Below the pieces are notes generated by a model. The model had not been told where the DNA came from and made no database searches. It saw only the letters and a list, made by a program, of their open reading frames with translations. 64,000 nt of DNA, from NCBI RefSeq assembly GCF_030296775.1, contig NZ_AP027742.1, forward strand, positions 1,550,001 to 1,614,000, given 5' to 3'. Of this stretch, positions 1 through 64,000 are shown piece after piece; position 1 is the stretch's first letter, and every line of letters starts with the position of its first letter. The DNA is from Claveliimonas bilis (GTDB lineage: Bacteria > Bacillota > Clostridia > Lachnospirales > Lachnospiraceae). The position numbers and the translations under genes were made by a program.

Positions 1-345
1 GGCGATTATGTACTTACCGGAGGAGAACTTCCGGCTATGGTAATGGTGGACACCATTTCCAGGCTGGTTCCGGGTGTTCTGCACAATGATGTCTCTGCAG
101 AGTTTGAAAGCTTTCAGGATCATCTTCTGGAATATCCCCAGTATTCCAGACCGGAAATCTGGCATGACAAGCAGGTGCCGCCTGTCCTTTTATCAGGTCA
201 TCATGCCAATGTGGAAAAGTGGAGAAGAGAGCAGTCCGTGATCCGCACGGCAAAGAACCGACCGGATCTTCTTAAGAAAGCCCAGCTTACGGAAGCGGAG
301 AGGAAGATGCTGGAAGAGAAGGGGCTGTTGGATGATACAATTTAG
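1..345 (+). CDS. trmD: tRNA (guanine-N1-)-methyltransferase, C-terminal part
   Basis: TrmD methylates G37 of tRNAs next to the anticodon using S-adenosylmethionine. Only the last 114 residues are in the window; the frame is open from base 1. It begins with the conserved GDYVLTGGELPAM segment of the knotted SAM-binding region, followed by the C-terminal helical domain (LPGVL-like RLVPGVLHND, then HxxVxxWRR-like HANVEKWRREQ). In most Bacillota trmD is directly followed by rplS; here rplS is about 40 kb downstream, so the core operon is split by accessory DNA. Identification is by family motifs and is secure. Confidence 0.96.
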   Translation, partial: GDYVLTGGELPAMVMVDTISRLVPGVLHNDVSAEFESFQDHLLEYPQYSRPEIWHDKQVPPVLLSGHHANVEKWRREQSVIRTAKNRPDLLKKAQLTEAERKMLEEKGLLDDTI

Positions 346-355
346 ATAACAAAAA

Positions 356-380
356 TCGCAGAGTAAACTACTCTGCGAAA
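356..380 (+). repeat. Left inverted repeat of putative invertible promoter
   Basis: A 25-bp repeat whose reverse complement recurs at 603-627 with one mismatch. Its core is itself a palindrome: 8-bp arms TCGCAGAG and CTCTGCGA around the 7-bp spacer TAAACTA. The spacer is asymmetric and is inverted in the partner copy, as expected for tyrosine-recombinase inversion sites. On the minus strand the hairpin is followed by TTTTTG, so it could also terminate transcription running toward trmD. Confidence 0.75.
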
Positions 381-411
381 ATCATTTCATAATTTGTTTT
401 GGAAAATAAAA

Positions 412-435
412 ATTCTCTGGAAGAATCCAGAGAAT
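412..435 (-). terminator. Hairpin inside invertible segment, terminator-like on minus strand
   Basis: Nine-bp perfect stem (ATTCTCTGG with CCAGAGAAT) and a 6-nt loop. Read on the minus strand the stem is followed by TTTTATTTT, giving a plausible intrinsic terminator; on the plus strand no clear T-run follows. If the segment flips, this terminator would face the operon, reinforcing an OFF state. Confidence 0.5.
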
Positions 436-565
436 AATCAGATATTATTTTGAATAAATATGAGATTAGTTGTTATAGAAAAAAATTAAGATTAGTTTTA
501 TTAGCATAAAATGAATCAAGAAATGGCTAAAATTATCGTAAAATGTACTTATTTAGTATTTTTTC

Positions 566-594
566 TTGAACAGCTATACTTTATGATGTATAAT
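566..594 (+). promoter_or_regulatory. Sigma-A-type promoter of the polysaccharide operon
   Basis: TTGAAC at 566-571 and a perfect TATAAT at 589-594 with a 17-nt spacer. The predicted start lies about 7 nt downstream, at the edge of the right inverted repeat (603-627), so nearly the whole repeat would be in the 5' leader. Confidence 0.8.
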
Positions 595-602
595 AACTAA
601 AG

Positions 603-627
603 TTTCGCAGAGTAGTTTACTCTACGA
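603..627 (-). repeat. Right inverted repeat of putative invertible promoter
   Basis: Reverse complement of 356-380 with one mismatch out of 25. The spacer reads TAGTTTA on the plus strand, the complement of TAAACTA in the left copy, which sets the two sites in inverted orientation. It lies 23 nt upstream of the first start codon (651). Confidence 0.75.
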
Positions 628-650
628 AAATCAAACAGGGAAGTGATGAT

Positions 651-1154
651 ATGTGGTACGCCTTAAAATGTCATCCCGGAAAAGAGCAGGAAATTCTGGA
701 ATCCTGCCGTCAGGAAATTGACAGCAGGATTCTTTGTGACGCCTTCCTTTTCACTTACGATCAAATGAAACGTTACGAAGGAAGCTGGCATGTGGAGAAA
801 AAGCAAATGTTTCCGCAGTACGTTTTCCTGGAAACCCAAGATGGCAGGGCGCTATTGGAACATTTTAAGTTTTCATCTGCATTCCCAGCGGCGGAAATCA
901 AAGAAAATTTGAAAGAGATTTCTTCTGAAGAAGAAAGATTTTTGCAGAACCTTTACAGTACAGGACATCACCTTCCTATGTCGGAAGGATATATCCAGGA
1001 TGGAGAAACCCACGTGACATGCGGTCCGCTGGTGGGATGGGAAAGGCAGATCAAAAAGATTAACCGTCATAAACGTCTGGCAAAGCTTGCATTTCCAGGA
1101 GACAACTTTGTGACCATGATACCGGCAGGGTTGGAAATCAAAAGCAAGTCCTAG
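651..1154 (+). CDS. NusG-family (LoaP-like) transcription antiterminator, first copy
   Basis: A 167-residue protein with a NusG N-terminal (NGN) fold signature at the start (MWYALKCHPGKEQEI) and FPQYVFLE at about residue 55, then a degenerate C-terminal KOW-like region (GPLVGWERQIKKINRHKR). Operon-specific NusG paralogues (LoaP, UpxY, RfaH types) bind RNA polymerase and let it read through terminators in long polysaccharide operons. It is the first gene after the putative invertible promoter, with an AGGGAAGTG ribosome-binding region just upstream. A second, divergent paralogue follows 60 nt later. Assignment to LoaP rather than another NusG paralogue is inferred from context. Confidence 0.82.
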   Translation: MWYALKCHPGKEQEILESCRQEIDSRILCDAFLFTYDQMKRYEGSWHVEKKQMFPQYVFLETQDGRALLEHFKFSSAFPAAEIKENLKEISSEEERFLQNLYSTGHHLPMSEGYIQDGETHVTCGPLVGWERQIKKINRHKRLAKLAFPGDNFVTMIPAGLEIKSKS

Positions 1155-1214
1155 AATAGAAATCCGAAAACAAAATGTTTGTAAAGTGGAGATTTCGGCA
1201 GGAGTGAAGAAGCA

Positions 1215-1754
1215 GTGGGAAAATGGTATGTGATGCGCACTGTTCCCGGAAAAGAACAGGAAGCGGGAGCGCTGATGGAAAGGACCATAGATAAAAGCCT
1301 GTGGAGTCAGTGGAGAGTTTTGAAAAAACAGAAGCTGTTCCGTGCCAAAGGGAAGCTGTTCTTAAGTATGGAGACGATGTTCCCAGGCTACATTTTTGTC
1401 AAAAGCAGTCTGCCAAAAGAGCTGGAGGAGGAACTAAACAAATCCAGGGAGTATCCGAAGCTGATCGGAAATGAACCAATAGAAACCGTACCGGTGGAGG
1501 AGCAGGACTTGAGATTTCTCCAGGCTGTATGTGGAAAAGAATTGGAAAAGCCTATGAGCCTTTCCAGAGTAGAGGCAGACGAGGAAGGAAAGCTGATCCA
1601 TGTAGATGGAATCCTGAAGAAGTATGAGGGACAGATCATAAGGCAGCGCTTAAGGAAACGGTATGTGCTGGCAGAAGTAGAGCTGTTCCAGAGGAAAGAG
1701 AATGTACTGTTCGGGGTTTACTTGCCGGAGGATGAGATCTGGCAGGAAAGATGA
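1215..1754 (+). CDS. NusG-family (LoaP-like) transcription antiterminator, second copy
   Basis: A 179-residue NusG paralogue: NGN start (GKWYVMRTVPGKEQEAG), FPGYIFVKS in the second half of the NGN domain, and a C-terminal KOW-like stretch (KYEGQIIRQRLRKRYVLAEVEL). The start is GTG at 1215 with AGGAG at 1200-1204; no nearby ATG gives the conserved N-terminus. It shares the motif order of the gene before it but is clearly diverged, so the pair is not a recent duplication. It probably processes the same 15-kb operon; whether the two act together, on different signals, or antagonistically cannot be told from sequence. Confidence 0.83.
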   Translation: MGKWYVMRTVPGKEQEAGALMERTIDKSLWSQWRVLKKQKLFRAKGKLFLSMETMFPGYIFVKSSLPKELEEELNKSREYPKLIGNEPIETVPVEEQDLRFLQAVCGKELEKPMSLSRVEADEEGKLIHVDGILKKYEGQIIRQRLRKRYVLAEVELFQRKENVLFGVYLPEDEIWQER

Positions 1755-1791
1755 GTGATAGAAGCAGTAATCACAGAGGAGTAAAAATGTA

Positions 1792-1935
1792 ATGGACAAG
1801 GAAACGTATTTGGCAGATCCGAGATTTAAGGGAATCGAGCCATTTAAAAATAAAGTGTGGCTTTCTTCTCCCACAATGCACGGGGACGAGCAGCGTTGGG
1901 TAGATGAAGCAATCTTGCTTACAAATCAATTATGA
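1792..1935 (+). pseudogene. N-terminal remnant of a DegT/DnrJ/EryC1/StrS sugar aminotransferase
   Basis: A 47-codon reading frame whose product contains KGIEPFKNKVWLSSPTMHGDEQ, the typical N-terminus of PLP-dependent UDP-sugar aminotransferases, which are normally about 380-420 residues. It ends at TGA shortly after WVDEAIL, so the PLP lysine and all catalytic parts are missing. A GAGGAG ribosome-binding site still stands upstream. It is most likely the leftover of a 4-amino-sugar gene deleted from the operon. Confidence 0.72.
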
Positions 1936-1998
1936 AGAGTAATTGAAGCTGTATTTTGAAATGATTCGAAAAGATAGAGGGAATTTGGTGGTAAGTTA

Positions 1999-2652
1999 AT
2001 GAAAGCATATGACAGTATTTATAACAGATATATTAAGAGGATTATAGATCTTATTCTTGCTGTGCCCTTCCTTATTGTTGCGATTCCACTTTACCTTGTG
2101 ATTGGTATTGCGATTATAGCAGAAGATGGTAGACCGATGTTCTATCGTCCGTTGCGTGGAGGGTATAGAAATAAACCTTTTCGAATTTTCAAGTTCCGTA
2201 CCATGGTTAAGAATGCGGACAAAATCGGTGGGGGAACGACAGCAATGCACGATCCGCGTATTACGAAAGTCGGAGTTTTTCTTCGAAAGACAAAACTGGA
2301 TGAGACAGCAAATCTTATTAATATCATACTTGGAACAATGTCTTTTATCGGCCCCCGTCCTGAATTACTTCAATATACGGAGAAATATAAGGAAGACGAA
2401 AAAGAAATACTTGAAGTTCGCCCTGGAGTAACAGATTTTAGTTCCATTGAGTTTATAAATCTGGATGAGATTGTGGGGGCAAGCAATGCAGATGAAATGT
2501 ACGAGAAATATGTTTTAAAGGAAAAGAATGCTTTGCGAGTAAAGTATGCGGAATCAGTAAGCTTCAAAACAGATGTAGAGATTTTCTTTAAAACCATTTG
2601 GAAGGTACTACAGAAAACATTCAGATTTGTTTTCCGGAAAGAACATAGATAG
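1999..2652 (+). CDS. Initiating undecaprenyl-phosphate sugar-phosphate transferase (bacterial sugar transferase family)
   Basis: A 217-residue polyprenyl-glycosylphosphotransferase that would place the first sugar phosphate on undecaprenyl phosphate at the inner membrane. One hydrophobic segment lies at about residues 14-42 (IIDLILAVPFLIVAIPLYLVIGI), then the family motifs KFRTM, DPRITKVGVFLRKTKLDE, and MSFIGPRPE, all expected for PF02397. It lacks the long N-terminal multi-TM region of WbaP/WcaJ, so it is the short catalytic form. It has a GGTGG-type ribosome-binding site. It is the first enzyme of the repeat-unit assembly line; the sugar cannot be read from sequence. Confidence 0.92.
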   Translation: MKAYDSIYNRYIKRIIDLILAVPFLIVAIPLYLVIGIAIIAEDGRPMFYRPLRGGYRNKPFRIFKFRTMVKNADKIGGGTTAMHDPRITKVGVFLRKTKLDETANLINIILGTMSFIGPRPELLQYTEKYKEDEKEILEVRPGVTDFSSIEFINLDEIVGASNADEMYEKYVLKEKNALRVKYAESVSFKTDVEIFFKTIWKVLQKTFRFVFRKEHR

Positions 2653-2685
2653 TTTAGGGACTGCATTTGTAAAGGAGTGGAAAGC

Positions 2686-3624
2686 ATGGAGTATATAACA
2701 TTAAAAAATTCGGATTTAAAAGTTTCAAGGCTGTGCATGGGAGGATGCCCCATGGGAAAATATGGATGGGGAGATGTACAAGAGAATGAATTGATTGATG
2801 CAGTCCATGCCGCGTTGGATAGAGGAATTACAATGTTTGATACTGCTGATACATACGGCCTTGGGCAGAGTGAACGAATACTGGCAAAAGCTCTTGGTAA
2901 AAGGAGAAAGGATGTTGTAATCGCAGACAAATTTGGTGTAAGAGTGGGATCCAATGGAACAGTTTATGATAACAGCCCACAGTATATAAGAGAGGCTTTA
3001 GATAATTCATTACAACGACTTGAAACTGATTATATTGACCTTTATCAAGTTCATTACAGAGATAATTTTACGCCTTTATCAACGGTGATTGATACACTAG
3101 AGGAATTAAAGAATGCTGGAAAGATTCGATATTATGGTTTATCAAATATTCATGAGAAAGACTATGATGAAATAAAACCATATATTGGACGGATTGTCAG
3201 CGTTCAAGATGAATATAGTTTAGCATGTCGTAAAAACGAGATGGATTTATTGAGATTAAGCGAAGAGTTCAGGATTACTCCATTAACATGGGGAAGTCTG
3301 GGGCAAGGTATATTGACCGGAAAATATACAAAAGATAATGTGACTTTCGGTGCAGATGATCGTAGAAGTAGAGATATTTACGTTAATTTCCATGGAGATA
3401 AGTTAATTAAAAATCTTGAAATCGTAGAAGTAATGAAGGAGATTGCAGTAAGGTACAATAAGCCTGTTTCGGCTGTCGCGATTCGGTATATTCTCGATTT
3501 TATACCAAAGTCAGTAGTACTTGTAGGTGCAAAACGTCCAAGCCAGATTATTGGCAATATTGAAGGTACTGATTGGAAACTGGCAGAAGATGATATTAGA
3601 AAATTAGATGAGATTTCTAAATAG
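2686..3624 (+). CDS. Aldo/keto reductase
   Basis: A 312-residue (beta/alpha)8 NAD(P)H-dependent oxidoreductase. Conserved features: FDTADTYGLGQSE with the catalytic Asp and Tyr near residue 52, the catalytic Lys in VIADKFG, and IDLYQVHY containing the active-site His. ATG 2686 is chosen because AAAGGAG (2671-2677) is 8 nt upstream; a GTG at 2677 overlaps that site. Its place between the initiating transferase and a split transketolase suggests it makes or reduces an unusual sugar precursor for this glycan, which is inference only. Confidence 0.88.
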   Translation: MEYITLKNSDLKVSRLCMGGCPMGKYGWGDVQENELIDAVHAALDRGITMFDTADTYGLGQSERILAKALGKRRKDVVIADKFGVRVGSNGTVYDNSPQYIREALDNSLQRLETDYIDLYQVHYRDNFTPLSTVIDTLEELKNAGKIRYYGLSNIHEKDYDEIKPYIGRIVSVQDEYSLACRKNEMDLLRLSEEFRITPLTWGSLGQGILTGKYTKDNVTFGADDRRSRDIYVNFHGDKLIKNLEIVEVMKEIAVRYNKPVSAVAIRYILDFIPKSVVLVGAKRPSQIIGNIEGTDWKLAEDDIRKLDEISK

Positions 3625-3660
3625 AGTTGAAATATGAATAGTTTGAGTGAGGAGATAATT

Positions 3661-4674
3661 ATGACAAGTCAATGGACAAGCGAACAGTTAGCTTGGAAAA
3701 TACGTCGGCACGGTGTGGAAATGACACATCTCTCGGGAGGTAGTCATATAGGAGCAATCATGTCAGTTGCTGACATCGTTGCAGTTTTGTACACAGATAT
3801 TATGAAGTACCGATCAGAAGAACCTGATTGGAAAGATAGAGATCGTTTCATTCTCAGCAAAGGACATGCTGGAGCAGCTATCTATGCGGCACTTGCAGAA
3901 GAGGGGTTCTTCCCGGTAGAAGAACTAAAGACTCATTATCAGAATGGAAGCAGATTATCTGGGCATGTTTCGCATCATTTGCCAGGTGTAGATTTTTCCA
4001 CAGGGTCATTGGGACATGGATTATCAGCGGCTGTTGGAATGGCATATGCTTCGAAAAAAAATAAGGATAACAGGCATAAAGTCTATGTAGTCCTTGGGGA
4101 TGGGGAGTGTGATGAAGGGGCTGTATGGGAGGCGGCGTTATTTGCTAATCACTTTAGGCTTAATAATCTGGTAGCGATTATAGACCACAATCATATGCAG
4201 AGCCTAGATTTTCAGGAGAATACCTTGGAGATTGAGGATTTCGGATCTAAATGGAGAGCTTTTGGTTGGAACGTTGTTGAGATAGATGGAAATAATCATG
4301 ACGAGTTAAAGGAGGCTTTTTCTGTGGCTGATAAGTATAGTGCAGAGGAGTCTCATAAACCAACTGTAATTATTGCAAATACAATCAAGGGTTATGGTGT
4401 TTCCTTTATGCAGAATGATATTCTGTGGCATTATAGATTTCCTCATGAGGGCTGGGAGTATGATTGTGCTGTAAATGAGTTGCATAAGGTTAAGCCGAAT
4501 GGTGTGGACGATCCATATACACCAGAAGGAATTTTGAATCCTGCGTTACCAAAGGAGGATGATGATATCTATAATGACCATACATTCTCTTTTACATGGG
4601 TGACAAATTATCCAGAGAAGATGAGGAGAGTAGAAGCTCCCACAGGGAGCGGAGAAAGAGAGCATAGAATCTAA
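3661..4674 (+). CDS. Transketolase-like protein, N-terminal (thiamine-diphosphate) subunit
   Basis: A 337-residue N-terminal half of a split transketolase. It has the ThDP-binding motif GDGECDEGAVWEAALFANH (about residue 145), the conserved SKGHAGAAIYAAL and HLPGVDFSTGSLGHGLSAAVGMA segments. ATG 3661 has AGGAG at 3650-3654; an earlier in-frame ATG (3634) has no ribosome-binding site. The partner C-terminal subunit starts 15 nt after the stop. Split pairs catalyse two-carbon ketol transfer; in a polysaccharide operon the likely role is producing a special ketose or aldose building block. The substrate is unknown. Confidence 0.9.
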   Translation: MTSQWTSEQLAWKIRRHGVEMTHLSGGSHIGAIMSVADIVAVLYTDIMKYRSEEPDWKDRDRFILSKGHAGAAIYAALAEEGFFPVEELKTHYQNGSRLSGHVSHHLPGVDFSTGSLGHGLSAAVGMAYASKKNKDNRHKVYVVLGDGECDEGAVWEAALFANHFRLNNLVAIIDHNHMQSLDFQENTLEIEDFGSKWRAFGWNVVEIDGNNHDELKEAFSVADKYSAEESHKPTVIIANTIKGYGVSFMQNDILWHYRFPHEGWEYDCAVNELHKVKPNGVDDPYTPEGILNPALPKEDDDIYNDHTFSFTWVTNYPEKMRRVEAPTGSGEREHRI

Positions 4675-4689
4675 GGAGATAGGCAAGAA

Positions 4690-5610
4690 ATGAGGGACAC
4701 ATTTGTCAGAACACTAATTGAGTTAGCTAAAGAAGATAAAGATATTGAACTGATAACGGGTGATCTTGGATTTGGAGTTCTAAAACCTTTCTGGGAACAG
4801 TGCCCAGATCAGTTTACTAATGCAGGAATTGCAGAACAGAATATGACAACTGTAGCGGCAGGAATGGCACTGGAAGGGAAAACAGTATTTACCTATAGTA
4901 TTGGGAATTTTCCGACCTTGCGTTGCTTGGAGCAGATTAGGAATGACTGTGCGTATCATAACGCAAATGTAAAAATTGTCTGTGTCGGTGGTGGATTTGT
5001 ATATGGTTCTCTTGGGATGAGCCACCAGGCCACGGAAGATTTGGCGATTATGAGGGCTTTGCCTGATGTTGTTGTTATGGCTCCGGCCGATTTGGTAGAA
5101 GCAGAGGAATGCACAAAAGCATTAGTCAAGTATCCTGGCACTGCCTATTTGAGACTTGGGCGAGGTGGCGAGAAAAGAATTCATGAGAAAATTGATTGTT
5201 TTCAGATTGGTAAGGCCGTTAAAGTAAAAAATGGTGAAAGAGTTGCCATTTTTTCGACAGGAGCGATATTTGAAGAGATAGAGAAGGCTTATGAACTTCT
5301 TGTTAATGAAGGATACTATCCAGCAGTCTATACTTTCCCTACAGTAAAGCCTATTGATAAAGAAGTGATTCAGAAATGTGCATTAGATTTTGATTTAATT
5401 GTTACTTGTGAAGAACATAACATAGTCGGGGGATTTGGGTCAGCCGTTGCTGAGGTGATGGCTGAGATGAAGCAGAAAAAAGCCACTCTTTTAAGAATCG
5501 GAATTGATGATGAATACTCTGTTAGTGTAGGAAATCAAAACTATCTCAGAGGACAATATGGAATAAATGCCAATGGAATTGAAAAACGAATAAAAAAAGC
5601 ATTAGCATAA
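4690..5610 (+). CDS. Transketolase-like protein, C-terminal (pyrimidine-binding) subunit
   Basis: A 306-residue partner of the previous gene. The pyrimidine-binding domain carries GIAEQNM with the conserved ThDP-activating Glu, and FTYSIGNFPTLRC and SLGMSHQATEDLAIMRALP are typical of the family; residues from about 185 form the C-terminal transketolase domain (VAIFSTGAIFEEI, TCEEHNIVGGFGSAVAEV). Together the two proteins make one functional enzyme, resembling E1-type or DXS-like architecture split in two. AAGGAGAT precedes the start. The gene is co-directional with all glycan genes around it. Confidence 0.9.
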   Translation: MRDTFVRTLIELAKEDKDIELITGDLGFGVLKPFWEQCPDQFTNAGIAEQNMTTVAAGMALEGKTVFTYSIGNFPTLRCLEQIRNDCAYHNANVKIVCVGGGFVYGSLGMSHQATEDLAIMRALPDVVVMAPADLVEAEECTKALVKYPGTAYLRLGRGGEKRIHEKIDCFQIGKAVKVKNGERVAIFSTGAIFEEIEKAYELLVNEGYYPAVYTFPTVKPIDKEVIQKCALDFDLIVTCEEHNIVGGFGSAVAEVMAEMKQKKATLLRIGIDDEYSVSVGNQNYLRGQYGINANGIEKRIKKALA

Positions 5611-5632
5611 ATTAAGGGGTAGAATATAAGAC

Positions 5633-6535
5633 ATGTATAAGGTGAAAGTATTAATGTCTACATATAATGGAGAAAAATATTTAGGTGAACAGCTTGAAAG
5701 CATATTTAAGCAAATAGATGTAGAAGTAAGTTTATTAGTTCGAGATGATGGATCAACAGATAAAACGTTGGACATTTTAAATGAATGGGCTGAAAATCAT
5801 GAAATAATAATTGTTAAAGGAAAAAATTTAGGCTATGCCCATAGTTTTATGGCCCTTTTAAATAGCGCATCAGGAGCTGACTATTATGCTTTTGCAGATC
5901 AAGACGATGTATGGTTACCTAAAAAACTAATAACTGCAATAGATTGTATGAATTCAGGTAATGAGAAGAATCACTTATATATGTCACAAGCAATTATAGT
6001 AGATGATAGATTGTATCCTATCAAGGTCAAATTTCATAAGAGATATATTACCCTTGATAGACTTATAGCACATAATTTTGCAATAGGTTGCACTATGGTT
6101 TTTGATGATTATCTTCACGGTATTCTTAAAGCGTCACCTGAAAAAATGGAGTTGAGGGCAGGACATGATTATTGGATATCGTGTGTAGCATGTGCAGTGG
6201 GGGGGAATATATATTGGGATGAGAATGGATATGTTTTATATAGACAGCATGGAAATAACGCTTCTGGGAAGATTGTTTCAATTAGGCAAGCTTTTCGTGC
6301 CATAAAAAAAATACTCTATAAATGGAAGCACGTGCGCGAAAATATTGCAAAAAAAATATTGATAAATTATTCGGAATATATTTCTAATGATGATAAAAGG
6401 ATATTAAAAATTGCGGCTTATTATCGGGATAATTTTCAAACATATTTAAGATTTTTGCTATCAAAAAAGTTTTTATCCAACTATTTTATTGCAGATGTCG
6501 TGACGAAAATTTCCATTCTGATATGCGCATTTTAA
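5633..6535 (+). CDS. Family 2 glycosyltransferase
   Basis: A 300-residue GT-A enzyme. The N-terminus (KVKVLMSTYNGEKYLGEQLESIFKQ) and RDDGSTDKTLDIL are the GT2 nucleotide-sugar binding signatures; FADQDDVWLPKK carries the metal-binding DxD-like motif seen in rhamnosyltransferase-like GT2 proteins. It ends with basic, amphipathic stretches that could lie on the inner membrane face. It would add one sugar to the lipid-linked repeat unit; donor and acceptor are unknown. Confidence 0.9.
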   Translation: MYKVKVLMSTYNGEKYLGEQLESIFKQIDVEVSLLVRDDGSTDKTLDILNEWAENHEIIIVKGKNLGYAHSFMALLNSASGADYYAFADQDDVWLPKKLITAIDCMNSGNEKNHLYMSQAIIVDDRLYPIKVKFHKRYITLDRLIAHNFAIGCTMVFDDYLHGILKASPEKMELRAGHDYWISCVACAVGGNIYWDENGYVLYRQHGNNASGKIVSIRQAFRAIKKILYKWKHVRENIAKKILINYSEYISNDDKRILKIAAYYRDNFQTYLRFLLSKKFLSNYFIADVVTKISILICAF

Positions 6536-6548
6536 CGAGGTGAAGTTA

Positions 6549-7637
6549 ATGAAAGTTTTAGCAATGTATCTACCACAATATCATCGAATGAAAGAGAATG
6601 ATGAGTGGTGGGGCGAAGGATATACAGAGTGGACAGCAGTAAAATCCGCAAAGCCATGCTATAGGGGGCATAAACAACCAAATGTACCACTTAAAAAATT
6701 TTATTATAACTTAGCTGAAGAAGATGGATCTACATGGGCTGAACAAGCACAATTAGCTAGAGAATATGGGATATACGGATTTTGTATCTATCACTATTGG
6801 TTTAAGACAGGTCAGCAATTGATGGAAAAACCTATGGAGATATTACTTGATCATCCTGAAATAGATATTAATTATTGCTACTGCTGGGCTAATGAAAATT
6901 GGACAAGAACTTGGGATGGAAAATCTAACCATATATTAAGAAAACAAGAATATGGTGATATTGACGAATGGAGAAATCATTTCTACTATTTACTCAAATT
7001 TTTCGAGGATCCACGATATATAAAAATTGATAACAAGCCTGTTTTGAACATCTACCATAGTGCCAAGATTCCTTGTTTAGCAGAGATGAAATGTGAGTGG
7101 AATAGAATGGCGAGAGAAAATGGATTTAATGGAATATATTTAGTAAGTGGAAATACTTTTTTTACACTTGATAAAAGATACGATCTTATAGATGCTTACT
7201 ATAATTTTGAACCATTATACACTTTTAAATATAAAAGTCCCTTATGGAATAAGGGGGCATATAAAGCGGCTTCAATTATGAGACATTTATATAATAAGGT
7301 CACTGGAAAAACGATTTTAGAGAAAAGAGTTCCATCTAAGAGATTTGTGAAATGGATGGGTAAACCAGATATGCAAAAAGCAAAAATAGTATTTCCTGGG
7401 GCTTGTCCAAGATGGGATAATACACCTAGAAAAGGTTATAAAGGAATGGAATATGTCGGGTTAGATTTAGATAGTTTTAGACAACAATTGTGGGCAGCGA
7501 AAAAAGAGTATAAAGATTCTGAATTTATTTATATCAATGCATGGAATGAATGGGGAGAAAGTGCATATTTGGAGCCAGACGAGATGATGGAATATTCATT
7601 TTTAGAGGTAGTAAGAGATGCATTTAAGAATTCCTAA
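6549..7637 (+). CDS. WbsX-like protein (glycoside hydrolase 99-like / putative glycosyltransferase)
   Basis: A 362-residue protein of the WbsX family (PF14307): AMYLPQYH, WWGEGYTEWTAV, YGFCIYHYWF, CWANENWTRTWDG and near the C-terminus INAWNEWGESAYLEPD are all hallmarks. Family members occur in O-antigen and capsule clusters and have been called glycosyltransferases, though the fold is that of an endo-mannosidase-type hydrolase. ATG 6549 has GAGGTG 6 nt upstream and is preferred to the GTG at 6540. Its 3' end overlaps the next gene by 20 nt, so translation is probably coupled. Confidence 0.88.
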   Translation: MKVLAMYLPQYHRMKENDEWWGEGYTEWTAVKSAKPCYRGHKQPNVPLKKFYYNLAEEDGSTWAEQAQLAREYGIYGFCIYHYWFKTGQQLMEKPMEILLDHPEIDINYCYCWANENWTRTWDGKSNHILRKQEYGDIDEWRNHFYYLLKFFEDPRYIKIDNKPVLNIYHSAKIPCLAEMKCEWNRMARENGFNGIYLVSGNTFFTLDKRYDLIDAYYNFEPLYTFKYKSPLWNKGAYKAASIMRHLYNKVTGKTILEKRVPSKRFVKWMGKPDMQKAKIVFPGACPRWDNTPRKGYKGMEYVGLDLDSFRQQLWAAKKEYKDSEFIYINAWNEWGESAYLEPDEMMEYSFLEVVRDAFKNS

Positions 7638-8832
7638 CAGTGAAACATTATATAAAAATTTATATTGGATAATTATAGCGACATTTTTGCTATCTATGTT
7701 TTCGAATAGTGTTCCAAGAGTACTAATTAACGGAACTGTAATTTTGGCAATTAGTATAGGAATTATTCGAAAAAATAGTTCAATAATAATAAAAGATCAG
7801 ATAGTATTATTGACATTTTTGTTGTATTGTGTTGCTTCATTTGTTCTATTTATAATTAACGGTTACCCTAAATATGTTTTATTATCAGCAATTGCAGGAT
7901 CTTTTCTTCCAATAGTGCTTGCATTTTGTCGTGATACCGACCTATATGAAAGATTTTACAATAATACATTTGTGGCATTAGTAATATCATTTGTCATAAG
8001 TTTATTATTACATATAAACACCCCGCAGTTTTATTGCGACTATTTATATAATATGGGGTATACTTCATCAAATAGTATTTTTTGGGCAAAATATTTTTTT
8101 CAGGGATTATTTGGAGTTACTTCATTAGGAACACTTTCTACATGTACAGCCTTATTTTATCTTTGTAAACTCTATCAAGATAAAAAAATGAAAACTGCTA
8201 TAATGATGGGGATATCAATTGTTACGCTTTTTGTAACAACAAGACGCTCTGCAATTGCGGCATTTTTGTTAGGCGCATCTTATATCATTGTATCAAATAC
8301 TTTTAAAAGATTCATGAAGAAGAAGTACAAGATAAATGTAAAAACTCTCAGTGTGATTTTACTAATTGTAATTATCGGTATTTATGCGGTAATTAAAAAT
8401 TATGAGAGTATTATAGTAATAATGAGTCGTGTGTCAAATATATCTGGAGCTGTTGGAGAAAGAAGTGACGAATGGCGAAAAAATATACAAAGCTTAAGCG
8501 AATTTCAAATTTTTTTTGGGACTGGATTTGGAAGTAGATCTCATACGGCTTTACAGTATGGATTACAAGCAGTTACTGATAGCGGATTTGTTCAATTATT
8601 TTGTGAGCTTGGGCTTCTAGGTTTCATTCTTTTTATAGCGTGTATTACCACTATTACTATAAAGTGTATTAGAGTCCCAAATAAAAACTTTTATTATTTA
8701 TCTTCCATGTTAATAATTTTTGTATATTTGCTTCAAGCTATAGGTTCTAACGTTTTTGAATTTCAAGTGACATCCCCCCTATTCTGGGTTTCATTAGGAT
8801 ATTGCATTAACAAAAAAGGTAGGATGAATTGA
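7618..8832 (+). CDS. O-antigen polymerase/ligase-like membrane protein (Wzy type)
   Basis: A 404-residue integral membrane protein with about ten or more hydrophobic segments, for example IIIATFLLSMFSNSV near the N-terminus and LYKMQ-free loops later. The C-terminal third has a Wzy_C-like stretch FFGTGFGSRSH followed by DSGFVQLFCELGLLGFILFIA, the pattern of O-antigen polymerases. It would link repeat units outside the membrane. Composition is very AT-rich compared with the core genes after 40 kb, consistent with transfer. It overlaps the previous gene. Confidence 0.85.
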   Translation: MHLRIPNSETLYKNLYWIIIATFLLSMFSNSVPRVLINGTVILAISIGIIRKNSSIIIKDQIVLLTFLLYCVASFVLFIINGYPKYVLLSAIAGSFLPIVLAFCRDTDLYERFYNNTFVALVISFVISLLLHINTPQFYCDYLYNMGYTSSNSIFWAKYFFQGLFGVTSLGTLSTCTALFYLCKLYQDKKMKTAIMMGISIVTLFVTTRRSAIAAFLLGASYIIVSNTFKRFMKKKYKINVKTLSVILLIVIIGIYAVIKNYESIIVIMSRVSNISGAVGERSDEWRKNIQSLSEFQIFFGTGFGSRSHTALQYGLQAVTDSGFVQLFCELGLLGFILFIACITTITIKCIRVPNKNFYYLSSMLIIFVYLLQAIGSNVFEFQVTSPLFWVSLGYCINKKGRMN

Positions 8833-9860
8833 TGAATAAGAAAAAGAAAGTATCGATAATTATACCTGTGTATAAGGTTGAAAAGTATTTAGTTAGATGT
8901 CTGAATTCAATAATTAGTCAAACATATGGGAATTTAGAAATAATACTTATTGATGATGGTTCGCCAGATAATTGCCCCAGAATATGCGATGCTTTTATGG
9001 AGAAAGATAAAAGAATAGTAGTAATACATCAAGAGAATCGAGGACTCTCATCGGCGAGAAATAGTGGACTAAAAATTTGTACTGGTGAATATATAGCATT
9101 TTTTGATAGTGACGATTTTGTCAATGTTAATGCAATTAAGAGATGGGTTGAATTACTTGAAAGCACAGAGGCAGATTTAGTGGTCGGAAATATTGAAAAA
9201 TTCTATGGAACTAAGGATTCAGATGAAATCATAAAAAGTCGGCCTGATGGTAAGAAGTACTTTGTAAAAAGATCAGAGGACTTATTAAAGGCAATGTTTC
9301 TGAGCAATTGTGATTTGTGCGTTGCATGGGGAAAACTGTATCGCAAAGAGTTATTAGCAGGTATTTACTTTAGGGAAGACGTTTTTTTTGCTGAGGATAT
9401 GTTTGTCTCACATATATTATTCGATAGATCAAATAAAATAATTGTTGATCAATTTACCGGGGTCTATTATAGCCAAGAGGGGACGAGTTTAGTCAGGTCC
9501 TCTTTTAATATTAGGAAATTAGATATGCTTTATGCGTCAGATGAATGGCTTGAATTTGTTAAGAATAAATATCCAAATTTGATTGAGGCTGCTTTTTATA
9601 GAAATATCGTTATTACATGTAATATGTTTGGCGATGTGGTTTACTGGAATAACTCTAAAGCAGAATCAATACTCAATATACTTTCCAATAAGGTAACTAA
9701 TAATTGGGAATCGATAAAAACCAATCAATATTTTTCGTTTAAAGATATATTTAAAGCATATATGGTTAAAATGAATTGGATAAAAACTATGAAAATATAC
9801 AAAACTGTCCGTTTAAAAATAGCACAATTGCAGAGAAAATTGCAAGATATAAAAGTATAA
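8832..9860 (+). CDS. Family 2 glycosyltransferase
   Basis: A 342-residue GT2 enzyme: KVSIIIPVYKVEKYLVRCLNSIISQTY, then LIDDGSPDNCPRICD, LSSARNSGL and the metal-binding FFDSDDFV, a textbook order for capsular GT2 proteins of the EpsJ/CpsI type. The ATG at 8832 overlaps the polymerase stop codon by one base, indicating translational coupling. After the catalytic domain (about 230 residues) comes a C-terminal region rich in Lys that may touch the membrane. Confidence 0.92.
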   Translation: MNKKKKVSIIIPVYKVEKYLVRCLNSIISQTYGNLEIILIDDGSPDNCPRICDAFMEKDKRIVVIHQENRGLSSARNSGLKICTGEYIAFFDSDDFVNVNAIKRWVELLESTEADLVVGNIEKFYGTKDSDEIIKSRPDGKKYFVKRSEDLLKAMFLSNCDLCVAWGKLYRKELLAGIYFREDVFFAEDMFVSHILFDRSNKIIVDQFTGVYYSQEGTSLVRSSFNIRKLDMLYASDEWLEFVKNKYPNLIEAAFYRNIVITCNMFGDVVYWNNSKAESILNILSNKVTNNWESIKTNQYFSFKDIFKAYMVKMNWIKTMKIYKTVRLKIAQLQRKLQDIKV

Positions 9861-9902
9861 TGTGCCATAGAAATGCTTAACATGCTCTAAGGAGAATTAT
9901 AT

Positions 9903-11336
9903 ATGAGTATTGATACAGTATCACATAAAACAAAATTAATGGTTAAGTCCATAGCTTGGTATACAATTTCTAATGTATTACTTCGATCTGTGAGCCTGAT
10001 TACTTCTCCTATATTTACAAGACTATTAAGCACCTCAGATTACGGGATTGTTAGTAACTTTCAAACGTGGACACAGCTTATTGGTTGTATTACCGGTCTT
10101 GGTCTTGGTACTGCAATAATCCGTGGTAAAGTTGAATTTGGAGAGGATTTTAAAGAGTTTTTATCTAGTGTTCAGACACTTGGCTTTATATCAGCCATAT
10201 CTGCTCTTATAATTTGTCTCCCCTTTTTAAGAGAACTTTCCCAGTTTATGGTATTAGATCAATTTTGCATAATTTTTATGTTGATATATCTAGTATTTTC
10301 CCCGTCTGTCACTTTTATGCAAATAAATTATAGATTTGAATATAAGTATAAGAAAAATATCCTAATTGCGGTTTTTAATACATTAGGGAATGTTGTTTGC
10401 TCGATTACTTTAATTTTAATGTGGACAGATAAAAGATATTTTGGGCGTATTATTGGAACATCAATTCCGATGCTTTTACTTGGAATAGTATTTTTCGTTA
10501 AAATATTTCATGATGGAAAAATTTTTTACAACAAAGGATATTGGAAATATGCACTCCGCCTTGGGTTACTAATAATACCGCATTCTCTTGCAATGATAGC
10601 TCTGGGACAGATAGATAGAATTATGATTATTCGTATGTGTGGAGAATCAGAGGCAGGAATTTACAGTTTTGGATATGCTTACGCTATTGTTATTGGAATG
10701 CTTACTAATGCTATCAATGAGGGAATTCAACCTGAAATATATGATTTGATTCAAAAAAAAGCCTATAAAAATCTTAATATTATGACTAGAAATATTTGTT
10801 TAATCGTTTCTGCCATAGGTTTTGCGATGATACTTTTTGGTCCGGAAGCATTAAAAATATTAGGGACAGAGTCATATTACGAAGCGAGATGGGTGATTTT
10901 TCCTATTGTTATCGGATCTATTTTTCAACTTATGTATCAAAATTATGCTTGTGTAGAGATATATGCGAAAGACACAAAGATTATAGCAATAGGTTCTATA
11001 TTGGCGGCCTTAATTGATATAGTATTAAATTATATTTTTATTCCTATATACGGCTATTTTGTTGCGGGATACACAACTCTAGCAGGATATTTTTTCTTGA
11101 TGATTTTTCATTTTTGGGGTGCTAGAAAGGTAATGAATGGAGAAAAGATATTTATTGGAAGCGACGTTGTTGTATTAAGCGTGATTTTGATTATGGGCGG
11201 TATGTTTTGTAATTTGTGCTATTTTCTAGAGGATTACGTGCGTTATCTGGTTTTGGTATTAGTAATTTTTGTGGCTATTTGGAAAGGAGAGGCGTTTGTA
11301 AGTAAATACTTTGGGAAAACGAAAAATTGTAAATGA
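9903..11336 (+). CDS. Polysaccharide flippase (Wzx / MOP superfamily)
   Basis: A 477-residue protein with roughly 12-14 hydrophobic segments, beginning SIAWYTISNVLLRSVSLITSPIFTRLL, the usual start of Wzx-type flippases, and containing a central IMIIRMCGESEAGIYSFGYAYAIV helix. It would move undecaprenyl-linked repeat units across the membrane before Wzy-dependent polymerisation. AAGGAG precedes the start. Together with the polymerase and the initiating transferase it shows that the locus uses the Wzx/Wzy route. Confidence 0.9.
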   Translation: MSIDTVSHKTKLMVKSIAWYTISNVLLRSVSLITSPIFTRLLSTSDYGIVSNFQTWTQLIGCITGLGLGTAIIRGKVEFGEDFKEFLSSVQTLGFISAISALIICLPFLRELSQFMVLDQFCIIFMLIYLVFSPSVTFMQINYRFEYKYKKNILIAVFNTLGNVVCSITLILMWTDKRYFGRIIGTSIPMLLLGIVFFVKIFHDGKIFYNKGYWKYALRLGLLIIPHSLAMIALGQIDRIMIIRMCGESEAGIYSFGYAYAIVIGMLTNAINEGIQPEIYDLIQKKAYKNLNIMTRNICLIVSAIGFAMILFGPEALKILGTESYYEARWVIFPIVIGSIFQLMYQNYACVEIYAKDTKIIAIGSILAALIDIVLNYIFIPIYGYFVAGYTTLAGYFFLMIFHFWGARKVMNGEKIFIGSDVVVLSVILIMGGMFCNLCYFLEDYVRYLVLVLVIFVAIWKGEAFVSKYFGKTKNCK

Positions 11337-11397
11337 TAGTACAATGCCGTTAAAAGTAAAATCACAAATATCGTTTGATATAGAGAGGGATGTGCTT

Positions 11398-12093
11398 ATG
11401 ATAATAAAAAATGAATTAAAACGGTTCTTGTTGAAGAAAAAAAATATTGAGATAGATTATAATACACGAATGAATTTTAATGTTAAGGCTTCGCAGAAGG
11501 GGCCAGTAAATAGGCTAGTCAATTTTCATGGACAAATTACTAGAATGGGATGTGGTTGCTTTTTGGAGAATGTGTACGCTTACGGTAATATTGAACTGGG
11601 AGATTTTGTTTCGATTTCTGGACCGGGTACTATCCTACACGCAGAAATCGGTAAGATAAAGATTGGAAGTTTCTCTTCTATAGCAGCGAATGTAAGTATA
11701 CAGGAATTTAATCATCATTTGAACAGACCAACGACGTATGCCATTCATCATAATGTGTTTCATGAAAAATTTGATAAAGATTGCACTTCAAAAGGAGATA
11801 TTATTCTTGGAGAAGATGTATGGATAGGATCAAATACAGTGATTCTCTCTGGTGTATCTATTGGAAGAGGTGCAGTAGTTGGAGCAGGTAGTGTTATTAC
11901 ATCAAGCATTCCTCCTTATGCAATTGTAGTAGGCAATCCAGCGAAAGTAATCAAATACCGTTTTAATGAGGAACAAATTAATGCGTTGAATATGACTAAA
12001 TGGTGGACATGGAATGAGGAAAAATTGAAAAGAAATCAAGGCTTTTTTGAAAAAAATATAGCAGATAATGAGATATATGTGGTTAGTAAATAA
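11398..12093 (+). CDS. Hexapeptide-repeat O-acetyltransferase (CatB/Vat-like)
   Basis: A 231-residue left-handed beta-helix acyltransferase. Hexapeptide repeats run through GDFVSISGPGTILHAEIGKIKIGSF; the catalytic His lies in EFNHHLNRP and the C-terminal part has GEDVWIGSNTVILSGVSIGRGAVVGAGSVIT and AIVVGNPAKVIKYRF. ATG 11398 is preferred because GAGAGGGA lies 7 nt upstream and it does not overlap the flippase; an upstream start at 11311 would overlap by 26 nt. It likely acetylates a sugar of the glycan. Confidence 0.85.
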   Translation: MIIKNELKRFLLKKKNIEIDYNTRMNFNVKASQKGPVNRLVNFHGQITRMGCGCFLENVYAYGNIELGDFVSISGPGTILHAEIGKIKIGSFSSIAANVSIQEFNHHLNRPTTYAIHHNVFHEKFDKDCTSKGDIILGEDVWIGSNTVILSGVSIGRGAVVGAGSVITSSIPPYAIVVGNPAKVIKYRFNEEQINALNMTKWWTWNEEKLKRNQGFFEKNIADNEIYVVSK

Positions 12094-12271
12094 AGAAATA
12101 TTATTATTGTGCTAAGAAATCTAAGTATGTTCACTTTGTTTTATAAGAAATTTTTTCGGATTATTAAATGAATGATTGTTTCATATGAGATTGAAATCTT
12201 GTTGTGATCTTATTAGATATTAAAATAATTCAGAAAGAAGTTGATTTGTTAAATAAAGTAGGAGGGAGCAG
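12094..12271. other. Intergenic gap inside the glycan operon
   Basis: The 178-bp gap separates the Wzx/Wzy part of the operon from the Capsule_synth/NeuA/NeuB part. It is very AT-rich. A weak promoter-like pair, TTGAAA and TAGATA at 17-nt spacing around 12191-12219, could start a second transcript; no terminator hairpin with a T-run is visible. Confidence 0.35.
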
Positions 12272-13834
12272 ATGAATAATAAGAAAATATTGATGGTAGG
12301 AAAGGAAACATTTACATACCCGTTTTATTTTTTGTCTAAGAGGTGGAAAGATAATAACAATCAGCTTGCAATGTTGTGGATTAATCCAATAGAAACAGAG
12401 TATGATGAATGTGATATAAATTCTTCAACGTACTATGCGTTTGAAAGGCTTGGATATATAAAAAATTATACTTTAAATTGGGCAGCGGATTTATATACTA
12501 AAAATCTTAATACTCCTAATGTTGATTATAATTATTTGAAATATGTTGAAGAAAAGTATACACACTTTAAGAACTTGAACTGTCAATTAATTTCAGATCA
12601 AAAAATGACGGGACATTATCATTTTAGAACAATGTGTGTTCCTCTAACATATGAACAACAACTACTATGGATTCAGCTTGTTTATCAGAATATCGAAAGG
12701 GTCTTAGATGAATTTAAACCAGATGTAATCTTTGACTGTGATATTGCGGAACTTGCGAGGACTGTGCTAAATGAAGTGGCTTATGAAAAAAATATACCAT
12801 ATGTTTCGATAGCATATCCGAGATATGAAATGTATAAGATTCCCAGTTATTGTTTAAGTATTAAGAGTGATGAATATTTTGTGAAAGAATATCAAAAGTG
12901 CTTAAAAACTGATAACGAAGAGGAAAAAAGATATATCTATCAATATAGAAATAGTGTATCTATTAAAAATAAAATGTATTTGGGAGTAAATAATCCTACA
13001 TATCAGTACAATGCGGATCCATTAATGAAAACTATTAAAGCAATCTATGAAAGAGCTATTTATTTTTTAAAACAAGATTTGTCAAAGAATAATCGACTGT
13101 TAAAGAAGAAAAATCCTATTTTATTTGATAGCAGTAAAAAGTACATGTGTTTTTGGATTAAATATCAGCTTTTTAGAAGAAAACTTATGAGAAGCACAAC
13201 TTTTTTTGATACACCCGTTGAGGGGGAGAATTATATCTATATGCCTCTTCATCTGATTCCAGAATCTACAACTTTTAGTATGGCACCATTTTGGATAAAT
13301 GAACTATCGGTAATAGAAGCTGTTTCAAAGGCGTTGCCTACAGAATGGTATTTGTATGTCAAAGAACATCAAGCAATGTTGGGAGAAAGAGGGAGAGATT
13401 TTTATAATAAGATTAAGAGCATACCTAATGTTAGACTGGTAAAATTTAATTATTATAATGATCCCAAACCATGGATAGAAAAGGCGAGAGCTGTTGTTGC
13501 AATAACTGGTACATCAGTTTATGAAGGAGCGTTAATGGGAAAGCCAGGATTTATTTTTGGAGATGTACCGTTTGGTGTTATCAAAGGAATTCAAAGGGTA
13601 AAAAATATTGAAGAATTACCGTTACTATTTAAAAATCTTGATTCAGTAGATAATATTAATGAATGTGCGGCATACATACGAGCTGTTAAAAATGTTGGTA
13701 TGGATATCAACCTAAATTTTATTATTAATGAAGCATATGAGAATCTCGTTCGTAACAAAAAATTAAGTAATAATTTTGATGAGGAGTTAGAAAAACTAAG
13801 ATTATTTTTTGAAAGAGCAATTAGTTATATTTGA
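12272..13834 (+). CDS. Capsule_synth-type protein (KpsC/KpsS-like glycosyltransferase candidate)
   Basis: A 520-residue soluble protein. The first half is unremarkable. The C-terminal half matches the GT-B-like Capsule_synth (PF05159) pattern: YIYMPLHLIPESTTF, then YVKEHQAMLGERGRDFY, NVRLVKFNYY, and the donor-site-like VVAITGTSVYEGALMGKPG followed by FIFGDVPF. Such proteins (KpsC/KpsS, LpsZ) attach Kdo-type sugars in capsule assembly, and its position beside nonulosonic acid genes fits a transferase for a related nine-carbon sugar. GGAGGG precedes the start. Exact activity is unknown. Confidence 0.7.
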   Translation: MNNKKILMVGKETFTYPFYFLSKRWKDNNNQLAMLWINPIETEYDECDINSSTYYAFERLGYIKNYTLNWAADLYTKNLNTPNVDYNYLKYVEEKYTHFKNLNCQLISDQKMTGHYHFRTMCVPLTYEQQLLWIQLVYQNIERVLDEFKPDVIFDCDIAELARTVLNEVAYEKNIPYVSIAYPRYEMYKIPSYCLSIKSDEYFVKEYQKCLKTDNEEEKRYIYQYRNSVSIKNKMYLGVNNPTYQYNADPLMKTIKAIYERAIYFLKQDLSKNNRLLKKKNPILFDSSKKYMCFWIKYQLFRRKLMRSTTFFDTPVEGENYIYMPLHLIPESTTFSMAPFWINELSVIEAVSKALPTEWYLYVKEHQAMLGERGRDFYNKIKSIPNVRLVKFNYYNDPKPWIEKARAVVAITGTSVYEGALMGKPGFIFGDVPFGVIKGIQRVKNIEELPLLFKNLDSVDNINECAAYIRAVKNVGMDINLNFIINEAYENLVRNKKLSNNFDEELEKLRLFFERAISYI

Positions 13835-13863
13835 AAAGGCATAGTTGTTGATTGGAGGAGAAA

Positions 13864-15462
13864 ATGAAAATATTAGCTGTTATCCCAGCGAGAGCGGGAT
13901 CAAAAGGAATTCCAAATAAAAATATCAGAATAATAGGTGGCCATCCATTGATTTACTATTCCATTAAAAATGCATTGAATTCTGAAATGATAACGGACGT
14001 GATAGTATCTACAGATTCTCCAGAGGTGAGAATTATTGCAGAACAGATGGGGGCTAGAGTGAGATGGAGAGATTCATTTCTTTGTGGCGATTCAATTACG
14101 TTAGATTCAGTTATTTTTGATGCCGTTCCCGAAGAAGACTGGTCTTATATTGTAACAATGCAACCTACTTCACCAACACTTAGTGTTTTGACATTGGATG
14201 AGGCAATAAAATATACAATTAAGAATGATTTGGATACAGTGATTTCTGCAATTAATGCACCACGTTTGTCGTGGCGAGAAAAAGATGGTAAAAAAATACC
14301 TAATTACACAGAGAGATTAAATAGGCAGTACTTGCCGTCTTGTTATGTGGAAACCGGTGCGTTTGTAGTGTCGAAGGCAACTGTTGTTACACCGAATACG
14401 CGAATTGGTAATAAAGTTGACGTGTATGAAGTTCCACAGGATGAGTCCCTAGATGTTGATACATTTGAGGATTTGAGGAGTGTAGCCGCAATATTAGAAC
14501 GTCAGAAAGTTGCTATTTATGTAAATGGGAATAATAAAAGAGGGATTGGACATATTTATAGAGCTCTTGAAATTGCGGATGAATTCTATGTTAAACCTGA
14601 TATTTATTATGATATAAATCAAACAGATTCTAAGGTATTTGGAAAAACAACTCACAATCTAATTGCGGTCAATGGAATTGCAGAGTTGTTTGATAAATGC
14701 AAAGAAAAAAAATATACAGTTTTTATAAATGATATTCTTACCACCTCTATTGATTATATGATAGGATTGCGTTCAGTATTGCCTAACGCTAAGATTGTAA
14801 ATTTTGAAGATGATGGAGAGGGTATTATAAAAGCAGATCTTGTATTCAATGCTTTATTCCATGAAAATGAGTATTCACAAGTTTATGCAGGTGAGAAGTA
14901 CTATATTTCTGGCAAAACATTTATGTTCTATGAGCCGATTACTATTAAAGATAAAGTAGAAAAAGTCTTCGTTTCATTTGGTGGAGCAGATCCCCAGAAT
15001 TACTCTGATCGAATTCTTAATATGCTAATAAAACCAGAATACAAAAAGTTCCATTTTGTGGTTGTTCTTGGAAGAGCAAAAAATAATGTTGATGCATTAT
15101 TGAAGTATAATAAATATGACAATATAGACGTCCTTTTTGATGTTACAAATATGCCAGAGCTTATGAGTGGTTGTGATATCGGAATAACATCAAGGGGAAG
15201 GACGGGGTATGAACTGGCAATTCTTGGTATTCCATCAATATCGATGGCGCAAAATCAGAGAGAAGAAAAACATGGATTTGTATGTAATGAGAACGGATTC
15301 ACATATATTGGACTTAATCCAGCAGACGAGATTATTGAAAGTAATTTAAAGATGTATCTTTCTATGTCAAAAGAGAGTAGAACAAGATTTCATGAAAAAC
15401 TTTTAAGCCACGATTTAAGAGGTGGTCGTAAAAGAGTAATGGGACTTATTAATAGTTTATAA
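13864..15462 (+). CDS. Fusion of CMP-nonulosonic acid cytidylyltransferase and PseG-like hydrolase/transferase domain
   Basis: A 532-residue two-domain protein. Residues 1 to about 220 form an acylneuraminate cytidylyltransferase (NeuA/PseF/LegF type) with the nucleotide-binding RAGSKGIPNKN motif and SLDVDTFEDLR. From about 220 the GT-B-like PseG/SpsG domain begins (VNGNNKRGIGHIYRALEIA), with VSFGGADPQNYSDRILN and GITSRGRTGYELAILGIPSI. PseG removes UDP from the 6-deoxy-diacetamido sugar before NeuB-type condensation; the first domain activates the product with CTP. GGAGG is 5 nt before ATG 13864. No frameshift is seen at the junction, so the fusion looks real. Confidence 0.86.
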   Translation: MKILAVIPARAGSKGIPNKNIRIIGGHPLIYYSIKNALNSEMITDVIVSTDSPEVRIIAEQMGARVRWRDSFLCGDSITLDSVIFDAVPEEDWSYIVTMQPTSPTLSVLTLDEAIKYTIKNDLDTVISAINAPRLSWREKDGKKIPNYTERLNRQYLPSCYVETGAFVVSKATVVTPNTRIGNKVDVYEVPQDESLDVDTFEDLRSVAAILERQKVAIYVNGNNKRGIGHIYRALEIADEFYVKPDIYYDINQTDSKVFGKTTHNLIAVNGIAELFDKCKEKKYTVFINDILTTSIDYMIGLRSVLPNAKIVNFEDDGEGIIKADLVFNALFHENEYSQVYAGEKYYISGKTFMFYEPITIKDKVEKVFVSFGGADPQNYSDRILNMLIKPEYKKFHFVVVLGRAKNNVDALLKYNKYDNIDVLFDVTNMPELMSGCDIGITSRGRTGYELAILGIPSISMAQNQREEKHGFVCNENGFTYIGLNPADEIIESNLKMYLSMSKESRTRFHEKLLSHDLRGGRKRVMGLINSL

Positions 15463-15479
15463 GAAAGTTGAGGTATATT

Positions 15480-16517
15480 ATGAATAAACCATATGTTATA
15501 GCTGAAATGGGTGTTAATTTTTATGATACCGCTAGAGAGATGAGGATTTCTGCCCTTGATGCTGCAAAGTTATATATTGATAAAGCAGCAGAAATAGGAA
15601 TTGATTGCGCAAAATTTCAATCATATAAGGCGGGAACAATTGTTTCAAAGAATTCTCCTGCTTATTGGGATACTACTAAAGAACCTACAAAAACACAGTA
15701 TGAACTATTTTTGAAGCATGATAAATTTGGAGAGAAAGAGTATAGAGAATTATGTGAATATACACATTCCAAAGGTATGGATTTTACATCTACTCCTTTT
15801 GATTATACATCTGCAGACTATTTGGAAGACATGGTTGATTTCTATAAAATTTCTTCTTCTGATCTTTCCAATATCCCATTTATTAAGCATATTGGGAGAA
15901 AGGGGAAAGCTGTATATATATCAGTAGGAGCAGCTTATCTATCTGAAGTTGATGTAGCAGTTAGAGCATTAAAGGAAGTAGGGTGTAAAGATATTGTTGT
16001 GTTCCATTGTGTCCTTTCTTATCCTACTGATCCTGCAAATGCTAATCTAAGAGTTATTGAGACGTTGAAAAAAGATTTTCCAGATGTAAGAGTTGGATTT
16101 TCTGACCATGTTGCGCCTGATGATACTATGATGACATTAGCAACAGCTTATTTGCTTGGGGCAGAAGTTATTGAAAAGCATTTTACGCTTGACAAAACGC
16201 TTCCAGGTAATGATCATTATCATGCTGGGGACCCCGAAGATTTTAAAAAAGCAATTACTAATTTCAAATGGATTGACACAGTACTTGGTAGTGCAGAGAA
16301 AACAGTATTTGCTTGCGAGACTATACCAAGAAGAGAGGCAAGACGTTCACTTGTTTTGACTAGAAATATGAAAGCCGGAGAGATTATTAAGGAAAAAGAT
16401 TTAATGCCTAAGAGGCCTGGGACTGGGATTTCACCAGCATATGCTGAAATTGTTATTGGAAGAAAAGTAGTTAAAGACCTTGAAGAAGACACGATTTTGA
16501 CGTGGGAAATGGTGTGA
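15480..16517 (+). CDS. NeuB-type nonulosonic acid synthase (sialic/legionaminic/pseudaminic acid synthase family)
   Basis: A 345-residue enzyme: NeuB TIM-barrel from residue 1 to about 270 (YVIAEMGVNF, CAKFQSYKAGTIVS, SSSDLSNIPFI, VGFSDHVAPDDT, GAEVIEKHFTLDKTLPGNDH) and a C-terminal SAF antifreeze-like domain (RRSLVLTRNMKAGEIIKEKDL). It would condense phosphoenolpyruvate with a 6-carbon amino sugar. ATG 15480 has GAGG 6 nt upstream. The C-terminal SAF domain is complete. Genes for the dehydratase, aminotransferase and acetyltransferase steps are not in this cluster. Confidence 0.9.
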   Translation: MNKPYVIAEMGVNFYDTAREMRISALDAAKLYIDKAAEIGIDCAKFQSYKAGTIVSKNSPAYWDTTKEPTKTQYELFLKHDKFGEKEYRELCEYTHSKGMDFTSTPFDYTSADYLEDMVDFYKISSSDLSNIPFIKHIGRKGKAVYISVGAAYLSEVDVAVRALKEVGCKDIVVFHCVLSYPTDPANANLRVIETLKKDFPDVRVGFSDHVAPDDTMMTLATAYLLGAEVIEKHFTLDKTLPGNDHYHAGDPEDFKKAITNFKWIDTVLGSAEKTVFACETIPRREARRSLVLTRNMKAGEIIKEKDLMPKRPGTGISPAYAEIVIGRKVVKDLEEDTILTWEMV

Positions 16518-16520
16518 GAT

Positions 16521-16580
16521 ATGAAAGACTTTATTTTAGCCGATGGTTCCATACAAAGTTATATTCAGTTACAATGGTGA
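16521..16580 (+). pseudogene. Truncated gene start after the NeuB-type synthase
   Basis: A 19-codon reading frame (MKDFILADGSIQSYIQLQW) starting 3 nt after the neuB-type stop. It looks like the beginning of a further operon gene cut off by later rearrangement; the family cannot be recognised from so short a piece. Confidence 0.45.
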
Positions 16581-16958
16581 GAAGTAAGCGATTACTCTCA
16601 ATCTGTGATGAGTGGATGGTATATATGCTTTGTCAACAGTAGTGTTGGTAGATATTAAGAAAAGGCATATTATCTAATTACCCTACTGGTCCACTTGGGG
16701 GGGGATATTGATTAGTGTTAGGTTATAAATTTGTTCTTCTTTTTTAATGAGGTTTAGCTCTTGATAGATGCAATGATATTTGGCAACAATACTTTTTTAT
16801 GGGAACCCTAACAAAGGAGATTATAATACCACATCTGATAAGAGTAGACAGCTAAATGAGGACTTAATAAAGTATGATTTAAAAGCTCTTACCCGTAATG
16901 GTATGGAGAAACTTTAAGTAATCTGTTCGATAAAAAAGTGGGTGAACGCATCAATTAG
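16581..16958. other. Degenerate junction between glycan operon and IS3 element
   Basis: No intact gene. The stretch mixes unrelated fragments; one open piece around 16840-16917 (reading SRQLNEDLIKYDLKALTRNG) may be left over from a helical protein. A run of eight G at about 16697-16704 is unusual here. No promoter or terminator is convincing. Confidence 0.4.
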
Positions 16959-17087
16959 ACTTCCGAAGAGAAACTCTCATCACCGCAATCCATAGAAAGC
17001 ATGCAGAATGAACTTCTGTATTTAAGGCAAGAGGTGGAGTTCCTAAAAAAAATTATTATCGCAGACAATTCAAAGAAGAGAGATTAG
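16959..17087 (+). pseudogene. IS3-family orfA, C-terminal remnant
   Basis: An open frame of 42 codons that ends with SMQNELLYLRQEVEFLKKII, the leucine-rich coiled coil at the end of IS3 OrfA. The helix-turn-helix half is missing: the frame is stopped at 16956-16958. The element would thus lack a normal OrfAB fusion transposase. Confidence 0.75.
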
Positions 17088-17089
17088 TC

Positions 17090-18058
17090 ATGGAGACTTC
17101 AGAAAATAAATTTGAAATCATCCATGAGACAATTCATAAAGCGGATAATAGATTATCAGTCAAAATGCTCTGTGAAATAGCAGGAGTATCCAGATCCGGT
17201 TATTACAACTGGGTACATTCAGCAGAAAAAAGAGCCAAAAAGGAAGAACAAGACAGAGCTGACTTCGAGAGAATATTAGAGGCTTACAGCTTCAGAGGTT
17301 ATGATAAAGGGGCACAGGGAATCTATATGAGACTGCTGCATATGGAACCGCCCATCATCATGAATGTTAAGAAAATAAGGCGGTTGATGAAGAAATATGG
17401 TCTTATGTGTAATGTTAGAAAAGCAAATCCATACAGAAGGATGGCGAATGCAATAAAAACAAATAACGTTGCAGATAATCTTGTGAAGCGAGAGTTTGAA
17501 AAGTATGGTCCTAGGAAGATCCTGCTTACAGACATTACATATATTCCATTTGAAGGACGATTCTGCTATTTATCAACGATTATAGATGCATTTACAAAAG
17601 AGATTTTATCCTATGTGCTAAGTGAATCGTTAGAAGTGGACTTTGTTCTGGAAACAGTTCATCTGATGATAGAAAAGCATGGAGTATCTCTTACAACAGA
17701 AACCATCATACATAGCGACCAAGGCTGTCATTATACAAGCTGCAGTTTTATACAACTGATTAAAGACAAAGGATTAAGGCAATCTATGTCCAGAAGAGGA
17801 AATTGTTGGGATAATGCACCACAGGAAAGTTTCTTTGGTCGAATGAAGGATCATATAGGAGATAGGATAAAAGAATGTACAACATACAGAGAGGTTCTTG
17901 GTATTATTGATGATTGGATGGATTATTATAACAAGGATCGATATCAATGGGAATTAGCCAAGCTTTCACCCAATGAATACTATAAATACATAACAACAGG
18001 AATATATCCGATCAAGGGGAGAAAACCTTCTGCGGATATGGAAGAAGAAGGTAATTAA
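17090..18058 (+). CDS. IS3-family transposase OrfB (IS150-like group)
   Basis: A 322-residue integrase-core protein with an N-terminal HTH_21 segment (VKMLCEIAGVSRSGYYNW) and a complete DDE catalytic set: Asp in LLTDITYIP, Asp in IIHSDQGCHYTS, Glu in DNAPQESFFGRMK. The protein is full length, but OrfA, which provides DNA binding through a programmed frameshift, is damaged, so mobility is doubtful. It lies directly downstream of the glycan operon. Confidence 0.93.
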   Translation: METSENKFEIIHETIHKADNRLSVKMLCEIAGVSRSGYYNWVHSAEKRAKKEEQDRADFERILEAYSFRGYDKGAQGIYMRLLHMEPPIIMNVKKIRRLMKKYGLMCNVRKANPYRRMANAIKTNNVADNLVKREFEKYGPRKILLTDITYIPFEGRFCYLSTIIDAFTKEILSYVLSESLEVDFVLETVHLMIEKHGVSLTTETIIHSDQGCHYTSCSFIQLIKDKGLRQSMSRRGNCWDNAPQESFFGRMKDHIGDRIKECTTYREVLGIIDDWMDYYNKDRYQWELAKLSPNEYYKYITTGIYPIKGRKPSADMEEEGN

Positions 18059-18138
18059 ACATAGTGATATAGCCATCTATTGGTTAGAAAATAAAAATCC
18101 CTTCTTCTTAATTTGTCCTTGACAAAGGGTACACTTTA

Positions 18139-18246
18139 CTATCTATGTTCAATCTTGGCATGCCGGTGGAGCAGATTGCAGCAGTAGTGAAAGAAAGCGT
18201 TGGCATGGTTCAGAAGTGGATTTCTGAAAGTAAGGCAGTAATATAA
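18139..18246 (+). pseudogene. C-terminal remnant of an Rpn-family nuclease/transposase-like gene
   Basis: Thirty-five codons ending NLGMPVEQIAAVVKESVG and a stop, the same C-terminus as the gene at 38083-38964. The rest has been replaced by the IS3 element. It is part of the 840-bp repeat. Confidence 0.8.
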
Positions 18247-18295
18247 GGAAAACTGAGGTTGGACTGTATAGGTCACACTGAAAATAAGGAGTTTA

Positions 18296-18356
18296 GAGGG
18301 GAAGTAAGAGCAGATATTAATTTTCGTAAATCAGGTCTTTACTTTCCCTCTTTTTT
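18296..18356 (+). terminator. Intrinsic terminator (copy in repeat A)
   Basis: Long imperfect hairpin: GAGGGGAAGTAAGA pairs with TCTTTACTTTCCCTC, followed by TTTTTTG. It sits after the Rpn gene tail and recurs at 39014-39074 in repeat B. Confidence 0.75.
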
Positions 18357-18534
18357 GTTCTATAATAAAATTATGTAAATTAATAAAAAGGGCAGATGGA
18401 ATATGGGAAGGTCGTCTGCCCTTGACGATGAATAGAGATATAGCCTGGAGCAGATTCTTTCGTGATAGCCAATCAGATACAGTAATGACAGATTGTTACT
18501 TATTTTCAGCAGCAGAATTGAAAGAGGAGTGAAT

Positions 18535-18979
18535 ATGAGAAACACGGGAATCAAGCCAGATGTTATATTTAAAAACTTTTGGAGAGATAACGGACATTTT
18601 GCCAGTCTCTTTAACACAGTTGTGTTTGGCGGTAAGACGGTGATCCAGCCGGAGACGCTGAAAGAGCTGGATACAGATGTATCCAATTTCATAAAATTTG
18701 GAAAGTACGAAGAAAGTTTGACAAGAACCAGAGATCTTGTGAAAAAGGCAGCTCATGGCACGGACTTTGTGATACTGGGAATTGAGAATCAGCGGAAGAT
18801 CCATTATGGGATGCCACTGAGAGTTATGATTTATGATGCGCTAAGTTACCTGAAAGAATGTCAGGAAATTGCAGGGGAGCATAAGGAATCTGGTGCTAAG
18901 GCGACCGCTGAAGAATTTCTTTCCGGCCTGCATAAAGGGGACCGGCTGCATCCTATTATAACCATTGTGCTCTATTATG
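18535..18979 (+). pseudogene. Rpn-family PD-(D/E)XK nuclease/transposase-like gene, truncated by IS21 element
   Basis: About 148 codons nearly identical to the first half of the intact gene at 39254-40195 (NTGIKPDAIFKNFWRDNGHF region, with DFVILGIENQRKIHYGMPLR near residue 80). The ATG at 18535 follows AGAGGAG. The reading frame is cut at 18979 where the IS21-like end begins, after ITIVLYY; the last residues of the open frame come from IS end repeats. The family (PF04754/PF12784-type) is linked to RecA-independent recombination in Rpn proteins. The 3' half is not found on the other side of the element. Confidence 0.85.
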
Positions 18980-18983
18980 CAAA

Positions 18984-19125
18984 TGTCAACCACTTTTTTA
19001 CATTGTTAGGTAAGATGTTTTTTACACCGTATGGTAAGGAGTTTTTTACATCCCTTAGTAAGCAGATTTTTACATCGTAAGGTAAGCACTTTTTTACTTT
19101 ACCCGGTAAGCAGTTTTTTACATCC
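18984..19125 (+). repeat. Left array of transposase-binding-like repeats, IS21 element 1
   Basis: Five units of the form GGTAAGNNNTTTTTTACA spaced exactly 24 bp apart from 19009. Such multiple end repeats are known as transposase-binding sites in IS21-family ends; the exact period is about 2.3 helical turns. Confidence 0.85.
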
Positions 19126-19921
19126 CTGTTTCTCCCTGTGGGTAAAGGTCAGGGTGCTTCAGCCGGTACGATTCCCCGCGGAAAGAGTAACACTTGGCAT
19201 GGTGCAGGATCCGATCCAGCATTGCAGTGGTAAGTACCGGATCCCCCATCATCTCAGCCCAGTCAACGATCTCTTTGTTGGTGGTAAAGATGATAGAACT
19301 GGTTTCATAGGTATCACTGATAAATGTGAAAAATCTGTTTGCCTGTCCGCGGCTGATCGGTGTGTAGCCGATCTCATCAATTATGACAAGCTGTGCTTTC
19401 TTGATATTTTTGAGCCGGAATCCGGCTGCACGCTCTGTCTCTGCGGTATCAAGGATCTTGATCAGACTGGTCATCTTCTCAAAACATACAGTATAGCCGC
19501 TGTTGACAGCCTGCAGACCAAGGCCACAGGCAACCATGGTCTTGCCGAGGCCCGGAGGCCCCGCAAAGACAAGGTTTCCGCAGTTGTCCAGCCAGGACAG
19601 TTCTTTCAAAACGGAGAGCTGTGCGTGGGTGATACCTGACTCCAGCTCTTCCGGATCAAACTCTTCCAGCGGCCGGATATTTGGTGGAAAATGCGCCGCG
19701 GAATAGTTACGCTTCCGACGCCGTTCATTCCGCCCTTTGACTTCGGTCTCAAGAACGGCCAGAAGAAATTCCCTGCAGGAGGAGTCCTGCAGATCCGCAG
19801 TTTCCAGAAGATCCGGAAGCATGCGCGCCGCGTGCTTTAAGGTAAATGTTTCGAGCAACGCTGTGAGCCGCTGTACAGGGATATGGCCGGTATCCATACT
19901 TTTTAAGATTTCACGGTTCAT
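19118..19921 (-). CDS. istB: IS21-family helper ATPase IstB
   Basis: A 267-residue AAA+ ATPase (DnaC-like) that assists the IstA transposase in target capture. Walker A is FAGPPGLGKTMVACGLG, Walker B is QLVIIDEIGYTP, and the sensor region FTTNKEIVDWAEMMGDPVL is typical. Its start overlaps the end of istA by 4 nt (ATGA), giving coupled translation. Length equals the normal family length, so it appears intact. Confidence 0.93.
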   Translation of the reverse strand: MNREILKSMDTGHIPVQRLTALLETFTLKHAARMLPDLLETADLQDSSCREFLLAVLETEVKGRNERRRKRNYSAAHFPPNIRPLEEFDPEELESGITHAQLSVLKELSWLDNCGNLVFAGPPGLGKTMVACGLGLQAVNSGYTVCFEKMTSLIKILDTAETERAAGFRLKNIKKAQLVIIDEIGYTPISRGQANRFFTFISDTYETSSIIFTTNKEIVDWAEMMGDPVLTTAMLDRILHHAKCYSFRGESYRLKHPDLYPQGETGM

Positions 19922-21492
19922 CGAGCAGCAGCCTCCTTCCTTTCTGTGCGTTCCTGAAAGGCTTTTGCATAAACAGAAAGATCCGTGTAGCTGACACTGC
20001 CGGATGGAACCTGGGCACGGCAGTCGTCTGTGGTCAGTTCCCGGCCGGCTTTTGCAAGACTGTAAACAACTTTAAACTGTGAGAACTGATACCGGTATTT
20101 CTGGCAGCATTCCTTCATCACCTGCGCTACCAGGGATTTATCCGGATTCTCAGAATCAAGGAACTGTTCAATTGCCCGAAGCTGTTTGGAGATATGCCGT
20201 GGATTTTCCTTTTTCACACCATTGATGAAGTGCTGGAAGTCATAGCAGTTCCATTTCCCACGGAGACGCTCCATGATCTCGATCCAGTCTCCGGAGTCCT
20301 GTTTCCGGTGTTCCGGGAGCTGATTAACACTTCCCTTCCTCTCGCTGAGATTATGGGAACAGATATAGTTCAGCTGGTCATCATAAATGTGGATCTTCCC
20401 ACTGACAACTTTGAACTGTACCGTTTTGAAAGCATAATCACGTGGAACCGAATACCTGCATGATTTATACAGGACGTAAGGTATTGCCGCGATTTCATAA
20501 GTGCGGAATGTATTCGGAGATGTTTCATACACGGATGGAAGAAGAGGCCGCATGGCTGACCTTTCAATGCTGTCGTAGACTGCTTTTGGGACCCGTAAGG
20601 TAGAACGGTGGATCCGCTGGTTCTTGCGTTCCAGCCATCCGGGCAGGGAACGCCATACATCATCGATACAGGTGACCTTCCGCGCACTGAAGAAGTTTTT
20701 CTTCACGAACCCGACAGAGTTTTCGATAGGTCCCTTGCTTTCCGGATCCGCTTTATTACACACCCAGAGCCGGATATCCTGTTCAGTACAGAAATCTTCA
20801 AAGGTCCTGGTCTTGATGACTTCACCATAGGTTTCACTGGCGACAAACACGGCGTCCTGGTCAATGACCAGTTCTTTAGGACGCCCTCCAAGCCTGCAGA
20901 AACTACGGTAGATCGCCTTACAGGCCTCTTCCGAGTTATACTTGTGATCCTGTGCATAGACGCATAAAAAACGGCTATAACGCAGCAAAAGGCACATGAA
21001 ATGGATATGCGTTGTTTTTGAGAGAGTCTCCTCACCGAAGTCAATCAGCATCTGTTCTCCGGGCGGGGTGTCAAAAACATAATCATAGATACGGCGGTGC
21101 TCAGGCTCCCTGTTGATCTGTCCGGAATCCTCAAGATAATGGATGTAGTTCCGGAGCGTCTGTTGGTTCCCGGGAAGTTTCTCATAGTCTCCGTTTTCGA
21201 TGAATTTTTCTTCCAGAACATCGTAAACTGATGACATACAGAACGTTTTTCCGCTGTTTGTTTCAAGGATCCTGATAATCGTACTGCGGAAAGGTTCCGC
21301 ATCAAAGGTTTTCGGTTTTGCGAGCTTAGCGCCGGGATCATCCGGGAGCACATCCATGTCATAATACTTGCTGATTGTGGGCCGGCTGGGAGGCTTGCGT
21401 CCCTGCGCTTCATAGTATCTGATAATATCAGCTTTTGTGTAACCTTGCAGTTTTAAATCCTGTATTTCCTGCATTTTTGTTTTTGTCAGCAT
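19918..21492 (-). CDS. istA: IS21-family transposase IstA
   Basis: A 524-residue transposase with an N-terminal HTH (LKLQGYTKADIIRYYEAQGR), a DDE integrase core (LIDFGEETLS first Asp; LVIDQDAVFVAS second; DPESKGPIENSVGFVKKNFF with the catalytic Glu) and a C-terminal beta-barrel/basic part. It starts 89 nt inside the right end-repeat array. Base composition is more GC-rich than the glycan genes to its left, in keeping with independent origin. It appears intact. Confidence 0.92.
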   Translation of the reverse strand: MLTKTKMQEIQDLKLQGYTKADIIRYYEAQGRKPPSRPTISKYYDMDVLPDDPGAKLAKPKTFDAEPFRSTIIRILETNSGKTFCMSSVYDVLEEKFIENGDYEKLPGNQQTLRNYIHYLEDSGQINREPEHRRIYDYVFDTPPGEQMLIDFGEETLSKTTHIHFMCLLLRYSRFLCVYAQDHKYNSEEACKAIYRSFCRLGGRPKELVIDQDAVFVASETYGEVIKTRTFEDFCTEQDIRLWVCNKADPESKGPIENSVGFVKKNFFSARKVTCIDDVWRSLPGWLERKNQRIHRSTLRVPKAVYDSIERSAMRPLLPSVYETSPNTFRTYEIAAIPYVLYKSCRYSVPRDYAFKTVQFKVVSGKIHIYDDQLNYICSHNLSERKGSVNQLPEHRKQDSGDWIEIMERLRGKWNCYDFQHFINGVKKENPRHISKQLRAIEQFLDSENPDKSLVAQVMKECCQKYRYQFSQFKVVYSLAKAGRELTTDDCRAQVPSGSVSYTDLSVYAKAFQERTERKEAAAR

Positions 21493-21580
21493 AAAGGTCT
21501 CCTCTCTTGTGTACTGCTTACAGTATACAAAATCGGATGAACTGCTGACTCCTCCTGTGATAAAACTCGCCGCAGAGGAT

Positions 21581-21724
21581 GTAAAAAAGTTCTTACCGGA
21601 CGGTGTAAAGAACTTCTTACCAACTCATGTAAAAAACTCCTTACCGCATGATGTAAAAAAGTTCTTACCGCGTCATGTAAAAAACTCCTTACCCTGTGGC
21701 TGTAAAATCACCTTACCACGCACA
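21581..21724 (-). repeat. Right array of transposase-binding-like repeats, IS21 element 1
   Basis: Six complementary units (CTTACC preceded by TGTAAAAAA) at exact 24-bp steps from 21592 to 21712. Orientation is opposite to the left array, as expected for the two ends of one element. Confidence 0.85.
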
Positions 21725-21900
21725 GAATTCCGGGAATTCTCGAAAGCTTCCCTGCGCAGGATCCTCTGCCAGTAGAAGAACTGCTTCACTGAAATCCCAT
21801 TTGCTTTGCACCAGGCAGTTTTAGACATTCCGCTGTTTATGCATTCATTCATGATTTTGGCCCAGTGCTCCGCACGGACCTGATGTGTGATCTTATCCAT
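21725..21900 (-). pseudogene. IS66-family accessory protein TnpA, truncated
   Basis: About 58 codons beginning MDKITHQVRAEHWAKIMNEC and including MSKTAWCKANGISVKQFFYW, the IS66 Orf1/TnpA helix-turn-helix. AAGGAG precedes the start. It is cut at its 3' end by IS21 element 1; the remaining open frame is IS end sequence. It points away from the IS66 transposase fragment next door, so the IS66 pieces come from a rearrangement or two elements. Confidence 0.8.
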
Positions 21901-22376
21901 AGGGACAACTCCTTTAAAAAACTTGTAGTTTTCTGGAGCTATTATCTCATGGATAGATAAAACTAGCACGGTACTAGTGATTTACCGTGTACGACATATC
22001 TGAAGAGATACCTGGACGATGGTCATTTAAGTATCGATAACCTGGCTGCGGAACGTGCATTGAAGAACTTCGCGACAGGAAGAAAAAACTGGCTGTTTGC
22101 AAAGAGCATCCGGGGAGCACAGGCCAGTGCAACCGTATACAGCATTACAGAAACGGCCATGTTAAACGGGCTGAAGCCATACCATTATCTTACTCATGTG
22201 ATGGAGAAGATGAAAGCCCTGGGGCCATTTCCGGAAAAGGCAACTCTTCAGGAACTGCTTCCATGGTCGGACAGCCTGCCGTCCGATTGCTACTGCAAAC
22301 TCAAAAAGTAAGAAACGATCCTCCCGCAATAGGTGCTGGGGGATTTTCTTATTTTGTCAAGGTACGGATGATTACC
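21901..22376. mobile_element. IS66-family end sequences and remnant
   Basis: Two related IS66-like ends are visible: GGTAAATCACTAGTACC read on the minus strand ending near 21986, and GGTAATCATCCGTACC read on the minus strand at 22361-22376. Between them lies the 3' part of an IS66 transposase gene. The order (tnpA end, then transposase end) is not that of an intact IS66. Confidence 0.7.
21990..22311 (+). pseudogene. IS66-family transposase (TnpC), C-terminal remnant
   Basis: About 106 codons containing [20 protein letters not shown] and [20 protein letters not shown], the signature of the IS66 transposase C-terminal domain with its last catalytic Glu in NLAAERAL. The upstream four-fifths of the gene are missing. 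It is followed by a hairpin (ATCCTCCC with GGGGGAT, then TTTTCTTATTTT) that may terminate transcription. Confidence 0.85.
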
Positions 22377-22379
22377 TAC

Positions 22380-22688
22380 TTACATATTTTCTAAAAAATC
22401 GTCAAGAAGGGAAGGCAGAATTTTAGAAATAAGGAAGCGTTCGAAATACGCTTCTGCATGGTCGATTACTTCTTTTTTACTAGTACCTCGCTGAATTTCA
22501 AGCTTTACGTCTCTTTTTCCTTTTAGTAAATAACTGCATTCACCTTTTCCGGCATAATATGGATTGCCATTTTTATCTTTCAAATCTAATGGTTCATAGA
22601 CACAAGCTAAAAGAATGTTAACTAAATCTTCATTAGTGAGTTTGGTGGCATAAATTAATTCATTTGCAAGTTTTGCAAACGTTAACAT
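22380..22688 (-). CDS. Hypothetical protein, possibly truncated by IS66 end
   Basis: A 102-residue protein of unknown function. ATG at 22688 is supported by AAAGGAG 7 nt upstream, so the ORF that extends a few codons further is not used. It is rich in charged helices (LTFAKLANELIYATKLTNED; SKKEVIDHAEAYFERFLISK). Its stop codon touches the IS66 terminal sequence at 22376, so the true C-terminus may have been lost. No family recognised. Confidence 0.5.
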   Translation of the reverse strand: MLTFAKLANELIYATKLTNEDLVNILLACVYEPLDLKDKNGNPYYAGKGECSYLLKGKRDVKLEIQRGTSKKEVIDHAEAYFERFLISKILPSLLDDFLENM

Positions 22689-22805
22689 ACAATCGCTCCT
22701 TTCTTGCAACTTTCTGCAACTTCAAGTAAACGACATCTTATCCGACCTAAAATATAATTTGAAATGTAAAAGCAAAAATACTTTATACATGAAAGGAGAA
22801 CACAT

Positions 22806-23098
22806 ATGTCCTATATTAGTAATTGTGGTGTATTTATTGGCATTCTTATTTGGTTTTTAGGTGGCTTAGATAACTTACTATTGTCTCTGATAATTTTTGT
22901 TGCTGTTGAGTGTTTAGCGTCCGCCTTATGGTTTCTTTCTTTATACCAGTTTTCGATAAAGTTTATTGTCCGTTGGATTGCAAATAAATGTGCTATATTT
23001 TTATTAATAGGCATTGCAAATACAATCGATACTTTCTTGATTCAAAGTGGTGAATCTTTGCGGACAATTGCATTATGGTTTTATATATCCTATGAATG
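22806..23098 (+). pseudogene. Phage-holin-family gene, 5' part, split by IS21 element 2
   Basis: Ninety-seven codons of a holin_4-like (toxin-secretion/phage lysis holin) membrane protein: GVFIGILIWFLGGLDNLLLS, then IIFVAVECLASALWFL and IGIANTIDTFLIQSGESLRT, the typical order for this family. AAAGGAG precedes the ATG. It is interrupted at 23098; the remaining codons continue at 25746-25857. Joining the two parts over the 5-bp target duplication GAATG gives a single 134-residue holin of normal length. Confidence 0.85.
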
Positions 23099-23117
23099 TG
23101 CAGATTGCCAGCCTAAA

Positions 23118-23191
23118 CGGACACCTGTGCCATATTCGGCGGACAGTCTGAGACATAATTAGCGGACAAGTAGGGACACATTAACCGGACA
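23118..23191 (+). repeat. Left end repeats of IS21 element 2 (CGGACA x4)
   Basis: CGGACA at 23118, 23140, 23163 and 23186, spaced 22-23 bp, ahead of istA. Probable transposase-binding sites. Confidence 0.75.
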
Positions 23192-23258
23192 ATAGATCTT
23201 CAGATATAATAAGCGCATCTCCTTAAAATGGAGAAATATTATATCTGGAGGTCCTACT

Positions 23259-24872
23259 ATGGATTACAAAAAAGTACTACGGCTTCACTTTGTGAACCAT
23301 CTTAGCTGCCGTGAGATTGCCGAAAGCTGCGGCGACTGCAGCAAAACAACTGTCAACGAGTTCCTGAAACGCTTCAGGGAGAATCCGGAGCTTTCATACC
23401 CTTTACCGGCAGATGTCACGAATGAATACATCGGAAACATGCTTTATAAAAAGCCTGGTGTATCGGCGGATCAGCTCCTCTACCGGGATTTTAACAAGGA
23501 AGCTGTCTACAAGGCTCTGGCCCGCAAAGGAGAGACCCTGAAGCATCTGTGGCAGAAATACAATGCCATAGGTGTCGTAGATGGAAAGAAGCCAATGAGC
23601 TATCGCCAGTACTGCAGGCGTTACAGCGAATGGGCTGATTCCAAACAGCTGACCTTCCACATCCAGCGTTATCCCGGTGTCAATCTTGAACTGGACTATG
23701 CGGGGAAGCAGCTCTATCTGCATAATCACCAGAACCCGGATGAGACCACAAAGGTCACGATCTTTATCGCTGCCCTCACCTACAGTGATTATTTTTACGC
23801 TGAGGGAATGACCGAATGCGATATCCGGAACTGGATCCGGGTCAACAATAATGCTCTGTCCTATTTTGGCGGCGTGACGCCGACAATCACCCCGGATAAT
23901 TGCAAAGTAGCAGTTGCCCGGAACAAAGACTGGATCAGCCCTGTCTTGAATAAAGATTTCCAGGCATGGGCAGAACATAACAATACGGTTTTAACCCCTG
24001 CCAAAGTGAAATCCCCCCGCTGGAAACCAGTTGTGGAAGGCCACGTAAAGATCATTACCATGCACATCCTCATGGATATGGAAGACATGGTCTTTTATTC
24101 GCTGGATGATTTAAACCGTGTCCTGATGGAAAAGGTGGATGCCGAGAACCGGAAGCCTTTTGAGGGGCTCACCTATTCCCGGTATGATCTCTTTACAACA
24201 GAAGAGAAGGAGACTCTCCTGCCTCTTCCGCCCAGCCGTTTTGAATATCTTGAACGAAAGACTGTTAAAGTAGCACAAGATTTCTCCTTCACCTTCGACA
24301 AAGTCCATTATAGCATGCCCCGGAAATATCTGCGACAGGAACTTGAGATCCGGGCAGGGGAAAAAGAAATCTATGTCTATAACAAACACGGCGACTTCAT
24401 CCGGACGCATAAGCGGAGCTACACACCGAAAGACTGGGTGATCATCCCCTCGGATATGCCTGCCGGATACAAAGACTATGGCTATTGGACGGTGCCTTAT
24501 TTTCAACAGAAAGCATCTGCTATCGGACCCAGCACCCGTGCTTTGATCGATGCAGTCATTCGAAAATACGCTTATCCGGTGCAGTCATTCCGAAGCTGCT
24601 TTGGTATTCTGCGGTATGCGGAGAAGTACTCGCCGGAAGCCCTGGAACGCTGCTGTAAAGACGCCGTTTTAGCTGGGAGATGCAACTATTCCTATATCTG
24701 TAACACAATCTCAACTTACCATAAAGAGCCGCTGCAAAGTACAATGCCACAGAGCAGTCCCAACGAAGATGCTGCAACAGCCGTATCCGGCGCCTACAAA
24801 GATGATGACAGCAAGTATTCCCTTAAGAACCTGCTGAAGCGTCAGGAAACGGAGGCAGGCAATGAAGAATAA
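23259..24872 (+). CDS. istA: IS21-family transposase IstA, second type
   Basis: A 537-residue transposase. N-terminal HTH (YKKVLRLHFVNHLSCREIAESCG with KTTVNEFLKRF), integrase core with ELDYAGKQLYLHN, TITPDNCKVAVARNKD and VKSPRWKPVVEGHVKI, the last giving the catalytic Glu of the less common IstA subgroup, then a C-terminal region (FSFTFDKVHYSMPRKYL). TGGAGG precedes ATG 23259. It overlaps istB by 11 nt. It appears intact. Confidence 0.9.
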   Translation: MDYKKVLRLHFVNHLSCREIAESCGDCSKTTVNEFLKRFRENPELSYPLPADVTNEYIGNMLYKKPGVSADQLLYRDFNKEAVYKALARKGETLKHLWQKYNAIGVVDGKKPMSYRQYCRRYSEWADSKQLTFHIQRYPGVNLELDYAGKQLYLHNHQNPDETTKVTIFIAALTYSDYFYAEGMTECDIRNWIRVNNNALSYFGGVTPTITPDNCKVAVARNKDWISPVLNKDFQAWAEHNNTVLTPAKVKSPRWKPVVEGHVKIITMHILMDMEDMVFYSLDDLNRVLMEKVDAENRKPFEGLTYSRYDLFTTEEKETLLPLPPSRFEYLERKTVKVAQDFSFTFDKVHYSMPRKYLRQELEIRAGEKEIYVYNKHGDFIRTHKRSYTPKDWVIIPSDMPAGYKDYGYWTVPYFQQKASAIGPSTRALIDAVIRKYAYPVQSFRSCFGILRYAEKYSPEALERCCKDAVLAGRCNYSYICNTISTYHKEPLQSTMPQSSPNEDAATAVSGAYKDDDSKYSLKNLLKRQETEAGNEE

Positions 24873-25599
24873 GACTACTGATATCTATGAGATGTTGGAC
24901 ACACTATCCCTGCCGGTAGCCGCCCAGCGTTTCGCAGAACTGTCTAAAAGCCCTGAATTCGGCAGCTATACCGCTTTGCAGTTTATCCGTGAGGTTCTGG
25001 AACCTCAGTACATAGAAACACTCAACAACAGGTTTGAAACAAATCTGCGGCTCAGCAGCCTGATCAATAAAGGTGCTTTGGCCGAGAATCTGAAAACCGG
25101 CAACGGACGCATCTACAATGATGCCACCGTTGAACAGATCCTGAAATTTCATTTCGCTGAGAACCGGCAGAACGTCGGGATCTATGGAGTCACCGGTGCC
25201 GGCAAGTCTTATTTCCTGTCTGCCTGTTGTGTGGAAGCATGCAGACGTAATTACCGTTGTAAGTTCGTAGACTATAGTGACCTGCTGGACGAACTGATCG
25301 TCCTCAACCGCCAGGAAGACCTAAACAAGTATCGTAAGAGGATCAGATACTATGCACGGATCCAGCTGCTGTTCATTGATGATTTTGCCATAAGCAGGTA
25401 TTCAGAAGAAGGGATCAAGATTCTGTATCATCTCATAAAACTTCGGGATGACCTTGGCACCTCCACACTCTTCAGCTGTCAGTATTCTCCAGATGAGTGG
25501 GGAAATCAGCTGAGTGACGAAAAGGAATGCTACGGTAAGCTTGACGGGATCAGACGCAGACTAACGACAGGATTTACTGTACTTATTGAGAAAGCATAG
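24862..25599 (+). CDS. istB: IS21-family helper ATPase IstB, second type
   Basis: A 245-residue AAA+ ATPase with Walker A IYGVTGAGKSYFLSACC and Walker B QLLFIDDFAISRY. It is translationally coupled to istA through an 11-nt overlap. Length and motifs are complete. It belongs to the same element that split the holin gene. Confidence 0.9.
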   Translation: MKNKTTDIYEMLDTLSLPVAAQRFAELSKSPEFGSYTALQFIREVLEPQYIETLNNRFETNLRLSSLINKGALAENLKTGNGRIYNDATVEQILKFHFAENRQNVGIYGVTGAGKSYFLSACCVEACRRNYRCKFVDYSDLLDELIVLNRQEDLNKYRKRIRYYARIQLLFIDDFAISRYSEEGIKILYHLIKLRDDLGTSTLFSCQYSPDEWGNQLSDEKECYGKLDGIRRRLTTGFTVLIEKA

Positions 25600-25670
25600 C
25601 TTTCTTCTGGAACACCGATCAATACTGATCAGTGGGGCGGAGTACCCTCTGCCCTGCTGATAACCCAGGC

Positions 25671-25721
25671 TGTCCGTTTAATATGGCCCTGACTGTCCGG
25701 GAAATGCGGCCCTGCTGTCCG
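25671..25721 (-). repeat. Right end repeats of IS21 element 2 (TGTCCG x3)
   Basis: TGTCCG at 25671, 25694 and 25716, the complement of the left-end CGGACA, at 22-23-bp steps. A related but mutated copy of this end occurs at 28178-28268. Confidence 0.75.
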
Positions 25722-25745
25722 CAGAAAGTGGCTGTTTGCAGAATG

Positions 25746-25857
25746 CATCATTATTTTAGATAATTCAAAAAAACTTGGCTTACCTATTCCAGAAAAACTT
25801 GTTGATTTTGTACATGGAATTCTGAAGCAGTCTAGGAAAGGAAAATATGATGATTAA
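25746..25857 (+). pseudogene. Phage-holin-family gene, 3' part
   Basis: Thirty-six codons reading LDNSKKLGLPIPEKLVDFVH to a TAA, the conserved C-terminus of holin_4 proteins (KxGLPIPEKL). It continues the frame of 22806-23098 exactly after removing IS21 element 2 and one copy of the target duplication. Confidence 0.85.
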
Positions 25858-25979
25858 AATATCCTATGGGTTACATATATTGGAAATCTAACTACCAATT
25901 TGGCTAATTATAACAGAATAATAAGAGAAAATGAAGTGTAATCTACGATATAGACAGTTACCACACAAAAAGATTGACC

Positions 25980-26007
25980 TTGATTTGAATGTTGGTTATA
26001 CTATAAT
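25980..26007 (+). promoter_or_regulatory. Promoter of the DUF3990/DUF3791 operon
   Basis: TTGATT (25980-25985), 16-nt spacer, TATAAT (26002-26007). It stands 11 nt before the first ATG (26019), so the 5' leader is very short. A TTGACC overlapping upstream is too far (22 nt) to serve as the -35. Confidence 0.65.
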
Positions 26008-26018
26008 CAGGTGATAAT

Positions 26019-26327
26019 ATGAGCTTATTGGAAAATGCGGTTGCGCAAGAGCAACGGCGGATTGAGTATATGATAGAAAAATACGAGACAGAGCTGGCTG
26101 ATTTGCCGAAAGGTGTGTTAATCGCCAAAATGATTAAAGGAAATCAATATTATTATTTGCAGTATCGCAGCGGGAAGAAGACAATTTCAGAGTATATTGG
26201 GAGAAAAAGCGATAAAGTTGAAAAAGTACAGCAGCAGATTGAACGGCGTAGGCATATCCAGTCCATGCTGAAAGCCTTGTCTGAAGAATATGCTACAGCA
26301 CAGAAAATGATGGAGGTTTGTATATGA
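26019..26327 (+). CDS. Small helical protein, first gene of the DUF3990 module
   Basis: A 102-residue protein. A central motif KMIKGNQYYYLQYRSGKKTISEYIG is common to small proteins of unknown function often found beside toxin-like or nucleotidyltransferase genes; both ends form long charged helices (EQRRIEYMIEKYETEL; KVEKVQQQIERRRHIQSMLK), likely coiled coil. Its stop overlaps the next start (ATGA), so the two are translated together. It could be an antitoxin or accessory factor; the function is not known. Confidence 0.65.
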   Translation: MSLLENAVAQEQRRIEYMIEKYETELADLPKGVLIAKMIKGNQYYYLQYRSGKKTISEYIGRKSDKVEKVQQQIERRRHIQSMLKALSEEYATAQKMMEVCI

Positions 26328-26827
26328 TTGTATATCATGGAAGTAATATGATAGTAGACCATCCAAGATTAGTTCGCCAAAATCGGACATTGGATTTTGG
26401 ATATGGTTTTTATACAACGTTCAATAAAGATCAAGCAGTAAATTTCGCAGAGAAAGTAACGGCTCGAAGGGAAACAGGTATTTCTTGTGTCAGCATGTAT
26501 GAAACAGCAGAGTTAGAAGAACTGAAAAACAAATATAAACTCCTGTTTTTTTCAGAAGCAAATGAGGAATGGTTGGATTTCGTATTTGCAAATCGTAATG
26601 GAAGTTATGAAGGGGTAAATTATGATATTATTTTCGGACCAGTAGCTAACGATACAATTTATCGGACGTTTATCGCTTATGAGGAAGGTATTTTAACAAA
26701 GGATGAGACGATTGCCAGACTGAAAGTTAAGAAGCTGTATAATCAGATGACTTTTACAACAGAGAATTCCTTAAAAGAGCTAAAATATATAGGGCAGTTG
26801 CCGATAGGGAGGGATTGCAATGAGTGA
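26324..26827 (+). CDS. DUF3990 protein, putative ADP-ribosyltransferase-fold toxin
   Basis: A 167-residue DUF3990 protein. The N-terminus (IVYHGSNMIVDHPRL, then LDFGYGFYTTFNKDQAVNFAEKV) shows the H-G-S/T and YTT-like elements of ADP-ribosyltransferase folds (RNase/DarT/Rifampin-ART relatives), with NYDIIFGPVANDTIYRTF downstream. Start ATG 26324 has TGGAGG upstream. DUF3990 genes are frequently next to DUF3791 genes, as here, and are suspected toxin-antitoxin modules. Enzyme activity and target are inferred, not shown. Confidence 0.75.
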   Translation: MIVYHGSNMIVDHPRLVRQNRTLDFGYGFYTTFNKDQAVNFAEKVTARRETGISCVSMYETAELEELKNKYKLLFFSEANEEWLDFVFANRNGSYEGVNYDIIFGPVANDTIYRTFIAYEEGILTKDETIARLKVKKLYNQMTFTTENSLKELKYIGQLPIGRDCNE

Positions 26828-27059
26828 AAAGGGGATCAAAGGAATGCTGGAGCTTATTGTGCCGCGTCTGCTCCGGATGATAATGGAAAAACAGTCACTT
26901 ACAGAAAAAGAAGCCTTGACACAGCTATATGCTTCTGAACTTTATCGTCAGTTAGAACGAGAGGAAACAAAGCTTTGGCATTTAAGTATTCCTACTTTAT
27001 ATGAAATGTGGTTGGAAGAAAAAGAGAGCGGGCATATTACTTATCCAGAGGAGGTCTGA
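26820..27059 (+). CDS. Small protein of the DUF3990 module
   Basis: A 79-residue mostly helical acidic protein (LELIVPRLLRMIMEKQSLTE, then TQLYASELYRQLEREETKLWHL) overlapping the DUF3990 gene by 8 nt and preceding the DUF3791 gene by 2 nt. An AGGGAGGG ribosome-binding site lies upstream. No firm family; the small size and helical make-up suit an antitoxin or adaptor. Confidence 0.65.
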   Translation: MSEKGIKGMLELIVPRLLRMIMEKQSLTEKEALTQLYASELYRQLEREETKLWHLSIPTLYEMWLEEKESGHITYPEEV

Positions 27060-27061
27060 GT

Positions 27062-27274
27062 ATGGATGAAAAAATGAATTTTATCGTATATTGTATAGAA
27101 GAATATAAAAATGAAAAAGGAATGAATGGAAAAAATGTCATTGATTTGTTTAATCGGTATCGTGTGATCGATTATATTCGGGACTATTACGAAGCACTTC
27201 ATACTACTGGCAGACAGTATATTGTTGATGATATTAACATGTATATTGAGGCAAGGCAGTCATCTATAGGGTAA
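27062..27274 (+). CDS. DUF3791 protein (putative antitoxin)
   Basis: A 70-residue protein matching DUF3791: FIVYCIEEYKNEKGMNGKNV, VIDLFNRYRVIDYI, YEALHTTGRQYIVDDI. The family regularly pairs with DUF3990 genes. ATG 27062 has GAGGAGG 8 nt upstream. It is the last gene of the four-gene operon, which has no visible terminator of its own. Confidence 0.78.
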   Translation: MDEKMNFIVYCIEEYKNEKGMNGKNVIDLFNRYRVIDYIRDYYEALHTTGRQYIVDDINMYIEARQSSIG

Positions 27275-27459
27275 TGGGGCTTCAGTGAAAAAGCGTTGAA
27301 AGAATGTATCCAGGGGGGATCCACTGGATATTTCAAGTTTTATGAAGGAAATGAATGATGTTGCTGTCAAAAGTGGATAAGCAGATAGGAGAAAGAATGC
27401 AACATATTAAATACATATATGGCGTAGAGGAATTAAGAGAAAGATGTAGGGCAGCACTA
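27275..27459. other. Gene-free stretch with short coding fragments
   Basis: After the DUF3791 stop there are only short open pieces (reading KALKECIQGGSTGYFKFYEG and SSFMKEMNDVAVKSG) that look like ends of other small genes of this kind. No intact gene or clear regulatory site. Confidence 0.35.
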
Positions 27460-27464
27460 AACCT

Positions 27465-27581
27465 TGCCGGTCTGTCATCGTAATCGTCATCATATTCATC
27501 ATCGAAAAAATCATCGTTATCGTAATCGTCATCCTCGTCGCTCAATTTCATAATGTCAAGAAACTTATCTAATACTCCCAT
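27465..27581 (-). pseudogene. N-terminal fragment of cell-division gene sepF
   Basis: About 38 codons starting MGVLDKFLDIMKLSDEDDD and running into the acidic linker typical of SepF (YlmF), then breaking off. AGGAGAA stands before the start. SepF normally has about 140-170 residues. The preceding gene fragment is yggS, and the 26-nt spacing matches the native yggS-sepF junction, so this is a displaced piece of the core division cluster. Confidence 0.8.
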
Positions 27582-27607
27582 TTTAAATTCTCCTATCTTA
27601 CGTTCTC

Positions 27608-27868
27608 CTAAATCTGAGCATAATCACGCACGCCAAACAATCCAGTTCCCACACGAACCATCGTGGCGCCCTCTTCGACTGCCACTTCAAAATCATTCGT
27701 CATGCCCATCGAGAGAATACTCATAGTAACATTATTAACTTTTTTTGCCGCGATGTCAACAGATAATTTACGTAAACGCTGAAAATATGGTCGATTTTCT
27801 TCCGGATTTTCTACAAAAGGAGCAATTGTCATTAATCCACATACTTTTATATGGGAAAATTTAGCAAT
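27608..27868 (-). pseudogene. C-terminal fragment of yggS (PLP homeostasis protein)
   Basis: About 86 codons: HIKVCGLMTIAPFVENPEEN, then LSMGMTNDFEVAVEEGATMV and RVGTGLFG, the C-terminal third of the YggS/YlmE PLP-binding protein. The N-terminal part with the PLP lysine is missing. Open reading continues upstream to about 27868, where unrelated sequence begins. Confidence 0.82.
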
Positions 27869-27897
27869 TAAGACTAGATACAGATACGGAGTACTCT

Positions 27898-28177
27898 ATG
27901 GAAGACATTATAGAGTATTATAATATTGGACATTTTATAGAAGAAAAAGATAAGATTAATAATAGTATTTTCAATTATGAAGAAGAAAAATTGAAAGAGT
28001 ATGAAAAGAAGATTAAGCAAGTGACTGGAAAATTTATGAATTCCATAGATGACTCGAACTGTAAAGAAATTTATGATCAACTGGATATAGGATGGAGAGA
28101 AGACTTTTGGAAATTATTTGCTGAATTTAAAGTGTATAGCCATGTTGGAGAAAGAGCTTTTGAAGATATAGCAAACA
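27898..28177 (+). pseudogene. Internal fragment of an unknown helical protein
   Basis: An open frame rich in Lys/Glu helices (EDIIEYYNIGHFIEEKDKIN; WREDFWKLFAEFKVYSHVGE). It is open upstream of the ATG to 27865 and is broken at the 3' side by an IS21-type end near 28178; the last codons come from the IS. It looks like part of a larger protein, not recognised. Confidence 0.5.
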
Positions 28178-28268
28178 GCCGCATTTCCCGGCCAATCAGG
28201 GCCATATTAAACGGCCAGTTTTAGAGATAGGCAGGGCAGAGAGGGGGCTCCGCCCTGCTAATCAGTAG
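28178..28268 (-). mobile_element. Decayed end of an IS21-family element related to element 2
   Basis: The stretch GCATTTCCCGGCCAATCAGG and the following ATATTAAACGGCCAG match the complement of the right end of IS21 element 2, but with GGCCA where element 2 has GGACA. About 90 bp remain, with no istA/istB. Confidence 0.7.
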
Positions 28269-28269
28269 A

Positions 28270-28558
28270 CTTATCCTTGCCGATGGTCTGGGCGATGGCC
28301 GTTTTCGTGGAGTCGTTCGTAATGCCGGCGAGAATGATATGGTTCGTCTAAAGTCAAATGAGAAAAAGAGTTTTGAGTTTTTATAATAGACACCAACTTT
28401 TCCGGCGACTGCCTACCATGAAAAGTGTAAGACTAAATGCCGCATTTGGGGAAGTGGAAATGAGTGAAAGACTAAAATCTACTTTTACCTATTCAAAGTG
28501 GAAATAAACTTTTCACTTCAGCAGGGATAATTCTGCGGAAACTCAAGAATATAATTTA
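28270..28558. other. Gene-free remnant region upstream of the Kiwa-like pair
   Basis: On the minus strand a short frame (28264-28350) reads AGITNDSTKTAIAQTIGKDK, a helix-turn-helix-like end of a lost gene. The rest shows two related blocks (AAATGCCGCATTTGGGGAAG; GTGGAAATGAGTGAAAG; GTGGAAATAAACTTTTCAC) without an open frame. Confidence 0.35.
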
Positions 28559-28587
28559 TTGTCCAAATATATTAAGTGTGATATAAT
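28559..28587 (+). promoter_or_regulatory. Promoter upstream of the Kiwa-like operon
   Basis: TTGTCC (28559-28564), 17-nt spacer, perfect TATAAT (28582-28587). The predicted start, near 28594, coincides with the first base of the hairpin that follows. Confidence 0.72.
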
Positions 28588-28593
28588 AAATTG

Positions 28594-28643
28594 ACGGCAA
28601 AATTCTTCAGTACTATTTAAAGAGGGGAAGTTTGCCGTTTTTT
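28594..28643 (+). terminator. Hairpin-terminator directly at the predicted transcript 5' end
   Basis: ACGGCAAA (28594-28601) pairs with TTTGCCGT (28631-28638) and is followed by a run of T to 28643; an inner CTTC/GAAG pairing is possible. As it starts where the promoter would start transcription, it may be an attenuator in front of the Kiwa-like genes or make a short RNA of about 50 nt. Confidence 0.6.
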
Positions 28644-28666
28644 AATTATTAAGAAAATTTGAAATA

Positions 28667-29191
28667 ATGATTATGATGAGGATATTTTATAGATTTATTT
28701 TGACATTTAATTCACTCCTTTTATTATTGGTGGTATATCTCATAAAATCTCATATATGGATATGGGAACAGGAACAATGGTCTATTGCTGTTTATCTGCT
28801 TGTTCCGATTACTTTGTCAATAGTATGTATAAAGATTTCGGATTTTTTGAGTTTGGATTCGATTGAATATGTGCAAACTATAGAAGTGGGGGAAGAGTCT
28901 TATATGGCTGTATATTTGGGATATTTCTTTGTGGGAACAAGCATTTCAGATGGAGATTGGATAACATTAATTTGTGTTTTTGGGATGATTTTCCTTTTCG
29001 TTTTTTGTTCCCAGGCGCAGTATTTTAATCCGATTTTTCTACTGCTGGGTTATAAGTTTTATGGTGTTACGAAAGAAAATGGGGTGAAAATATTTGTGAT
29101 TTCTAAAAGGCGCATACAGGAAACGGAAGGATTACAATTTTTGGATTTACGAAGAATTAACGATTTTACTTTTATCGATAAGGGGTGTTAG
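28667..29191 (+). CDS. kwaA: KwaA-like membrane protein of a Kiwa-type defence system
   Basis: A 174-residue membrane protein with about four hydrophobic segments (FILTFNSLLLLLVVYLI; WSIAVYLLVPITLSIVCI; WITLICVFGMIFLFVF) and a C-terminal YFNPIFLLLGYKFYGVTKEN followed by KIFVISKR, a pattern I associate with KwaA. In Kiwa, the membrane protein KwaA senses phage-induced changes at the inner membrane and works with KwaB. The partner-like gene follows after 3 nt. Several closely spaced ATGs (28667, 28673, 28676) make the exact start uncertain. Assignment rests on size, topology, C-terminal motif and pairing. Confidence 0.68.
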   Translation: MIMMRIFYRFILTFNSLLLLLVVYLIKSHIWIWEQEQWSIAVYLLVPITLSIVCIKISDFLSLDSIEYVQTIEVGEESYMAVYLGYFFVGTSISDGDWITLICVFGMIFLFVFCSQAQYFNPIFLLLGYKFYGVTKENGVKIFVISKRRIQETEGLQFLDLRRINDFTFIDKGC

Positions 29192-29194
29192 ACC

Positions 29195-30019
29195 ATGGAT
29201 CACTTATTCGCAAGAATGAAAGGTCGAATAGAAAAATATGAAAAAATATTATCTGGAAAGACTATATATGAAAGACCAGAGGATATAGAAAATGCAGTAG
29301 AATATGATGTGGATTATAAACTTGAGGAAGATGAATGGTATGCCGTGAAAAGCCTGTCAAAAAAGGATTTTTGTTTACAATTTTTGGGAGCACCTATTGA
29401 CTCTACTACATATGCACAGATGAAGAAAGGGGATATAAATCAGATTCAATATCTTTGTGCATATCAGTCGGGAAATGAATTTTATTTTCAGAGAGCAATG
29501 GAAAGTAGAATTATGCGAAAGCAAAAATTTCTTGATTGCTCAGGAGATTTTAAAATTGAAGAAACAGGACAAGGTATTATTATCAATAAAATTCCTGATG
29601 CCATTTATCTGCGAGAGAGGGATATTCTATATTTTAAGAAGTTGGAGACAATTTCGCCGATTTTTAAAGGGATTGATAAGTTATATCGAGAAGCTACAGG
29701 AGAAGAAGTTGAGAAGTTTCTTGATAAGAAATTTATAAAGCTTGGGAATGATTACAATGTAAACAGGGTAGGAAAAGCCAACAGAAAGAGAATTGCATTG
29801 GCGATGGATACATTAGTTAAATTAAATAAAACTGAAAAAAAAGAGTTGTTTATATACACAAATGACTATTTCCCAGGACTAAAATATAATGGAAAATCAT
29901 TTGAAATAAATAACGAAGAAGATTTGAAAAAGCTTCTTTATGGTATAGAACAAAGGTGTTATACAACGCCGATTACAAATGAGAAGCGAGTGGCAAATTC
30001 AGTTTACAAGCTAGAATGA
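29195..30019 (+). CDS. kwaB: KwaB-like (DUF4868) protein of a Kiwa-type defence system
   Basis: A 274-residue cytoplasmic protein. The C-terminal half shows a DUF4868-like pattern: IIINKIPDAIYLRERDILYF, then IFKGIDKLYREATGEEVEKFL, KRIALAMDTLVKLNKTEKKE and a final LLYGIEQRCYTTPITNEKRV. KwaB binds DNA in the Kiwa complex and limits phage replication; known proteins are about 300 residues, slightly longer. It is tightly coupled to the KwaA-like gene. The 3' end is 23 nt before the left site of the putative invertible cassette, so read-through may enter that cassette. Confidence 0.68.
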   Translation: MDHLFARMKGRIEKYEKILSGKTIYERPEDIENAVEYDVDYKLEEDEWYAVKSLSKKDFCLQFLGAPIDSTTYAQMKKGDINQIQYLCAYQSGNEFYFQRAMESRIMRKQKFLDCSGDFKIEETGQGIIINKIPDAIYLRERDILYFKKLETISPIFKGIDKLYREATGEEVEKFLDKKFIKLGNDYNVNRVGKANRKRIALAMDTLVKLNKTEKKELFIYTNDYFPGLKYNGKSFEINNEEDLKKLLYGIEQRCYTTPITNEKRVANSVYKLE

Positions 30020-30042
30020 TGTGAGAATAGTTGAAGATTATG

Positions 30043-30065
30043 AAGGATAATTAGCAGTTATCCTT
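30043..30065 (+). repeat. Left inversion-site candidate of the 6.5-kb cassette
   Basis: Twenty-three bp: perfect 8-bp arms AAGGATAA and TTATCCTT around a 7-bp spacer TTAGCAG. The 17-bp core GATAATTAGCAGTTATC (30046-30062) occurs in inverted orientation, without mismatch, at 36528-36544. Same 8-7-8 layout as the promoter repeats at 356 and 603, but a different sequence. Confidence 0.78.
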
Positions 30066-30074
30066 TATCTATTA

Positions 30075-30104
30075 TTATGGTTTAAAGAACGATCATGCTA
30101 TAAT
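30075..30104 (+). promoter_or_regulatory. Extended -10 promoter just inside the cassette
   Basis: TGCTATAAT gives an extended -10 with perfect TATAAT at 30099-30104; the -35 (TTATGG, 30075-30080, 18-nt spacer) is weak. It faces the acyltransferase and STAND-nuclease genes. Confidence 0.55.
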
Positions 30105-30138
30105 AAAAGGGAAACAAATCATTTAATGGGGTGGCGTT

Positions 30139-30798
30139 ATGAGAAAAATAATTAGCTTTTTCCAAAAAAATACGAAAGCCAAAAAGATGTTTCTATACAG
30201 ACTTTTAACTTATTTTCCCAATAGATGTCAATATGGCAGGTTCGAAAAAAGCTCTTTGATATATTTTCCAATGTTGGTAAACAATAAAAAATGTATATTA
30301 ATTGGAGAAAATGTGACTTTTCGGGAGCGACTTCGTATGGACGCGATAAAATGCATGAATGATCAGGTCTTTCATCCTCGCATCATTATTGAGGACAATG
30401 TTCATGCCGAACAGGATTGTCAGATATTCGCTACAAATCTCGTGCATATCAAAAAAAACGTAACATTATCTTCCCATGTTTTTATAACTGATGCAGAGCA
30501 TGAATACCGAGGAGTGGAACATGAGAGTATATTAAAACAAAGATTAAAATGCGGTAAAACCATTATAGATGAAGAAGCGTTTCTGGGAATCGGCGTGCGA
30601 GTCATTAAAGCTGTACATATCGGAAAACATGCTGTGATTGGTGCGAATTCTGTCGTAACAAAAGATATTCCCGCATACAGCGTAGCCGTGGGCAATCCGG
30701 CAAAAATAATTCGTAAATATAATCACCAAACAAAACAATGGGAAGCTGTATCATTTGATACCGGAGAGCGTTATGAAGTATTTGACAGAAGCCTTTAA
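30139..30798 (+). CDS. Hexapeptide-repeat acyltransferase (maltose/galactoside O-acetyltransferase-like)
   Basis: A 219-residue left-handed beta-helix acyltransferase. Repeats run from CILIGENVTFRERLRMDAI; the catalytic His is in ITDAEHEYRG; the C-terminal helix-coil has IGVRVIKAVHIGKHAVIGAN and AVGNPAKIIRKY. First gene inside the putative invertible cassette; it overlaps the STAND-nuclease gene by 26 nt, implying coupled translation. Its likely substrate is a surface sugar, but linkage to a defence gene makes other roles possible. Confidence 0.85.
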   Translation: MRKIISFFQKNTKAKKMFLYRLLTYFPNRCQYGRFEKSSLIYFPMLVNNKKCILIGENVTFRERLRMDAIKCMNDQVFHPRIIIEDNVHAEQDCQIFATNLVHIKKNVTLSSHVFITDAEHEYRGVEHESILKQRLKCGKTIIDEEAFLGIGVRVIKAVHIGKHAVIGANSVVTKDIPAYSVAVGNPAKIIRKYNHQTKQWEAVSFDTGERYEVFDRSL

Positions 30799-33700
30799 AA
30801 ATGAATTTATAGAATATAAGCAAAAAAAGAAAATCTATTCAGGGGTATTATTTGAAAATCTAGTATCGATGCTGCTGGAGGAACTTTTTCCATCATTTTC
30901 GTGGCAGAACACACCGGTTACGCACGATGGAAGCAAAGATTTTTATGCTCAGTATGATGAAACATTGTACTGGGCAGAATGTAAAAACTATAGTGATAAA
31001 ATATCGCTTCAAGCAATTGCTCCGACATTGGTTATGGCACAATTATGTAATGCTGATGAGATTTATTTTTTTTCGCGATCAGAAATAAAAACCAATGTAA
31101 AAAAGAAACTTTGCTATTATGCCAATATTAACCGTAAAAAAATAAGGTTTTATGACGATGTTGCACTTGAGCAGATAATTTTTGAACATAAGCGGGTATA
31201 TGATCATTTTTTTAAGTCATACCGGTTTTCGGACGTGGATTTCCAGCAAGAAACAACGCCTCTGATTCTTTATAATTATTTAAAAAATCCATTTTTGAAT
31301 CTAAAAAAAGGAGAATCTTTTTTTTCTGCAAATAACCTTCCGGAATTCAGAACAAACGAGATTATTTCAATCCATATATACGGCATTAATAACAACAGCA
31401 GAAAAAGTGCTGTATTTACTGTGCGGATTAACGCAGACAGCAAAGATTTACTGTGCTTTGAATTGCTGGATGAATATATGAAACGAAGCAATATCATTAA
31501 TTATTGCTATTCAGCAAAAACAGCCCCCAACGAAACATTTTTTCATAGCATTAATTTAAAAATTCTATCGCACGAAACTCAGTTGCAGCTTCCGGAATTA
31601 ATCGTAAATGTAGTACAAGAGGATTATACCAAAAGCCAAAAATTGGGAGGGATGAACTTTCAGTGCGCATTATTACATAGAGCTGAATTTCTCGATCCTT
31701 ATTATCAAAATATCCTTTATGTATTAGAACAAGAAATGCTGGATCTTAATGTATTGTCGGGGATTCTCCTGATAGGAAGCAGCGGTACCGGAAAAACAAG
31801 AACTCTTGAAGAAACGCTCTCACTCTTGGTTAAGTATAATTATCGGGTATTAAATTTTATCGGAGTAGAACATGATTCCGGCAAAAGCATTCTAAAGGAA
31901 ATCATTTATATTTTATTTGAAGTAAGTGAAGAATTAATTATGGAATCCTTTACTATCAAGGACACATCCGATTCACTTTCGGGTATTTTTGAAATGTTAT
32001 ATAAAATGAATCATAATTTAATCGACCCTATAGATATAACGGATCAATATGGAGAATTAATATTTGAACGTATGATTCATGGGAAATATGCGCTTGTCAT
32101 CGACAACATTCAGTATTTTGAGTATCCCCTTTTGCACTTTTTAGAAAAATTAATTATATATGGGAAAAACTGTGGAAGAGGGAACTCGCTGTTTTTAGCT
32201 TTTAGCATAAATACAGATTATGCTTTTGACAATGAGGATATCACCAAAATTAAAGGCCTGTTTCAACAGCTTCAACATACTAGTGTTTGCAAAATGACTC
32301 CATGGTTTCTGGATGGCTTTCATAGTCCTGGAAGCGCATTGGAATTCATCAAACAACTACTGGGAATTCATAATGCGAATTATGATGCTCTTTTCCAAAA
32401 GGTTTTCGATAAAGCATCCCTGCTTCCTTTTTATATTGAGTGTGTTGTTGAAGTTCTCCGTAATTTCAAATCCGTTACTTTCTCGGAGTCACGTTGCGTT
32501 ATCAATAACCCTGTGCTTTTCGCAGATGAATTAGCAAATTTACCGGACAGTGTAGAAGGAAATCTTGAAAGACGATGGAAATTCTTTATCAGTCAACACT
32601 CAAATAAAGATGATTATGTCAGATTGCTTTCATTAGTACATACATTTGGAGAATGCGAAAAGGATTTCATGAAGAGTCTGGGATTAAATACTGCATTACT
32701 AAAGGATTTATGTAAATACCATTTTTTAAAACAGGAAAAAACAGTAAATACAGACAAATATACCTTTGTCCATGACTTAATGGAGAAATTTTTCTGCGAA
32801 TATATTCCGGATTTTGATAATATCGCCTATGATTATTTAACAAAGTCAGGTTATAAACATCTGAAAAATTTATACCCTGTTATATACAACCTGTGCATTT
32901 TATATTCAAAAGACTATAAACCTGAAAATTTAACAACCATCATACAAGTGGGGATTCATATAGAAATTCCATACAAGATCTTTTATAGTTATTATAAGAA
33001 TTGTATGAATGCCATGCTGGAAAATTATGAAAATTTTCAATGTAAAAATGATTGGTATGGTCTGGGATATTTTATTGCAAAACAGTTGAAACTCCGCATG
33101 GGAAACAAAGCCGCATATGATATGATCAGCAAACTGTTTTGTACATTAGAAGCAGGGAGCTTTGAAGACAGGTATTGCTATAACAGTTTCGTGGAGTTAC
33201 TATTTTTCTATGGCGAAATCAACCAGCAACTCACCTATTATCAAGATGTTATATCTTTGTATTTAAAGTATCTTGATCGTTACAAAATCCTGGAAAAATC
33301 CGAATCTACGGAAGAAATTCGCAATGTCATTGCCTTTATTTACAACCGTTTGTCAGTGGCCTATAAACATTTACCAGATTCTGTAAGTTGTAAAAAGCAT
33401 CTGGACTACATCAACCAGTCGCTGTACATGTCCCGTACCCTGAAAAACCGCCAGTTTCTAGCTGAAAACTGCTATGATAAGGGGACTTATTATTACTGTC
33501 ACATCAAATATAAAAAACGAGTTCTTGATTACTGGGAATCCTGTTGCAATTTAATAGAAAAATATAATATTGAACTGATGACTCTTCATTACATTGAGCA
33601 TCAGATCCAAATCGCTTTGATTCGTCAACAACCAAACGAAATTCCTCAATTACTCGAAAAAGGGTTTGATTATATAGAGCATGGCAAATACAATGAACAA

Positions 33701-34180
33701 GGTATTTACTTCAAACGTTTTTTTTATTATGCAAAAGCAATTTACTATCTGTTGAAAAAAACAAACTATGATGACGTTTATCAGGCGTTACAAAACGCAG
33801 AAGAAGCTTTACTAATGCTTGGGAAGAATAATATGACCTATATTAATTACCTGCGCGGGAAATTGTATGCACGTCTTAACGACCCTGAGCACACGTATGA
33901 GTTTTACAAAGACGCTTATCTGCAATCCTTCGACCTGACAATTTTGTATAAAGATATATTTATTGATCTTTTGACAGAAGATATGCTGATTAAGTTCCGT
34001 CAATTAAATATAGACCCGGAACGGTTCCCGGTTGATTATTTAGAAAAAGAAAATCATCGTCTTATGGCAAAACGTATATTGTCAATGGATCAAAAACATT
34101 TTTTGCGGTTTTGGAATAATTATCGAGCTACATCTATTATACAATCGCTGGACGGGAAAGAAAATTACCCTAATATATAA
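30773..34180 (+). CDS. Avs-like STAND NTPase with N-terminal PD-(D/E)XK (Mrr-type) nuclease domain
   Basis: A 1135-residue protein. N-terminal nuclease: GVLFENLV (Glu28), DGSKDF (Asp56), WAECKN (Glu69-x-Lys71) and Gln80 fit the Mrr-type E-D-ExK-Q pattern. A STAND/AAA-type NTPase follows: Walker A IGSSGTGKTRTLEE (about residue 335), Walker B YALVIDNIQYFEY. From about residue 640 to the end are helical repeats resembling TPR (for example NVIAFIYNRLSVAYKHLPDS). Nuclease-NTPase-TPR is the layout of Avs (AVAST) antiphage sensors. ATG 30773 follows GGAG; the upstream TTG at 30755 is less likely. Function is inferred from architecture. Confidence 0.82.
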   Translation: MKYLTEAFKNEFIEYKQKKKIYSGVLFENLVSMLLEELFPSFSWQNTPVTHDGSKDFYAQYDETLYWAECKNYSDKISLQAIAPTLVMAQLCNADEIYFFSRSEIKTNVKKKLCYYANINRKKIRFYDDVALEQIIFEHKRVYDHFFKSYRFSDVDFQQETTPLILYNYLKNPFLNLKKGESFFSANNLPEFRTNEIISIHIYGINNNSRKSAVFTVRINADSKDLLCFELLDEYMKRSNIINYCYSAKTAPNETFFHSINLKILSHETQLQLPELIVNVVQEDYTKSQKLGGMNFQCALLHRAEFLDPYYQNILYVLEQEMLDLNVLSGILLIGSSGTGKTRTLEETLSLLVKYNYRVLNFIGVEHDSGKSILKEIIYILFEVSEELIMESFTIKDTSDSLSGIFEMLYKMNHNLIDPIDITDQYGELIFERMIHGKYALVIDNIQYFEYPLLHFLEKLIIYGKNCGRGNSLFLAFSINTDYAFDNEDITKIKGLFQQLQHTSVCKMTPWFLDGFHSPGSALEFIKQLLGIHNANYDALFQKVFDKASLLPFYIECVVEVLRNFKSVTFSESRCVINNPVLFADELANLPDSVEGNLERRWKFFISQHSNKDDYVRLLSLVHTFGECEKDFMKSLGLNTALLKDLCKYHFLKQEKTVNTDKYTFVHDLMEKFFCEYIPDFDNIAYDYLTKSGYKHLKNLYPVIYNLCILYSKDYKPENLTTIIQVGIHIEIPYKIFYSYYKNCMNAMLENYENFQCKNDWYGLGYFIAKQLKLRMGNKAAYDMISKLFCTLEAGSFEDRYCYNSFVELLFFYGEINQQLTYYQDVISLYLKYLDRYKILEKSESTEEIRNVIAFIYNRLSVAYKHLPDSVSCKKHLDYINQSLYMSRTLKNRQFLAENCYDKGTYYYCHIKYKKRVLDYWESCCNLIEKYNIELMTLHYIEHQIQIALIRQQPNEIPQLLEKGFDYIEHGKYNEQGIYFKRFFYYAKAIYYLLKKTNYDDVYQALQNAEEALLMLGKNNMTYINYLRGKLYARLNDPEHTYEFYKDAYLQSFDLTILYKDIFIDLLTEDMLIKFRQLNIDPERFPVDYLEKENHRLMAKRILSMDQKHFLRFWNNYRATSIIQSLDGKENYPNI

Positions 34181-34187
34181 CAAAAAG

Positions 34188-34225
34188 CAGGGCTTCTTTG
34201 CAAAATCTATGTGCAAGAAGCCCTG
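34188..34225. terminator. Bidirectional terminator between convergent operons
   Basis: CAGGGCTTCTTTGCA pairs with TGTGCAAGAAGCCCTG across a short loop. It lies between the stop of the STAND nuclease (34180) and the stop of the converging glycosyltransferase (34230). Only short T/A tracts follow, so strength is uncertain. Confidence 0.65.
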
Positions 34226-34229
34226 AAAG

Positions 34230-35366
34230 TTAATATAATTTTTGTACATCGTGAAAAGATAGAATGTTTCCATGAAAATCAACGGCAATATCTCTGGAAG
34301 TATCTCGTAAATGATCCCAGATTTTATTATCCCTTAAACTTTTCAGCTGATCGACAAAATAGATAAAAGGGGCAGTATGCTTATGAAAGCTAAGAGGAAT
34401 GTAATCATATAACTGTAATTGTTTTATCCAGCGTTCATACGGATTAAATGAATAAACATCATAATATTCAATAGATAATGCATCTTTAATAGTTTCATAG
34501 TACCAATCGCTGCTGAAAAAACTGGAAATATTGATCATTGTATATCTGGGAAGCAATTCGTGATCAGACTGATACATTTCTCCCACTTTATGTATCCATT
34601 TATCCATATCAATTTCAATTTTATAATAGTTCTTTCCATAAAACATAGACCGTGCATCTGCGGCCAGATAGGAATATCTGCTGATTTTTGTGTTGCGGGA
34701 AGAGGTGTTGCCCTTGTGATAGACTTTCGATTCTGCAACAACCCATGTTTCCAGCCCGATTTCCTTTAATTTGATTACATAATCGCAATCACAGCATAAG
34801 TACGACATTGAGACGTCCATTCCGCCAACCTTCTGGTAAATACGTTTGGTTGTCATTAGCACCGCACTGCATACAGATTGAACTTTACGGTCAAAAGAAG
34901 CATATCGATGATCTGCAGGCAGTCCCAATGTTGGATGGTTAATATTGTATGGAGAAAAGGCCACCCCAAAGTCCTGAATTGTATTATCAGAAGGATTGAT
35001 TAATTTCGAACTTACAGCTCCTATCAAACCACTGGAATTCAACTTTTCAAACAGTGGTTCATACCAATGTGGAAGGTAGAATAAATCTTCATCACATAAT
35101 GTGACAATATCCCCATTACATACATCCACTCCCATATTGACTGCGTTCGCGTATAAAATATCATCATTCACTTTAATAATGGTATATTTAGATTCCGGAA
35201 GGTCTAAATCCAGCTCTTTCTCGTCTTTATTGTTTGCAACAATAATTATTTCCTTTTTTATATCTGAAGGCAATGTTTCTTCCAAAAGTTTAAGATTCAG
35301 ATATAATAGTTCACGGTTAGAGTGATAAGGAATCACAAAACTATGTAGACACTCATTTATCTTCAT
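34230..35366 (-). CDS. Family 2-like glycosyltransferase
   Basis: A 378-residue protein with a GT-A domain in the first 230 residues: HSFVIPYHSNRELLYLNLKL, IIIVANNKDEKEL, YANAVNMGVDVCNGDIVTLC followed by DEDLFYLPHW (metal-site region), VSSKLINPSDNTIQDFGVAF and GGMDVSMSYLCCDCDYVIKL. The C-terminal 150 residues are not recognised (YYDVYSFNPYERWIKQLQLY). It lies 8 nt after the epimerase gene on the same strand, so they form an operon inside the cassette. Confidence 0.82.
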   Translation of the reverse strand: MKINECLHSFVIPYHSNRELLYLNLKLLEETLPSDIKKEIIIVANNKDEKELDLDLPESKYTIIKVNDDILYANAVNMGVDVCNGDIVTLCDEDLFYLPHWYEPLFEKLNSSGLIGAVSSKLINPSDNTIQDFGVAFSPYNINHPTLGLPADHRYASFDRKVQSVCSAVLMTTKRIYQKVGGMDVSMSYLCCDCDYVIKLKEIGLETWVVAESKVYHKGNTSSRNTKISRYSYLAADARSMFYGKNYYKIEIDMDKWIHKVGEMYQSDHELLPRYTMINISSFFSSDWYYETIKDALSIEYYDVYSFNPYERWIKQLQLYDYIPLSFHKHTAPFIYFVDQLKSLRDNKIWDHLRDTSRDIAVDFHGNILSFHDVQKLY

Positions 35367-35374
35367 TTTGTATG

Positions 35375-36499
35375 CTAAGATTTTAAAATCCCTTTTCCTT
35401 TCATAATATTCAACGATTCTTCATAGTGATTATTTGAAAAACTATTTTGCTTAGTCCAGTCTGTAAATTTTAGAAGTCCTTCTTCCAAAGATACTTTTGG
35501 TTCATATCCAAGCACATGTTTCATTCGGCTTATATCCGCATGGTTATGCCGGATATCTCCAAGGCGATACATATGGTTGATATGGTAATTTGGAGGTTCT
35601 CCATAGTAAAAATAAAGAAGTTTTGTCAATTCTAATATTGTTGTATTATGTCCGGTCCCAACATTAAAAACTGTATTTGAAGCTTCTCCGTTAATCGCAA
35701 GTAAAACTGCCCTTACAACATCTTCTACATGAACAAAATCTCTTGATTCCATTCCGTCTTCAAAAATTTCGATAGGTTTGCCGGACATAATATTCGATGA
35801 AAATACGGAGAGAATGCCTGTATATGGGTTGATAAGAGATTGTCCTTCTCCATAAACATTCTGGAATCTGAGAATCGTATATGGAATATTCATAGCTTTA
35901 CATATCGTACGAAGATACAATTCTTGCGTCATCTTTGTTACTCCATAAATGGATTGCGGTTTTAACTCCGATTCCTCACAGGTTGCGGTCTGTTTTAGAA
36001 ACCCGCTGCATATGGGACAACGTGGCTCATAAATACGATGTTTTAAGTCCTCTGAACAGCGCCCGTCGGGATATACGATTCCGCACTGTGGACAAATGTA
36101 TTTACCTTCTCCATAAACAGCTCTGGATGAAGCAAGGACAAGTTGGTCTATTTTTGTGTGCTGATTACAGATCGCTTGTAAAAGATTTGCAATGCCCGAG
36201 ATATTGCTATTTGTGCATTTTGTAATCTCGTACATGGATTGACCAGTTGCAGTATCAGCCGCCAGATGTATAATTACATCCTGATTTTGAACAGCCTGTT
36301 CACATATGTGATAATCAAAGATGTCTCCTTGTATAAAATTGACATATGGGCTGACAGAAAGGTCTAGTTTTGCATTTGGCCCATGAACTTGAGGATCTAA
36401 GTTATCAAGGATTGTAATCTGGCAATTCATCTGTAATAATTTTTTGACCAGATGTACACCGATAAATCCGGCGCCACCTGTCACCAATACGCGTTTCAT
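35375..36499 (-). CDS. NAD-dependent nucleotide-sugar epimerase/dehydratase with Cys4 insertion
   Basis: A 374-residue extended short-chain dehydrogenase: NAD-binding TGGAGFIGVHLVKKL, LDNLDPQVHG, HLAADTATGQSMYE and active-site SIYGVTKMTQE (YxxxK). Between them sits an insertion with four cysteines (CPQC and CPIC, residues about 140-180), probably a zinc ribbon, seen in some dTDP-rhamnose 4-epimerase-like enzymes. Start at 36499 (GGGAGGG upstream) is preferred to 36523. Its first codons lie 26 nt from the right inversion site. Substrate unknown. Confidence 0.86.
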   Translation of the reverse strand: MKRVLVTGGAGFIGVHLVKKLLQMNCQITILDNLDPQVHGPNAKLDLSVSPYVNFIQGDIFDYHICEQAVQNQDVIIHLAADTATGQSMYEITKCTNSNISGIANLLQAICNQHTKIDQLVLASSRAVYGEGKYICPQCGIVYPDGRCSEDLKHRIYEPRCPICSGFLKQTATCEESELKPQSIYGVTKMTQELYLRTICKAMNIPYTILRFQNVYGEGQSLINPYTGILSVFSSNIMSGKPIEIFEDGMESRDFVHVEDVVRAVLLAINGEASNTVFNVGTGHNTTILELTKLLYFYYGEPPNYHINHMYRLGDIRHNHADISRMKHVLGYEPKVSLEEGLLKFTDWTKQNSFSNNHYEESLNIMKGKGILKS

Positions 36500-36524
36500 A
36501 GATCCCTCCCTTTGTTTGTTCAAT

Positions 36525-36547
36525 AAAGATAACTGCTAATTATCTTC
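36525..36547 (-). repeat. Right inversion-site candidate of the 6.5-kb cassette
   Basis: Arms AAAGATAA and TTATCTTC around spacer CTGCTAA. Its complement shares the 17-bp core GATAATTAGCAGTTATC exactly with 30046-30062 and 20 of 23 bp overall. Recombination of the two would invert about 6.46 kb. Confidence 0.78.
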
Positions 36548-36598
36548 GATTCTGGGATAAAAAAGTGAGGACTTTATAACTGACGGATACTGCGGAAA

Positions 36599-36628
36599 AT
36601 AATACAGTAAAATGCTATATCAAATCAA
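36599..36628 (-). promoter_or_regulatory. Minus-strand promoter candidate outside the right inversion site
   Basis: On the minus strand TTGATT (36623-36628) and TATTAT (36599-36604) with an 18-nt spacer. It would transcribe into the cassette and, in the present orientation, into the epimerase-glycosyltransferase operon. A perfect 10-bp inverted repeat, AGTAAAATGC at 36606-36615 and GCATTTTACT at 36643-36652, brackets the -35 and could be an operator. Confidence 0.5.
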
Positions 36629-36783
36629 AAAGTTGAAGTGGGGCATTTTACTTTAATTAGAATTGAACGACTTGCAATAAGATAGCCGTTATTTTACTGA
36701 GAGATTACAAAAAAGAAATGCGTATTAGGTAATTTTTTGTGAATATGCTACACTACCGAAAAAAGGTTATGGAGGACAGAAAA

Positions 36784-37701
36784 GTGGCTTGTACGGAACA
36801 AATGAAAAAATATCTGGAATATTGTGAGTTTAGAAAGGAACTGGATTGGAATACTTTAAAAGCATACAGAATTGATTTGAGACAATTTTTTGAATATACG
36901 CTGGAAGATATACCAGACAAAGATAAAATAGAAGATTATATAACAGAATTACATAAGAAATATAAACCAAAAACTGTAAAGCGAAAAATAGCATCTATTA
37001 AGGCGTATTATACTTATTTAGAAGAAAGGGATATTATTACAGACAATCCATTTAGAAAAATAAAAGTAAAATTTAAAGAGTCGGTAATTCTTCCCAGAAT
37101 TATCCCACGGGAAGAAATTGAACAGCTTTTGAATTATATGTATTTACAAGAGAATAAAAATGATGAAAAGGTTTATAAATACTGGCTGCGGGATGTGTCA
37201 GTGATAGAAACTTTTTTTGCTACCGGCGCAAGGGTTTACGAAATATCCAATATTAGAGCAGATAGTGTAAACCTTAATACAGGGCTTATCAAAATTATGG
37301 GGAAGGGTGGAAAAGAGCGATATATCCAAATTGCTTCGACAGAAATATTGGGTATCTTAAGAAAATATTATCATCAAAATGCCGAAGTGATTAAGGAGAG
37401 TGGATTTTTCTTTGTTAATAACCGTGGAAGCAGATATACGGAACAATCAATAAGGCTAATGTTAAAAAAGTATACAAAATTAGCCGGGATTGAAAGAAAT
37501 ATAACACCGCATATGTTTCGTCACTCATTTGCAACATATTTGATTGAAGAAGGAGTAGATGTCAGTTGTGTACAGCAGATCTTAGGACATAGTTCTATTA
37601 AAACTACCCAGATTTATATACATATTGCGGCAAAAAAGCAAGCGGAGATTTTGAGGGAGCTGCATCCCAGAAATCGGATGAGGATAGGGGAAGCGGCATA
37701 A
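36784..37701 (+). CDS. Tyrosine recombinase (XerC/D-like, site-specific integrase)
   Basis: A 305-residue recombinase. N-terminal SAM-like core-binding domain (YLEYCEFRKELDWNTLKAYR), then a catalytic domain with all residues: Arg in FFATGARVYEISNI, Lys in MGKGGKERYIQIA, HMFRHSFATYLIEEG (His-x-x-Arg), and LGHSSIKTTQIYIHI (His and nucleophile Tyr). GTG 36784 is proposed because GGAGG lies 8 nt upstream; ATG 36769 and 36745 are alternatives. It is the only complete recombinase in the window, and stands 240 nt from the right 8-7-8 site, as expected for a DNA invertase of its neighbouring cassette. Confidence 0.88.
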   Translation: MACTEQMKKYLEYCEFRKELDWNTLKAYRIDLRQFFEYTLEDIPDKDKIEDYITELHKKYKPKTVKRKIASIKAYYTYLEERDIITDNPFRKIKVKFKESVILPRIIPREEIEQLLNYMYLQENKNDEKVYKYWLRDVSVIETFFATGARVYEISNIRADSVNLNTGLIKIMGKGGKERYIQIASTEILGILRKYYHQNAEVIKESGFFFVNNRGSRYTEQSIRLMLKKYTKLAGIERNITPHMFRHSFATYLIEEGVDVSCVQQILGHSSIKTTQIYIHIAAKKQAEILRELHPRNRMRIGEAA

Positions 37702-38082
37702 ACTATATTTTATCATACTATTACAGACAAACGGATCGGCTGAATGATAGGTGGTCTTTTTTGCGTATGTAAAAATAATTATGATTCTGAAATTATGTCA
37801 AACTACACTAGACAACCTACCCTACATATGTTAACATATATCCAAAGCATTATATCTTCACAATCTTTTGTGTCTTTCACAGGAAGCGGCAAGCGTCTTA
37901 GTTTTGTTTCCTGCATCTTATTTTCTAAATACACATCAGGAAAGATATCTCAATGCTTTTACAACTGACTTATATACAGTAAAGAGGTTCTTTCCTGGAT
38001 GGTATGGAAAATAAGATATGATAATCAGAGAAACCAGTAGGAGAAAGAGCCTCTTCATACTACCAAGAAAAGGAGGCTGCCT
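37702..38082. other. Gene-free region between recombinase and Rpn gene
   Basis: About 380 bp with no supported gene. An inverted repeat (AAGAGGTTCTTTC at 37982-37994 and GAAAGAGCCTCTT at 38043-38055; 12 of 13 pairs) sits just before the Rpn gene's ribosome-binding site and may be a transcription or translation control hairpin. Confidence 0.45.
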
Positions 38083-38964
38083 ATGGGGAAAGAGGCGCAA
38101 GATGCCAGAAACTTTACCGCACCAGTGGAAGATCATGAGCTTGGAATTCGATATGAAAAGTATAAGCGGATCCTTGCGGGACTTACGATCATGAGTGATA
38201 TTTTCATGCGGAATGTCTTGAAAAAGCGGGAATGCACAGAGTATATTTTGCGAATCATTATGGACAGAGAAGATTTGGAAGTGAAGGAGCAGATTCTGCA
38301 GAAGGATTATAAGAATCTGCAGGGAAGATCAGCCATTCTTGACAGCGTTGTTTGTGATATGGAAGAGAAACGGTATAATGTAGAGATTCAGCAGGAAAAC
38401 GAAGGGGCTTCCGTAAAAAGAGCGAGATATCACAGTAGCCTGCTAGATGTAAACGAGTTGAAGGAAGGACAGACTTTTGAGGAACTGCCAGAGAGTTATG
38501 TGATTTTTATTGCCAGAAACGATGTGCTTGGCTATGGACTTCCCATTTATCATATTACTAAAAAGGTTGAAGAAGTGCGGGAGGATTTCCGAGACGGTGC
38601 TCACATTATCTATGTGAATGCAAAAATCAAGGATAAAGAGACAGCATTGGGGCGCTTGATGTATGATCTGCAATGAAGAACTGCAGACGAAATGTTTAGC
38701 GAGATTCTGGCAGAGCGTGTCAGGGAGTTAAAGGAAACGCCGGAAGGAGTGGACAGTATGTGTCGTGAGATGGACGAGATTTACAATGAAGGAATTGAGA
38801 TTGGAATTGAGAGAGGACTGGAGAAAGGAAAAATGGAAATGAAACAGGAAACGGTTCTATCTATGTTCAATCTTGGCATGCCGGTGGAGCAGATTGCAGC
38901 AGTAGTGAAAGAAAGCGTTGGTATGGTTCAGAAGTGGATTTCCGAAAGTAAGGCAGTAATATAA
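38083..38964 (+). pseudogene. Rpn-family nuclease/transposase-like gene with an in-frame stop
   Basis: One continuous frame of 293 codons broken only by TGA at 38674-38676 (YDLQ-stop-RTADEMF). N-terminal nuclease part: RYEKYKRILAGLTIMSDIFM, SVVCDMEEKRYNVEIQQENE (likely PD-(D/E)XK core with ExQ), and LDVNELKEGQTFEELPESYV. The C-terminal part includes a tail EQIAAVVKESVGMVQKWISE shared with two other genes here. The stop probably replaced a Cys or similar codon, so the gene is inactivated or only recently decayed. Confidence 0.8.
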
Positions 38965-39698
38965 GGAAAACTGCGGTTGGACCGTATATGTCACACTAAA
39001 AATAAGGAGTTTAGAGGGGAAGTAAGAGCAGATATTAATTTCCGTAAATCAGGTCTTTACTTTCCCTCTTTTTTGTTCTATAATAAAATTATGTAAATTA
39101 ATAAAAAGGGCAGATGGAATATGAGAAAGGCCGTCTATCCTTGACGATGAATAGAGATATAGCCTGGAGCAGATTCTTTCCGTGATAGCCAATCAGATAC
39201 TGTAATGATAGATTGTTACTTATTTTCAGCAACAGAATGGAAGAGGAGTGAATATGAGAAACACGGGAATCAAGCCTGACGCTATATTTAAAAATTTTTG
39301 GAGAGATAACGGACATTTTGCCAGTCTCTTTAACACAGCTATCTTTGGCGGAAAGACAGTGATACAGCCGGAGGAGCTGAAGGAGTTGGATACAGATGTA
39401 TCTAATTTCATAAAATTTGGAAAGTATGAAGAAAGTTTGACAAGAACCAGAGATGTTGTGAAAAAAGCGGCTAACGACACAGATTTTGTGATACTGGGAA
39501 TTGAGAACCAGCGGAAGATCCACTATGGGATGCCGCTGAGAGTTATGATTTATGATGCGCTAAGTTACCTGAAAGAATGTCAGGAAATTGCAGGGAAGCA
39601 TAAGGAAGCTGGTGATAAGGCGACCGCTGAAGAGTTTCTTTCCGGCCTGCATAAAGGGGACCGGCTGCATCCTATTATAACCATTGTGATCTATTATG
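38857..39698 (+). repeat. Direct repeat B (840 bp), partner at 18139-18979
   Basis: Uninterrupted copy of the repeat. It spans the Rpn gene tail, a terminator, the intergenic region and the first half of the next Rpn gene. The two copies lie 20.7 kb apart in the same orientation, so recombination between them would delete or duplicate the defence area between. Confidence 0.9.
39014..39074 (+). terminator. Intrinsic terminator (copy in repeat B)
   Basis: GAGGGGAAGTAAGA pairs with TCTTTACTTTCCCTC and is followed by TTTTTTG. Ends transcription of the Rpn gene at 38083. Confidence 0.75.
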
Positions 39699-40195
39699 AT
39701 GAAAAGCCGTGGGATGGAGCACAGAGCCTGAAGGAAATGATCGGAGATATGCCCTCGGAGGTTTCCGGAGTGTTTTCGGATTATCGGATGAATCTGCTGC
39801 AGGTGAAGGAGTCATCCCAATATCATTTTGATAATGAAGATGTCCAGACCATTTTTGAAATCACCAGATTTATTTATCAGGGTGAATTTGATAAGGTAAA
39901 GAAATTTTATGGAGAAAAAACAGTGAAATCCGACGTGGGTGCGGTGATCGGAGTTATGACAGATAGCAGCCTGATCGTTGAAGAGGCCTTGGAGAGTGAA
40001 GGAGGAATGAATATGTGTACGGCATTAGAGAAACTGGAAGAAAAGAGTCGTGAGGAAGGAAGATTAGAAATGAAACAGGAAACGGTTCTATCCATGGCCA
40101 ATCTTGGCATGCCTGTAGAGCAGATTGCAACAGTAGTGAAAGAGAGCGTTGGTATAGTCCAGAAGTGGATTTCCGAAGGAAAAGCAGCGATATAA
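39254..40195 (+). CDS. Rpn-family recombination-promoting nuclease/putative transposase
   Basis: A 313-residue protein of the PD-(D/E)XK nuclease-like Rpn family (PF04754/PF12784 type). It has KNFWRDNGHFASLFNT, DFVILGIENQRKIHYGMPLR (E-x-Q catalytic-like), YDALSYLKECQEIAG, and RLHPIITIVIYYDEKPWDGA, ending in the shared tail EQIATVVKESVGIVQKWISE. Rpn proteins promote RecA-independent recombination and are abundant in Lachnospiraceae. ATG 39254 has AGAGGAG 5 nt upstream. It is intact, unlike the truncated copy at 18535, and is the last gene of the accessory region before rplS. Confidence 0.88.
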   Translation: MRNTGIKPDAIFKNFWRDNGHFASLFNTAIFGGKTVIQPEELKELDTDVSNFIKFGKYEESLTRTRDVVKKAANDTDFVILGIENQRKIHYGMPLRVMIYDALSYLKECQEIAGKHKEAGDKATAEEFLSGLHKGDRLHPIITIVIYYDEKPWDGAQSLKEMIGDMPSEVSGVFSDYRMNLLQVKESSQYHFDNEDVQTIFEITRFIYQGEFDKVKKFYGEKTVKSDVGAVIGVMTDSSLIVEEALESEGGMNMCTALEKLEEKSREEGRLEMKQETVLSMANLGMPVEQIATVVKESVGIVQKWISEGKAAI

Positions 40196-40209
40196 TCGGA
40201 AAATAATCC

Positions 40210-40238
40210 TTGCATTCTTCTTTCTCATATGGTATCAT
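40210..40238 (+). promoter_or_regulatory. Promoter of rplS
   Basis: TTGCAT (40210-40215), 17-nt spacer, TATCAT (40233-40238), about 100 nt ahead of rplS. Having its own promoter would allow rplS to be expressed although it is cut off from trmD. The leader in between is GA-rich (GTAAGAGAGGGAAATAG) and may carry the autoregulatory L19 leader known in Bacillota, which I could not confirm. Confidence 0.6.
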
Positions 40239-40341
40239 AAATCATGTTGTGAGAAAAAGAGATGGTCCTCTGATACGCGCCCTTTGTAAGAGAGGGAAAT
40301 AGAAATGTATTAAGAACGTCCGAATAACAAGGAGGTCACAC

Positions 40342-40689
40342 ATGAACGAAATTATTAAGAGCATTGAAGCAGAACAGCTCAAAGAGAATGCGCCGGAGTT
40401 TAATGTAGGCGATACCGTAAAAGTATACGGTAAGATCAAAGAAGGAAACCGTGAAAGAATCCAGGTTTTTGAAGGAACAGTCCTGAAGAAACAGGGTGGA
40501 AGCACAAGAGCGACATTTACAGTAAGGAAAACATCCAACGGTGTAGGTGTTGAGAAGACTTGGCCGCTTCATTCTCCTAACGTGGAGAAAGTTGAAGTAG
40601 TTCGCCGCGGTAAAGTAAGAAGAGCGAAACTGAACTACTTAAGAAACCGTGTAGGTAAAGCTGCTAAGGTAAAAGAGTTAGTAAAATAG
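40342..40689 (+). CDS. rplS: 50S ribosomal protein L19
   Basis: A 115-residue protein with the L19 signature: [20 protein letters not shown] and [20 protein letters not shown], then [20 protein letters not shown]. It lies at the 30S-50S interface. Strong ribosome-binding site AAGGAGG precedes the ATG. A terminator follows at once (40705-40738), so rplS is transcribed alone rather than with trmD and lepB as is usual. Confidence 0.98.
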
Positions 40690-40704
40690 GAAAACACAAG
40701 AGGA

Positions 40705-40738
40705 AGGGACAAATACATATTGTATCTTGTCCCTTTTT
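40705..40738 (+). terminator. Terminator after rplS
   Basis: AGGGACAA pairs with TTGTCCCT, with an inner ATACA/TGTAT pair, followed by TTTTTG. Confidence 0.85.
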
Positions 40739-40830
40739 GTTACTATTCACAGTCTTAGCCCGTAAGGGGCGGAAGTGAAGTGCATAAGCGCGACGAGTGC
40801 CATGTAGGTGGAGCGGCTGTGAATAGTAAC
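40739..40830. repeat. 92-nt palindrome-bounded structured element
   Basis: Begins GTTACTATTCACAG and ends with its exact complement CTGTGAATAGTAAC (14 bp). The centre can fold further (GCCCGTAAGGGGC, and GCATAAGCGCGACGAGTGC). It directly follows the rplS terminator and has no open frame. It may be a small mobile repeat (MITE- or REP-like) or a structured RNA; nothing decides between them here. Confidence 0.6.
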
Positions 40831-40858
40831 TCTCTGCTATATATAGGTACAGCTGATT

Positions 40859-41440
40859 ATGAGAGGATTAAAATTCAGAAGAAGATATAAAAGAAAAAAA
40901 TTTCACATTGAAATGCTGAAGCCGGTTGTGGTATGGGCAGGAAAAATTGCCCTTGTCTGTCTATTCGCTTTTGTGTTCGTGTGGTATTTCGGACAGAGGG
41001 TAGCGACAGTCGGGGATTCCATGAAGCCGGTTTTGGAAAATGGAGATGTTACTCTGGTAAATCGTATTGTCTATGATGCTACAGCGCCAAAACGGGGCGA
41101 TATTATTGTGTTTAAGCCAAAAGGAAATGAAAATTCCCATTACTATATCAAACGAATTGTAGGCCTTCCGGGTGAAACCGTGGAGATTATAGAGGGGAAA
41201 GTCTATATTGACGGTGAAAGGCTGGAAGAAGACTACGAGACAACGGAGATCACAGATGTGGGAATTGTGGACAAAGAAATAGAACTTGCCGGCGATGAGT
41301 TCTTTGTGCTGGGGGATGACCGTCAGAACAGTGAGGACAGCAGGATGGCGGATATTGGGAATGTGAAGAGATCTTATATTTACGGGAAAGTATGGTTTGT
41401 CATTTCGCCGGGAAATAATTTTGGCTTTGTCAGATCATAG
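40859..41440 (+). CDS. lepB: Type I signal peptidase, first copy
   Basis: A 193-residue S26 peptidase that cleaves secretory signal peptides outside the membrane. One N-terminal membrane anchor (about residues 24-45, VVVWAGKIALVCLFAFVFVW), catalytic Ser in TVGDSMKPVLENGD, general-base Lys in YYIKRIVGLPGE, and box E GDDRQNSEDSR. A second signal peptidase lies two genes downstream. The start codon's ribosome-binding site is weak. It is the first gene of the lepB-rbgA-lepB-rnhB run. Confidence 0.94.
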   Translation: MRGLKFRRRYKRKKFHIEMLKPVVVWAGKIALVCLFAFVFVWYFGQRVATVGDSMKPVLENGDVTLVNRIVYDATAPKRGDIIVFKPKGNENSHYYIKRIVGLPGETVEIIEGKVYIDGERLEEDYETTEITDVGIVDKEIELAGDEFFVLGDDRQNSEDSRMADIGNVKRSYIYGKVWFVISPGNNFGFVRS

Positions 41441-41478
41441 AGATAACATGTTTGAAATAAAAGAGGAGAAGAGAACAG

Positions 41479-42327
41479 ATGCACTTTCAATGGTATCCTG
41501 GACATATGACCAAAGCAAGGCGTATGATGCAGGAAAATATAAAATTGATCGATCTTGTGATCGAATTGGTGGATGCCAGGATTCCTCTAAGCAGCAGGAA
41601 TCCTGATATTGACGAACTGGGCAGGCAGAAATCCAGACTGATCTTGCTGAATAAAGCGGATCTGGCGGAAAATAAGTGGAATGATGCCTGGATAGAATAT
41701 TTTAAAGACAAAGGCTATCTTGCGGTGAAGGTTAATTCCAAGAAGGGCGGCGGGATCAAAAATATCCAGTCTGTCATTCAGGAAGCCTGCAAAGAGAAGA
41801 TTGAAAGAGACAGGAAAAGAGGAATTTTAAACCGGCCGGTCCGCGCTATGGTAGTGGGGATTCCTAATGTAGGAAAATCTACGTTTATTAATACGCTGGC
41901 GGGAAAGGCCTGTGCAAAGACGGGCAATAAGCCGGGAGTGACGAAGGGAAAGCAGTGGATCCGCCTTAATAAAGGGGTAGAGCTTTTGGATACGCCGGGA
42001 ATCCTCTGGCCGAAATTTGAAGATCAGCAGGTGGGAATGAAGCTTGCCTTTATTGGATCGATCAAAGATGAGATCTTAAATACAGAAGAACTGGCGGCGG
42101 AATTTCTGAAACTTATGCAGCAGCACTATCCGGGAATCATTGCCGGAAAATATAATATAGAAGAAACCGGAGACGTTTACGAAGTGCTGAATCGGATTGC
42201 GGAAAGCCGGCATTGTATTGTGCGGGGAAATGAGCTGGATGTGGAAAAGGCAGCGGCCCTTCTGATGGATGATTTCCGCAGTGGACGGCTGGGAGAGCTT
42301 ACTCTGGAATATCCGGACAGGATATGA
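41479..42327 (+). CDS. rbgA: Ribosome biogenesis GTPase RbgA (YlqF)
   Basis: A 282-residue circularly permuted GTPase needed for late 50S assembly. Motif order is permuted: G4 LLNKADL (about residue 57), G1 GIPNVGKSTFIN, G2 region TKGKQW, G3 LLDTPGILWP. N-terminal HFQWYPGHMTKARRMM is typical of RbgA. AGAGGAG precedes the ATG. Its neighbourhood with rplS, signal peptidase and rnhB is the conserved Bacillota order. Confidence 0.97.
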   Translation: MHFQWYPGHMTKARRMMQENIKLIDLVIELVDARIPLSSRNPDIDELGRQKSRLILLNKADLAENKWNDAWIEYFKDKGYLAVKVNSKKGGGIKNIQSVIQEACKEKIERDRKRGILNRPVRAMVVGIPNVGKSTFINTLAGKACAKTGNKPGVTKGKQWIRLNKGVELLDTPGILWPKFEDQQVGMKLAFIGSIKDEILNTEELAAEFLKLMQQHYPGIIAGKYNIEETGDVYEVLNRIAESRHCIVRGNELDVEKAAALLMDDFRSGRLGELTLEYPDRI

Positions 42328-42368
42328 TAAAATCAAGACAGAATGCGACAGGAAAAGAGGATAAACAT

Positions 42369-42938
42369 ATGGCTAGATATAGGAGAGGCCGTCGGAAGGA
42401 ACACGGAATTATCCGGGAACTGCTGGGCTGGATCATCTATATACTGATTATCATTGGGCTGACTTACCTGATTATTACTTATGTAGGACAAAGGACGCGG
42501 GTCAGTGGATCATCGATGGAGACAACGTTAAGTGACGGGGATAACTTGATCGTGGACAAGATTTCCTATCGGTTCCGGGATCCCAAACGATATGATATTA
42601 TTGTATTCCCTTATAAATATGAAGAAAATACATATTATATCAAGAGGATCATCGGGCTGCCGGGCGAGACGGTGCAGGTGACAGGAGGATATGTATATAT
42701 TAACGGAGAACTTCTGGAAAGTGATATTTATGGGGCGGAGCCTATGGCGGATGGAGGAATTGCATCAGAGCCTATTACCCTGGGAGCGGATGAATATTTT
42801 GTTCTGGGAGACAACAGGAATCATAGTTCGGACAGCAGGGATCCAAGTGTAGGAATCCTGCACCGGGAGGATCTGCTGGGAAGAGCCTGGGTCAGAATCT
42901 ATCCGTTTGACCAAATGGGAGTGATCCGCCATGAATAA
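42369..42938 (+). CDS. lepB: Type I signal peptidase, second copy
   Basis: A 189-residue paralogue: N-terminal anchor [20 protein letters not shown], catalytic Ser in [15 protein letters not shown], Lys in [12 protein letters not shown], and box [20 protein letters not shown] 42369 has AAGAGG upstream and avoids the overlap of the earlier ATG (42324) with rbgA. The box E ends DPS-VG as in classical LepB, unlike the first copy (RMADIG), so the two may differ in substrates. Confidence 0.94.
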
Positions 42939-43593
42939 AAAAGAGCAGGAAAGAATGGAAAAACAGGCCGCCAGACTTGCAAAAGAACGAAAGCGCCTGG
43001 AAGCGATGAGCGTATATGAGAAGCAGTATGCCTCCTGCTTGGCCATATGCGGCATTGATGAGGTTGGAAGAGGCCCGCTTGCAGGCCCGGTGGTGGCAGG
43101 AGCGGTCATTCTTCCCAGGGATACAGAAATTTTATATCTGAATGATTCTAAGAAACTTTCAGAGAAGAAGCGGGAAGCGCTCTATGATGAGATCATGGAA
43201 AAGGCAGTTGCTGTCGGCATAGGGATGGCCAGTCCGGCCAGGATTGATGAGATCAATATTCTTCAGGCAACTTATGAGGCAATGCGCATGGCGATTGATA
43301 AGCTTCAGGTGCGCCCGGATCTTCTGCTGAATGACGCGGTGACTATTCCTGGTGTGGAAATTTCCCAGGTCTCCATTGTAAAGGGAGATGCCAAGAGTAT
43401 TTCCATCGCTGCAGCCAGCATTGTCGCAAAGGTGACAAGGGATCGGATGATGAAGGAATATGAGGAGATTTTTCCTGGATATGACTTTGCATCCAACAAA
43501 GGATATGGGACAAAGGCGCATATCCAGGCGCTGAAGACACTGGGACCATGTGTGATACACAGACGAAGCTTTATCGGAAATTTTGTGAAATGA
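42931..43593 (+). CDS. rnhB: Ribonuclease HII
   Basis: A 220-residue enzyme that removes ribonucleotides and RNA primers from DNA. The catalytic Asp-Glu is in [20 protein letters not shown], further acidic residues in [14 protein letters not shown] and [10 protein letters not shown], and the C-terminal [18 protein letters not shown] is diagnostic. It overlaps lepB by 8 nt and the yraN start by 4 nt, indicating one transcript. Confidence 0.97.
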
Positions 43594-43961
43594 GAAAGCG
43601 GGAAGAAAATCGGAGACAAACAGGGACATTTTATGAAAGAAAAGCAGGGGAATACCTGGAGAAACAAGGCTATAAAATCCTGGAATACAATTACAGATGC
43701 AGGGCAGGAGAAATTGATATTGTAGCAAGGGATGGAGAGTACCTTGTATTCTGTGAAGTGAAATACAGGAAAGACAATAAAAAAGGCACACCTCTGGAAG
43801 CGGTGACGCTGCAAAAACAGCGGACGATTTCCAGGTGCGCCATGTTTTATATTATGGAAAGAGGACTGGATGGAGAAGCCTGCCGTTTTGATGTGGCGGG
43901 AATTACCGGAAGCGGGGAAAAGATCGAACTGATCCGCAATGCATTTCCCTATATGGAGTAA
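43590..43961 (+). CDS. yraN: UPF0102 endonuclease-like protein YraN
   Basis: A 123-residue restriction-endonuclease-fold protein. Motifs: [40 protein letters not shown] followed by EVKYR, giving the E-D-ExK pattern of PD-(D/E)XK proteins. ATG 43590 overlaps the rnhB stop as ATGA. The yraN-rnhB pairing is conserved in many bacteria; the biological role is not well defined. Confidence 0.92.
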
Positions 43962-44014
43962 GCTTGCAGGATAAGATGACGGATGATAAGGCGATAGAAG
44001 GAGAGGAAGGGCCT

Positions 44015-44857
44015 ATGAGTATTGGATTGATCTATAAAAATAATGACCATGTAATAGAAGAAAAGGTAAAAGAGGGAGTACCATTTCTTTCCTATCCGAT
44101 TCTGGAAAATACCGGTATCGTCTCTCATGGCTTTTCCACCCGGCTTGGCGGTGTGAGTGAAGGCGGGTATTCCTCTATGAATTTAAGCTTAAGCAGGGGA
44201 GACAGTCCGGAAGCAGTAGAGGAAAATACAAAGAGGATTGCCCGGGCCATTGGTGTGGAAAAGGAGAAGATGGTCTATACACAGCAGACTCATACAACCA
44301 ATGTTGCTGTTGTGTCCCAAAAGGATGCGGGAAGTACGCTTAAAGAGACAGACGGGCTTGTAACAAACAGCCCCGGTATTTGCCTGGTGACATTTTATGC
44401 TGACTGCGTTCCTTTGTATTTTGTGGACCCGGTAAGACGGGCGATCGGACTTAGCCATTCGGGATGGCGGGGAACCGTAGGAAAGATGGCGGCGGCTACT
44501 GTGGAAAAAATGAAAGAATGCTTTGGGACAAGGCCGGAAGATATCATAGCGGCGGTTGGACCTTCTATCTGCCAGGACTGCTATGAGGTAAGCGAAGATG
44601 TGACCAGCCGTTTTAAAGAGACTTTTCGGGAGGAAGACTGGAAAGATTTATTTTATAAAAAAGAAAACGGGAAATTTCAGCTTGATCTATGGAAGGCAAA
44701 TGAGATCAATCTTCAGGAGGCAGGCGTGCTTCCGGAACATATTGCAGTGACAAATGTGTGTACCTGCTGCAATCCGAAGATTTTATTTTCACACAGAGTC
44801 CAGGGATGGAACAGAGGGAATTTGTGTGCATTTCTTGCACTGAAGGATAAAGAATAA
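44015..44857 (+). CDS. pgeF: Peptidoglycan-editing factor PgeF (laccase-domain, YfiH family)
   Basis: A 280-residue protein of the Cu-oxidase_4/YfiH family: VSHGFSTRLGGVSEGGYSSM, YTQQTHTTNVAVV (metal His), FYADCVPLYF (metal Cys), GLSHSGWRGTVGKMA (His) and the C-terminal CTCCNPKILFSHRVQG. PgeF prevents mis-incorporated amino acids in peptidoglycan precursors. ATG 44015 with AGGAGAGGAAGG upstream is used; an earlier TTG at 43964 is less likely. Confidence 0.92.
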   Translation: MSIGLIYKNNDHVIEEKVKEGVPFLSYPILENTGIVSHGFSTRLGGVSEGGYSSMNLSLSRGDSPEAVEENTKRIARAIGVEKEKMVYTQQTHTTNVAVVSQKDAGSTLKETDGLVTNSPGICLVTFYADCVPLYFVDPVRRAIGLSHSGWRGTVGKMAAATVEKMKECFGTRPEDIIAAVGPSICQDCYEVSEDVTSRFKETFREEDWKDLFYKKENGKFQLDLWKANEINLQEAGVLPEHIAVTNVCTCCNPKILFSHRVQGWNRGNLCAFLALKDKE

Positions 44858-44869
44858 GGAGGCAGAAAG

Positions 44870-45745
44870 ATGGATACAGAAGAAATTGCACAGACAACAG
44901 AAGAAACAGTGGAAAATGTAAACCTTTTTATTCAATATGCTCAGGATCATATTCCGGATCTGATCGGATTTGGGATCAAAATTATTCTGGCAATTCTTGT
45001 ATTTGTAATAGGAAAATGTGTGATCCGGATGGTGAGAAGGCTGACAGGAAAAGCATTTGAACGGTCCCATGCGGACAAGGGAGTACAGCAGTTTACCGAT
45101 TCCATCATCAAATTCGGGCTGTACTCGGTGCTGGTCATCCTGATCATTACCAGTTTTGGCGTAAATCTTTCTTCTATTACAACCATCCTGGCGGCGGCAG
45201 GCGTGGCAGTCAGCCTCGCACTGCAGGGCGTGATCTCCAATTTTGCGGGAGGCGTGCTGATCCTGACGCTTCGTCCTTTTGTGGTAGGAGATTATATTAT
45301 TGAGGATAACAATAAGAATGAAGGTACGGTAAAGGAAATCCAGCTTTTTTATACGAAGCTGACAACGGTTGATAATAAAACCATTGTTGTACCGAACGGT
45401 ATGCTGACCAACAATAGTCTGACGAATGTGACAGCGAGGGATGAGCGGCAGCTGGATCTTCGAATAGAGATTTCTTATGAATCTGATCTGCGCAAAGCCA
45501 AGGATATTCTTGAAAATCTGCTGGAGAACACACCGGAAATCATGAAGGATAAAGAGAGGAATGTGTTCGTGGATGAACTGGGAGCCAGCGGAGTACGTCT
45601 GGGCGTCAGGGCATGGACAGGCATGGATGAATACTGGAAAGTACGGTGGAAATTTTTAGAAGATATTAAACTTAGTTTTGACCGGGAAGGAATCGTCATT
45701 CCTTACCCGCAGATTATGGTGCATAAGAGTACTGATGAGGGATAA
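44870..45745 (+). CDS. mscS: Small-conductance mechanosensitive channel
   Basis: A 291-residue MscS channel that releases solutes under hypo-osmotic shock. Three N-terminal membrane helices (IGFGIKIILAILVFVIGKCV; FGLYSVLVILIITSFGV) with the pore helix SSITTILAAAGVAVSLALQG followed by VISNFAGG, then the beta domain (FVVGDYIIEDNNKNEGTVKE) and C-terminal cytoplasmic region. AAGGAGG precedes the ATG. It is tightly linked to the membrane-protein gene after it (6 nt). Confidence 0.93.
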   Translation: MDTEEIAQTTEETVENVNLFIQYAQDHIPDLIGFGIKIILAILVFVIGKCVIRMVRRLTGKAFERSHADKGVQQFTDSIIKFGLYSVLVILIITSFGVNLSSITTILAAAGVAVSLALQGVISNFAGGVLILTLRPFVVGDYIIEDNNKNEGTVKEIQLFYTKLTTVDNKTIVVPNGMLTNNSLTNVTARDERQLDLRIEISYESDLRKAKDILENLLENTPEIMKDKERNVFVDELGASGVRLGVRAWTGMDEYWKVRWKFLEDIKLSFDREGIVIPYPQIMVHKSTDEG

Positions 45746-45751
45746 AAACAG

Positions 45752-47659
45752 ATGACGACAAGAAAAGAGATGAAAAGAAAGGCCAAAAAGGCTGTGAAAA
45801 AGCACTATATTCTCTATGTGGCAGTATGTCTTATCATGGCATATATGGGAGTGGAATTTTCCTCTTCTCTCAATGTGCTGGATATCACTCCGGCAGAGGA
45901 AGTATACCGCATGGAGGATGAAGAGCGCCTGACGAGAATCGGCGCAAACAGCGACGGGCTGATCGATGTTATTGCAGATCTGCTGGCGGGCGATCAGGAA
46001 GGCGGGCAGGAGCTCTCCAGTCAGATCAAGGAAGAGGAGAAAGAAAGATCCCTGGAGGGGAATCCGGTATTCGGAAGAACCCGGGGAGTGTTTGCGGGTA
46101 TTGTAAACAATATTACATCAGGATCAGCGCTGGTCTTTTTAGTGGGCGCGCTTCATTCGCTGCTGGGATCAGAGAGTGCGGCAATTTTGGTTTTGGTACT
46201 TTTTGGAATTGCATTTCTGTTTTCTGTCTGGTTTTTCATAACTAATGTTGTATCCGTGATTGCCAGGAGAATTTTTCTGGAAGGGCGGATTTATGAAACG
46301 GTACCTTTTCAAAGGTGCCTGTTTTTGCTGCGGGTGAAAAAGTGGGTAAAAGCATGCTGTACCATGTTTTTGACCGCCTTTTTTCAGTTCCTGTGGTCCT
46401 TTACAATTATCGGAGGAATCATCAAGTATTATTCCTATTACCTGGTGTCCTATATTGTGGCGGAGAATCCGGATATTTCCTCCAGGGAAGCGATTCGTCT
46501 TTCCAGAAGGATGATGAAGGGACATAAATGGGAATGCTTTGTCTATGAGCTTTCTTTTTTGCCGTGGACATTTTTGGGAGCGGCTACAGCAGGGCTGTCT
46601 GAGATATTTTACTCTAATCCTTACCGGGCAGCTTCCTTCAGTGAATACTATGCACAGCTTCGGGAGGAAGCAAAAAAGGCCCGTATAAAGGGAAGTCAGT
46701 ATTTGAATGATACTTATCTTTTTGAAAAGGCAGAAGATGAGATGATCTATCTTGCCTATGAAGATGTGATCTCAGCGCTGGTAAGACCGAAAAGAGATGG
46801 AAGGAAATTGAAGGGGATCCGAAAATTCTTTGCTGATTATCTGGGTATCCTGCTGACAAATACAAAAGAAGAAAGAGAATATGAGGAGACGCAGGCTCTT
46901 CATATGCGTATGCAGTTTTTAAAAGACGCAGTGGACAGAAAGTCATATCCCAGCCGATTGTCGGCGCTTCCGGAGCAAGAAAAGCGAAAAAAGGTGGAAA
47001 TGATCCATTATCTTCGTCATTATTCAGTGTGGTCTGTCATTGTTTTATTTTTTGTCTTTTCCTTCATGGGATGGCTGTGGGAGGTCAGCCTTCATCTGGT
47101 GCAGGACGGAGAATTTGTGAACAGAGGAGTCCTTCACGGACCATGGCTGCCGATTTACGGGGGCGGAGGGGTTCTCATTCTCTTATTGCTGAACAAGATC
47201 AGAAACAGGCCGTTGGCAGAATTTGTGGGAATTATTCTTCTCTGCGGAACAGTGGAATATTTTTCCTCCTATTATCTGGAAATGGCTCACAACGGGGAAA
47301 GATGGTGGGATTACAGCGGATATTTTCTGAATCTGCACGGGAGGATCTGCGCAGAGGGACTTCTTGTATTCGGAATTGGGGGTATAGGTCTGGTCTATGT
47401 CCTGGCGCCTCTTTTGGACAATGCGATCCAGAAGATACCTCTTCAGATTTTGGCCCCCTTCTGTGTGGTGCTCACAGTGATCTTTGCGGCAGATACCGTT
47501 TATTCTATGAAATATCCAAATACCGGAAAGGGAATTACGGATTATGAAAGTAGAGTGGTAACAGATAACTGGAATCAGGAAAACAAGATTTACATACATA
47601 TACAGGAGAACAATAAATATGCTTGCAATCTATTTATCCCCAATTTATATACTGGTTAA
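45752..47659 (+). CDS. Multi-spanning membrane protein with C-terminal CmpB-like (putative ABC-transporter type IV) domain
   Basis: A 635-residue protein. Residues 1-350 resemble DUF975-type membrane proteins (helices at HYILYVAVCLIMAYMGVEFS, ILVLVLFGIAFLFSVWFFIT and others). From about residue 425 a CmpB-like domain (PF06541) follows: SFMGWLWEVSLHLVQDGEFV, NRGVLHGPWLPIYGGGGVLI, HNGERWWDYSGYFLNLHGRI. The fusion of the two domains is not rare in Clostridia. Function unknown. Its end overlaps the next gene by 41 nt. Confidence 0.8.
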   Translation: MTTRKEMKRKAKKAVKKHYILYVAVCLIMAYMGVEFSSSLNVLDITPAEEVYRMEDEERLTRIGANSDGLIDVIADLLAGDQEGGQELSSQIKEEEKERSLEGNPVFGRTRGVFAGIVNNITSGSALVFLVGALHSLLGSESAAILVLVLFGIAFLFSVWFFITNVVSVIARRIFLEGRIYETVPFQRCLFLLRVKKWVKACCTMFLTAFFQFLWSFTIIGGIIKYYSYYLVSYIVAENPDISSREAIRLSRRMMKGHKWECFVYELSFLPWTFLGAATAGLSEIFYSNPYRAASFSEYYAQLREEAKKARIKGSQYLNDTYLFEKAEDEMIYLAYEDVISALVRPKRDGRKLKGIRKFFADYLGILLTNTKEEREYEETQALHMRMQFLKDAVDRKSYPSRLSALPEQEKRKKVEMIHYLRHYSVWSVIVLFFVFSFMGWLWEVSLHLVQDGEFVNRGVLHGPWLPIYGGGGVLILLLLNKIRNRPLAEFVGIILLCGTVEYFSSYYLEMAHNGERWWDYSGYFLNLHGRICAEGLLVFGIGGIGLVYVLAPLLDNAIQKIPLQILAPFCVVLTVIFAADTVYSMKYPNTGKGITDYESRVVTDNWNQENKIYIHIQENNKYACNLFIPNLYTG

Positions 47660-48818
47660 TCTATACTTATTTCGCTGGCTGCTCCGCTGGATGGGAGCCT
47701 GCCATCACTTCTTTCAGAAGAAATGGATGAAAGCAGGGATGGCCGTGATTTATTTTATCCTGGCCCTTTCCCTTTTGATCGGCTTCCTTCTTCCGGCGGG
47801 CAATCTGCAGAGATTTTTCAAATCACTGGGAAATTACTGGCTCGGCGTACTTTTGTATGCGGTTTTGGCAGTTGTCATTGCAGATGTGATACGATTGATC
47901 CTGCGGCGGGTAAAGAGGATCAATCAGGATAAACTTCGCTCCCGCAGGACGCTGGCCGTTGGAGGAGGAGCGGCCCTTCTTATCATTATGGCCGTTTCTG
48001 TCTGGGGGGTAGTGAATGCCAGAATCATACGGACAACAGAGTATGAGATTACCGTAAAAAAGAACGGAGGCAATCTGGATGAACTGAATGTGGTGCTTCT
48101 TGCAGACCTGCATTTGGGCTATAATATCGGATGCCATCAGATGGAACAGATGACAGAGAAAGTCAATGCACAAAACCCGGATCTGGTTGTGATAGCGGGA
48201 GATATTTTTGACAACGAATATGAGGCGCTGGACGATCCGGAAAGATTGATTTCCATTTTGAAAGGAATCAAGAGTAAATATGGTGTGTTTGCCTGCTATG
48301 GGAATCATGATATTCAGGAAAAGATCCTGGCAGGCTTTACTTTCGGAAACAGGGAAGGAGAAAAAGCCAGTGATCCGAGGATGGACGAGCTTCTTGAAAA
48401 AGCAGGAATCACTCTTCTTAGGGATGAGGGAGTGCTGATCGACAACAGCTTCTATCTCTATGGGCGTCCGGATGAAAAGCGCCCGGGAAGAGGAATTACC
48501 AGGCGGGCCAAGCCGGAGGAGATTACAAAAGATATGGATCAGGATAAACCGATCCTTGTGATAGACCATGAGCCAAGCCAGCTTGGAGAATTATCCGAGG
48601 CCGGCGTGGATGTAGATCTGTGCGGACATACCCACGACGGGCAGATGTTCCCCGGCAATCTTGTTATGGATTTTCTGTGGGAAAATCCGTGCGGTTATCT
48701 TAAGAAAGGTGACATGCACAATATCGTGACTTCCGGCGTAGGGCTGTTCGGGCCGAATATGCGGGTTGGGACGAAAGCGGAGATCTGCCCCATTAAGATA
48801 CAGTTCGAGGCGGCTTGA
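47619..48818 (+). CDS. Membrane-anchored metallophosphoesterase
   Basis: A 399-residue protein with four N-terminal hydrophobic segments (about residues 1-135) and a calcineurin-like phosphoesterase domain: LLADLHLGYNIG (D-x-H), IAGDIFDNEYEAL (G-D), CYGNHDIQEKI (G-N-H-D), and LCGHTHDGQMFPGN (G-H-T-H). This is the layout of YkuE/YaeI-type proteins that act on lipids or wall precursors. It overlaps the preceding gene by 41 nt and ends before the YefM-YoeB operators. Confidence 0.9.
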   Translation: MLAIYLSPIYILVNLYLFRWLLRWMGACHHFFQKKWMKAGMAVIYFILALSLLIGFLLPAGNLQRFFKSLGNYWLGVLLYAVLAVVIADVIRLILRRVKRINQDKLRSRRTLAVGGGAALLIIMAVSVWGVVNARIIRTTEYEITVKKNGGNLDELNVVLLADLHLGYNIGCHQMEQMTEKVNAQNPDLVVIAGDIFDNEYEALDDPERLISILKGIKSKYGVFACYGNHDIQEKILAGFTFGNREGEKASDPRMDELLEKAGITLLRDEGVLIDNSFYLYGRPDEKRPGRGITRRAKPEEITKDMDQDKPILVIDHEPSQLGELSEAGVDVDLCGHTHDGQMFPGNLVMDFLWENPCGYLKKGDMHNIVTSGVGLFGPNMRVGTKAEICPIKIQFEAA

Positions 48819-48869
48819 AACAGTTGAATTTTGAAAAATGAAAATCTTTTAGAATAGAAGAGCAGATGA

Positions 48870-48885
48870 GTACATATAATTGTAC
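48870..48885. promoter_or_regulatory. Upstream operator of the yefM-yoeB operon
   Basis: Palindrome GTACATATAATTGTAC. It shares the frame GTACAnnnnnnTGTAC (here GTACA..TTGTAC) with the second site 13 nt downstream, like the TGTACA-containing sites bound by YefM. Confidence 0.6.
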
Positions 48886-48893
48886 TAAGAGAA

Positions 48894-48922
48894 TTGACGT
48901 ACAAAATATTGTACGTTATAAT
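48894..48922 (+). promoter_or_regulatory. Promoter and overlapping operator of yefM-yoeB
   Basis: TTGACG (48894-48899), 17-nt spacer, TATAAT (48917-48922). The spacer is filled by the palindrome GTACAAAATATTGTAC (48899-48914), so binding of the antitoxin would block RNA polymerase, the classical autoregulation. Confidence 0.82.
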
Positions 48923-48959
48923 GTAAATACAGAAAACAGTATGTCTGGAGGTGCGATAT

Positions 48960-49223
48960 ATGTTGGCTGTTAATTATACTATGCTTAGAGAAAATATGAA
49001 AAGCTGTATGGATAAAGTTACAGATGACTATGAAACGATGATCGTAACCAGAAAAAACAATAAAAATGTGGTTATGATTTCGGAAGAATCTTATAACAAT
49101 ATGATGGAAAATCTGCATCTTGTCGGGAATAAGACAAATTATGACTGGCTGATGGAGTCTAAGAAACAATTAGAACAGGGAATGGTTTCCATGCACAATC
49201 TGGATGAGGCGGGCGATGAATAA
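48960..49223 (+). CDS. yefM: YefM/Phd-family antitoxin
   Basis: An 87-residue DNA-binding antitoxin. N-terminal fold AVNYTMLRENMKSCMDKVTD, then YETMIVTRKNNKNVVMISEE and YNNMMENLHL, the Phd/YefM signature; the acidic C-terminus wraps the toxin. ATG 48960 follows GGAGG by 8 nt. It overlaps the toxin start by 8 nt, a common arrangement. Two palindromes upstream support autoregulation. Confidence 0.93.
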   Translation: MLAVNYTMLRENMKSCMDKVTDDYETMIVTRKNNKNVVMISEESYNNMMENLHLVGNKTNYDWLMESKKQLEQGMVSMHNLDEAGDE

Positions 49224-49476
49224 AGTTTTTACAGAAAATGGATGGAAAGACTATATATATTGGCAGACAGAAGACCGGAAAACATTGAAGAAAATAAATC
49301 GCCTTCTGGATGACATATCAAGAAATGGGAATACAGGCATAGGAAAACCAGAACCGTTGGTTGGGAATCTGTCTGGATTCTGGAGCAGAAGAATAAATGA
49401 CACTGACAGGTTGGTATATAGAATAGATGAAAATAATGTTTACATTCTGGCTTGTAGGTATCATTATGATATTTAA
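49216..49476 (+). CDS. yoeB: YoeB-family mRNA interferase toxin
   Basis: An 86-residue RelE-superfamily ribosome-dependent endoribonuclease. Conserved features: FTENGWKDYIYWQTEDRKTL, KINRLLDDISRNGNTGIGKP, EPLVGNLSGFWSRRINDTDR and LVYRI, ending ILACRYHYDI with the active-site His-Tyr. All catalytic residues expected for YoeB (Glu, Arg, His, Tyr) can be seen. Intact pair with the antitoxin. Confidence 0.94.
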   Translation: MNKVFTENGWKDYIYWQTEDRKTLKKINRLLDDISRNGNTGIGKPEPLVGNLSGFWSRRINDTDRLVYRIDENNVYILACRYHYDI

Positions 49477-49488
49477 GAAAAATGTGTG

Positions 49489-49519
49489 CAGCAGTATCTT
49501 ATGGGTACTGCTGTTTTTT
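49489..49519 (+). terminator. Terminator after yoeB
   Basis: CAGCAGTA pairs with TACTGCTG across a 9-nt loop, followed by TTTTTT. Confidence 0.85.
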
Positions 49520-49564
49520 ATTTATAAGAGAGTTGGAAAATTCAAAAAACAGATTAACATATGA

Positions 49565-49593
49565 TTGAATATACTGATAATTTATCTTATAAT
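49565..49593 (+). promoter_or_regulatory. Promoter of the lipoprotein-ABC operon
   Basis: TTGAAT (49565-49570), 17-nt spacer, TATAAT (49588-49593); transcription would begin about 60 nt before the lipoprotein ATG. Confidence 0.7.
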
Positions 49594-49661
49594 AATATCA
49601 ACAATACAATATATAAATAGTCCTGCAAAAGGAAGAAGATGTGGGTGTGGAGGATAAATGT

Positions 49662-51197
49662 ATGAAAAGAAAGATATTATCCATTTGCTGCGTTTTATGT
49701 ATGGTATTATCTTTAGCTGCCTGTCAAGAGACTCCGGAAGAGGAGATTGTGCTTGATAAGTCTAAGGGACTGCCAAAGGATAGTATTCTTCCAAAGGAGT
49801 CGCAAATACCCAAGGACTTTGGAGCGCCAGATCAGTGGCAGGAATCGGTAGAAAAAGGAAACATAGCAGTATCCATCAAGGCGGACTGTCAGATCAATCT
49901 TCCGCAGATTTATAATGCACCGGTATATGAGTTGGAAGTGCAGCATATGACAGGGGAACTGCTGGAGCAGCTTTGTGAGTATTTTTCGGACGGAAATCCG
50001 CTGTATAAGGAGCCGGAGATGAGCAAAGCGCGCCTTGAGGAAGAAAAGGAAATTCTCCAGCAAGGCAAAGGAGAGTGGGGATTTGACGATCAGGAGATCA
50101 TAGATGCCAAAACAGGCCAGATTGATGAACTGTTGCAGGATGCGCCGCCAAAAGAGAGCAAAGAGTCTGTGGAGGTGAAACTTGATAAGCCACGCCAGAC
50201 AGAGTACGAACGGATACAGACAAAGAGCGGTTCTATAGCACCGAGATACAGTAAATTTTATTTTGATACAGATGAGAAGATCGGATTTCAGGCAAGGGTA
50301 GATTGCGGGAAGAAAACGGATCCATTGATTTATGCGATCGACTATGATGAGGACGTTGGAAGTACCACAAATTTTCTTTTTCAGCAGGGGAATTTTATAG
50401 ACGAAAAAGAATTGGCAAAAAAATTGAAAAACTGTGAGCTTTTGCAGATCGGTCAAAACTATCTGGAATATCTTCAGTGGATAGAAACAGAGATGAACGA
50501 TACAGACCGTTTTACAATTTCGGAGGAAGAAGCAGTTGCGATGTGCGGAAAAGTATTAGAAGATCTCGGACTTAATGATTACACGATGACGGGATGCTGC
50601 AGGACGGTTGGAAATGCAGAGGGTGAGAGTATGGCAGGCGTGAATCAGGATGAGGGAATCACAGATTACGGATTCTCCATTTATTACAATCGGAAGGCGG
50701 GAGAGCTTGCAGGATATGAACAGCCGTTTCAGCAGCCTTTCAATGATCTGCCGGAAGAAGTTTATGCACCTCCTTTTGCTACGGAGCAAATCCGTATTAT
50801 TGTGACCGGGGAAGGGATCATGCAGTTTGAATGGGATAATCTTTCCCAAAAGGCAGGGACGATAGCAGAGAATACTGAATTATTATCTTTTGATGAAATA
50901 AAAGAAAAATTATATGATCATCTGCTGTATGTTTCTCTGGCAAAGTATGGGGAGGAGGACTATGGAGATATCTATTATTATGAGATTAGAGATGTCCAGC
51001 TTCGCGGAGCAAATGTCCCGGCATTTGAGAATCCCGACGGAGCGTGGCTTGTGCCGGTTTGGGTCTTTACTGTGGGACACGAAGTGACTTTTGGAACTTT
51101 GGGAACCACTCCTTTTAGTGATATGATAGTTGTTTTAAATGCCATTGACGGAGGGTATATCCAGCCTAATATTGATTCTCGGATTCCGGTAGACTAA
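49662..51197 (+). CDS. Lipoprotein of unknown function, linked to ABC exporter
   Basis: A 511-residue protein with a lipoprotein signal peptide: KRKILSICCVLCMVLSLAAC, lipobox LAAC, so the mature protein begins with Cys about 20 and is anchored outside. No domain was recognised; the body is acidic with repeated aromatic pairs. ATG 49662 has GGAGG 8 nt upstream. Two permeases and an ATPase follow within 18 nt to 20 nt spacing, so it likely acts with that transporter. Confidence 0.75.
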   Translation: MKRKILSICCVLCMVLSLAACQETPEEEIVLDKSKGLPKDSILPKESQIPKDFGAPDQWQESVEKGNIAVSIKADCQINLPQIYNAPVYELEVQHMTGELLEQLCEYFSDGNPLYKEPEMSKARLEEEKEILQQGKGEWGFDDQEIIDAKTGQIDELLQDAPPKESKESVEVKLDKPRQTEYERIQTKSGSIAPRYSKFYFDTDEKIGFQARVDCGKKTDPLIYAIDYDEDVGSTTNFLFQQGNFIDEKELAKKLKNCELLQIGQNYLEYLQWIETEMNDTDRFTISEEEAVAMCGKVLEDLGLNDYTMTGCCRTVGNAEGESMAGVNQDEGITDYGFSIYYNRKAGELAGYEQPFQQPFNDLPEEVYAPPFATEQIRIIVTGEGIMQFEWDNLSQKAGTIAENTELLSFDEIKEKLYDHLLYVSLAKYGEEDYGDIYYYEIRDVQLRGANVPAFENPDGAWLVPVWVFTVGHEVTFGTLGTTPFSDMIVVLNAIDGGYIQPNIDSRIPVD

Positions 51198-51215
51198 TTT
51201 CTGAAAGGAAGAATC

Positions 51216-51965
51216 ATGAACAGAATGTATCAGGTAGACTGTAAGCGTGGATTGTGTTCCACAGGTTTTTATGTGGGGATTGTGCTGTGCTTTTTAGCCG
51301 GAGCGTTTGGTATGGGAGAAATGCTGGAATACATTTCTGAAACAGTGCTGCCGGAAGGGGAGATCCGTTTCCTTTCTGCAGCTTATCTGGCCCTTCATAC
51401 AGACGCTCTGACTTACGTACTGCCAATCGCATGTACTCTGGCAGCAAGCGGGATGTATATAGAAGATTTACAGAGTGGGACATTGTATTACAGTATTCTT
51501 AGAACAACAAAGAAACGATACTACACCAGTAAGATACTCAGTTGTATTACATTTGGAATCCTGACTGTTCTTGCGACAGTTCTGCTTCTTATGGTTGTGT
51601 TTATGCTTATGTTTCCCACGGATAAAATGGAAATACAGAACTTTCAAATGGAAAGTCTTGTATATTTGTGTAAACGAACTGTAATCTTGTGTATGAACAG
51701 CTCTTTATATGCTTTGCTTGGAGGAGCAATTGCAGGCACTTCCAATAATCGCTATATGGCATATGCGGCTCCTTTTATACTATACTATGTGATATCCACA
51801 CTGTTTCAGGCGTATCTTTCAGACTATCCGCTTTTAAATCCCAAAGAGTGGATGTTACTGCGGATTTCCCCGGTGTGCCGGGTTGTAGTGGTTTTGGCCG
51901 TTGCTAACGTGCTGGCGGCAGCGTGCTATCTGTTCGTCATGGAAAGAAGGTGGACCCATGAATGA
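51216..51965 (+). CDS. ABC transporter permease (ABC-2-like)
   Basis: A 249-residue membrane protein with about six hydrophobic segments (FYVGIVLCFLAGAFGMGEML; LTYVLPIACTLAASGMYIED; ITFGILTVLATVLLLMVVFM). The motif YIEDLQSGTLYYSILRTTKK is typical of small ABC-2 type subunits in multidrug or bacteriocin exporters. GAAAGGAAG precedes the start. It overlaps the second permease by 8 nt. Confidence 0.78.
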   Translation: MNRMYQVDCKRGLCSTGFYVGIVLCFLAGAFGMGEMLEYISETVLPEGEIRFLSAAYLALHTDALTYVLPIACTLAASGMYIEDLQSGTLYYSILRTTKKRYYTSKILSCITFGILTVLATVLLLMVVFMLMFPTDKMEIQNFQMESLVYLCKRTVILCMNSSLYALLGGAIAGTSNNRYMAYAAPFILYYVISTLFQAYLSDYPLLNPKEWMLLRISPVCRVVVVLAVANVLAAACYLFVMERRWTHE

Positions 51966-52842
51966 GTTTCGTCTTGTATGTTCCATAACTAAACTGAATT
52001 TCCTGGGATGGAAGAAAAATTCCCGAATCATGCTGGCTTTTGTATTGGCCTTTGTATTTTGCGTTATGATGTCAGCCAAAGCCATCATGTTTGCACGTAC
52101 ATATGAGACTACCATGCAGATTTTTGAACCCTTTGTGTGGGCGTTTAGTGGTGGGGAATCCATTTTGCTGGCATCTTTTCTTCTGATTTTTTTCTTTATG
52201 GATATGCCTTTTCTCAATGAAGCCACGCCCTATTATCTGATGAGGAGCGGACGAAAGGCCTGGATGGGCGCACAAATTCTGTATATTGTAACGGTAACAT
52301 TTCTTTACATGTTTTTTGTGCTGGTAATGTTTTGCATTTTGTGTGCACCTTTGTCTTTTGTGGGAAATATGTGGAGTGAGACAGGAGCGCTTCTTGGTTA
52401 TTCTGGCGTGGGAGAGGATATAGCGTTGCCGGCATCCGTGAAAACGATGGAAATGTCAAAGCCTTATCAGTGCATGGCAGAGATCTTTCTTCTGATGACT
52501 CTATATACGCTGCTGACAGCGACGATTATGATGATATTTAATCTTTTGAAAAATCAGTTCGGAGGGGTCTTAAGTGTATTTATCCTGAATCTTTATGGGC
52601 TTTTGTTAAATCCAGAAATCATCGGGAGAATCCTGGACATACCACAGATACTGCAGTATAAAAGCAATGTGATCACTGGATGGATTTCACCCTTAAATCA
52701 CGCTACCTACTATATGCATAATTTCGGATATGATTTGTTACCAAGGTTATGGCATAGTTATCTGATCCTTGGCCTATGGATTCTGTTAAACATTTTTATC
52801 ATCAGAAAGCTGGCTAGACGATATCAGTTCGTATTTTCATAG
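51958..52842 (+). CDS. ABC transporter permease, second subunit
   Basis: A 294-residue membrane protein with about six hydrophobic segments (SRIMLAFVLAFVFCVMMSAK; ESILLASFLLIFFFMDMPFL; ILYIVTVTFLYMFFVLVMFC). It has FLNEATPYYLMRSGRKAWMG, a coupling-helix-like motif. The ATG at 51958 overlaps the end of the first permease. Probably forms a heterodimer with it. Confidence 0.75.
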   Translation: MNEFRLVCSITKLNFLGWKKNSRIMLAFVLAFVFCVMMSAKAIMFARTYETTMQIFEPFVWAFSGGESILLASFLLIFFFMDMPFLNEATPYYLMRSGRKAWMGAQILYIVTVTFLYMFFVLVMFCILCAPLSFVGNMWSETGALLGYSGVGEDIALPASVKTMEMSKPYQCMAEIFLLMTLYTLLTATIMMIFNLLKNQFGGVLSVFILNLYGLLLNPEIIGRILDIPQILQYKSNVITGWISPLNHATYYMHNFGYDLLPRLWHSYLILGLWILLNIFIIRKLARRYQFVFS

Positions 52843-52861
52843 AGAAACGGAGGGGCGGAGG

Positions 52862-53506
52862 ATGAATGAAATAATGGTAAAGATAGAAAATTTAAGAAAA
52901 ACCTTCCGGGAAGAAGAGGTTCTTAAGGGAATCAACTGCGAGTTTCAACGAGGGAAAACTTATGCGGTAATTGGAAATAATGGTTCAGGGAAAAGTGTGC
53001 TTTTTAAATGTATCTGCGGTTTTCTTACCCCAACAGAAGGGAAGATTACAGTAGATGGGAAACAGATTGGAAAAGATGTGGATTTCCCGGAATCTATCGG
53101 GCTGATCATTGAGCATCCAGGATTTATTCCACAAATCTCAGGGTTTAAAAATCTCCGGCTGCTGGCAGGAATCCGCAGGTGCGTTACAGACGAGCAGATT
53201 AAGGAGGTAATCCGCAAAGTAGGACTGGATCCTTCCTCAAAAAAAGCAGTAGCCAAATATTCTATGGGAATGAAGCAAAGACTGGGAATCGCTCAAGCGA
53301 TCATGGAGGATCCGGATCTTCTTATTTTGGATGAACCTTTTAATGGATTAGATAAGAAAGGGGTGGAAGAAATACGTTCCTTGCTGATGGAGCGGAAAGA
53401 GAAAGGCAAGACGATTCTTCTTACCAGCCATAATAGTGAAGATATCACACTTCTTGCAGATCATGTCTGGGAGATGGACGCAGGCAGGATGACAAAAGTC
53501 AGATAG
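52862..53506 (+). CDS. ABC transporter ATP-binding protein
   Basis: A 214-residue ATPase: Walker A VIGNNGSGKSVLFKCICGFL, Q-loop around EHPGFIPQIS, signature YSMGMKQRLGIAQAIM, Walker B DLLILDEPFNGLD, H-loop LLTSHNSED. The family is that of short exporters of the antimicrobial-peptide/bacitracin type. GGAGGGGCGGAGG precedes the ATG. It completes the lipoprotein-permease-permease-ATPase operon. Confidence 0.93.
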   Translation: MNEIMVKIENLRKTFREEEVLKGINCEFQRGKTYAVIGNNGSGKSVLFKCICGFLTPTEGKITVDGKQIGKDVDFPESIGLIIEHPGFIPQISGFKNLRLLAGIRRCVTDEQIKEVIRKVGLDPSSKKAVAKYSMGMKQRLGIAQAIMEDPDLLILDEPFNGLDKKGVEEIRSLLMERKEKGKTILLTSHNSEDITLLADHVWEMDAGRMTKVR

Positions 53507-53566
53507 CGTTGCCGTTTATACGGATTGTGAATTTGAGAAAAAAGACAATACCCCTTTAAAAATCTA

Positions 53567-53595
53567 TTGACAAACGATCGACACACAGCTATACT
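53567..53595 (+). promoter_or_regulatory. Promoter of tRNA-Thr
   Basis: Perfect TTGACA (53567-53572), 17-nt spacer, TATACT (53590-53595), 37 nt before the tRNA. Confidence 0.85.
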
Positions 53596-53632
53596 TGAAT
53601 GCGTACTGGTTTGAAAATGACATTTACAGTTT

Positions 53633-53705
53633 GCTGGAATAGCTCAGTCGGTAGAGCACTTCACTCGTAATGAAGGGGTCGTCGGTTCAAGTCCGATTTC
53701 CAGCT
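53633..53705 (+). tRNA. tRNA-Thr (anticodon CGT)
   Basis: Cloverleaf of 73 nt. Acceptor stem GCTGGAA with TTCCAGC, D arm TAGCTCAGTCGGTAGAGCA, anticodon stem CTTCA/TGAAG with loop CTCGTAA giving anticodon CGT, T arm around GTTCAAGTC, discriminator T. It reads ACG. CCA is not encoded. It stands alone, with its own promoter and terminator. Confidence 0.97.
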
Positions 53706-53724
53706 CTCCTAAAATTCCTTGAAA

Positions 53725-53762
53725 AAGATGGGTTTGCGATACATACCCATCTTTTCTATTTT
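53725..53762 (+). terminator. Terminator after tRNA-Thr
   Basis: AAGATGGGT pairs with ACCCATCTT across an 11-nt loop, followed by TTCTATTTTG. Confidence 0.85.
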
Positions 53763-53853
53763 GCTGAAATGGGAATAGTTACCCTAACCAGAAATTTCTT
53801 GGATCTTTAGTTTCCTTTTTTTGAAAGAAAACTGCAAAAGAAAAAATTTATTA

Positions 53854-54252
53854 CTATTTTAAGCAGCTAAAAAATTTAAATATGTTCTTTTCATCATATT
53901 CCTCTGAAAAATCAATATAAGAGAAGGAAACAACGATGATTAATTTGAACGAGGTAATACAGTATCTTAAATGGAAGTTATTCCATGTGCGTAAATCTGC
54001 TGTCCGTAAATAGAACTGCTCCACAGAAAGACGGAATAATTCAAGAAACGCTTTATGCGAAATGCCCTGCCTTGCCTTTGAAACAGCCTGTTTTGATACA
54101 AATGGAGGAACCACAGATGGAAACGTATCTAAAAATCGGGAATAGTTTATGGGAATGGATTTATGAACCGACTGGAGCACAAAGCAAATCAGGTTGGAGA
54201 AAGGAAGCTTCCCTGAATGTGTAAAAGCATTACCGATGCGTTTTGTATTCAT
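53854..54252 (-). pseudogene. IS4-family transposase, N-terminal remnant
   Basis: The N-terminus MNTKRIGNAFTHSGKLPFSN and DTFPSVVPPFVSKQAVSKAR, SHKAFLELFRLSVEQFYL are typical of IS4-type transposases from Clostridia. Only about 130 codons are present; no DDE residues follow, and the end of the frame reads into unrelated AT-rich sequence. The start is placed at 54252; an upstream ATG at 54282 lies in a hairpin. Confidence 0.72.
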
Positions 54253-54259
54253 AAAAACA

Positions 54260-54289
54260 CCTCGCATTGAAAATGTAATCAATGCGAGG
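54260..54289 (+). terminator. Hairpin upstream of IS4 remnant
   Basis: Perfect 10-bp stem CCTCGCATTG/CAATGCGAGG with a 10-nt loop, followed on the plus strand by CAACATTTTTT. It could be an IS end hairpin that blocks outside transcription, or a terminator. Confidence 0.55.
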
Positions 54290-54412
54290 CAACATTTTTT
54301 GAACGTTTTGTCAAGTGTGTTTAGGCATTTTTTATTTTTGATATATTTTAAGTTGACGACATTGTGATATTGTCAAGATTAGTTGACACATTTATTTCAA
54401 GGATATTACTGA

Positions 54413-55321
54413 CTATGCTACCAGTTCCAAATCCTCATAATACTGTCTGCGTTTTATCATGGGAGGAAGCCCGCCATTGGCAGAGCAGATCCTCCGGTTA
54501 TTCCAGTAGCTGAGGAAGTATCTCCAAATGAGCGCCTTTAATTCCTCTACCATCATCTGCCTTGTGTCATAGCGGTCATAAAGGAGCTCTGTCTTCATTC
54601 TGGCCCACATACTCTCACAGCGTGCATTATCATGGCAGCGTCCTCCTGCACTGTTCATGCTTTGGTGGATGTGGTGCTCCCGGATGGTCTGGCGGTAAGA
54701 CTCACTGGTATACTGTGTCCCACGGTCACTGTGGATGATCGCTCCTTCCAATGCGGGATATGCAGTCAGGGCATTTTCCAGTGTTTGGATACACAGATCT
54801 GCTTTCATGTTTGTCCCCATTGACAGACCGAGGACGCTAAGATCAAAGCAGTCGAAAATCGCAGATACATACAGTTTCCCATTGCGCGCCGGGATCTCCG
54901 TGATATCTGTAATACATTTTTCTAATGGGGCATCTGAATGGAAATCCCGCTTCAACAGATCATCCGATTTCATGGCTTCCCGGTCTGCCTTTGTAAGTCC
55001 ATTCGGCTTTCTCTTTGGCCGATGGCTCAGGCCGATCTGATCCATAACCCGGTATACGGTCCGTTCACTGGGTATATGTACGCCCTCCGGCTGCTTCAGC
55101 AACAGCGCCTGATACATCCGGATCCGTCCATAAGTATCGTTACATTCATCCTCACTGATGATTTCTTTCATGGCATCCGCCAGATCCTGGTACTTCCATG
55201 GACGGTCTTTGTTTGCGAGATATTTATAGAAGCCCTGCCGGCTGATACCAAGCATCCGGCAATAAAATGAAATTTTTCCGGTAATCCTGCCGTCCTCTGT
55301 TTTCAAAGCGAGAAAGATCAT
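54413..55321 (-). CDS. IS3-family transposase OrfB
   Basis: A 302-residue DDE transposase: HTH_21-like CRMLGISRQGFYKYLANKDR, catalytic Asp in CITDITEIPARNGKLY, Asp in IIHSDRGTQYTSESY, and Glu in DNARCESMWARMKTELLYDR. It overlaps orfA by 4 nt in another frame, so an OrfAB fusion through frameshifting is possible. Intact; different subgroup from the IS3 element at 17 kb. Confidence 0.93.
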   Translation of the reverse strand: MIFLALKTEDGRITGKISFYCRMLGISRQGFYKYLANKDRPWKYQDLADAMKEIISEDECNDTYGRIRMYQALLLKQPEGVHIPSERTVYRVMDQIGLSHRPKRKPNGLTKADREAMKSDDLLKRDFHSDAPLEKCITDITEIPARNGKLYVSAIFDCFDLSVLGLSMGTNMKADLCIQTLENALTAYPALEGAIIHSDRGTQYTSESYRQTIREHHIHQSMNSAGGRCHDNARCESMWARMKTELLYDRYDTRQMMVEELKALIWRYFLSYWNNRRICSANGGLPPMIKRRQYYEDLELVA

Positions 55322-55650
55322 TCTCTGGTTTTTGCTGACTTCCGACGGCTGGCGGCGAAAAAAGCGCTGGCTTCCTCCAGAAATTCATTTTCTTCCTTCA
55401 GGCGGCGGATTTCTTTATCCTGCTCCTTCACCCGCTTACGCAGCATGGTAATTTCTTCTGACAGGCTCATTGCACTGGCAGGGGTATGGGAACCTTCCCC
55501 AACATCCAGCTTACCAGCTCTTACAGCTTTCAGCCATGTATGGATGGTTCCTTCAGGGATTCCTAATTCTTTAGCAGCCTTAGCGCCGCCGATTTCTTTG
55601 GCAAGTTTCACTGCCTGTACTTTGTATTCATGGTCATATTTACGTGCCAC
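55318..55650 (-). CDS. IS3-family protein OrfA
   Basis: A 110-residue protein with an N-terminal HTH (YDHEYKVQAVKLAKEIGGAK, then AAKELGIPEGTIHTWLK) and a C-terminal leucine zipper (EEITMLRKRVKEQDKEIRRL). It binds the IS ends. AGGAGG precedes the start. Confidence 0.92.
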   Translation of the reverse strand: MARKYDHEYKVQAVKLAKEIGGAKAAKELGIPEGTIHTWLKAVRAGKLDVGEGSHTPASAMSLSEEITMLRKRVKEQDKEIRRLKEENEFLEEASAFFAASRRKSAKTRE

Positions 55651-55768
55651 TTTGAATACCTCCTTATTCTCTTGGTTTTATTATGAAATCCTTGAGAATA
55701 AGCTGTCAACTTTTTTTATACCACACCATTGCCCGTTTTACGGGTGGGAGCGACTATAAAATGGTAAT

Positions 55769-56230
55769 TTAAGATTTATCTAAAATTAAAGAAAAAAGAT
55801 ACAAAAGAGACGAAACCAAAAAGCCAGTTGTAATATGGTATAATTCTAAAGATTCAAATGGATATATTGGTATGACATAATATAAAAAGAAAGAAATACT
55901 AATCCATTTAAGTGCTCTTTTATTTTGAAATATAAAAGGACTATCTTTTTCCATTATATTTTTAAACAATCTTTTTGAACATTTAGAAAATATTAAGAAA
56001 AAAAATAGTTTGACTAAGTAAAGGATAAGAGAAAGAATGAAAAAAGGATAAGAGAGATTAGGCATTACTTGTCTTAAGGCAATCATTCCCTTTTCAAATT
56101 GAGATGGAGATATAACAGGTAAAAGAGAAGATAGAATAATTAGAATAAAAAGGGCCAGACATTGAATCGCTATTATTATATATACCACATAGAATACTTT
56201 GTAAAAAAAACTTGTATACTTTTTTACCAT
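55769..56230 (-). CDS. Small membrane protein, possibly DUF2975-like
   Basis: A 153-residue protein with four hydrophobic segments (VVYIIIAIQCLALFILIILS; LSYPFFILSLILYLVKLFFF; ALKWISISFFLYYVIPIYPF; TTGFLVSSLLYLFSLIL). The loop CSKRLFKNIMEKDSPFIFQN resembles DUF2975 proteins, which are usually next to a small HTH regulator; none is seen here. GGGAG precedes the start. AT-rich, unlike the core genes around it. Confidence 0.5.
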   Translation of the reverse strand: MVKKYTSFFYKVFYVVYIIIAIQCLALFILIILSSLLPVISPSQFEKGMIALRQVMPNLSYPFFILSLILYLVKLFFFLIFSKCSKRLFKNIMEKDSPFIFQNKRALKWISISFFLYYVIPIYPFESLELYHITTGFLVSSLLYLFSLILDKS

Positions 56231-56333
56231 TATATTGTGACTCCCAACACTTTTTCGTTAAATTATAATAGCCCGTTAATAAACTATATGCTCAACAGAA
56301 TGTGAGCTTAACAGGGCTACGCCCCATAGTAGT

Positions 56334-56363
56334 ACAAAGGATTGTCAGAAGACAATCCTTTGT
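56334..56363. terminator. Strong hairpin downstream of the secreted-protein gene
   Basis: Perfect 13-bp stem ACAAAGGATTGTC/GACAATCCTTTGT with loop AGAA, just after the stop at 56369 in minus-strand terms. The T-run is poor, so it may stabilise the mRNA end rather than terminate by itself. Confidence 0.6.
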
Positions 56364-56368
56364 ATAAT

Positions 56369-57127
56369 TTAAGAAATTATTACACCGCGTCCGTCAAATT
56401 CATCGTAGTAAGAATCAAGATAATATTTATGAGCACTATCTAAGAAGTACATTGCAGATACTGCCTCTCTAACAATTACAAACTGGTTCGTATCACTTAA
56501 CATATAGCTGTATGTTTCATGAGTATAAACGTATTCTGAATTTCTATTGAAAAGAGCTTCAGCAATAACCAAGAGCTTAGATGGTAACTTTTCGGCTAAA
56601 ACTACACCTAAAGCCATAAAGAGGAGCTGGGCAATTGTAGCGATAGGAGAACCCTTAATATATAATTTTGAATCGAAAGTCTGAGTAACCCATTCTCCTG
56701 TTGTGCCATCAGAATAAGGAATTATCCTAGCTGGTTGGGGAGATATAGTTTCTACGTTAGTTTGTCCGTCTGGAGTAGTTGTCTCTATGATAACATTTCC
56801 ACCATCAATATAGGATTGTACCGTTTTGACTAAAGAACAATCACCTTGTTCATTTACGGTGTAAGTGTAGCTTGTCACATTTTGAAAAGAAGCATCTGTT
56901 TCTTCCACTACTTTATAATGCGTTCCATTTTCATCGTATGTGTATACATAGCTTCCTTCATTAAAACTTCCTTCTTCAATGGTAAGATTTTCTCTAGTTT
57001 GATTAACATCAGCGTTTTCTACGATTGGCGTCTCTTCAGCAGCCATAACAGTTGCAGGTCCGGCATAGCTAATGATACTAGATGTACACAATAATATAGC
57101 TATTGCTTTTATAATATTTTTCTTCAT
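56369..57127 (-). CDS. Secreted protein of unknown function
   Basis: A 252-residue protein with a clear signal peptide (IIKAIAILLCTSSIISYAGP, cleavage likely after MAA near residue 30). The first half has repeated Tyr/Thr-rich beta-like segments (SYVYTYDENGTHYKVVEETD; SYTYTVNEQGDCSLVKTV), the second half includes a short hydrophobic helix (ATIAQLLFMALGVVLAEKL). No domain recognised. The AAAGGA site lies right against the ATG. A 12-bp perfect palindrome (TAGTCCGGACTA) lies upstream and could be an operator. Confidence 0.6.
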   Translation of the reverse strand: MKKNIIKAIAILLCTSSIISYAGPATVMAAEETPIVENADVNQTRENLTIEEGSFNEGSYVYTYDENGTHYKVVEETDASFQNVTSYTYTVNEQGDCSLVKTVQSYIDGGNVIIETTTPDGQTNVETISPQPARIIPYSDGTTGEWVTQTFDSKLYIKGSPIATIAQLLFMALGVVLAEKLPSKLLVIAEALFNRNSEYVYTHETYSYMLSDTNQFVIVREAVSAMYFLDSAHKYYLDSYYDEFDGRGVIIS

Positions 57128-57153
57128 TCCTTTAATTCTTCTCTAATTTAATT

Positions 57154-57165
57154 TAGTCCGGACTA
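57154..57165. promoter_or_regulatory. Palindrome upstream of secreted-protein gene
   Basis: TAGTCCGGACTA, 27 nt before the start codon. Half of it (TAGTCCGG) recurs at 57390-57397 directly upstream of the -10 of the minus-strand promoter, suggesting one regulator may control both sites. Confidence 0.4.
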
Positions 57166-57242
57166 GAAGATGTTTAGATATTACTACATTTTTGTAATTA
57201 CCCAATGAAGATTAAGTTAAAAAGAAGTAAAATTTTTGCGCT

Positions 57243-57359
57243 TTATACCTCACAAATGGCGGGGCTCCATTCTCCTAAAGCTTGCAAAAGGAAATCTTCT
57301 TGTAACTCACCTCCAACAAATAACTCTGGTGTTTTCCTTGCTTTTTTATGGGTTGCCAT
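57243..57359 (-). CDS. Possible small peptide gene (38 aa)
   Basis: Reading frame of 38 codons beginning MATHKKARKTPELFVGGEL and ending with LGEWSPAICEV. It stands 25 nt behind a good promoter on the same strand and in front of the secreted-protein gene. The basic start, GGEL and the C-terminal Cys region are peptide-like, but the ribosome-binding site is poor (GGAAG touching the ATG) and coding status is uncertain. Confidence 0.3.
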   Translation of the reverse strand: MATHKKARKTPELFVGGELQEDFLLQALGEWSPAICEV

Positions 57360-57383
57360 CTTCCATATTTATAGGAATGGACA

Positions 57384-57411
57384 AGTATATAGTCCGGCGG
57401 TGATATGTCAA
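57384..57411 (-). promoter_or_regulatory. Minus-strand promoter ahead of small ORF and secreted-protein gene
   Basis: Perfect TTGACA (57406-57411), 16-nt spacer, TATACT (57384-57389) on the minus strand. The best candidate for transcription of the 57.4 to 56.4 kb genes. Confidence 0.7.
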
Positions 57412-57530
57412 GAGGAAAATGAATAAAAATCAATAGATTTAATAAAAAAATAAGGAAGAAGTATGGCGGAAAGAACAGGATTGGTAGTATGATAGATAGC
57501 GTAAAGCAGAAAGGAAAAGGAGACAGGGCA

Positions 57531-58415
57531 ATGAAAAAAATAGCATTTATCGGATTAGGGATCATGGGAAAATCCATGGCCAGAAACGTGATGAAAAAAG
57601 GATATGAACTTAATATTTATGCAAGGACCAGAAGCAAGGTGTCTGATCTGGAGCAGGAGGGAGCTGTATTTTACGAGACGATTCCGGCGTGTGTGAAAGA
57701 TGCAGATGCGGTGATTACGATCGTAGGTTATCCGAAAGATGTGGAGGAAGTTTATTTTGGAGAAAATGGTATTTTGCAGAATGCGAAACAGGGAACCTAT
57801 GTCATTGATATGACAACTTCCAGTCCGAAGATCGCAGAAAAGATTGACAGAGAGGCCAAAGAGAGAGGTCTTCATGCGCTGGATGCACCGGTGACAGGAG
57901 GAGACACAGGGGCAAAAGCAGGAACGCTTTCCATACTGGTGGGAGGAGCGAAGGAAGATTACGAGTCCTGTCTGCCGCTGTTTGAAGCAATGGGAAATAA
58001 TATCAATTATGAAGGAGCGGCAGGAGCAGGACAAAATACAAAACTTGCGAACCAGATCATGATAGCAGGAACCATATCCGGACTCTGCGAAGCTTTAAGC
58101 TATGCAAAGGCCAAGGGCCTTGATCTTCAGACTCTCCTTGATTCGGTGGCAACGGGAGCAGCGGGAAGCCGTCAGCTTGATACCCTTGCCCCCAGGATAT
58201 TAAAAGGGGATTTTGCTCCGGGATTTTTTATCAAGCATTTTATCAAGGATATGAAGCTGGCCGCCAGCGAGGCGAAGAGCGAGGAGCTGGAGCTGAACGT
58301 ACTGGAAAGGGTGCTGGACAATTATGAAACGCTTGCAGAGGCAGGCTGTGAAGAGGACGGCACACAGGCCCTGATTAAATTTTATGAGAAATGTGAAACA
58401 GGAAAGGAAAATTAA
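57531..58415 (+). CDS. NAD(P)-dependent beta-hydroxyacid dehydrogenase (3-hydroxyisobutyrate dehydrogenase-like / GarR type)
   Basis: A 294-residue enzyme: Rossmann start KKIAFIGLGIMGKSMARNVM, substrate-site DAPVTGGDTGAKAGTLSILV, catalytic Lys region AGAGQNTKLANQIMIAGTIS, and C-terminal FAPGFFIKHFIKDMKLAASE. Family members reduce tartronate or methylmalonate semialdehydes. ATG 57531 follows AAGGAGA by 8 nt; the ATG at 57489 has none. The next gene starts 3 nt later. Confidence 0.9.
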   Translation: MKKIAFIGLGIMGKSMARNVMKKGYELNIYARTRSKVSDLEQEGAVFYETIPACVKDADAVITIVGYPKDVEEVYFGENGILQNAKQGTYVIDMTTSSPKIAEKIDREAKERGLHALDAPVTGGDTGAKAGTLSILVGGAKEDYESCLPLFEAMGNNINYEGAAGAGQNTKLANQIMIAGTISGLCEALSYAKAKGLDLQTLLDSVATGAAGSRQLDTLAPRILKGDFAPGFFIKHFIKDMKLAASEAKSEELELNVLERVLDNYETLAEAGCEEDGTQALIKFYEKCETGKEN

Positions 58416-58418
58416 AAG

Positions 58419-59219
58419 ATGAAGCTTACAATTTTAGGAACCGGAAATGCAGCTGTTACGGAATGCTACAATACATGCTTTGCATTTTCAGATGGAGACA
58501 GGCACTTTTTGGTAGATGCAGGGGGCGGAAATCAGATCCTGAAGCGTTTGAAAGACGCAGGAATACCGCTGTCCCAGATCCACGATATTTTCATTACTCA
58601 TGAACATATTGATCATCTTCTGGGGCTGATCTGGCTTGTACGGATGATCGGGCAGAATATGAATAAAGGCAAATATGAGGGAAATTTGAATATCTATTGC
58701 CATGAAGATTTGATTCCGGTTATCAGGACGATCACTGATCTGACTATACAGAAAAAAGTAACAAAGCATATCGGAGAGAGAATCCTCCTTACTCCGGTGG
58801 CTCATGGAGAGACAAGAGAAATTCTGGACTGTCCGGTAACTTTCTTTGATATTTACTCCACAAAAGCAAAACAGTACGGCTTTACTATGATGCTTCCGGG
58901 AAATGTGAAATTTACCTGCGCAGGGGACGAGCCGTATAATGAGAAGGATTATGAGTTCGCAAAGGACAGTGACTGGCTGATGCATGAGGCGTTCTGCCTG
59001 TACAGCGAGGCGGATGAATTTGGCCCTTACGAAAAACATCACAGTACGGTAAAAGAGGCGTGCCAGACAGCAGAAGAGCTGAAAATCCCGAATTTGATCC
59101 TCTATCATACTGAGGATAAGAATATCGCAAGGCGCAAAGAGCTTTATACAGAAGAAGGAAAAGAGTACTATCACGGTAATCTGTATGTGCCGGATGATAT
59201 GGAAGTATTTGAATTATAA
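58419..59219 (+). CDS. MBL-fold metallo-hydrolase (RNase Z-like)
   Basis: A 266-residue metallo-beta-lactamase-fold enzyme. Zn ligands: IFITHEHIDHLLGLIW (HxHxDH); the third His in TPVAHGETREI or nearby; Asp in KFTCAGDEPYNEKDY; His in YEKHHSTVKEACQ and YHTEDKN. N-terminus LTILGTGNAAVTECYNTCFA is as in tRNase Z relatives. Substrate unknown. Coupled to the dehydrogenase gene. Confidence 0.86.
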   Translation: MKLTILGTGNAAVTECYNTCFAFSDGDRHFLVDAGGGNQILKRLKDAGIPLSQIHDIFITHEHIDHLLGLIWLVRMIGQNMNKGKYEGNLNIYCHEDLIPVIRTITDLTIQKKVTKHIGERILLTPVAHGETREILDCPVTFFDIYSTKAKQYGFTMMLPGNVKFTCAGDEPYNEKDYEFAKDSDWLMHEAFCLYSEADEFGPYEKHHSTVKEACQTAEELKIPNLILYHTEDKNIARRKELYTEEGKEYYHGNLYVPDDMEVFEL

Positions 59220-59247
59220 TTATAAAGGAAAAGGTGAAGGAATCATA

Positions 59248-59496
59248 ATGACCATTTCAAGAGAAATGCTGTTTCCTCTTGCATTTTACAAAAAATCTGT
59301 TTTCAATGGAAGCCGGGGAAAGATGAATTACCGGATAGAGAAGAAAGAGAACGAAGAAAAAAAAGAAGAATTTCTTCTTACTGTCTGGGAAGGACCTTTC
59401 TGTTATGATGCGACGAAGGAAGAGAAAAAGACCTTCCATTATGATTTCAGTGAAGAGGGGATGCAGAAAATTATGGAGCAGCTTAATGAGCTGTAG
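59248..59496 (+). CDS. Small conserved-looking protein, unknown function
   Basis: An 82-residue protein, ISREMLFPLAFYKKSVFNGS then a Lys/Glu-rich middle (YRIEKKENEEKKEEFLLTVW) and an acidic C-terminus. ATG 59248 is used because AAGGTGAAGG lies upstream. It follows the hydrolase gene by 28 nt and ends at a strong terminator, so it is the last gene of that operon. Confidence 0.6.
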   Translation: MTISREMLFPLAFYKKSVFNGSRGKMNYRIEKKENEEKKEEFLLTVWEGPFCYDATKEEKKTFHYDFSEEGMQKIMEQLNEL

Positions 59497-59513
59497 TAAA
59501 TAAAGTATGTAGG

Positions 59514-59544
59514 GCAGCCGGTACAAAAGTACGGCTGCTTTTTT
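59514..59544 (+). terminator. Terminator after small gene
   Basis: GCAGCCG pairs with CGGCTGC (inner GTAC loop) followed by TTTTTT. Confidence 0.88.
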
Positions 59545-59553
59545 GCGACAAAG

Positions 59554-60351
59554 TCATACCCGCTTTCGATACCATCTTTCCAGAAGATTGATCAGCGAAT
59601 ACAACCCCATTGCCATGATACACAAAAGCACGATAGACATGAGAAGCCAGTCAAGCTTGAAGGTCTGGCTGGCGTATATGATCAGATAACCAAGCCCCTC
59701 TCTGGCAGCCAGAAACTCGCCGATGATCACTCCTACCAGACAAAGGCCGATGTTAACCTTCATGGTGCTGATGACAGCAGGAATGGAACTTGGAATGACA
59801 GCCTTTGTAAGAGCGTGAAAACGGTTTCCGTGCAGGGTGTAGATCAGTTTGATCTTTTCCGGATCCACGGTCTTGAAGGCGGTGTGAAGGTTTAATATAC
59901 TTCCGAAGATCGCCACAGACATTCCGGCTACAATAATGGTTGTTGTAGTTGCGCCAAGCCATACGATCAAAAGGGGAGCAAGGGCGGATTTCGGCAGGCT
60001 GTTCAGTACCACGATGTAGGGATCCAGTACCTCAGAGAGGCGGGGACTAAGCCAAAGAGCAACTGCCATCAGAAGGCTGATGGCAATTACAAGGGCAAAA
60101 CTGACAATTGTCTCATAGAGAGTTACTCCTATATGTGTAAAAATACTGTGATCTTTCAGCATATCCCAAAAACACAGTGCGATTTTTGAAGGGCTGCTGA
60201 AGATAAAAGAGTCGATCAGACCGATGTTTGCGCTGAATTCCCAGATGAACAGAAAGGCAAGCAAAAGAAAAATCCGGGAAATCTGCACGATCCGGGTATA
60301 TTTTTTCTGTTTGTTCAGATAGTTTAATTGTGCAGTAGATAAATCACTCAT
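59554..60351 (-). CDS. ABC transporter permease (SsuC/TauC/ThiX-like)
   Basis: A 265-residue BPD-type permease with six hydrophobic helices and the EAA-like loop (HGNRFHALTKAVIPSSIPAV, following YTL) typical of nitrate/sulfonate/taurine and thiamine-precursor importers. It overlaps the ATPase gene by 8 nt. No substrate-binding protein gene is in the window, so the substrate cannot be assigned. Confidence 0.88.
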   Translation of the reverse strand: MSDLSTAQLNYLNKQKKYTRIVQISRIFLLLAFLFIWEFSANIGLIDSFIFSSPSKIALCFWDMLKDHSIFTHIGVTLYETIVSFALVIAISLLMAVALWLSPRLSEVLDPYIVVLNSLPKSALAPLLIVWLGATTTTIIVAGMSVAIFGSILNLHTAFKTVDPEKIKLIYTLHGNRFHALTKAVIPSSIPAVISTMKVNIGLCLVGVIIGEFLAAREGLGYLIIYASQTFKLDWLLMSIVLLCIMAMGLYSLINLLERWYRKRV

Positions 60352-61111
60352 TGCTGTTCAATTCCTTCCAGATCAGATTAAAATAGGTTTTAAATTCCGG
60401 TGCATCTCTCCGTTTCAGCGGGGTATCCTCATCCAGATGAAAGACAAGAGAGAGGGTTTGTTTGATGGACGCCGGGCGGGGGCTTAAGATAATGACTCTG
60501 TCTGCCAGCGAAACGGCCTCTGATAAATCGTGGGTTACTAAGATGGCAGTTTTCTTTTCCTTTCGTATGATCTGGCCGATATCGTCGCCGACATGAAGCC
60601 GGGTCTGATAGTCAAGAGCCGAGAACGGTTCATCCAGAAGAAGGATATCAGGTTCAAGTACAAGCGTGCGGACGAGAGCAGCCCTTTGCCGCATTCCTCC
60701 GGACAGTTCGGAAGGCCTGGAATTTTCAAACTGTTTCAGACCGTAAGTATCCAAGAGTTCGTGGGCTTTCTCTTTGGATTTTGTCGTCAGCATATGCTGC
60801 ACTTCCAGCCCTAAAATGACATTGTTGTAGATAGTGCGCCACTCAAAGAGCTGATCATGCTGGAGCATATAGCCAATATTTGTTGTGCTTTCCCGGAGAT
60901 ATTTTCCTTTGATCTTAATCAGTCCTCTTTCGGGTTCCAAAAGTCCGGCGATCAGAGAGAGCAATGTGGATTTGCCACAGCCGGAAGGGCCGACGACAGC
61001 CACAAATTCTCCTTCTTTCATGCTGAAAGAAATATCGGTAAGAGCCGGTGTTTCGCCATCCATTGTGTGATAAGAATAATAGATATGTTTCAGTTCTAAA
61101 ATTTCTTCCAT
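60344..61111 (-). CDS. ABC transporter ATP-binding protein (SsuB/TauB-like)
   Basis: A 255-residue ATPase: Walker A VVGPSGCGKSTLLSLIAGLL, Q-loop NIGYMLQHDQLFEW, signature LSGGMRQRAALVRTLVLEPD, Walker B ILLLDEPFSALD, His in LVTHDLSEAVS. Operon with the permease. The lack of a substrate-binding protein nearby is unusual for the family. The gene pair is divergent from queH. Confidence 0.92.
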   Translation of the reverse strand: MEEILELKHIYYSYHTMDGETPALTDISFSMKEGEFVAVVGPSGCGKSTLLSLIAGLLEPERGLIKIKGKYLRESTTNIGYMLQHDQLFEWRTIYNNVILGLEVQHMLTTKSKEKAHELLDTYGLKQFENSRPSELSGGMRQRAALVRTLVLEPDILLLDEPFSALDYQTRLHVGDDIGQIIRKEKKTAILVTHDLSEAVSLADRVIILSPRPASIKQTLSLVFHLDEDTPLKRRDAPEFKTYFNLIWKELNSNE

Positions 61112-61180
61112 AGGAAATCCTCCGCGTATCAGCGCTGTTGTAAGTATATATTAGTTTATGCGGTCCGCGGCAAACGGTGC

Positions 61181-61209
61181 TTGCAACAAAGGGGAAAATA
61201 CCATATACT
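61181..61209 (+). promoter_or_regulatory. Promoter of queH
   Basis: TTGCAA (61181-61186), 17-nt spacer, TATACT (61204-61209), about 50 nt before the ATG. Confidence 0.7.
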
Positions 61210-61258
61210 AAGTATCAGATTCTATTAGAACAAAAAGTGAGGAAAGAGGAGACGTTCT

Positions 61259-61888
61259 ATGAATTACCAAAGAGAGCTGGATATGCTGCTGGCAAAGCTG
61301 GAAAAAAGCGGGGAAGTTCCCAGGCTTTTGCTTCACAGCTGCTGTGCGCCCTGCAGCAGTTATGTGCTGGAATATTTAAGTGATTATTTTGAAATCACTG
61401 TATTTTATTATAATCCGAATATTTTTCCGGAAAGTGAATATACCAAAAGGATTCTGGAACAACAGACGCTGATCGGAGAGATGCAGGTAAAATATCCGAT
61501 ATCTTTTCTTGCAGGGCACTATGACAGGGAGAAGTTTTATAAGATGGCAGAAGGGCTGGAACACCTCAAGGAAGGTGGAGAGCGCTGTCTGAAATGCTAT
61601 GAACTGCGTCTTAGGGAGTCGGCACAGATCGCGAAGAAGGGCGGATTTGATTATTTTACGACCACGCTTACCATCAGTCCTTTGAAAAATGCAGACCGGC
61701 TTAATGAAATCGGCAAGAAAATGGAAGAAGAATATGGCGTTACGTATCTTCAGTCTGATTTCAAGAAGAAAAATGGTTATAAAAGATCCATAGAACTTTC
61801 AAAAGAATTTAACCTGTATCGTCAGGACTATTGTGGATGTGAATTTTCTCTGGCAGAGGCCCAGAAAAGAAGGAATTATGAAAAATAA
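61259..61888 (+). CDS. queH: Epoxyqueuosine reductase QueH
   Basis: A 209-residue DUF208 enzyme that reduces epoxyqueuosine to queuosine in tRNA. LLLHSCCAPCSSYVLEYLSD has the conserved Cys pairs, FYYNPNIFPESEYTKR follows, ERCLKCYELRL gives another Cys pair and the end DYCGCEFSLAEAQKR the last; these bind the Fe-S cluster and zinc/iron. GAGGAG precedes ATG 61259. Confidence 0.93.
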   Translation: MNYQRELDMLLAKLEKSGEVPRLLLHSCCAPCSSYVLEYLSDYFEITVFYYNPNIFPESEYTKRILEQQTLIGEMQVKYPISFLAGHYDREKFYKMAEGLEHLKEGGERCLKCYELRLRESAQIAKKGGFDYFTTTLTISPLKNADRLNEIGKKMEEEYGVTYLQSDFKKKNGYKRSIELSKEFNLYRQDYCGCEFSLAEAQKRRNYEK

Positions 61889-61954
61889 CTGGGTTTTTAC
61901 AGGGAAATGTGTTAGAATAACGAACTATAATACAAAAGAAAGGGGATTCCACTT

Positions 61955-63349
61955 ATGGCGCAGTTATGGGGCGGTCGATTTACAAAAGAAACAGATCAGT
62001 TAGTATATAATTTTAATGCTTCCATTTCTTTCGATAAAAAGCTGTATGCTCATGATATTGAGGGAAGCATTGCACATGTGATGATGCTGGCAAGGCAAGG
62101 GGTCTTGAGTGATGCAGAAAAGGAAGATATTATAGCAGGACTTCAGGGAATCCGGTCAGATGTGGAAAAAGGAAAACTGGAGATTACAGACGAATATGAG
62201 GACATTCACAGCTTTGTGGAGGCAGAGCTGACCAGGCGGATCGGAGAGGCAGGGAAAAAGCTTCACACAGGGCGGAGCAGGAACGATCAGGTAGCGGTTG
62301 ATATGAAGCTTTATACAAGAGATGAAGTAAGGCAGATGAACAGCCTGATCAAGGAAATGCTGCATACGCTGCTTTCCATCATGGAAGAAAATACGGAAAC
62401 TTTTATGCCGGGATTTACCCATCTGCAGAAAGCACAGCCGATTACGCTGGCTCACCATATGGGAGCATATTTTGAAATGTTCAAAAGGGATCATGAGCGT
62501 ATGGTGGATATTTGCCGCAGGATGGATACCTGCCCCTTAGGTTCAGGAGCGCTGGCAGGGACAACTTATCCTCTTGACCGGGAATATACAGCGAGGCTTT
62601 TAGGATTTAGCGGACCGACACTCAACAGTATGGACGGAGTGTCAGACAGAGATTATCTGATTGAGTTTTTATCTGCCCTGTCTATGGTCATGATGCATTT
62701 GAGCAGGTTTTCAGAAGAAGTCATTATCTGGAATACGAATGAGTATCAGTTTGTGGAAATCGATGATGCATACAGCACAGGAAGCAGTATTATGCCCCAG
62801 AAGAAAAATCCGGATATTGCCGAGCTGGTACGTGGAAAGACGGGAAGGGTTTATGGCGCTTTGATGTCTCTTCTTACGACTATGAAGGGGATTCCTCTTG
62901 CTTATAACAAAGATATGCAGGAAGATAAAGAACTTGTATTTGACGCTATTGATACGGCAAAAGGCTGTCTGTCCCTGTTTACAGGTATGCTTAGAACTAT
63001 GAAATTCAACCGGAAGAAAATGGCGGAAAGCGCAAGGCATGGATTTACCAATGCTACGGATGCAGCTGATTATCTGGTAGGCAAAGGTGTGCCCTTCCGG
63101 GATGCTCACGGCATTGTGGGACAGCTGGTTCTGTATTGTATCGATAAAGGAATTGCCCTGGATGATATGTCCCTGGAGGAATACAGGCAGATATCTCCGG
63201 TCTTTGAGGAAGATATTTACGATGCCATCAGCATGGAAACCTGTGTCAATAAGAGAGTGACAATAGGAGCACCCGGAAAGGCTGCTATGCAGGATGTGAT
63301 CGGGAAATATAAAAAATATCTGGAAGGCTATGGGGATGACCGCATCTGA
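61955..63349 (+). CDS. argH: Argininosuccinate lyase
   Basis: A 464-residue enzyme that splits argininosuccinate to arginine and fumarate, the last step of arginine synthesis. N-terminus AQLWGGRFTKETDQLVYNFN; LHTGRSRNDQVAVDMKLY (catalytic region); TFMPGFTHLQKAQPITLAHH; and the fumarase-superfamily signature GSSIMPQKKNPDIAELVRG. Complete length. It is followed by asd, another amino-acid synthesis gene. Confidence 0.98.
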   Translation: MAQLWGGRFTKETDQLVYNFNASISFDKKLYAHDIEGSIAHVMMLARQGVLSDAEKEDIIAGLQGIRSDVEKGKLEITDEYEDIHSFVEAELTRRIGEAGKKLHTGRSRNDQVAVDMKLYTRDEVRQMNSLIKEMLHTLLSIMEENTETFMPGFTHLQKAQPITLAHHMGAYFEMFKRDHERMVDICRRMDTCPLGSGALAGTTYPLDREYTARLLGFSGPTLNSMDGVSDRDYLIEFLSALSMVMMHLSRFSEEVIIWNTNEYQFVEIDDAYSTGSSIMPQKKNPDIAELVRGKTGRVYGALMSLLTTMKGIPLAYNKDMQEDKELVFDAIDTAKGCLSLFTGMLRTMKFNRKKMAESARHGFTNATDAADYLVGKGVPFRDAHGIVGQLVLYCIDKGIALDDMSLEEYRQISPVFEEDIYDAISMETCVNKRVTIGAPGKAAMQDVIGKYKKYLEGYGDDRI

Positions 63350-63384
63350 CCGGACAGAGAAATAAAAGGAAAAGGAGAGAGAAA

Positions 63385-64000
63385 ATGGAACAGAAATTAA
63401 GAGTAGGCATTTTGGGAGCGACAGGTATGGTAGGACAGCGTTTTATTTCTCTGCTGGAAAATCATCCCTGGTTTGAGGTAGTAACAGTAGCGGCAAGCCC
63501 GCGTTCTGCCGGAAAAACATATGAGGAGGCAGTGGGAGGAAGATGGAAGATGGATACTCCCATGCCGGAGGCGGTAAAAAAACTGACAGTACTTAATGTA
63601 AATGAAGTGGAAAAAGTTGCAGCGACTGTAGATTTTGTTTTCAGCGCTGTTGATATGACAAAAGAAGAGATCAAAGCGATCGAGGAGGAGTATGCAAAGA
63701 CGGAGACTCCTGTGGTATCCAATAACAGCGCCCATCGCTGGACTCCGGATGTGCCGATGGTAGTTCCGGAAATCAATCCGGAACATTTTGACGTCATCGA
63801 ATCACAGAAAAAGAGGCTGGGAACAACAAGAGGATTTATTGCTGTAAAGCCAAACTGCTCGATCCAAAGTTACGCACCCTGCCTTGCTGCATGGAAGGAA
63901 TTTGGTCCTAAGGAACTTGTTGTTACTACATATCAGGCGATTTCCGGTGCAGGAAAAACATTTAAGGACTGGCCGGAGATGGACGGCAATATTATTCCCT
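63385..64000 (+). CDS. asd: Aspartate-semialdehyde dehydrogenase, N-terminal part
   Basis: The first 205 residues; the frame is open at the window end. NADP-binding LRVGILGATGMVGQRFISLL, SAVDMTKEEI, SNNSAHRWTPDVPMVVPEIN, and active-site Cys in VKPNCSIQSYAP. It makes the aspartate semialdehyde used for lysine, threonine and methionine. AAAGGAGAGAG precedes ATG 63385. The two catalytic residues that follow later are outside the window. Confidence 0.96.
   Translation, partial: MEQKLRVGILGATGMVGQRFISLLENHPWFEVVTVAASPRSAGKTYEEAVGGRWKMDTPMPEAVKKLTVLNVNEVEKVAATVDFVFSAVDMTKEEIKAIEEEYAKTETPVVSNNSAHRWTPDVPMVVPEINPEHFDVIESQKKRLGTTRGFIAVKPNCSIQSYAPCLAAWKEFGPKELVVTTYQAISGAGKTFKDWPEMDGNIIP

Follow-up and report, generated by a model that had tools for sequence, protein, structure and literature searches.

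DNA inversion is a familiar source of variation in surface proteins, capsules, and restriction specificity. The G segment of phage Mu and the C segment of phage P1 are invertible, alternative gene sets expressed from outside; in these segments and in the P segment of e14, serine recombinases exchange tail-fiber parts. PsrA, the pneumococcal invertase, is reportedly a tyrosine recombinase, the CwpV genetic switch works by inversion, and the pdif (dif) modules of Acinetobacter are reportedly dif/Xer-dependent mobile modules bounded by Xer-type sites. As outlined in the source, the e14 P segment is an invertible alternative gene set, and Escherichia coli PinQ/StfE2 ties recombinase-driven inversion to phage resistance: PinQ, a serine recombinase, works on a prophage segment of 1797 bp that gives rise to chimeric proteins, and these block adsorption (PMC12529663). 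C. difficile CwpV is summarized as a phase-variable antiphage surface determinant (PMC4737114), and PsrA is described in the abstract as varying hsdS, the locus that sets the specificity of a DNA methyltransferase, with a tie to an envelope modification (PMC12324116).

The locus analyzed here lies in the genome of Claveliimonas bilis (NZ_AP027742.1; 3,111,590 bases, one contig); all coordinates are positions in the window, the whole 64,000-nucleotide stretch of DNA that was analyzed. We interpret positions 30046-36544 as an invertible two-arm cassette, probably (about 0.7) a phase switch through which an immune effector and a module for envelope glycans would change places relative to outside transcription units. 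An invertible segment, alternative genes, and outside expression are the features it would share with the Mu G, P1 C, and e14 P segments, but here the recombinase is a XerD-like tyrosine recombinase, the sites are 17-bp GATAA-N7-TTATC sequences, and the arms are unrelated (immune-type nuclease versus glycan enzymes). PinQ/StfE2 is alike in its recombinase-driven inversion but, as outlined in its source, comes without a STAND-type effector or glycan enzymes. CwpV is also a clostridial phase-variable antiphage trait; its switch, however, so far as the source summarizes it, acts on a single surface protein rather than on a pair of opposed arms. The pdif modules are likewise transferred as units, whereas here a dedicated recombinase gene comes with its own site pair. 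In the PsrA system, the hsdS methyltransferase genes are inverted, and the abstract does not put an envelope enzyme inside the invertible segment (PMC12324116). A literature search by titles and the beginnings of abstracts, with subscription papers and bioRxiv mostly outside its scope, found no description of invertible cassettes in which STAND or TIR arms face enzymes.

Layout of the cassette and its flanks

The locus comprises the following features:

28667-29191, plus strand: KwaA (Kiwa), in the operon reading into the left site (PADLOC KwaA, E = 7.6e-17)
29195-30019, plus strand: KwaB (Kiwa) (PADLOC KwaB, E = 1.3e-16)
30046-36544: putative invertible segment, 6.5 kb, with two convergent arms between inverted sites
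30046-30062, plus strand: left inversion site, 17-bp core GATAATTAGCAGTTATC, exact copy
30139-30798, plus strand: hexapeptide sugar O-acyltransferase, first gene of the STAND arm (Pfam Hexapep, 3.6e-8)
30773-34180, plus strand: 1135-aa nuclease-STAND protein (PD-(D/E)XK-type nuclease, P-loop STAND NTPase, TPR-like helical repeats)
34188-34225: stable hairpin between the convergent arms (RNA fold)
34230-35366, minus strand: GT-A fold glycosyltransferase, GT2 (Pfam Glycos_transf_2, 1e-8)
35375-36499, minus strand: NAD-dependent sugar epimerase/dehydratase, first gene of the glycosyltransferase arm (Pfam Epimerase, 3.6e-48)
36528-36544, minus strand: right inversion site, 17-bp core GATAATTAGCAGTTATC, exact copy
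36599-36628, minus strand: candidate outer promoter TTGATT-18-TATTAT, reading into the right site (consensus match only)
36784-37701, plus strand: XerD-like tyrosine recombinase, presumed invertase (Pfam Phage_integrase, 5.4e-40)

The two 17-bp cores are exact, inverted, and bound the segment, as a sequence-only reading of this DNA had proposed, and they are the only exact copies in the 3.11-Mb genome. With three mismatches allowed, no third site was found within the window, and two matches were reached in 3 of 100 shuffles at this setting. Copy number and the shuffle controls reject chance or a scattered, unrelated motif, a possibility raised in that same reading, as the origin of the sites. 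The 8-bp arms it assigned to each site hold for the left one, which is perfect over 8 bp (AAGGATAA-N7-TTATCCTT, 30043-30065), but the right site has seven perfect pairs and a mismatched eighth. Gene calls agree with two convergent operons, acyltransferase plus STAND and epimerase plus glycosyltransferase. The region between them (34170-34240) folds at -22.6 kcal/mol (z = -5.0), and the hairpin is likely a terminator shared by both arms.

Avs/AVAST STAND nucleases combine an N-terminal nuclease, a STAND NTPase, and C-terminal helical repeats. The protein encoded here has the same domain order and, judging from its predicted structure (pLDDT 84.4), the Avs architecture of an effector, a STAND NTPase, and a repeat sensor, but it matches none of the PADLOC models at 0.001, including those of the described Avs families, and its gene lies opposite a glycosyltransferase gene within an invertible cassette. 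In the fold comparison, the best PDB match was 6mfv (STAND-TPR), followed by Apaf-1, with AVAST5 at rank 31; we take PDB 9nc9 to be an Avs/AVAST entry among these structures. A sequence search against solved structures gave only two weak, uninformative matches. The earlier label "Avs-like" thus fits the architecture, not the sequence. Residues D52, E69-x-K71, G335xSGxGK341, and D444 are invariant in all 18 aligned members, and the nuclease residues among them presumably form the PD-(D/E)XK-type motif. A search of 398 Bacillota genomes yielded 45 genomes with STAND matches at E ≤ 0.001; the best outside this genome (2.6e-9) and the others there are weak and cover only part of the profile, so we read them as P-loop matches and reject a wide spread in Bacillota. 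A phage origin of the cassette was also rejected: none of 50,697 phage records nearly matched its DNA, and none of three candidate stretches with STAND relatives in viral contigs was confirmed.

The other genes of the cassette are of the sugar-enzyme type. The glycosyltransferase model (pLDDT 91.9) is closest in the PDB to polypeptide GalNAc-transferases, and D92 and D94 are invariant in 16 of 16 sequences; across loci, the arm facing STAND carries glycan enzymes, namely, epimerase, WbsX, RgpF, or a second GT2. The acyltransferase matches the NCBIfam WbbJ-like model (1.4e-32) below its cut-off. In its leader, an extended -10-like element, TGCTATAAT (30096-30104), could have been an internal promoter, but this candidate was dropped because the match is not kept in L061, a related cassette in another bacterium.

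On the left, PADLOC identifies adjacent KwaA and KwaB, that is, Kiwa, although KwaA falls under the NCBIfam cut-off (19.7 vs 100 bits). On the right, the uninterrupted recombinase gene begins with an ATG at 36784, about 240 bp outside the site, where the sequence-only reading had placed it. Its sequence shows R, K, HxxR, H, and Y, which we take to be the tyrosine recombinase catalytic set, R-K-H-R-H-Y; it belongs to the tyrosine family rather than the Mu-type serine invertases, and it scores below the equivalog cut-offs for housekeeping XerD (236.6 vs 329.6 bits) and XerC (229.1 vs 335.15 bits).

The recombinase family and the coupling of the arms

At E ≤ 1e-60, the recombinase was detected in 40 of 299 Lachnospiraceae genomes, including this one and C. 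bilis c-25, and phylum-wide in 1 of 398, which is this genome. Outside this species, the recombinase was matched at 41 places, and all but one short match (G173) were taken, giving 40 loci. An inverted site pair with an identical spacer was found at 19 of the 40 loci and a direct pair at none, which argues for inversion rather than excision; 20 shuffle rounds gave 0.0 such pairs, and N6 and N8 spacings gave 0. Among the 21 loci without a strict pair, 11 have at least one site within 700 bp and 10 have none, some of the latter on long contigs. The other cassettes follow the same plan, with GATAA-N7-TTATC sites; in most of them, a protein of immune type stands opposite a biosynthetic enzyme. These listed pairs were chosen for identical spacers, and Pfam assignments cover the arms at 16 of 19 loci with a strict pair; L083 and L107 were assigned by similarity alone, and L098, a duplicate of L069, does not appear in the site list. 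The earlier reading, confined to a single cassette, did not cover this recurrence of the plan with other cargo.

The adjacent recombinase would most likely exchange strands at the 7-bp spacers of the inverted 17-bp sites. The arms start close inside the sites (28 bp on the epimerase side and 76 bp on the acyltransferase side), which suggests that they are transcribed mainly or wholly from outside, and flipping would then swap the arm that each outside unit feeds. The left site follows the KwaB stop after 26 bases; in the orientation of this strain, the Kiwa operon would read into the acyltransferase-STAND arm, and the candidate promoter on the recombinase side into the epimerase-glycosyltransferase arm. 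That promoter, proposed in the sequence-only reading, matches the consensus and is kept in c-25, where it reads into the STAND arm, but such matches do not exceed shuffles (2 found in 401 bp vs 1.3 expected).

This layout leaves some room for a tentative alternative in which both arms are always made and inversion exchanges their promoters, changing dose or timing rather than identity. The Kiwa operon reading in, the candidate promoter on the other side, and the neighbor on the non-recombinase side, which reads inward in 17 of 28 loci, are all compatible with such tuning; against it, that neighbor reads away in the other 11, and the recombinase gene, which reads inward in 23 of 30 cases, suggests that one side is driven regularly (the geometry table of 30 loci covers those with a found pair and a recombinase). 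Because the distal neighbor reads inward in only 17 of 28 loci, control by the phase switch may not be exclusively ON/OFF. The division into phage defense and surface sugar, as first proposed, is likewise unclean since the acyltransferase, a sugar-type enzyme, shares the STAND arm; the two-arm inversion itself is supported.

STAND and glycosyltransferase are inherited together, and the recombinase is not. Their distances correlate at 0.94 (P = 5e-5, 16 pairs) over STAND pairwise identities of 14-93%. At the nine loci that also have the recombinase, the STAND-glycosyltransferase correlation is 0.96, compared with 0.28 (P = 0.08) for recombinase and STAND and 0.19 (P = 0.14) for recombinase and glycosyltransferase. 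The arms would travel as one unit between recombinase/site platforms. This tight co-inheritance, and the facing of other immune-type arms by other biosynthetic enzymes, would also fit a single biochemical system in which the enzyme makes or masks a target sensed by STAND (e.g., a self-glycan); inversion would then govern autoimmunity or kin recognition, not two defenses acting separately. We consider this rather unlikely: correlated arm trees can arise from linkage alone, we know of no ligand shared by the two arms, and their opposed orientation argues against equal co-expression.

Orientation and breakpoints in relatives

If the cassette is invertible, related genomes should carry it in opposite orientations and should break at the 17-bp sites, and they do. 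C. bilis c-25 has the same flanks and sites (97.8% identity to the window up to 30063 and 93.8% from 36528), and DNA identity breaks exactly at both sites. Inside are a diverged STAND (about 24-29% identity) and glycosyltransferase (39%), opposite in orientation relative to both the recombinase and Kiwa, on arms that start 31 and 46 bp inside the sites. The L061 cassette is 92.9% identical at the DNA level over 30042-36544, site to site. There, the end of KwaB with the left site (29930-30065) matches on the other strand, beside the epimerase end, such that Kiwa and the recombinase both lie on the epimerase side and the cassette is reversed relative to Kiwa, not relative to the recombinase side. 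Because the c-25 cassette is replaced and L061 matches the KwaB end at just 69.8%, these reversals could reflect opposite insertion rather than flipping in place.

Contig ends bear on the same question. Among 48 ends (leaving out a contig chosen for carrying the site at its ends), 12 lie 0-12 bp outside a site, against 0.04 expected for random ends; the next eight 13-bp bins together hold nine. In isolate An138, the flank contig and the cassette contig overlap by 119 bp, from the first base of the site. Such stops are expected if both orientations coexist. Genome contigs gave at least 18 STAND loci; among the 19 listed, 15 have both inverted sites and four have one, with contigs ending nearby. 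Some pairs (L068, L073, L075, L076, and L078) emerged only under wider or looser criteria. The stretches analyzed for L062, L073, and L075 contained no recombinase match, and L062 and L067 showed no second site within about 150 bp past the last gene start; the single site of L062 could be due to chance.

An exchangeable integration platform, at which the sites with the recombinase or mobile elements replace whole cassettes, orientation being accidental and flipping within a lineage rare, is unlikely. It would account for the different cassettes at identical sites in two strains of one species, for a recombinase that does not co-evolve with the cargo, for a congener with the same 17-bp site beside another gene resembling GT2 by eye, and for one MAG with two different cassettes and the same 17-bp site. 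However, the matched sites are consistently inverted, contig ends coincide with them, homologous arms occur in both orientations (four ATP-grasp-type arms proximal and four distal to the recombinase), and the tail-to-tail layout is kept. Static inverted repeats without present-day recombination are highly improbable: the two complete C. bilis genomes each show a single orientation, but 10 of 11 pairs at STAND loci are exact, with 2 mismatches in 17 allowed and a spacer that varies between many loci, contigs break at sites, and the adjacent recombinase gene is uninterrupted.

The comparative evidence for inversion is strong. Across genomes, exchange boundaries fall exactly at the sites, relatives differ in orientation, and the arms are co-inherited; on these genomic grounds, the cassette very probably flips, and flipping would replace an immune-type nuclease with sugar enzymes beside a phage-defense operon.

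A wider family and its biological meaning

The cassette belongs to a wider family of two-armed cassettes that is apparently undescribed. The odds are about even that this family is a widespread flipping platform with two alternating partners: an immune sensor or effector (nuclease-STAND, TIR, NB-ARC-like, and others) and a biosynthetic enzyme inherited along with it (glycosyltransferase, ATP-grasp ligase, carbamoyltransferase, SHMT-like, or radical SAM). A dedicated recombinase of the XerD-like type would switch between the two, and labor within a clone would be divided between immunity inside the cell and modification of its chemistry or surface. The range of the platform would include Lachnospiraceae, Erysipelotrichales (Breznakia), and Azospirillum, and relatives on plasmids would occur in Campylobacterota and Bacilli. 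Because 8 of 10 further arms scanned had no PADLOC match and two had weak partial ones, the recombinase and its GATAA-N7-TTATC sites offer a search handle for candidate new defense genes and their partners.

In C. bilis, the phase switch may provide phase-variable phage defense and bet-hedging in a split clone, with some cells favoring the intracellular immune nuclease, STAND alongside Kiwa, and others an altered envelope glycan, presumably changing phage receptors. If so, innate immunity and receptor variation would be joined in one heritable choice, beside Kiwa, which would explain how costly immune effectors are carried in only part of a gut-bacterial clone.

Layout of the cassette and its surroundings

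The segment is probably an invertible two-arm cassette, an assignment that we make from sequence comparison with a probability of about 0.7. As predicted by the sequence-only reading, it is bounded by two perfect 17-bp sites in inverted orientation:

30046-30062, + strand: left inversion site, 17 bp, exact copy of GATAATTAGCAGTTATC
36528-36544, - strand: right inversion site, 17 bp, exact copy of GATAATTAGCAGTTATC

No other exact copies were found in the whole 3.11-Mb single-contig genome, so the motif is not scattered elsewhere. Gene calls and domain matches bore out the convergent arms, a hexapeptide acyltransferase plus a 1135-aa nuclease-STAND protein reading rightward and an epimerase plus a GT2 glycosyltransferase (GT) reading leftward, with a hairpin between their tails (RNA fold, -22.6 kcal/mol, z=-5.0). 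To the left lies KwaA-KwaB (Kiwa), which ends 26 bases from the left site. To the right is the gene for a XerD-like tyrosine recombinase, with its start measured about 240 bp past the right site, where it had been placed. This protein scores below the equivalog cut-offs of both XerC and XerD, and its next-best match elsewhere on the chromosome has 31% identity (E=1.9e-19).

The STAND protein was modeled as a STAND-TPR protein; from this fold and the neighboring Kiwa and two PADLOC candidate genes, a role of this arm in phage defense may be inferred. The structure model of the GT has a GT-A fold and lies close to those of polypeptide GalNAc-transferases. At other loci, WbsX, RgpF, or a second GT2 stands beside or replaces it, a context that points to envelope glycans as the likely target of the GT arm.

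The cassette sits in a small defense island with transposase genes that are IS21-like by eye (19918-21492 and 23259-25599). The PADLOC candidates next to Kiwa are PDC-M13A (DUF3990; 26318-26827) and, at 27898-28224, an ORF of 108 aa with a match to part of PDC-S56. An Rpn/PD-(D/E)XK transposase-like gene (38083-38964) consists of two ORFs, of 197 and 90 aa; its counterpart in another C. bilis strain, c-25 (NZ_AP024845.1), is a single 251-aa ORF (locus L026, 7844-8599). A similar-looking 315-aa ORF follows in the window (39248-40195).

Related cassettes and their orientation

At the c-25 locus, Kiwa and a recombinase with 98% identity lie on opposite sides of the cassette, which has the same two inverted sites. 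Flank identity with the window extends up to 30063 and resumes from 36528, that is, at the site edges. Inside, the STAND proteins are 24-29% identical and the GTs 39%, and STAND starts on the recombinase side and GT on the Kiwa side, the reverse of the window. The whole cassette recurs in an uncultured Lachnospiraceae bacterium (locus L061; 92.9% DNA identity over window 30042-36544). The KwaB end and left site of the window (29930-30065) align to the other strand of L061, at 69.8% identity and next to its epimerase gene; thus, Kiwa reads into acyltransferase-STAND in the window and into epimerase-GT in L061. Reversed cassettes, which the sequence-only reading had proposed to seek in other genomes, therefore occur in c-25, where the cassette is diverged, and in L061, relative to Kiwa. 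The L061 flanks are not a plain mirror image: the recombinase is on the Kiwa side there, and on the epimerase side in both L061 and the window.

A search of genome contigs yielded at least 18 STAND relatives. Two inverted sites are present at 15 of the 19 STAND loci (window included) and a single site at four, each on a contig that ends nearby; at L062 and L067, no second site appears in the roughly 150 bp of contig that follow the last gene start. When two mismatches were allowed in the search, 10 of 11 site pairs were exact. One spacer is common to the window, L061, and c-25, another to L063 and L066, and spacers differ among the other loci. GT faces STAND at 16 loci, window included; RgpF takes its place at L073, and the L074 and L077 loci are truncated. 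Hosts of STAND-GT cassettes include Breznakia and Azospirillum, and the nuclease and P-loop residues of STAND are invariant in all 18 aligned sequences.

STAND identity correlates with GT identity (r=0.94, P=5e-5, 16 pairs). At the nine loci with a recombinase in reach, the STAND-GT correlation is 0.96, compared with 0.28 for recombinase-STAND (P=0.08) and 0.19 for recombinase-GT (P=0.14), so the arms travel together and are not tracked by the recombinase; linkage by itself could be what holds them together. GT is proximal to the recombinase at seven loci and STAND at two.

Inversion or exchange

If both orientations coexist, assemblies are expected to break at site edges. Among the loci examined, 12 of 48 contig ends lie 0-12 bp outside a site, compared with nine in the next eight 13-bp bins together and a mean of 0.04 for random ends. 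In Lachnoclostridium sp. An138, flank and cassette contigs share a 119-bp overlap that starts exactly where the site does. The signal is indirect, and repeats, mixed strains, or the route by which loci were found could inflate it. Alternatively, the locus could be an exchangeable integration platform, with orientation an accident of insertion. We consider this unlikely, and the same-side recombinase of L061, the one-site loci, and a corrected contig-end count make it slightly less so and the invertible-cassette reading slightly less secure.

One metagenome-assembled genome carries two different cassettes with the identical 17-bp site GATAATTGTTAGTTATC (L164 and L165, on contigs C103 and C39), each a contig ending at its own sites. 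One has STAND facing ATP-grasp, the other nuclease-STAND facing WbsX plus GT; these could be separate loci, come from different strains, or reflect exchange at a single locus. In another genome of the genus (G010), a 4.4-kb contig carries the exact window site (L169, 4241-4257) beside a gene that is GT2-like by eye, with genes that are IS66-like, also by eye, close by.

Under the inversion reading, gene starts bear on how a switch might work. From site to first start codon, the window has 28 bp on the epimerase side and 76 bp on the acyltransferase side; the two distances in c-25 are 31 and 46 bp. Promoters would have little space within such leaders. At 23 of 30 loci, the recombinase gene is directed toward the cassette (within 110 bp at 17 of these 23), and the neighbor on the other side reads inward at 17 of 28. 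Given these short leaders and inward-reading genes, inversion would most likely determine the arm that is connected to the driven side. The C. bilis recombinase gene reads away from the cassette, and Kiwa reads into it from the opposite side; the outer minus-strand promoter proposed on the recombinase side does have a candidate match directed toward the cassette, but not one above chance.

The recombinase family and its cargo

At E<=1e-60, the recombinase was detected in 40 of 299 Lachnospiraceae genomes and, phylum-wide, in 1 of 398, namely, this genome. Inverted pairs with an identical 7-bp spacer (GATAA-N7-TTATC type) are present at 19 of the 40 fetched recombinase loci, and direct pairs at none of the 40; controls gave 0.0 inverted pairs for shuffles and 0 for N6 and N8 spacing. 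Among the other 21 loci, 11 have at least one site within 700 bp and 10 have none. The consensus from 25 pairs, outside to inside, is aaTGAaGGATAATtaatagTTATCcgTTaaa.

Facing arms at recombinase loci
L081: STAND vs ATP-grasp ligase
L085: TIR plus STAND vs ATP-grasp
L106: TIR-TPR vs ATP-grasp plus radical SAM
L088, L099: AAA/STAND-type (one weak Mrr nuclease match among these and L111) vs carbamoyltransferase
L111: AAA/STAND-type vs GTs
L110: weak NB-ARC match vs SHMT-like plus dehydrogenase
L105: TIR vs radical SAM
L095: TIR vs SIR2-STALD; both immune-type, outside the immune-versus-enzyme plan
Off-plan or ambiguous:
L104, L115, L112: pentapeptide-repeat proteins vs ATP-grasp/radical SAM or unnamed protein
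L109: SHMT-like vs unnamed protein
L087: unnamed protein vs ATP-grasp
L079, L083, L101, L107: unnamed 561-575-aa protein vs 337-364-aa protein clustering with ATP-grasp arms

ATP-grasp-type arms are proximal to the recombinase at four loci and distal at four. One Aliarcobacter plasmid (L119) and one from Paenibacillus (L121) encode a recombinase and a STAND-type ATPase facing ATP-grasp, within inverted repeats that are 19 and 30 bp long, respectively. In the Aliarcobacter cassette (9945-13781), the enzyme arm is annotated as ATP-grasp plus a YbaK/EbsC family protein. This family clears mischarged tRNA, perhaps a hint that the arm makes an amino-acid analogue. On a Streptococcus salivarius plasmid (L120, 7159-8917), an inverted GATAATAAATTGTTATC pair beside a related recombinase surrounds a methyltransferase gene and, opposite it, an unnamed 348-aa gene whose start is annotated 30 bp beyond the site. 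In a further genome of the genus (G004; L170, 6140-10064), an 80%-identical recombinase adjoins an inverted GATAATACCCTATTATC pair enclosing a 363-aa ORF facing an 896-aa ORF, nuclease-like by eye at its N-terminus.

Precedents exist for DNA inversion, for alternative gene sets, and for phase-variable phage resistance, each on its own (PMC12529663, PMC4737114, and PMC12324116). In line with the sequence-only reading, the literature searched yielded no account of an invertible cassette in which an immune effector and an enzyme form the two opposed arms.
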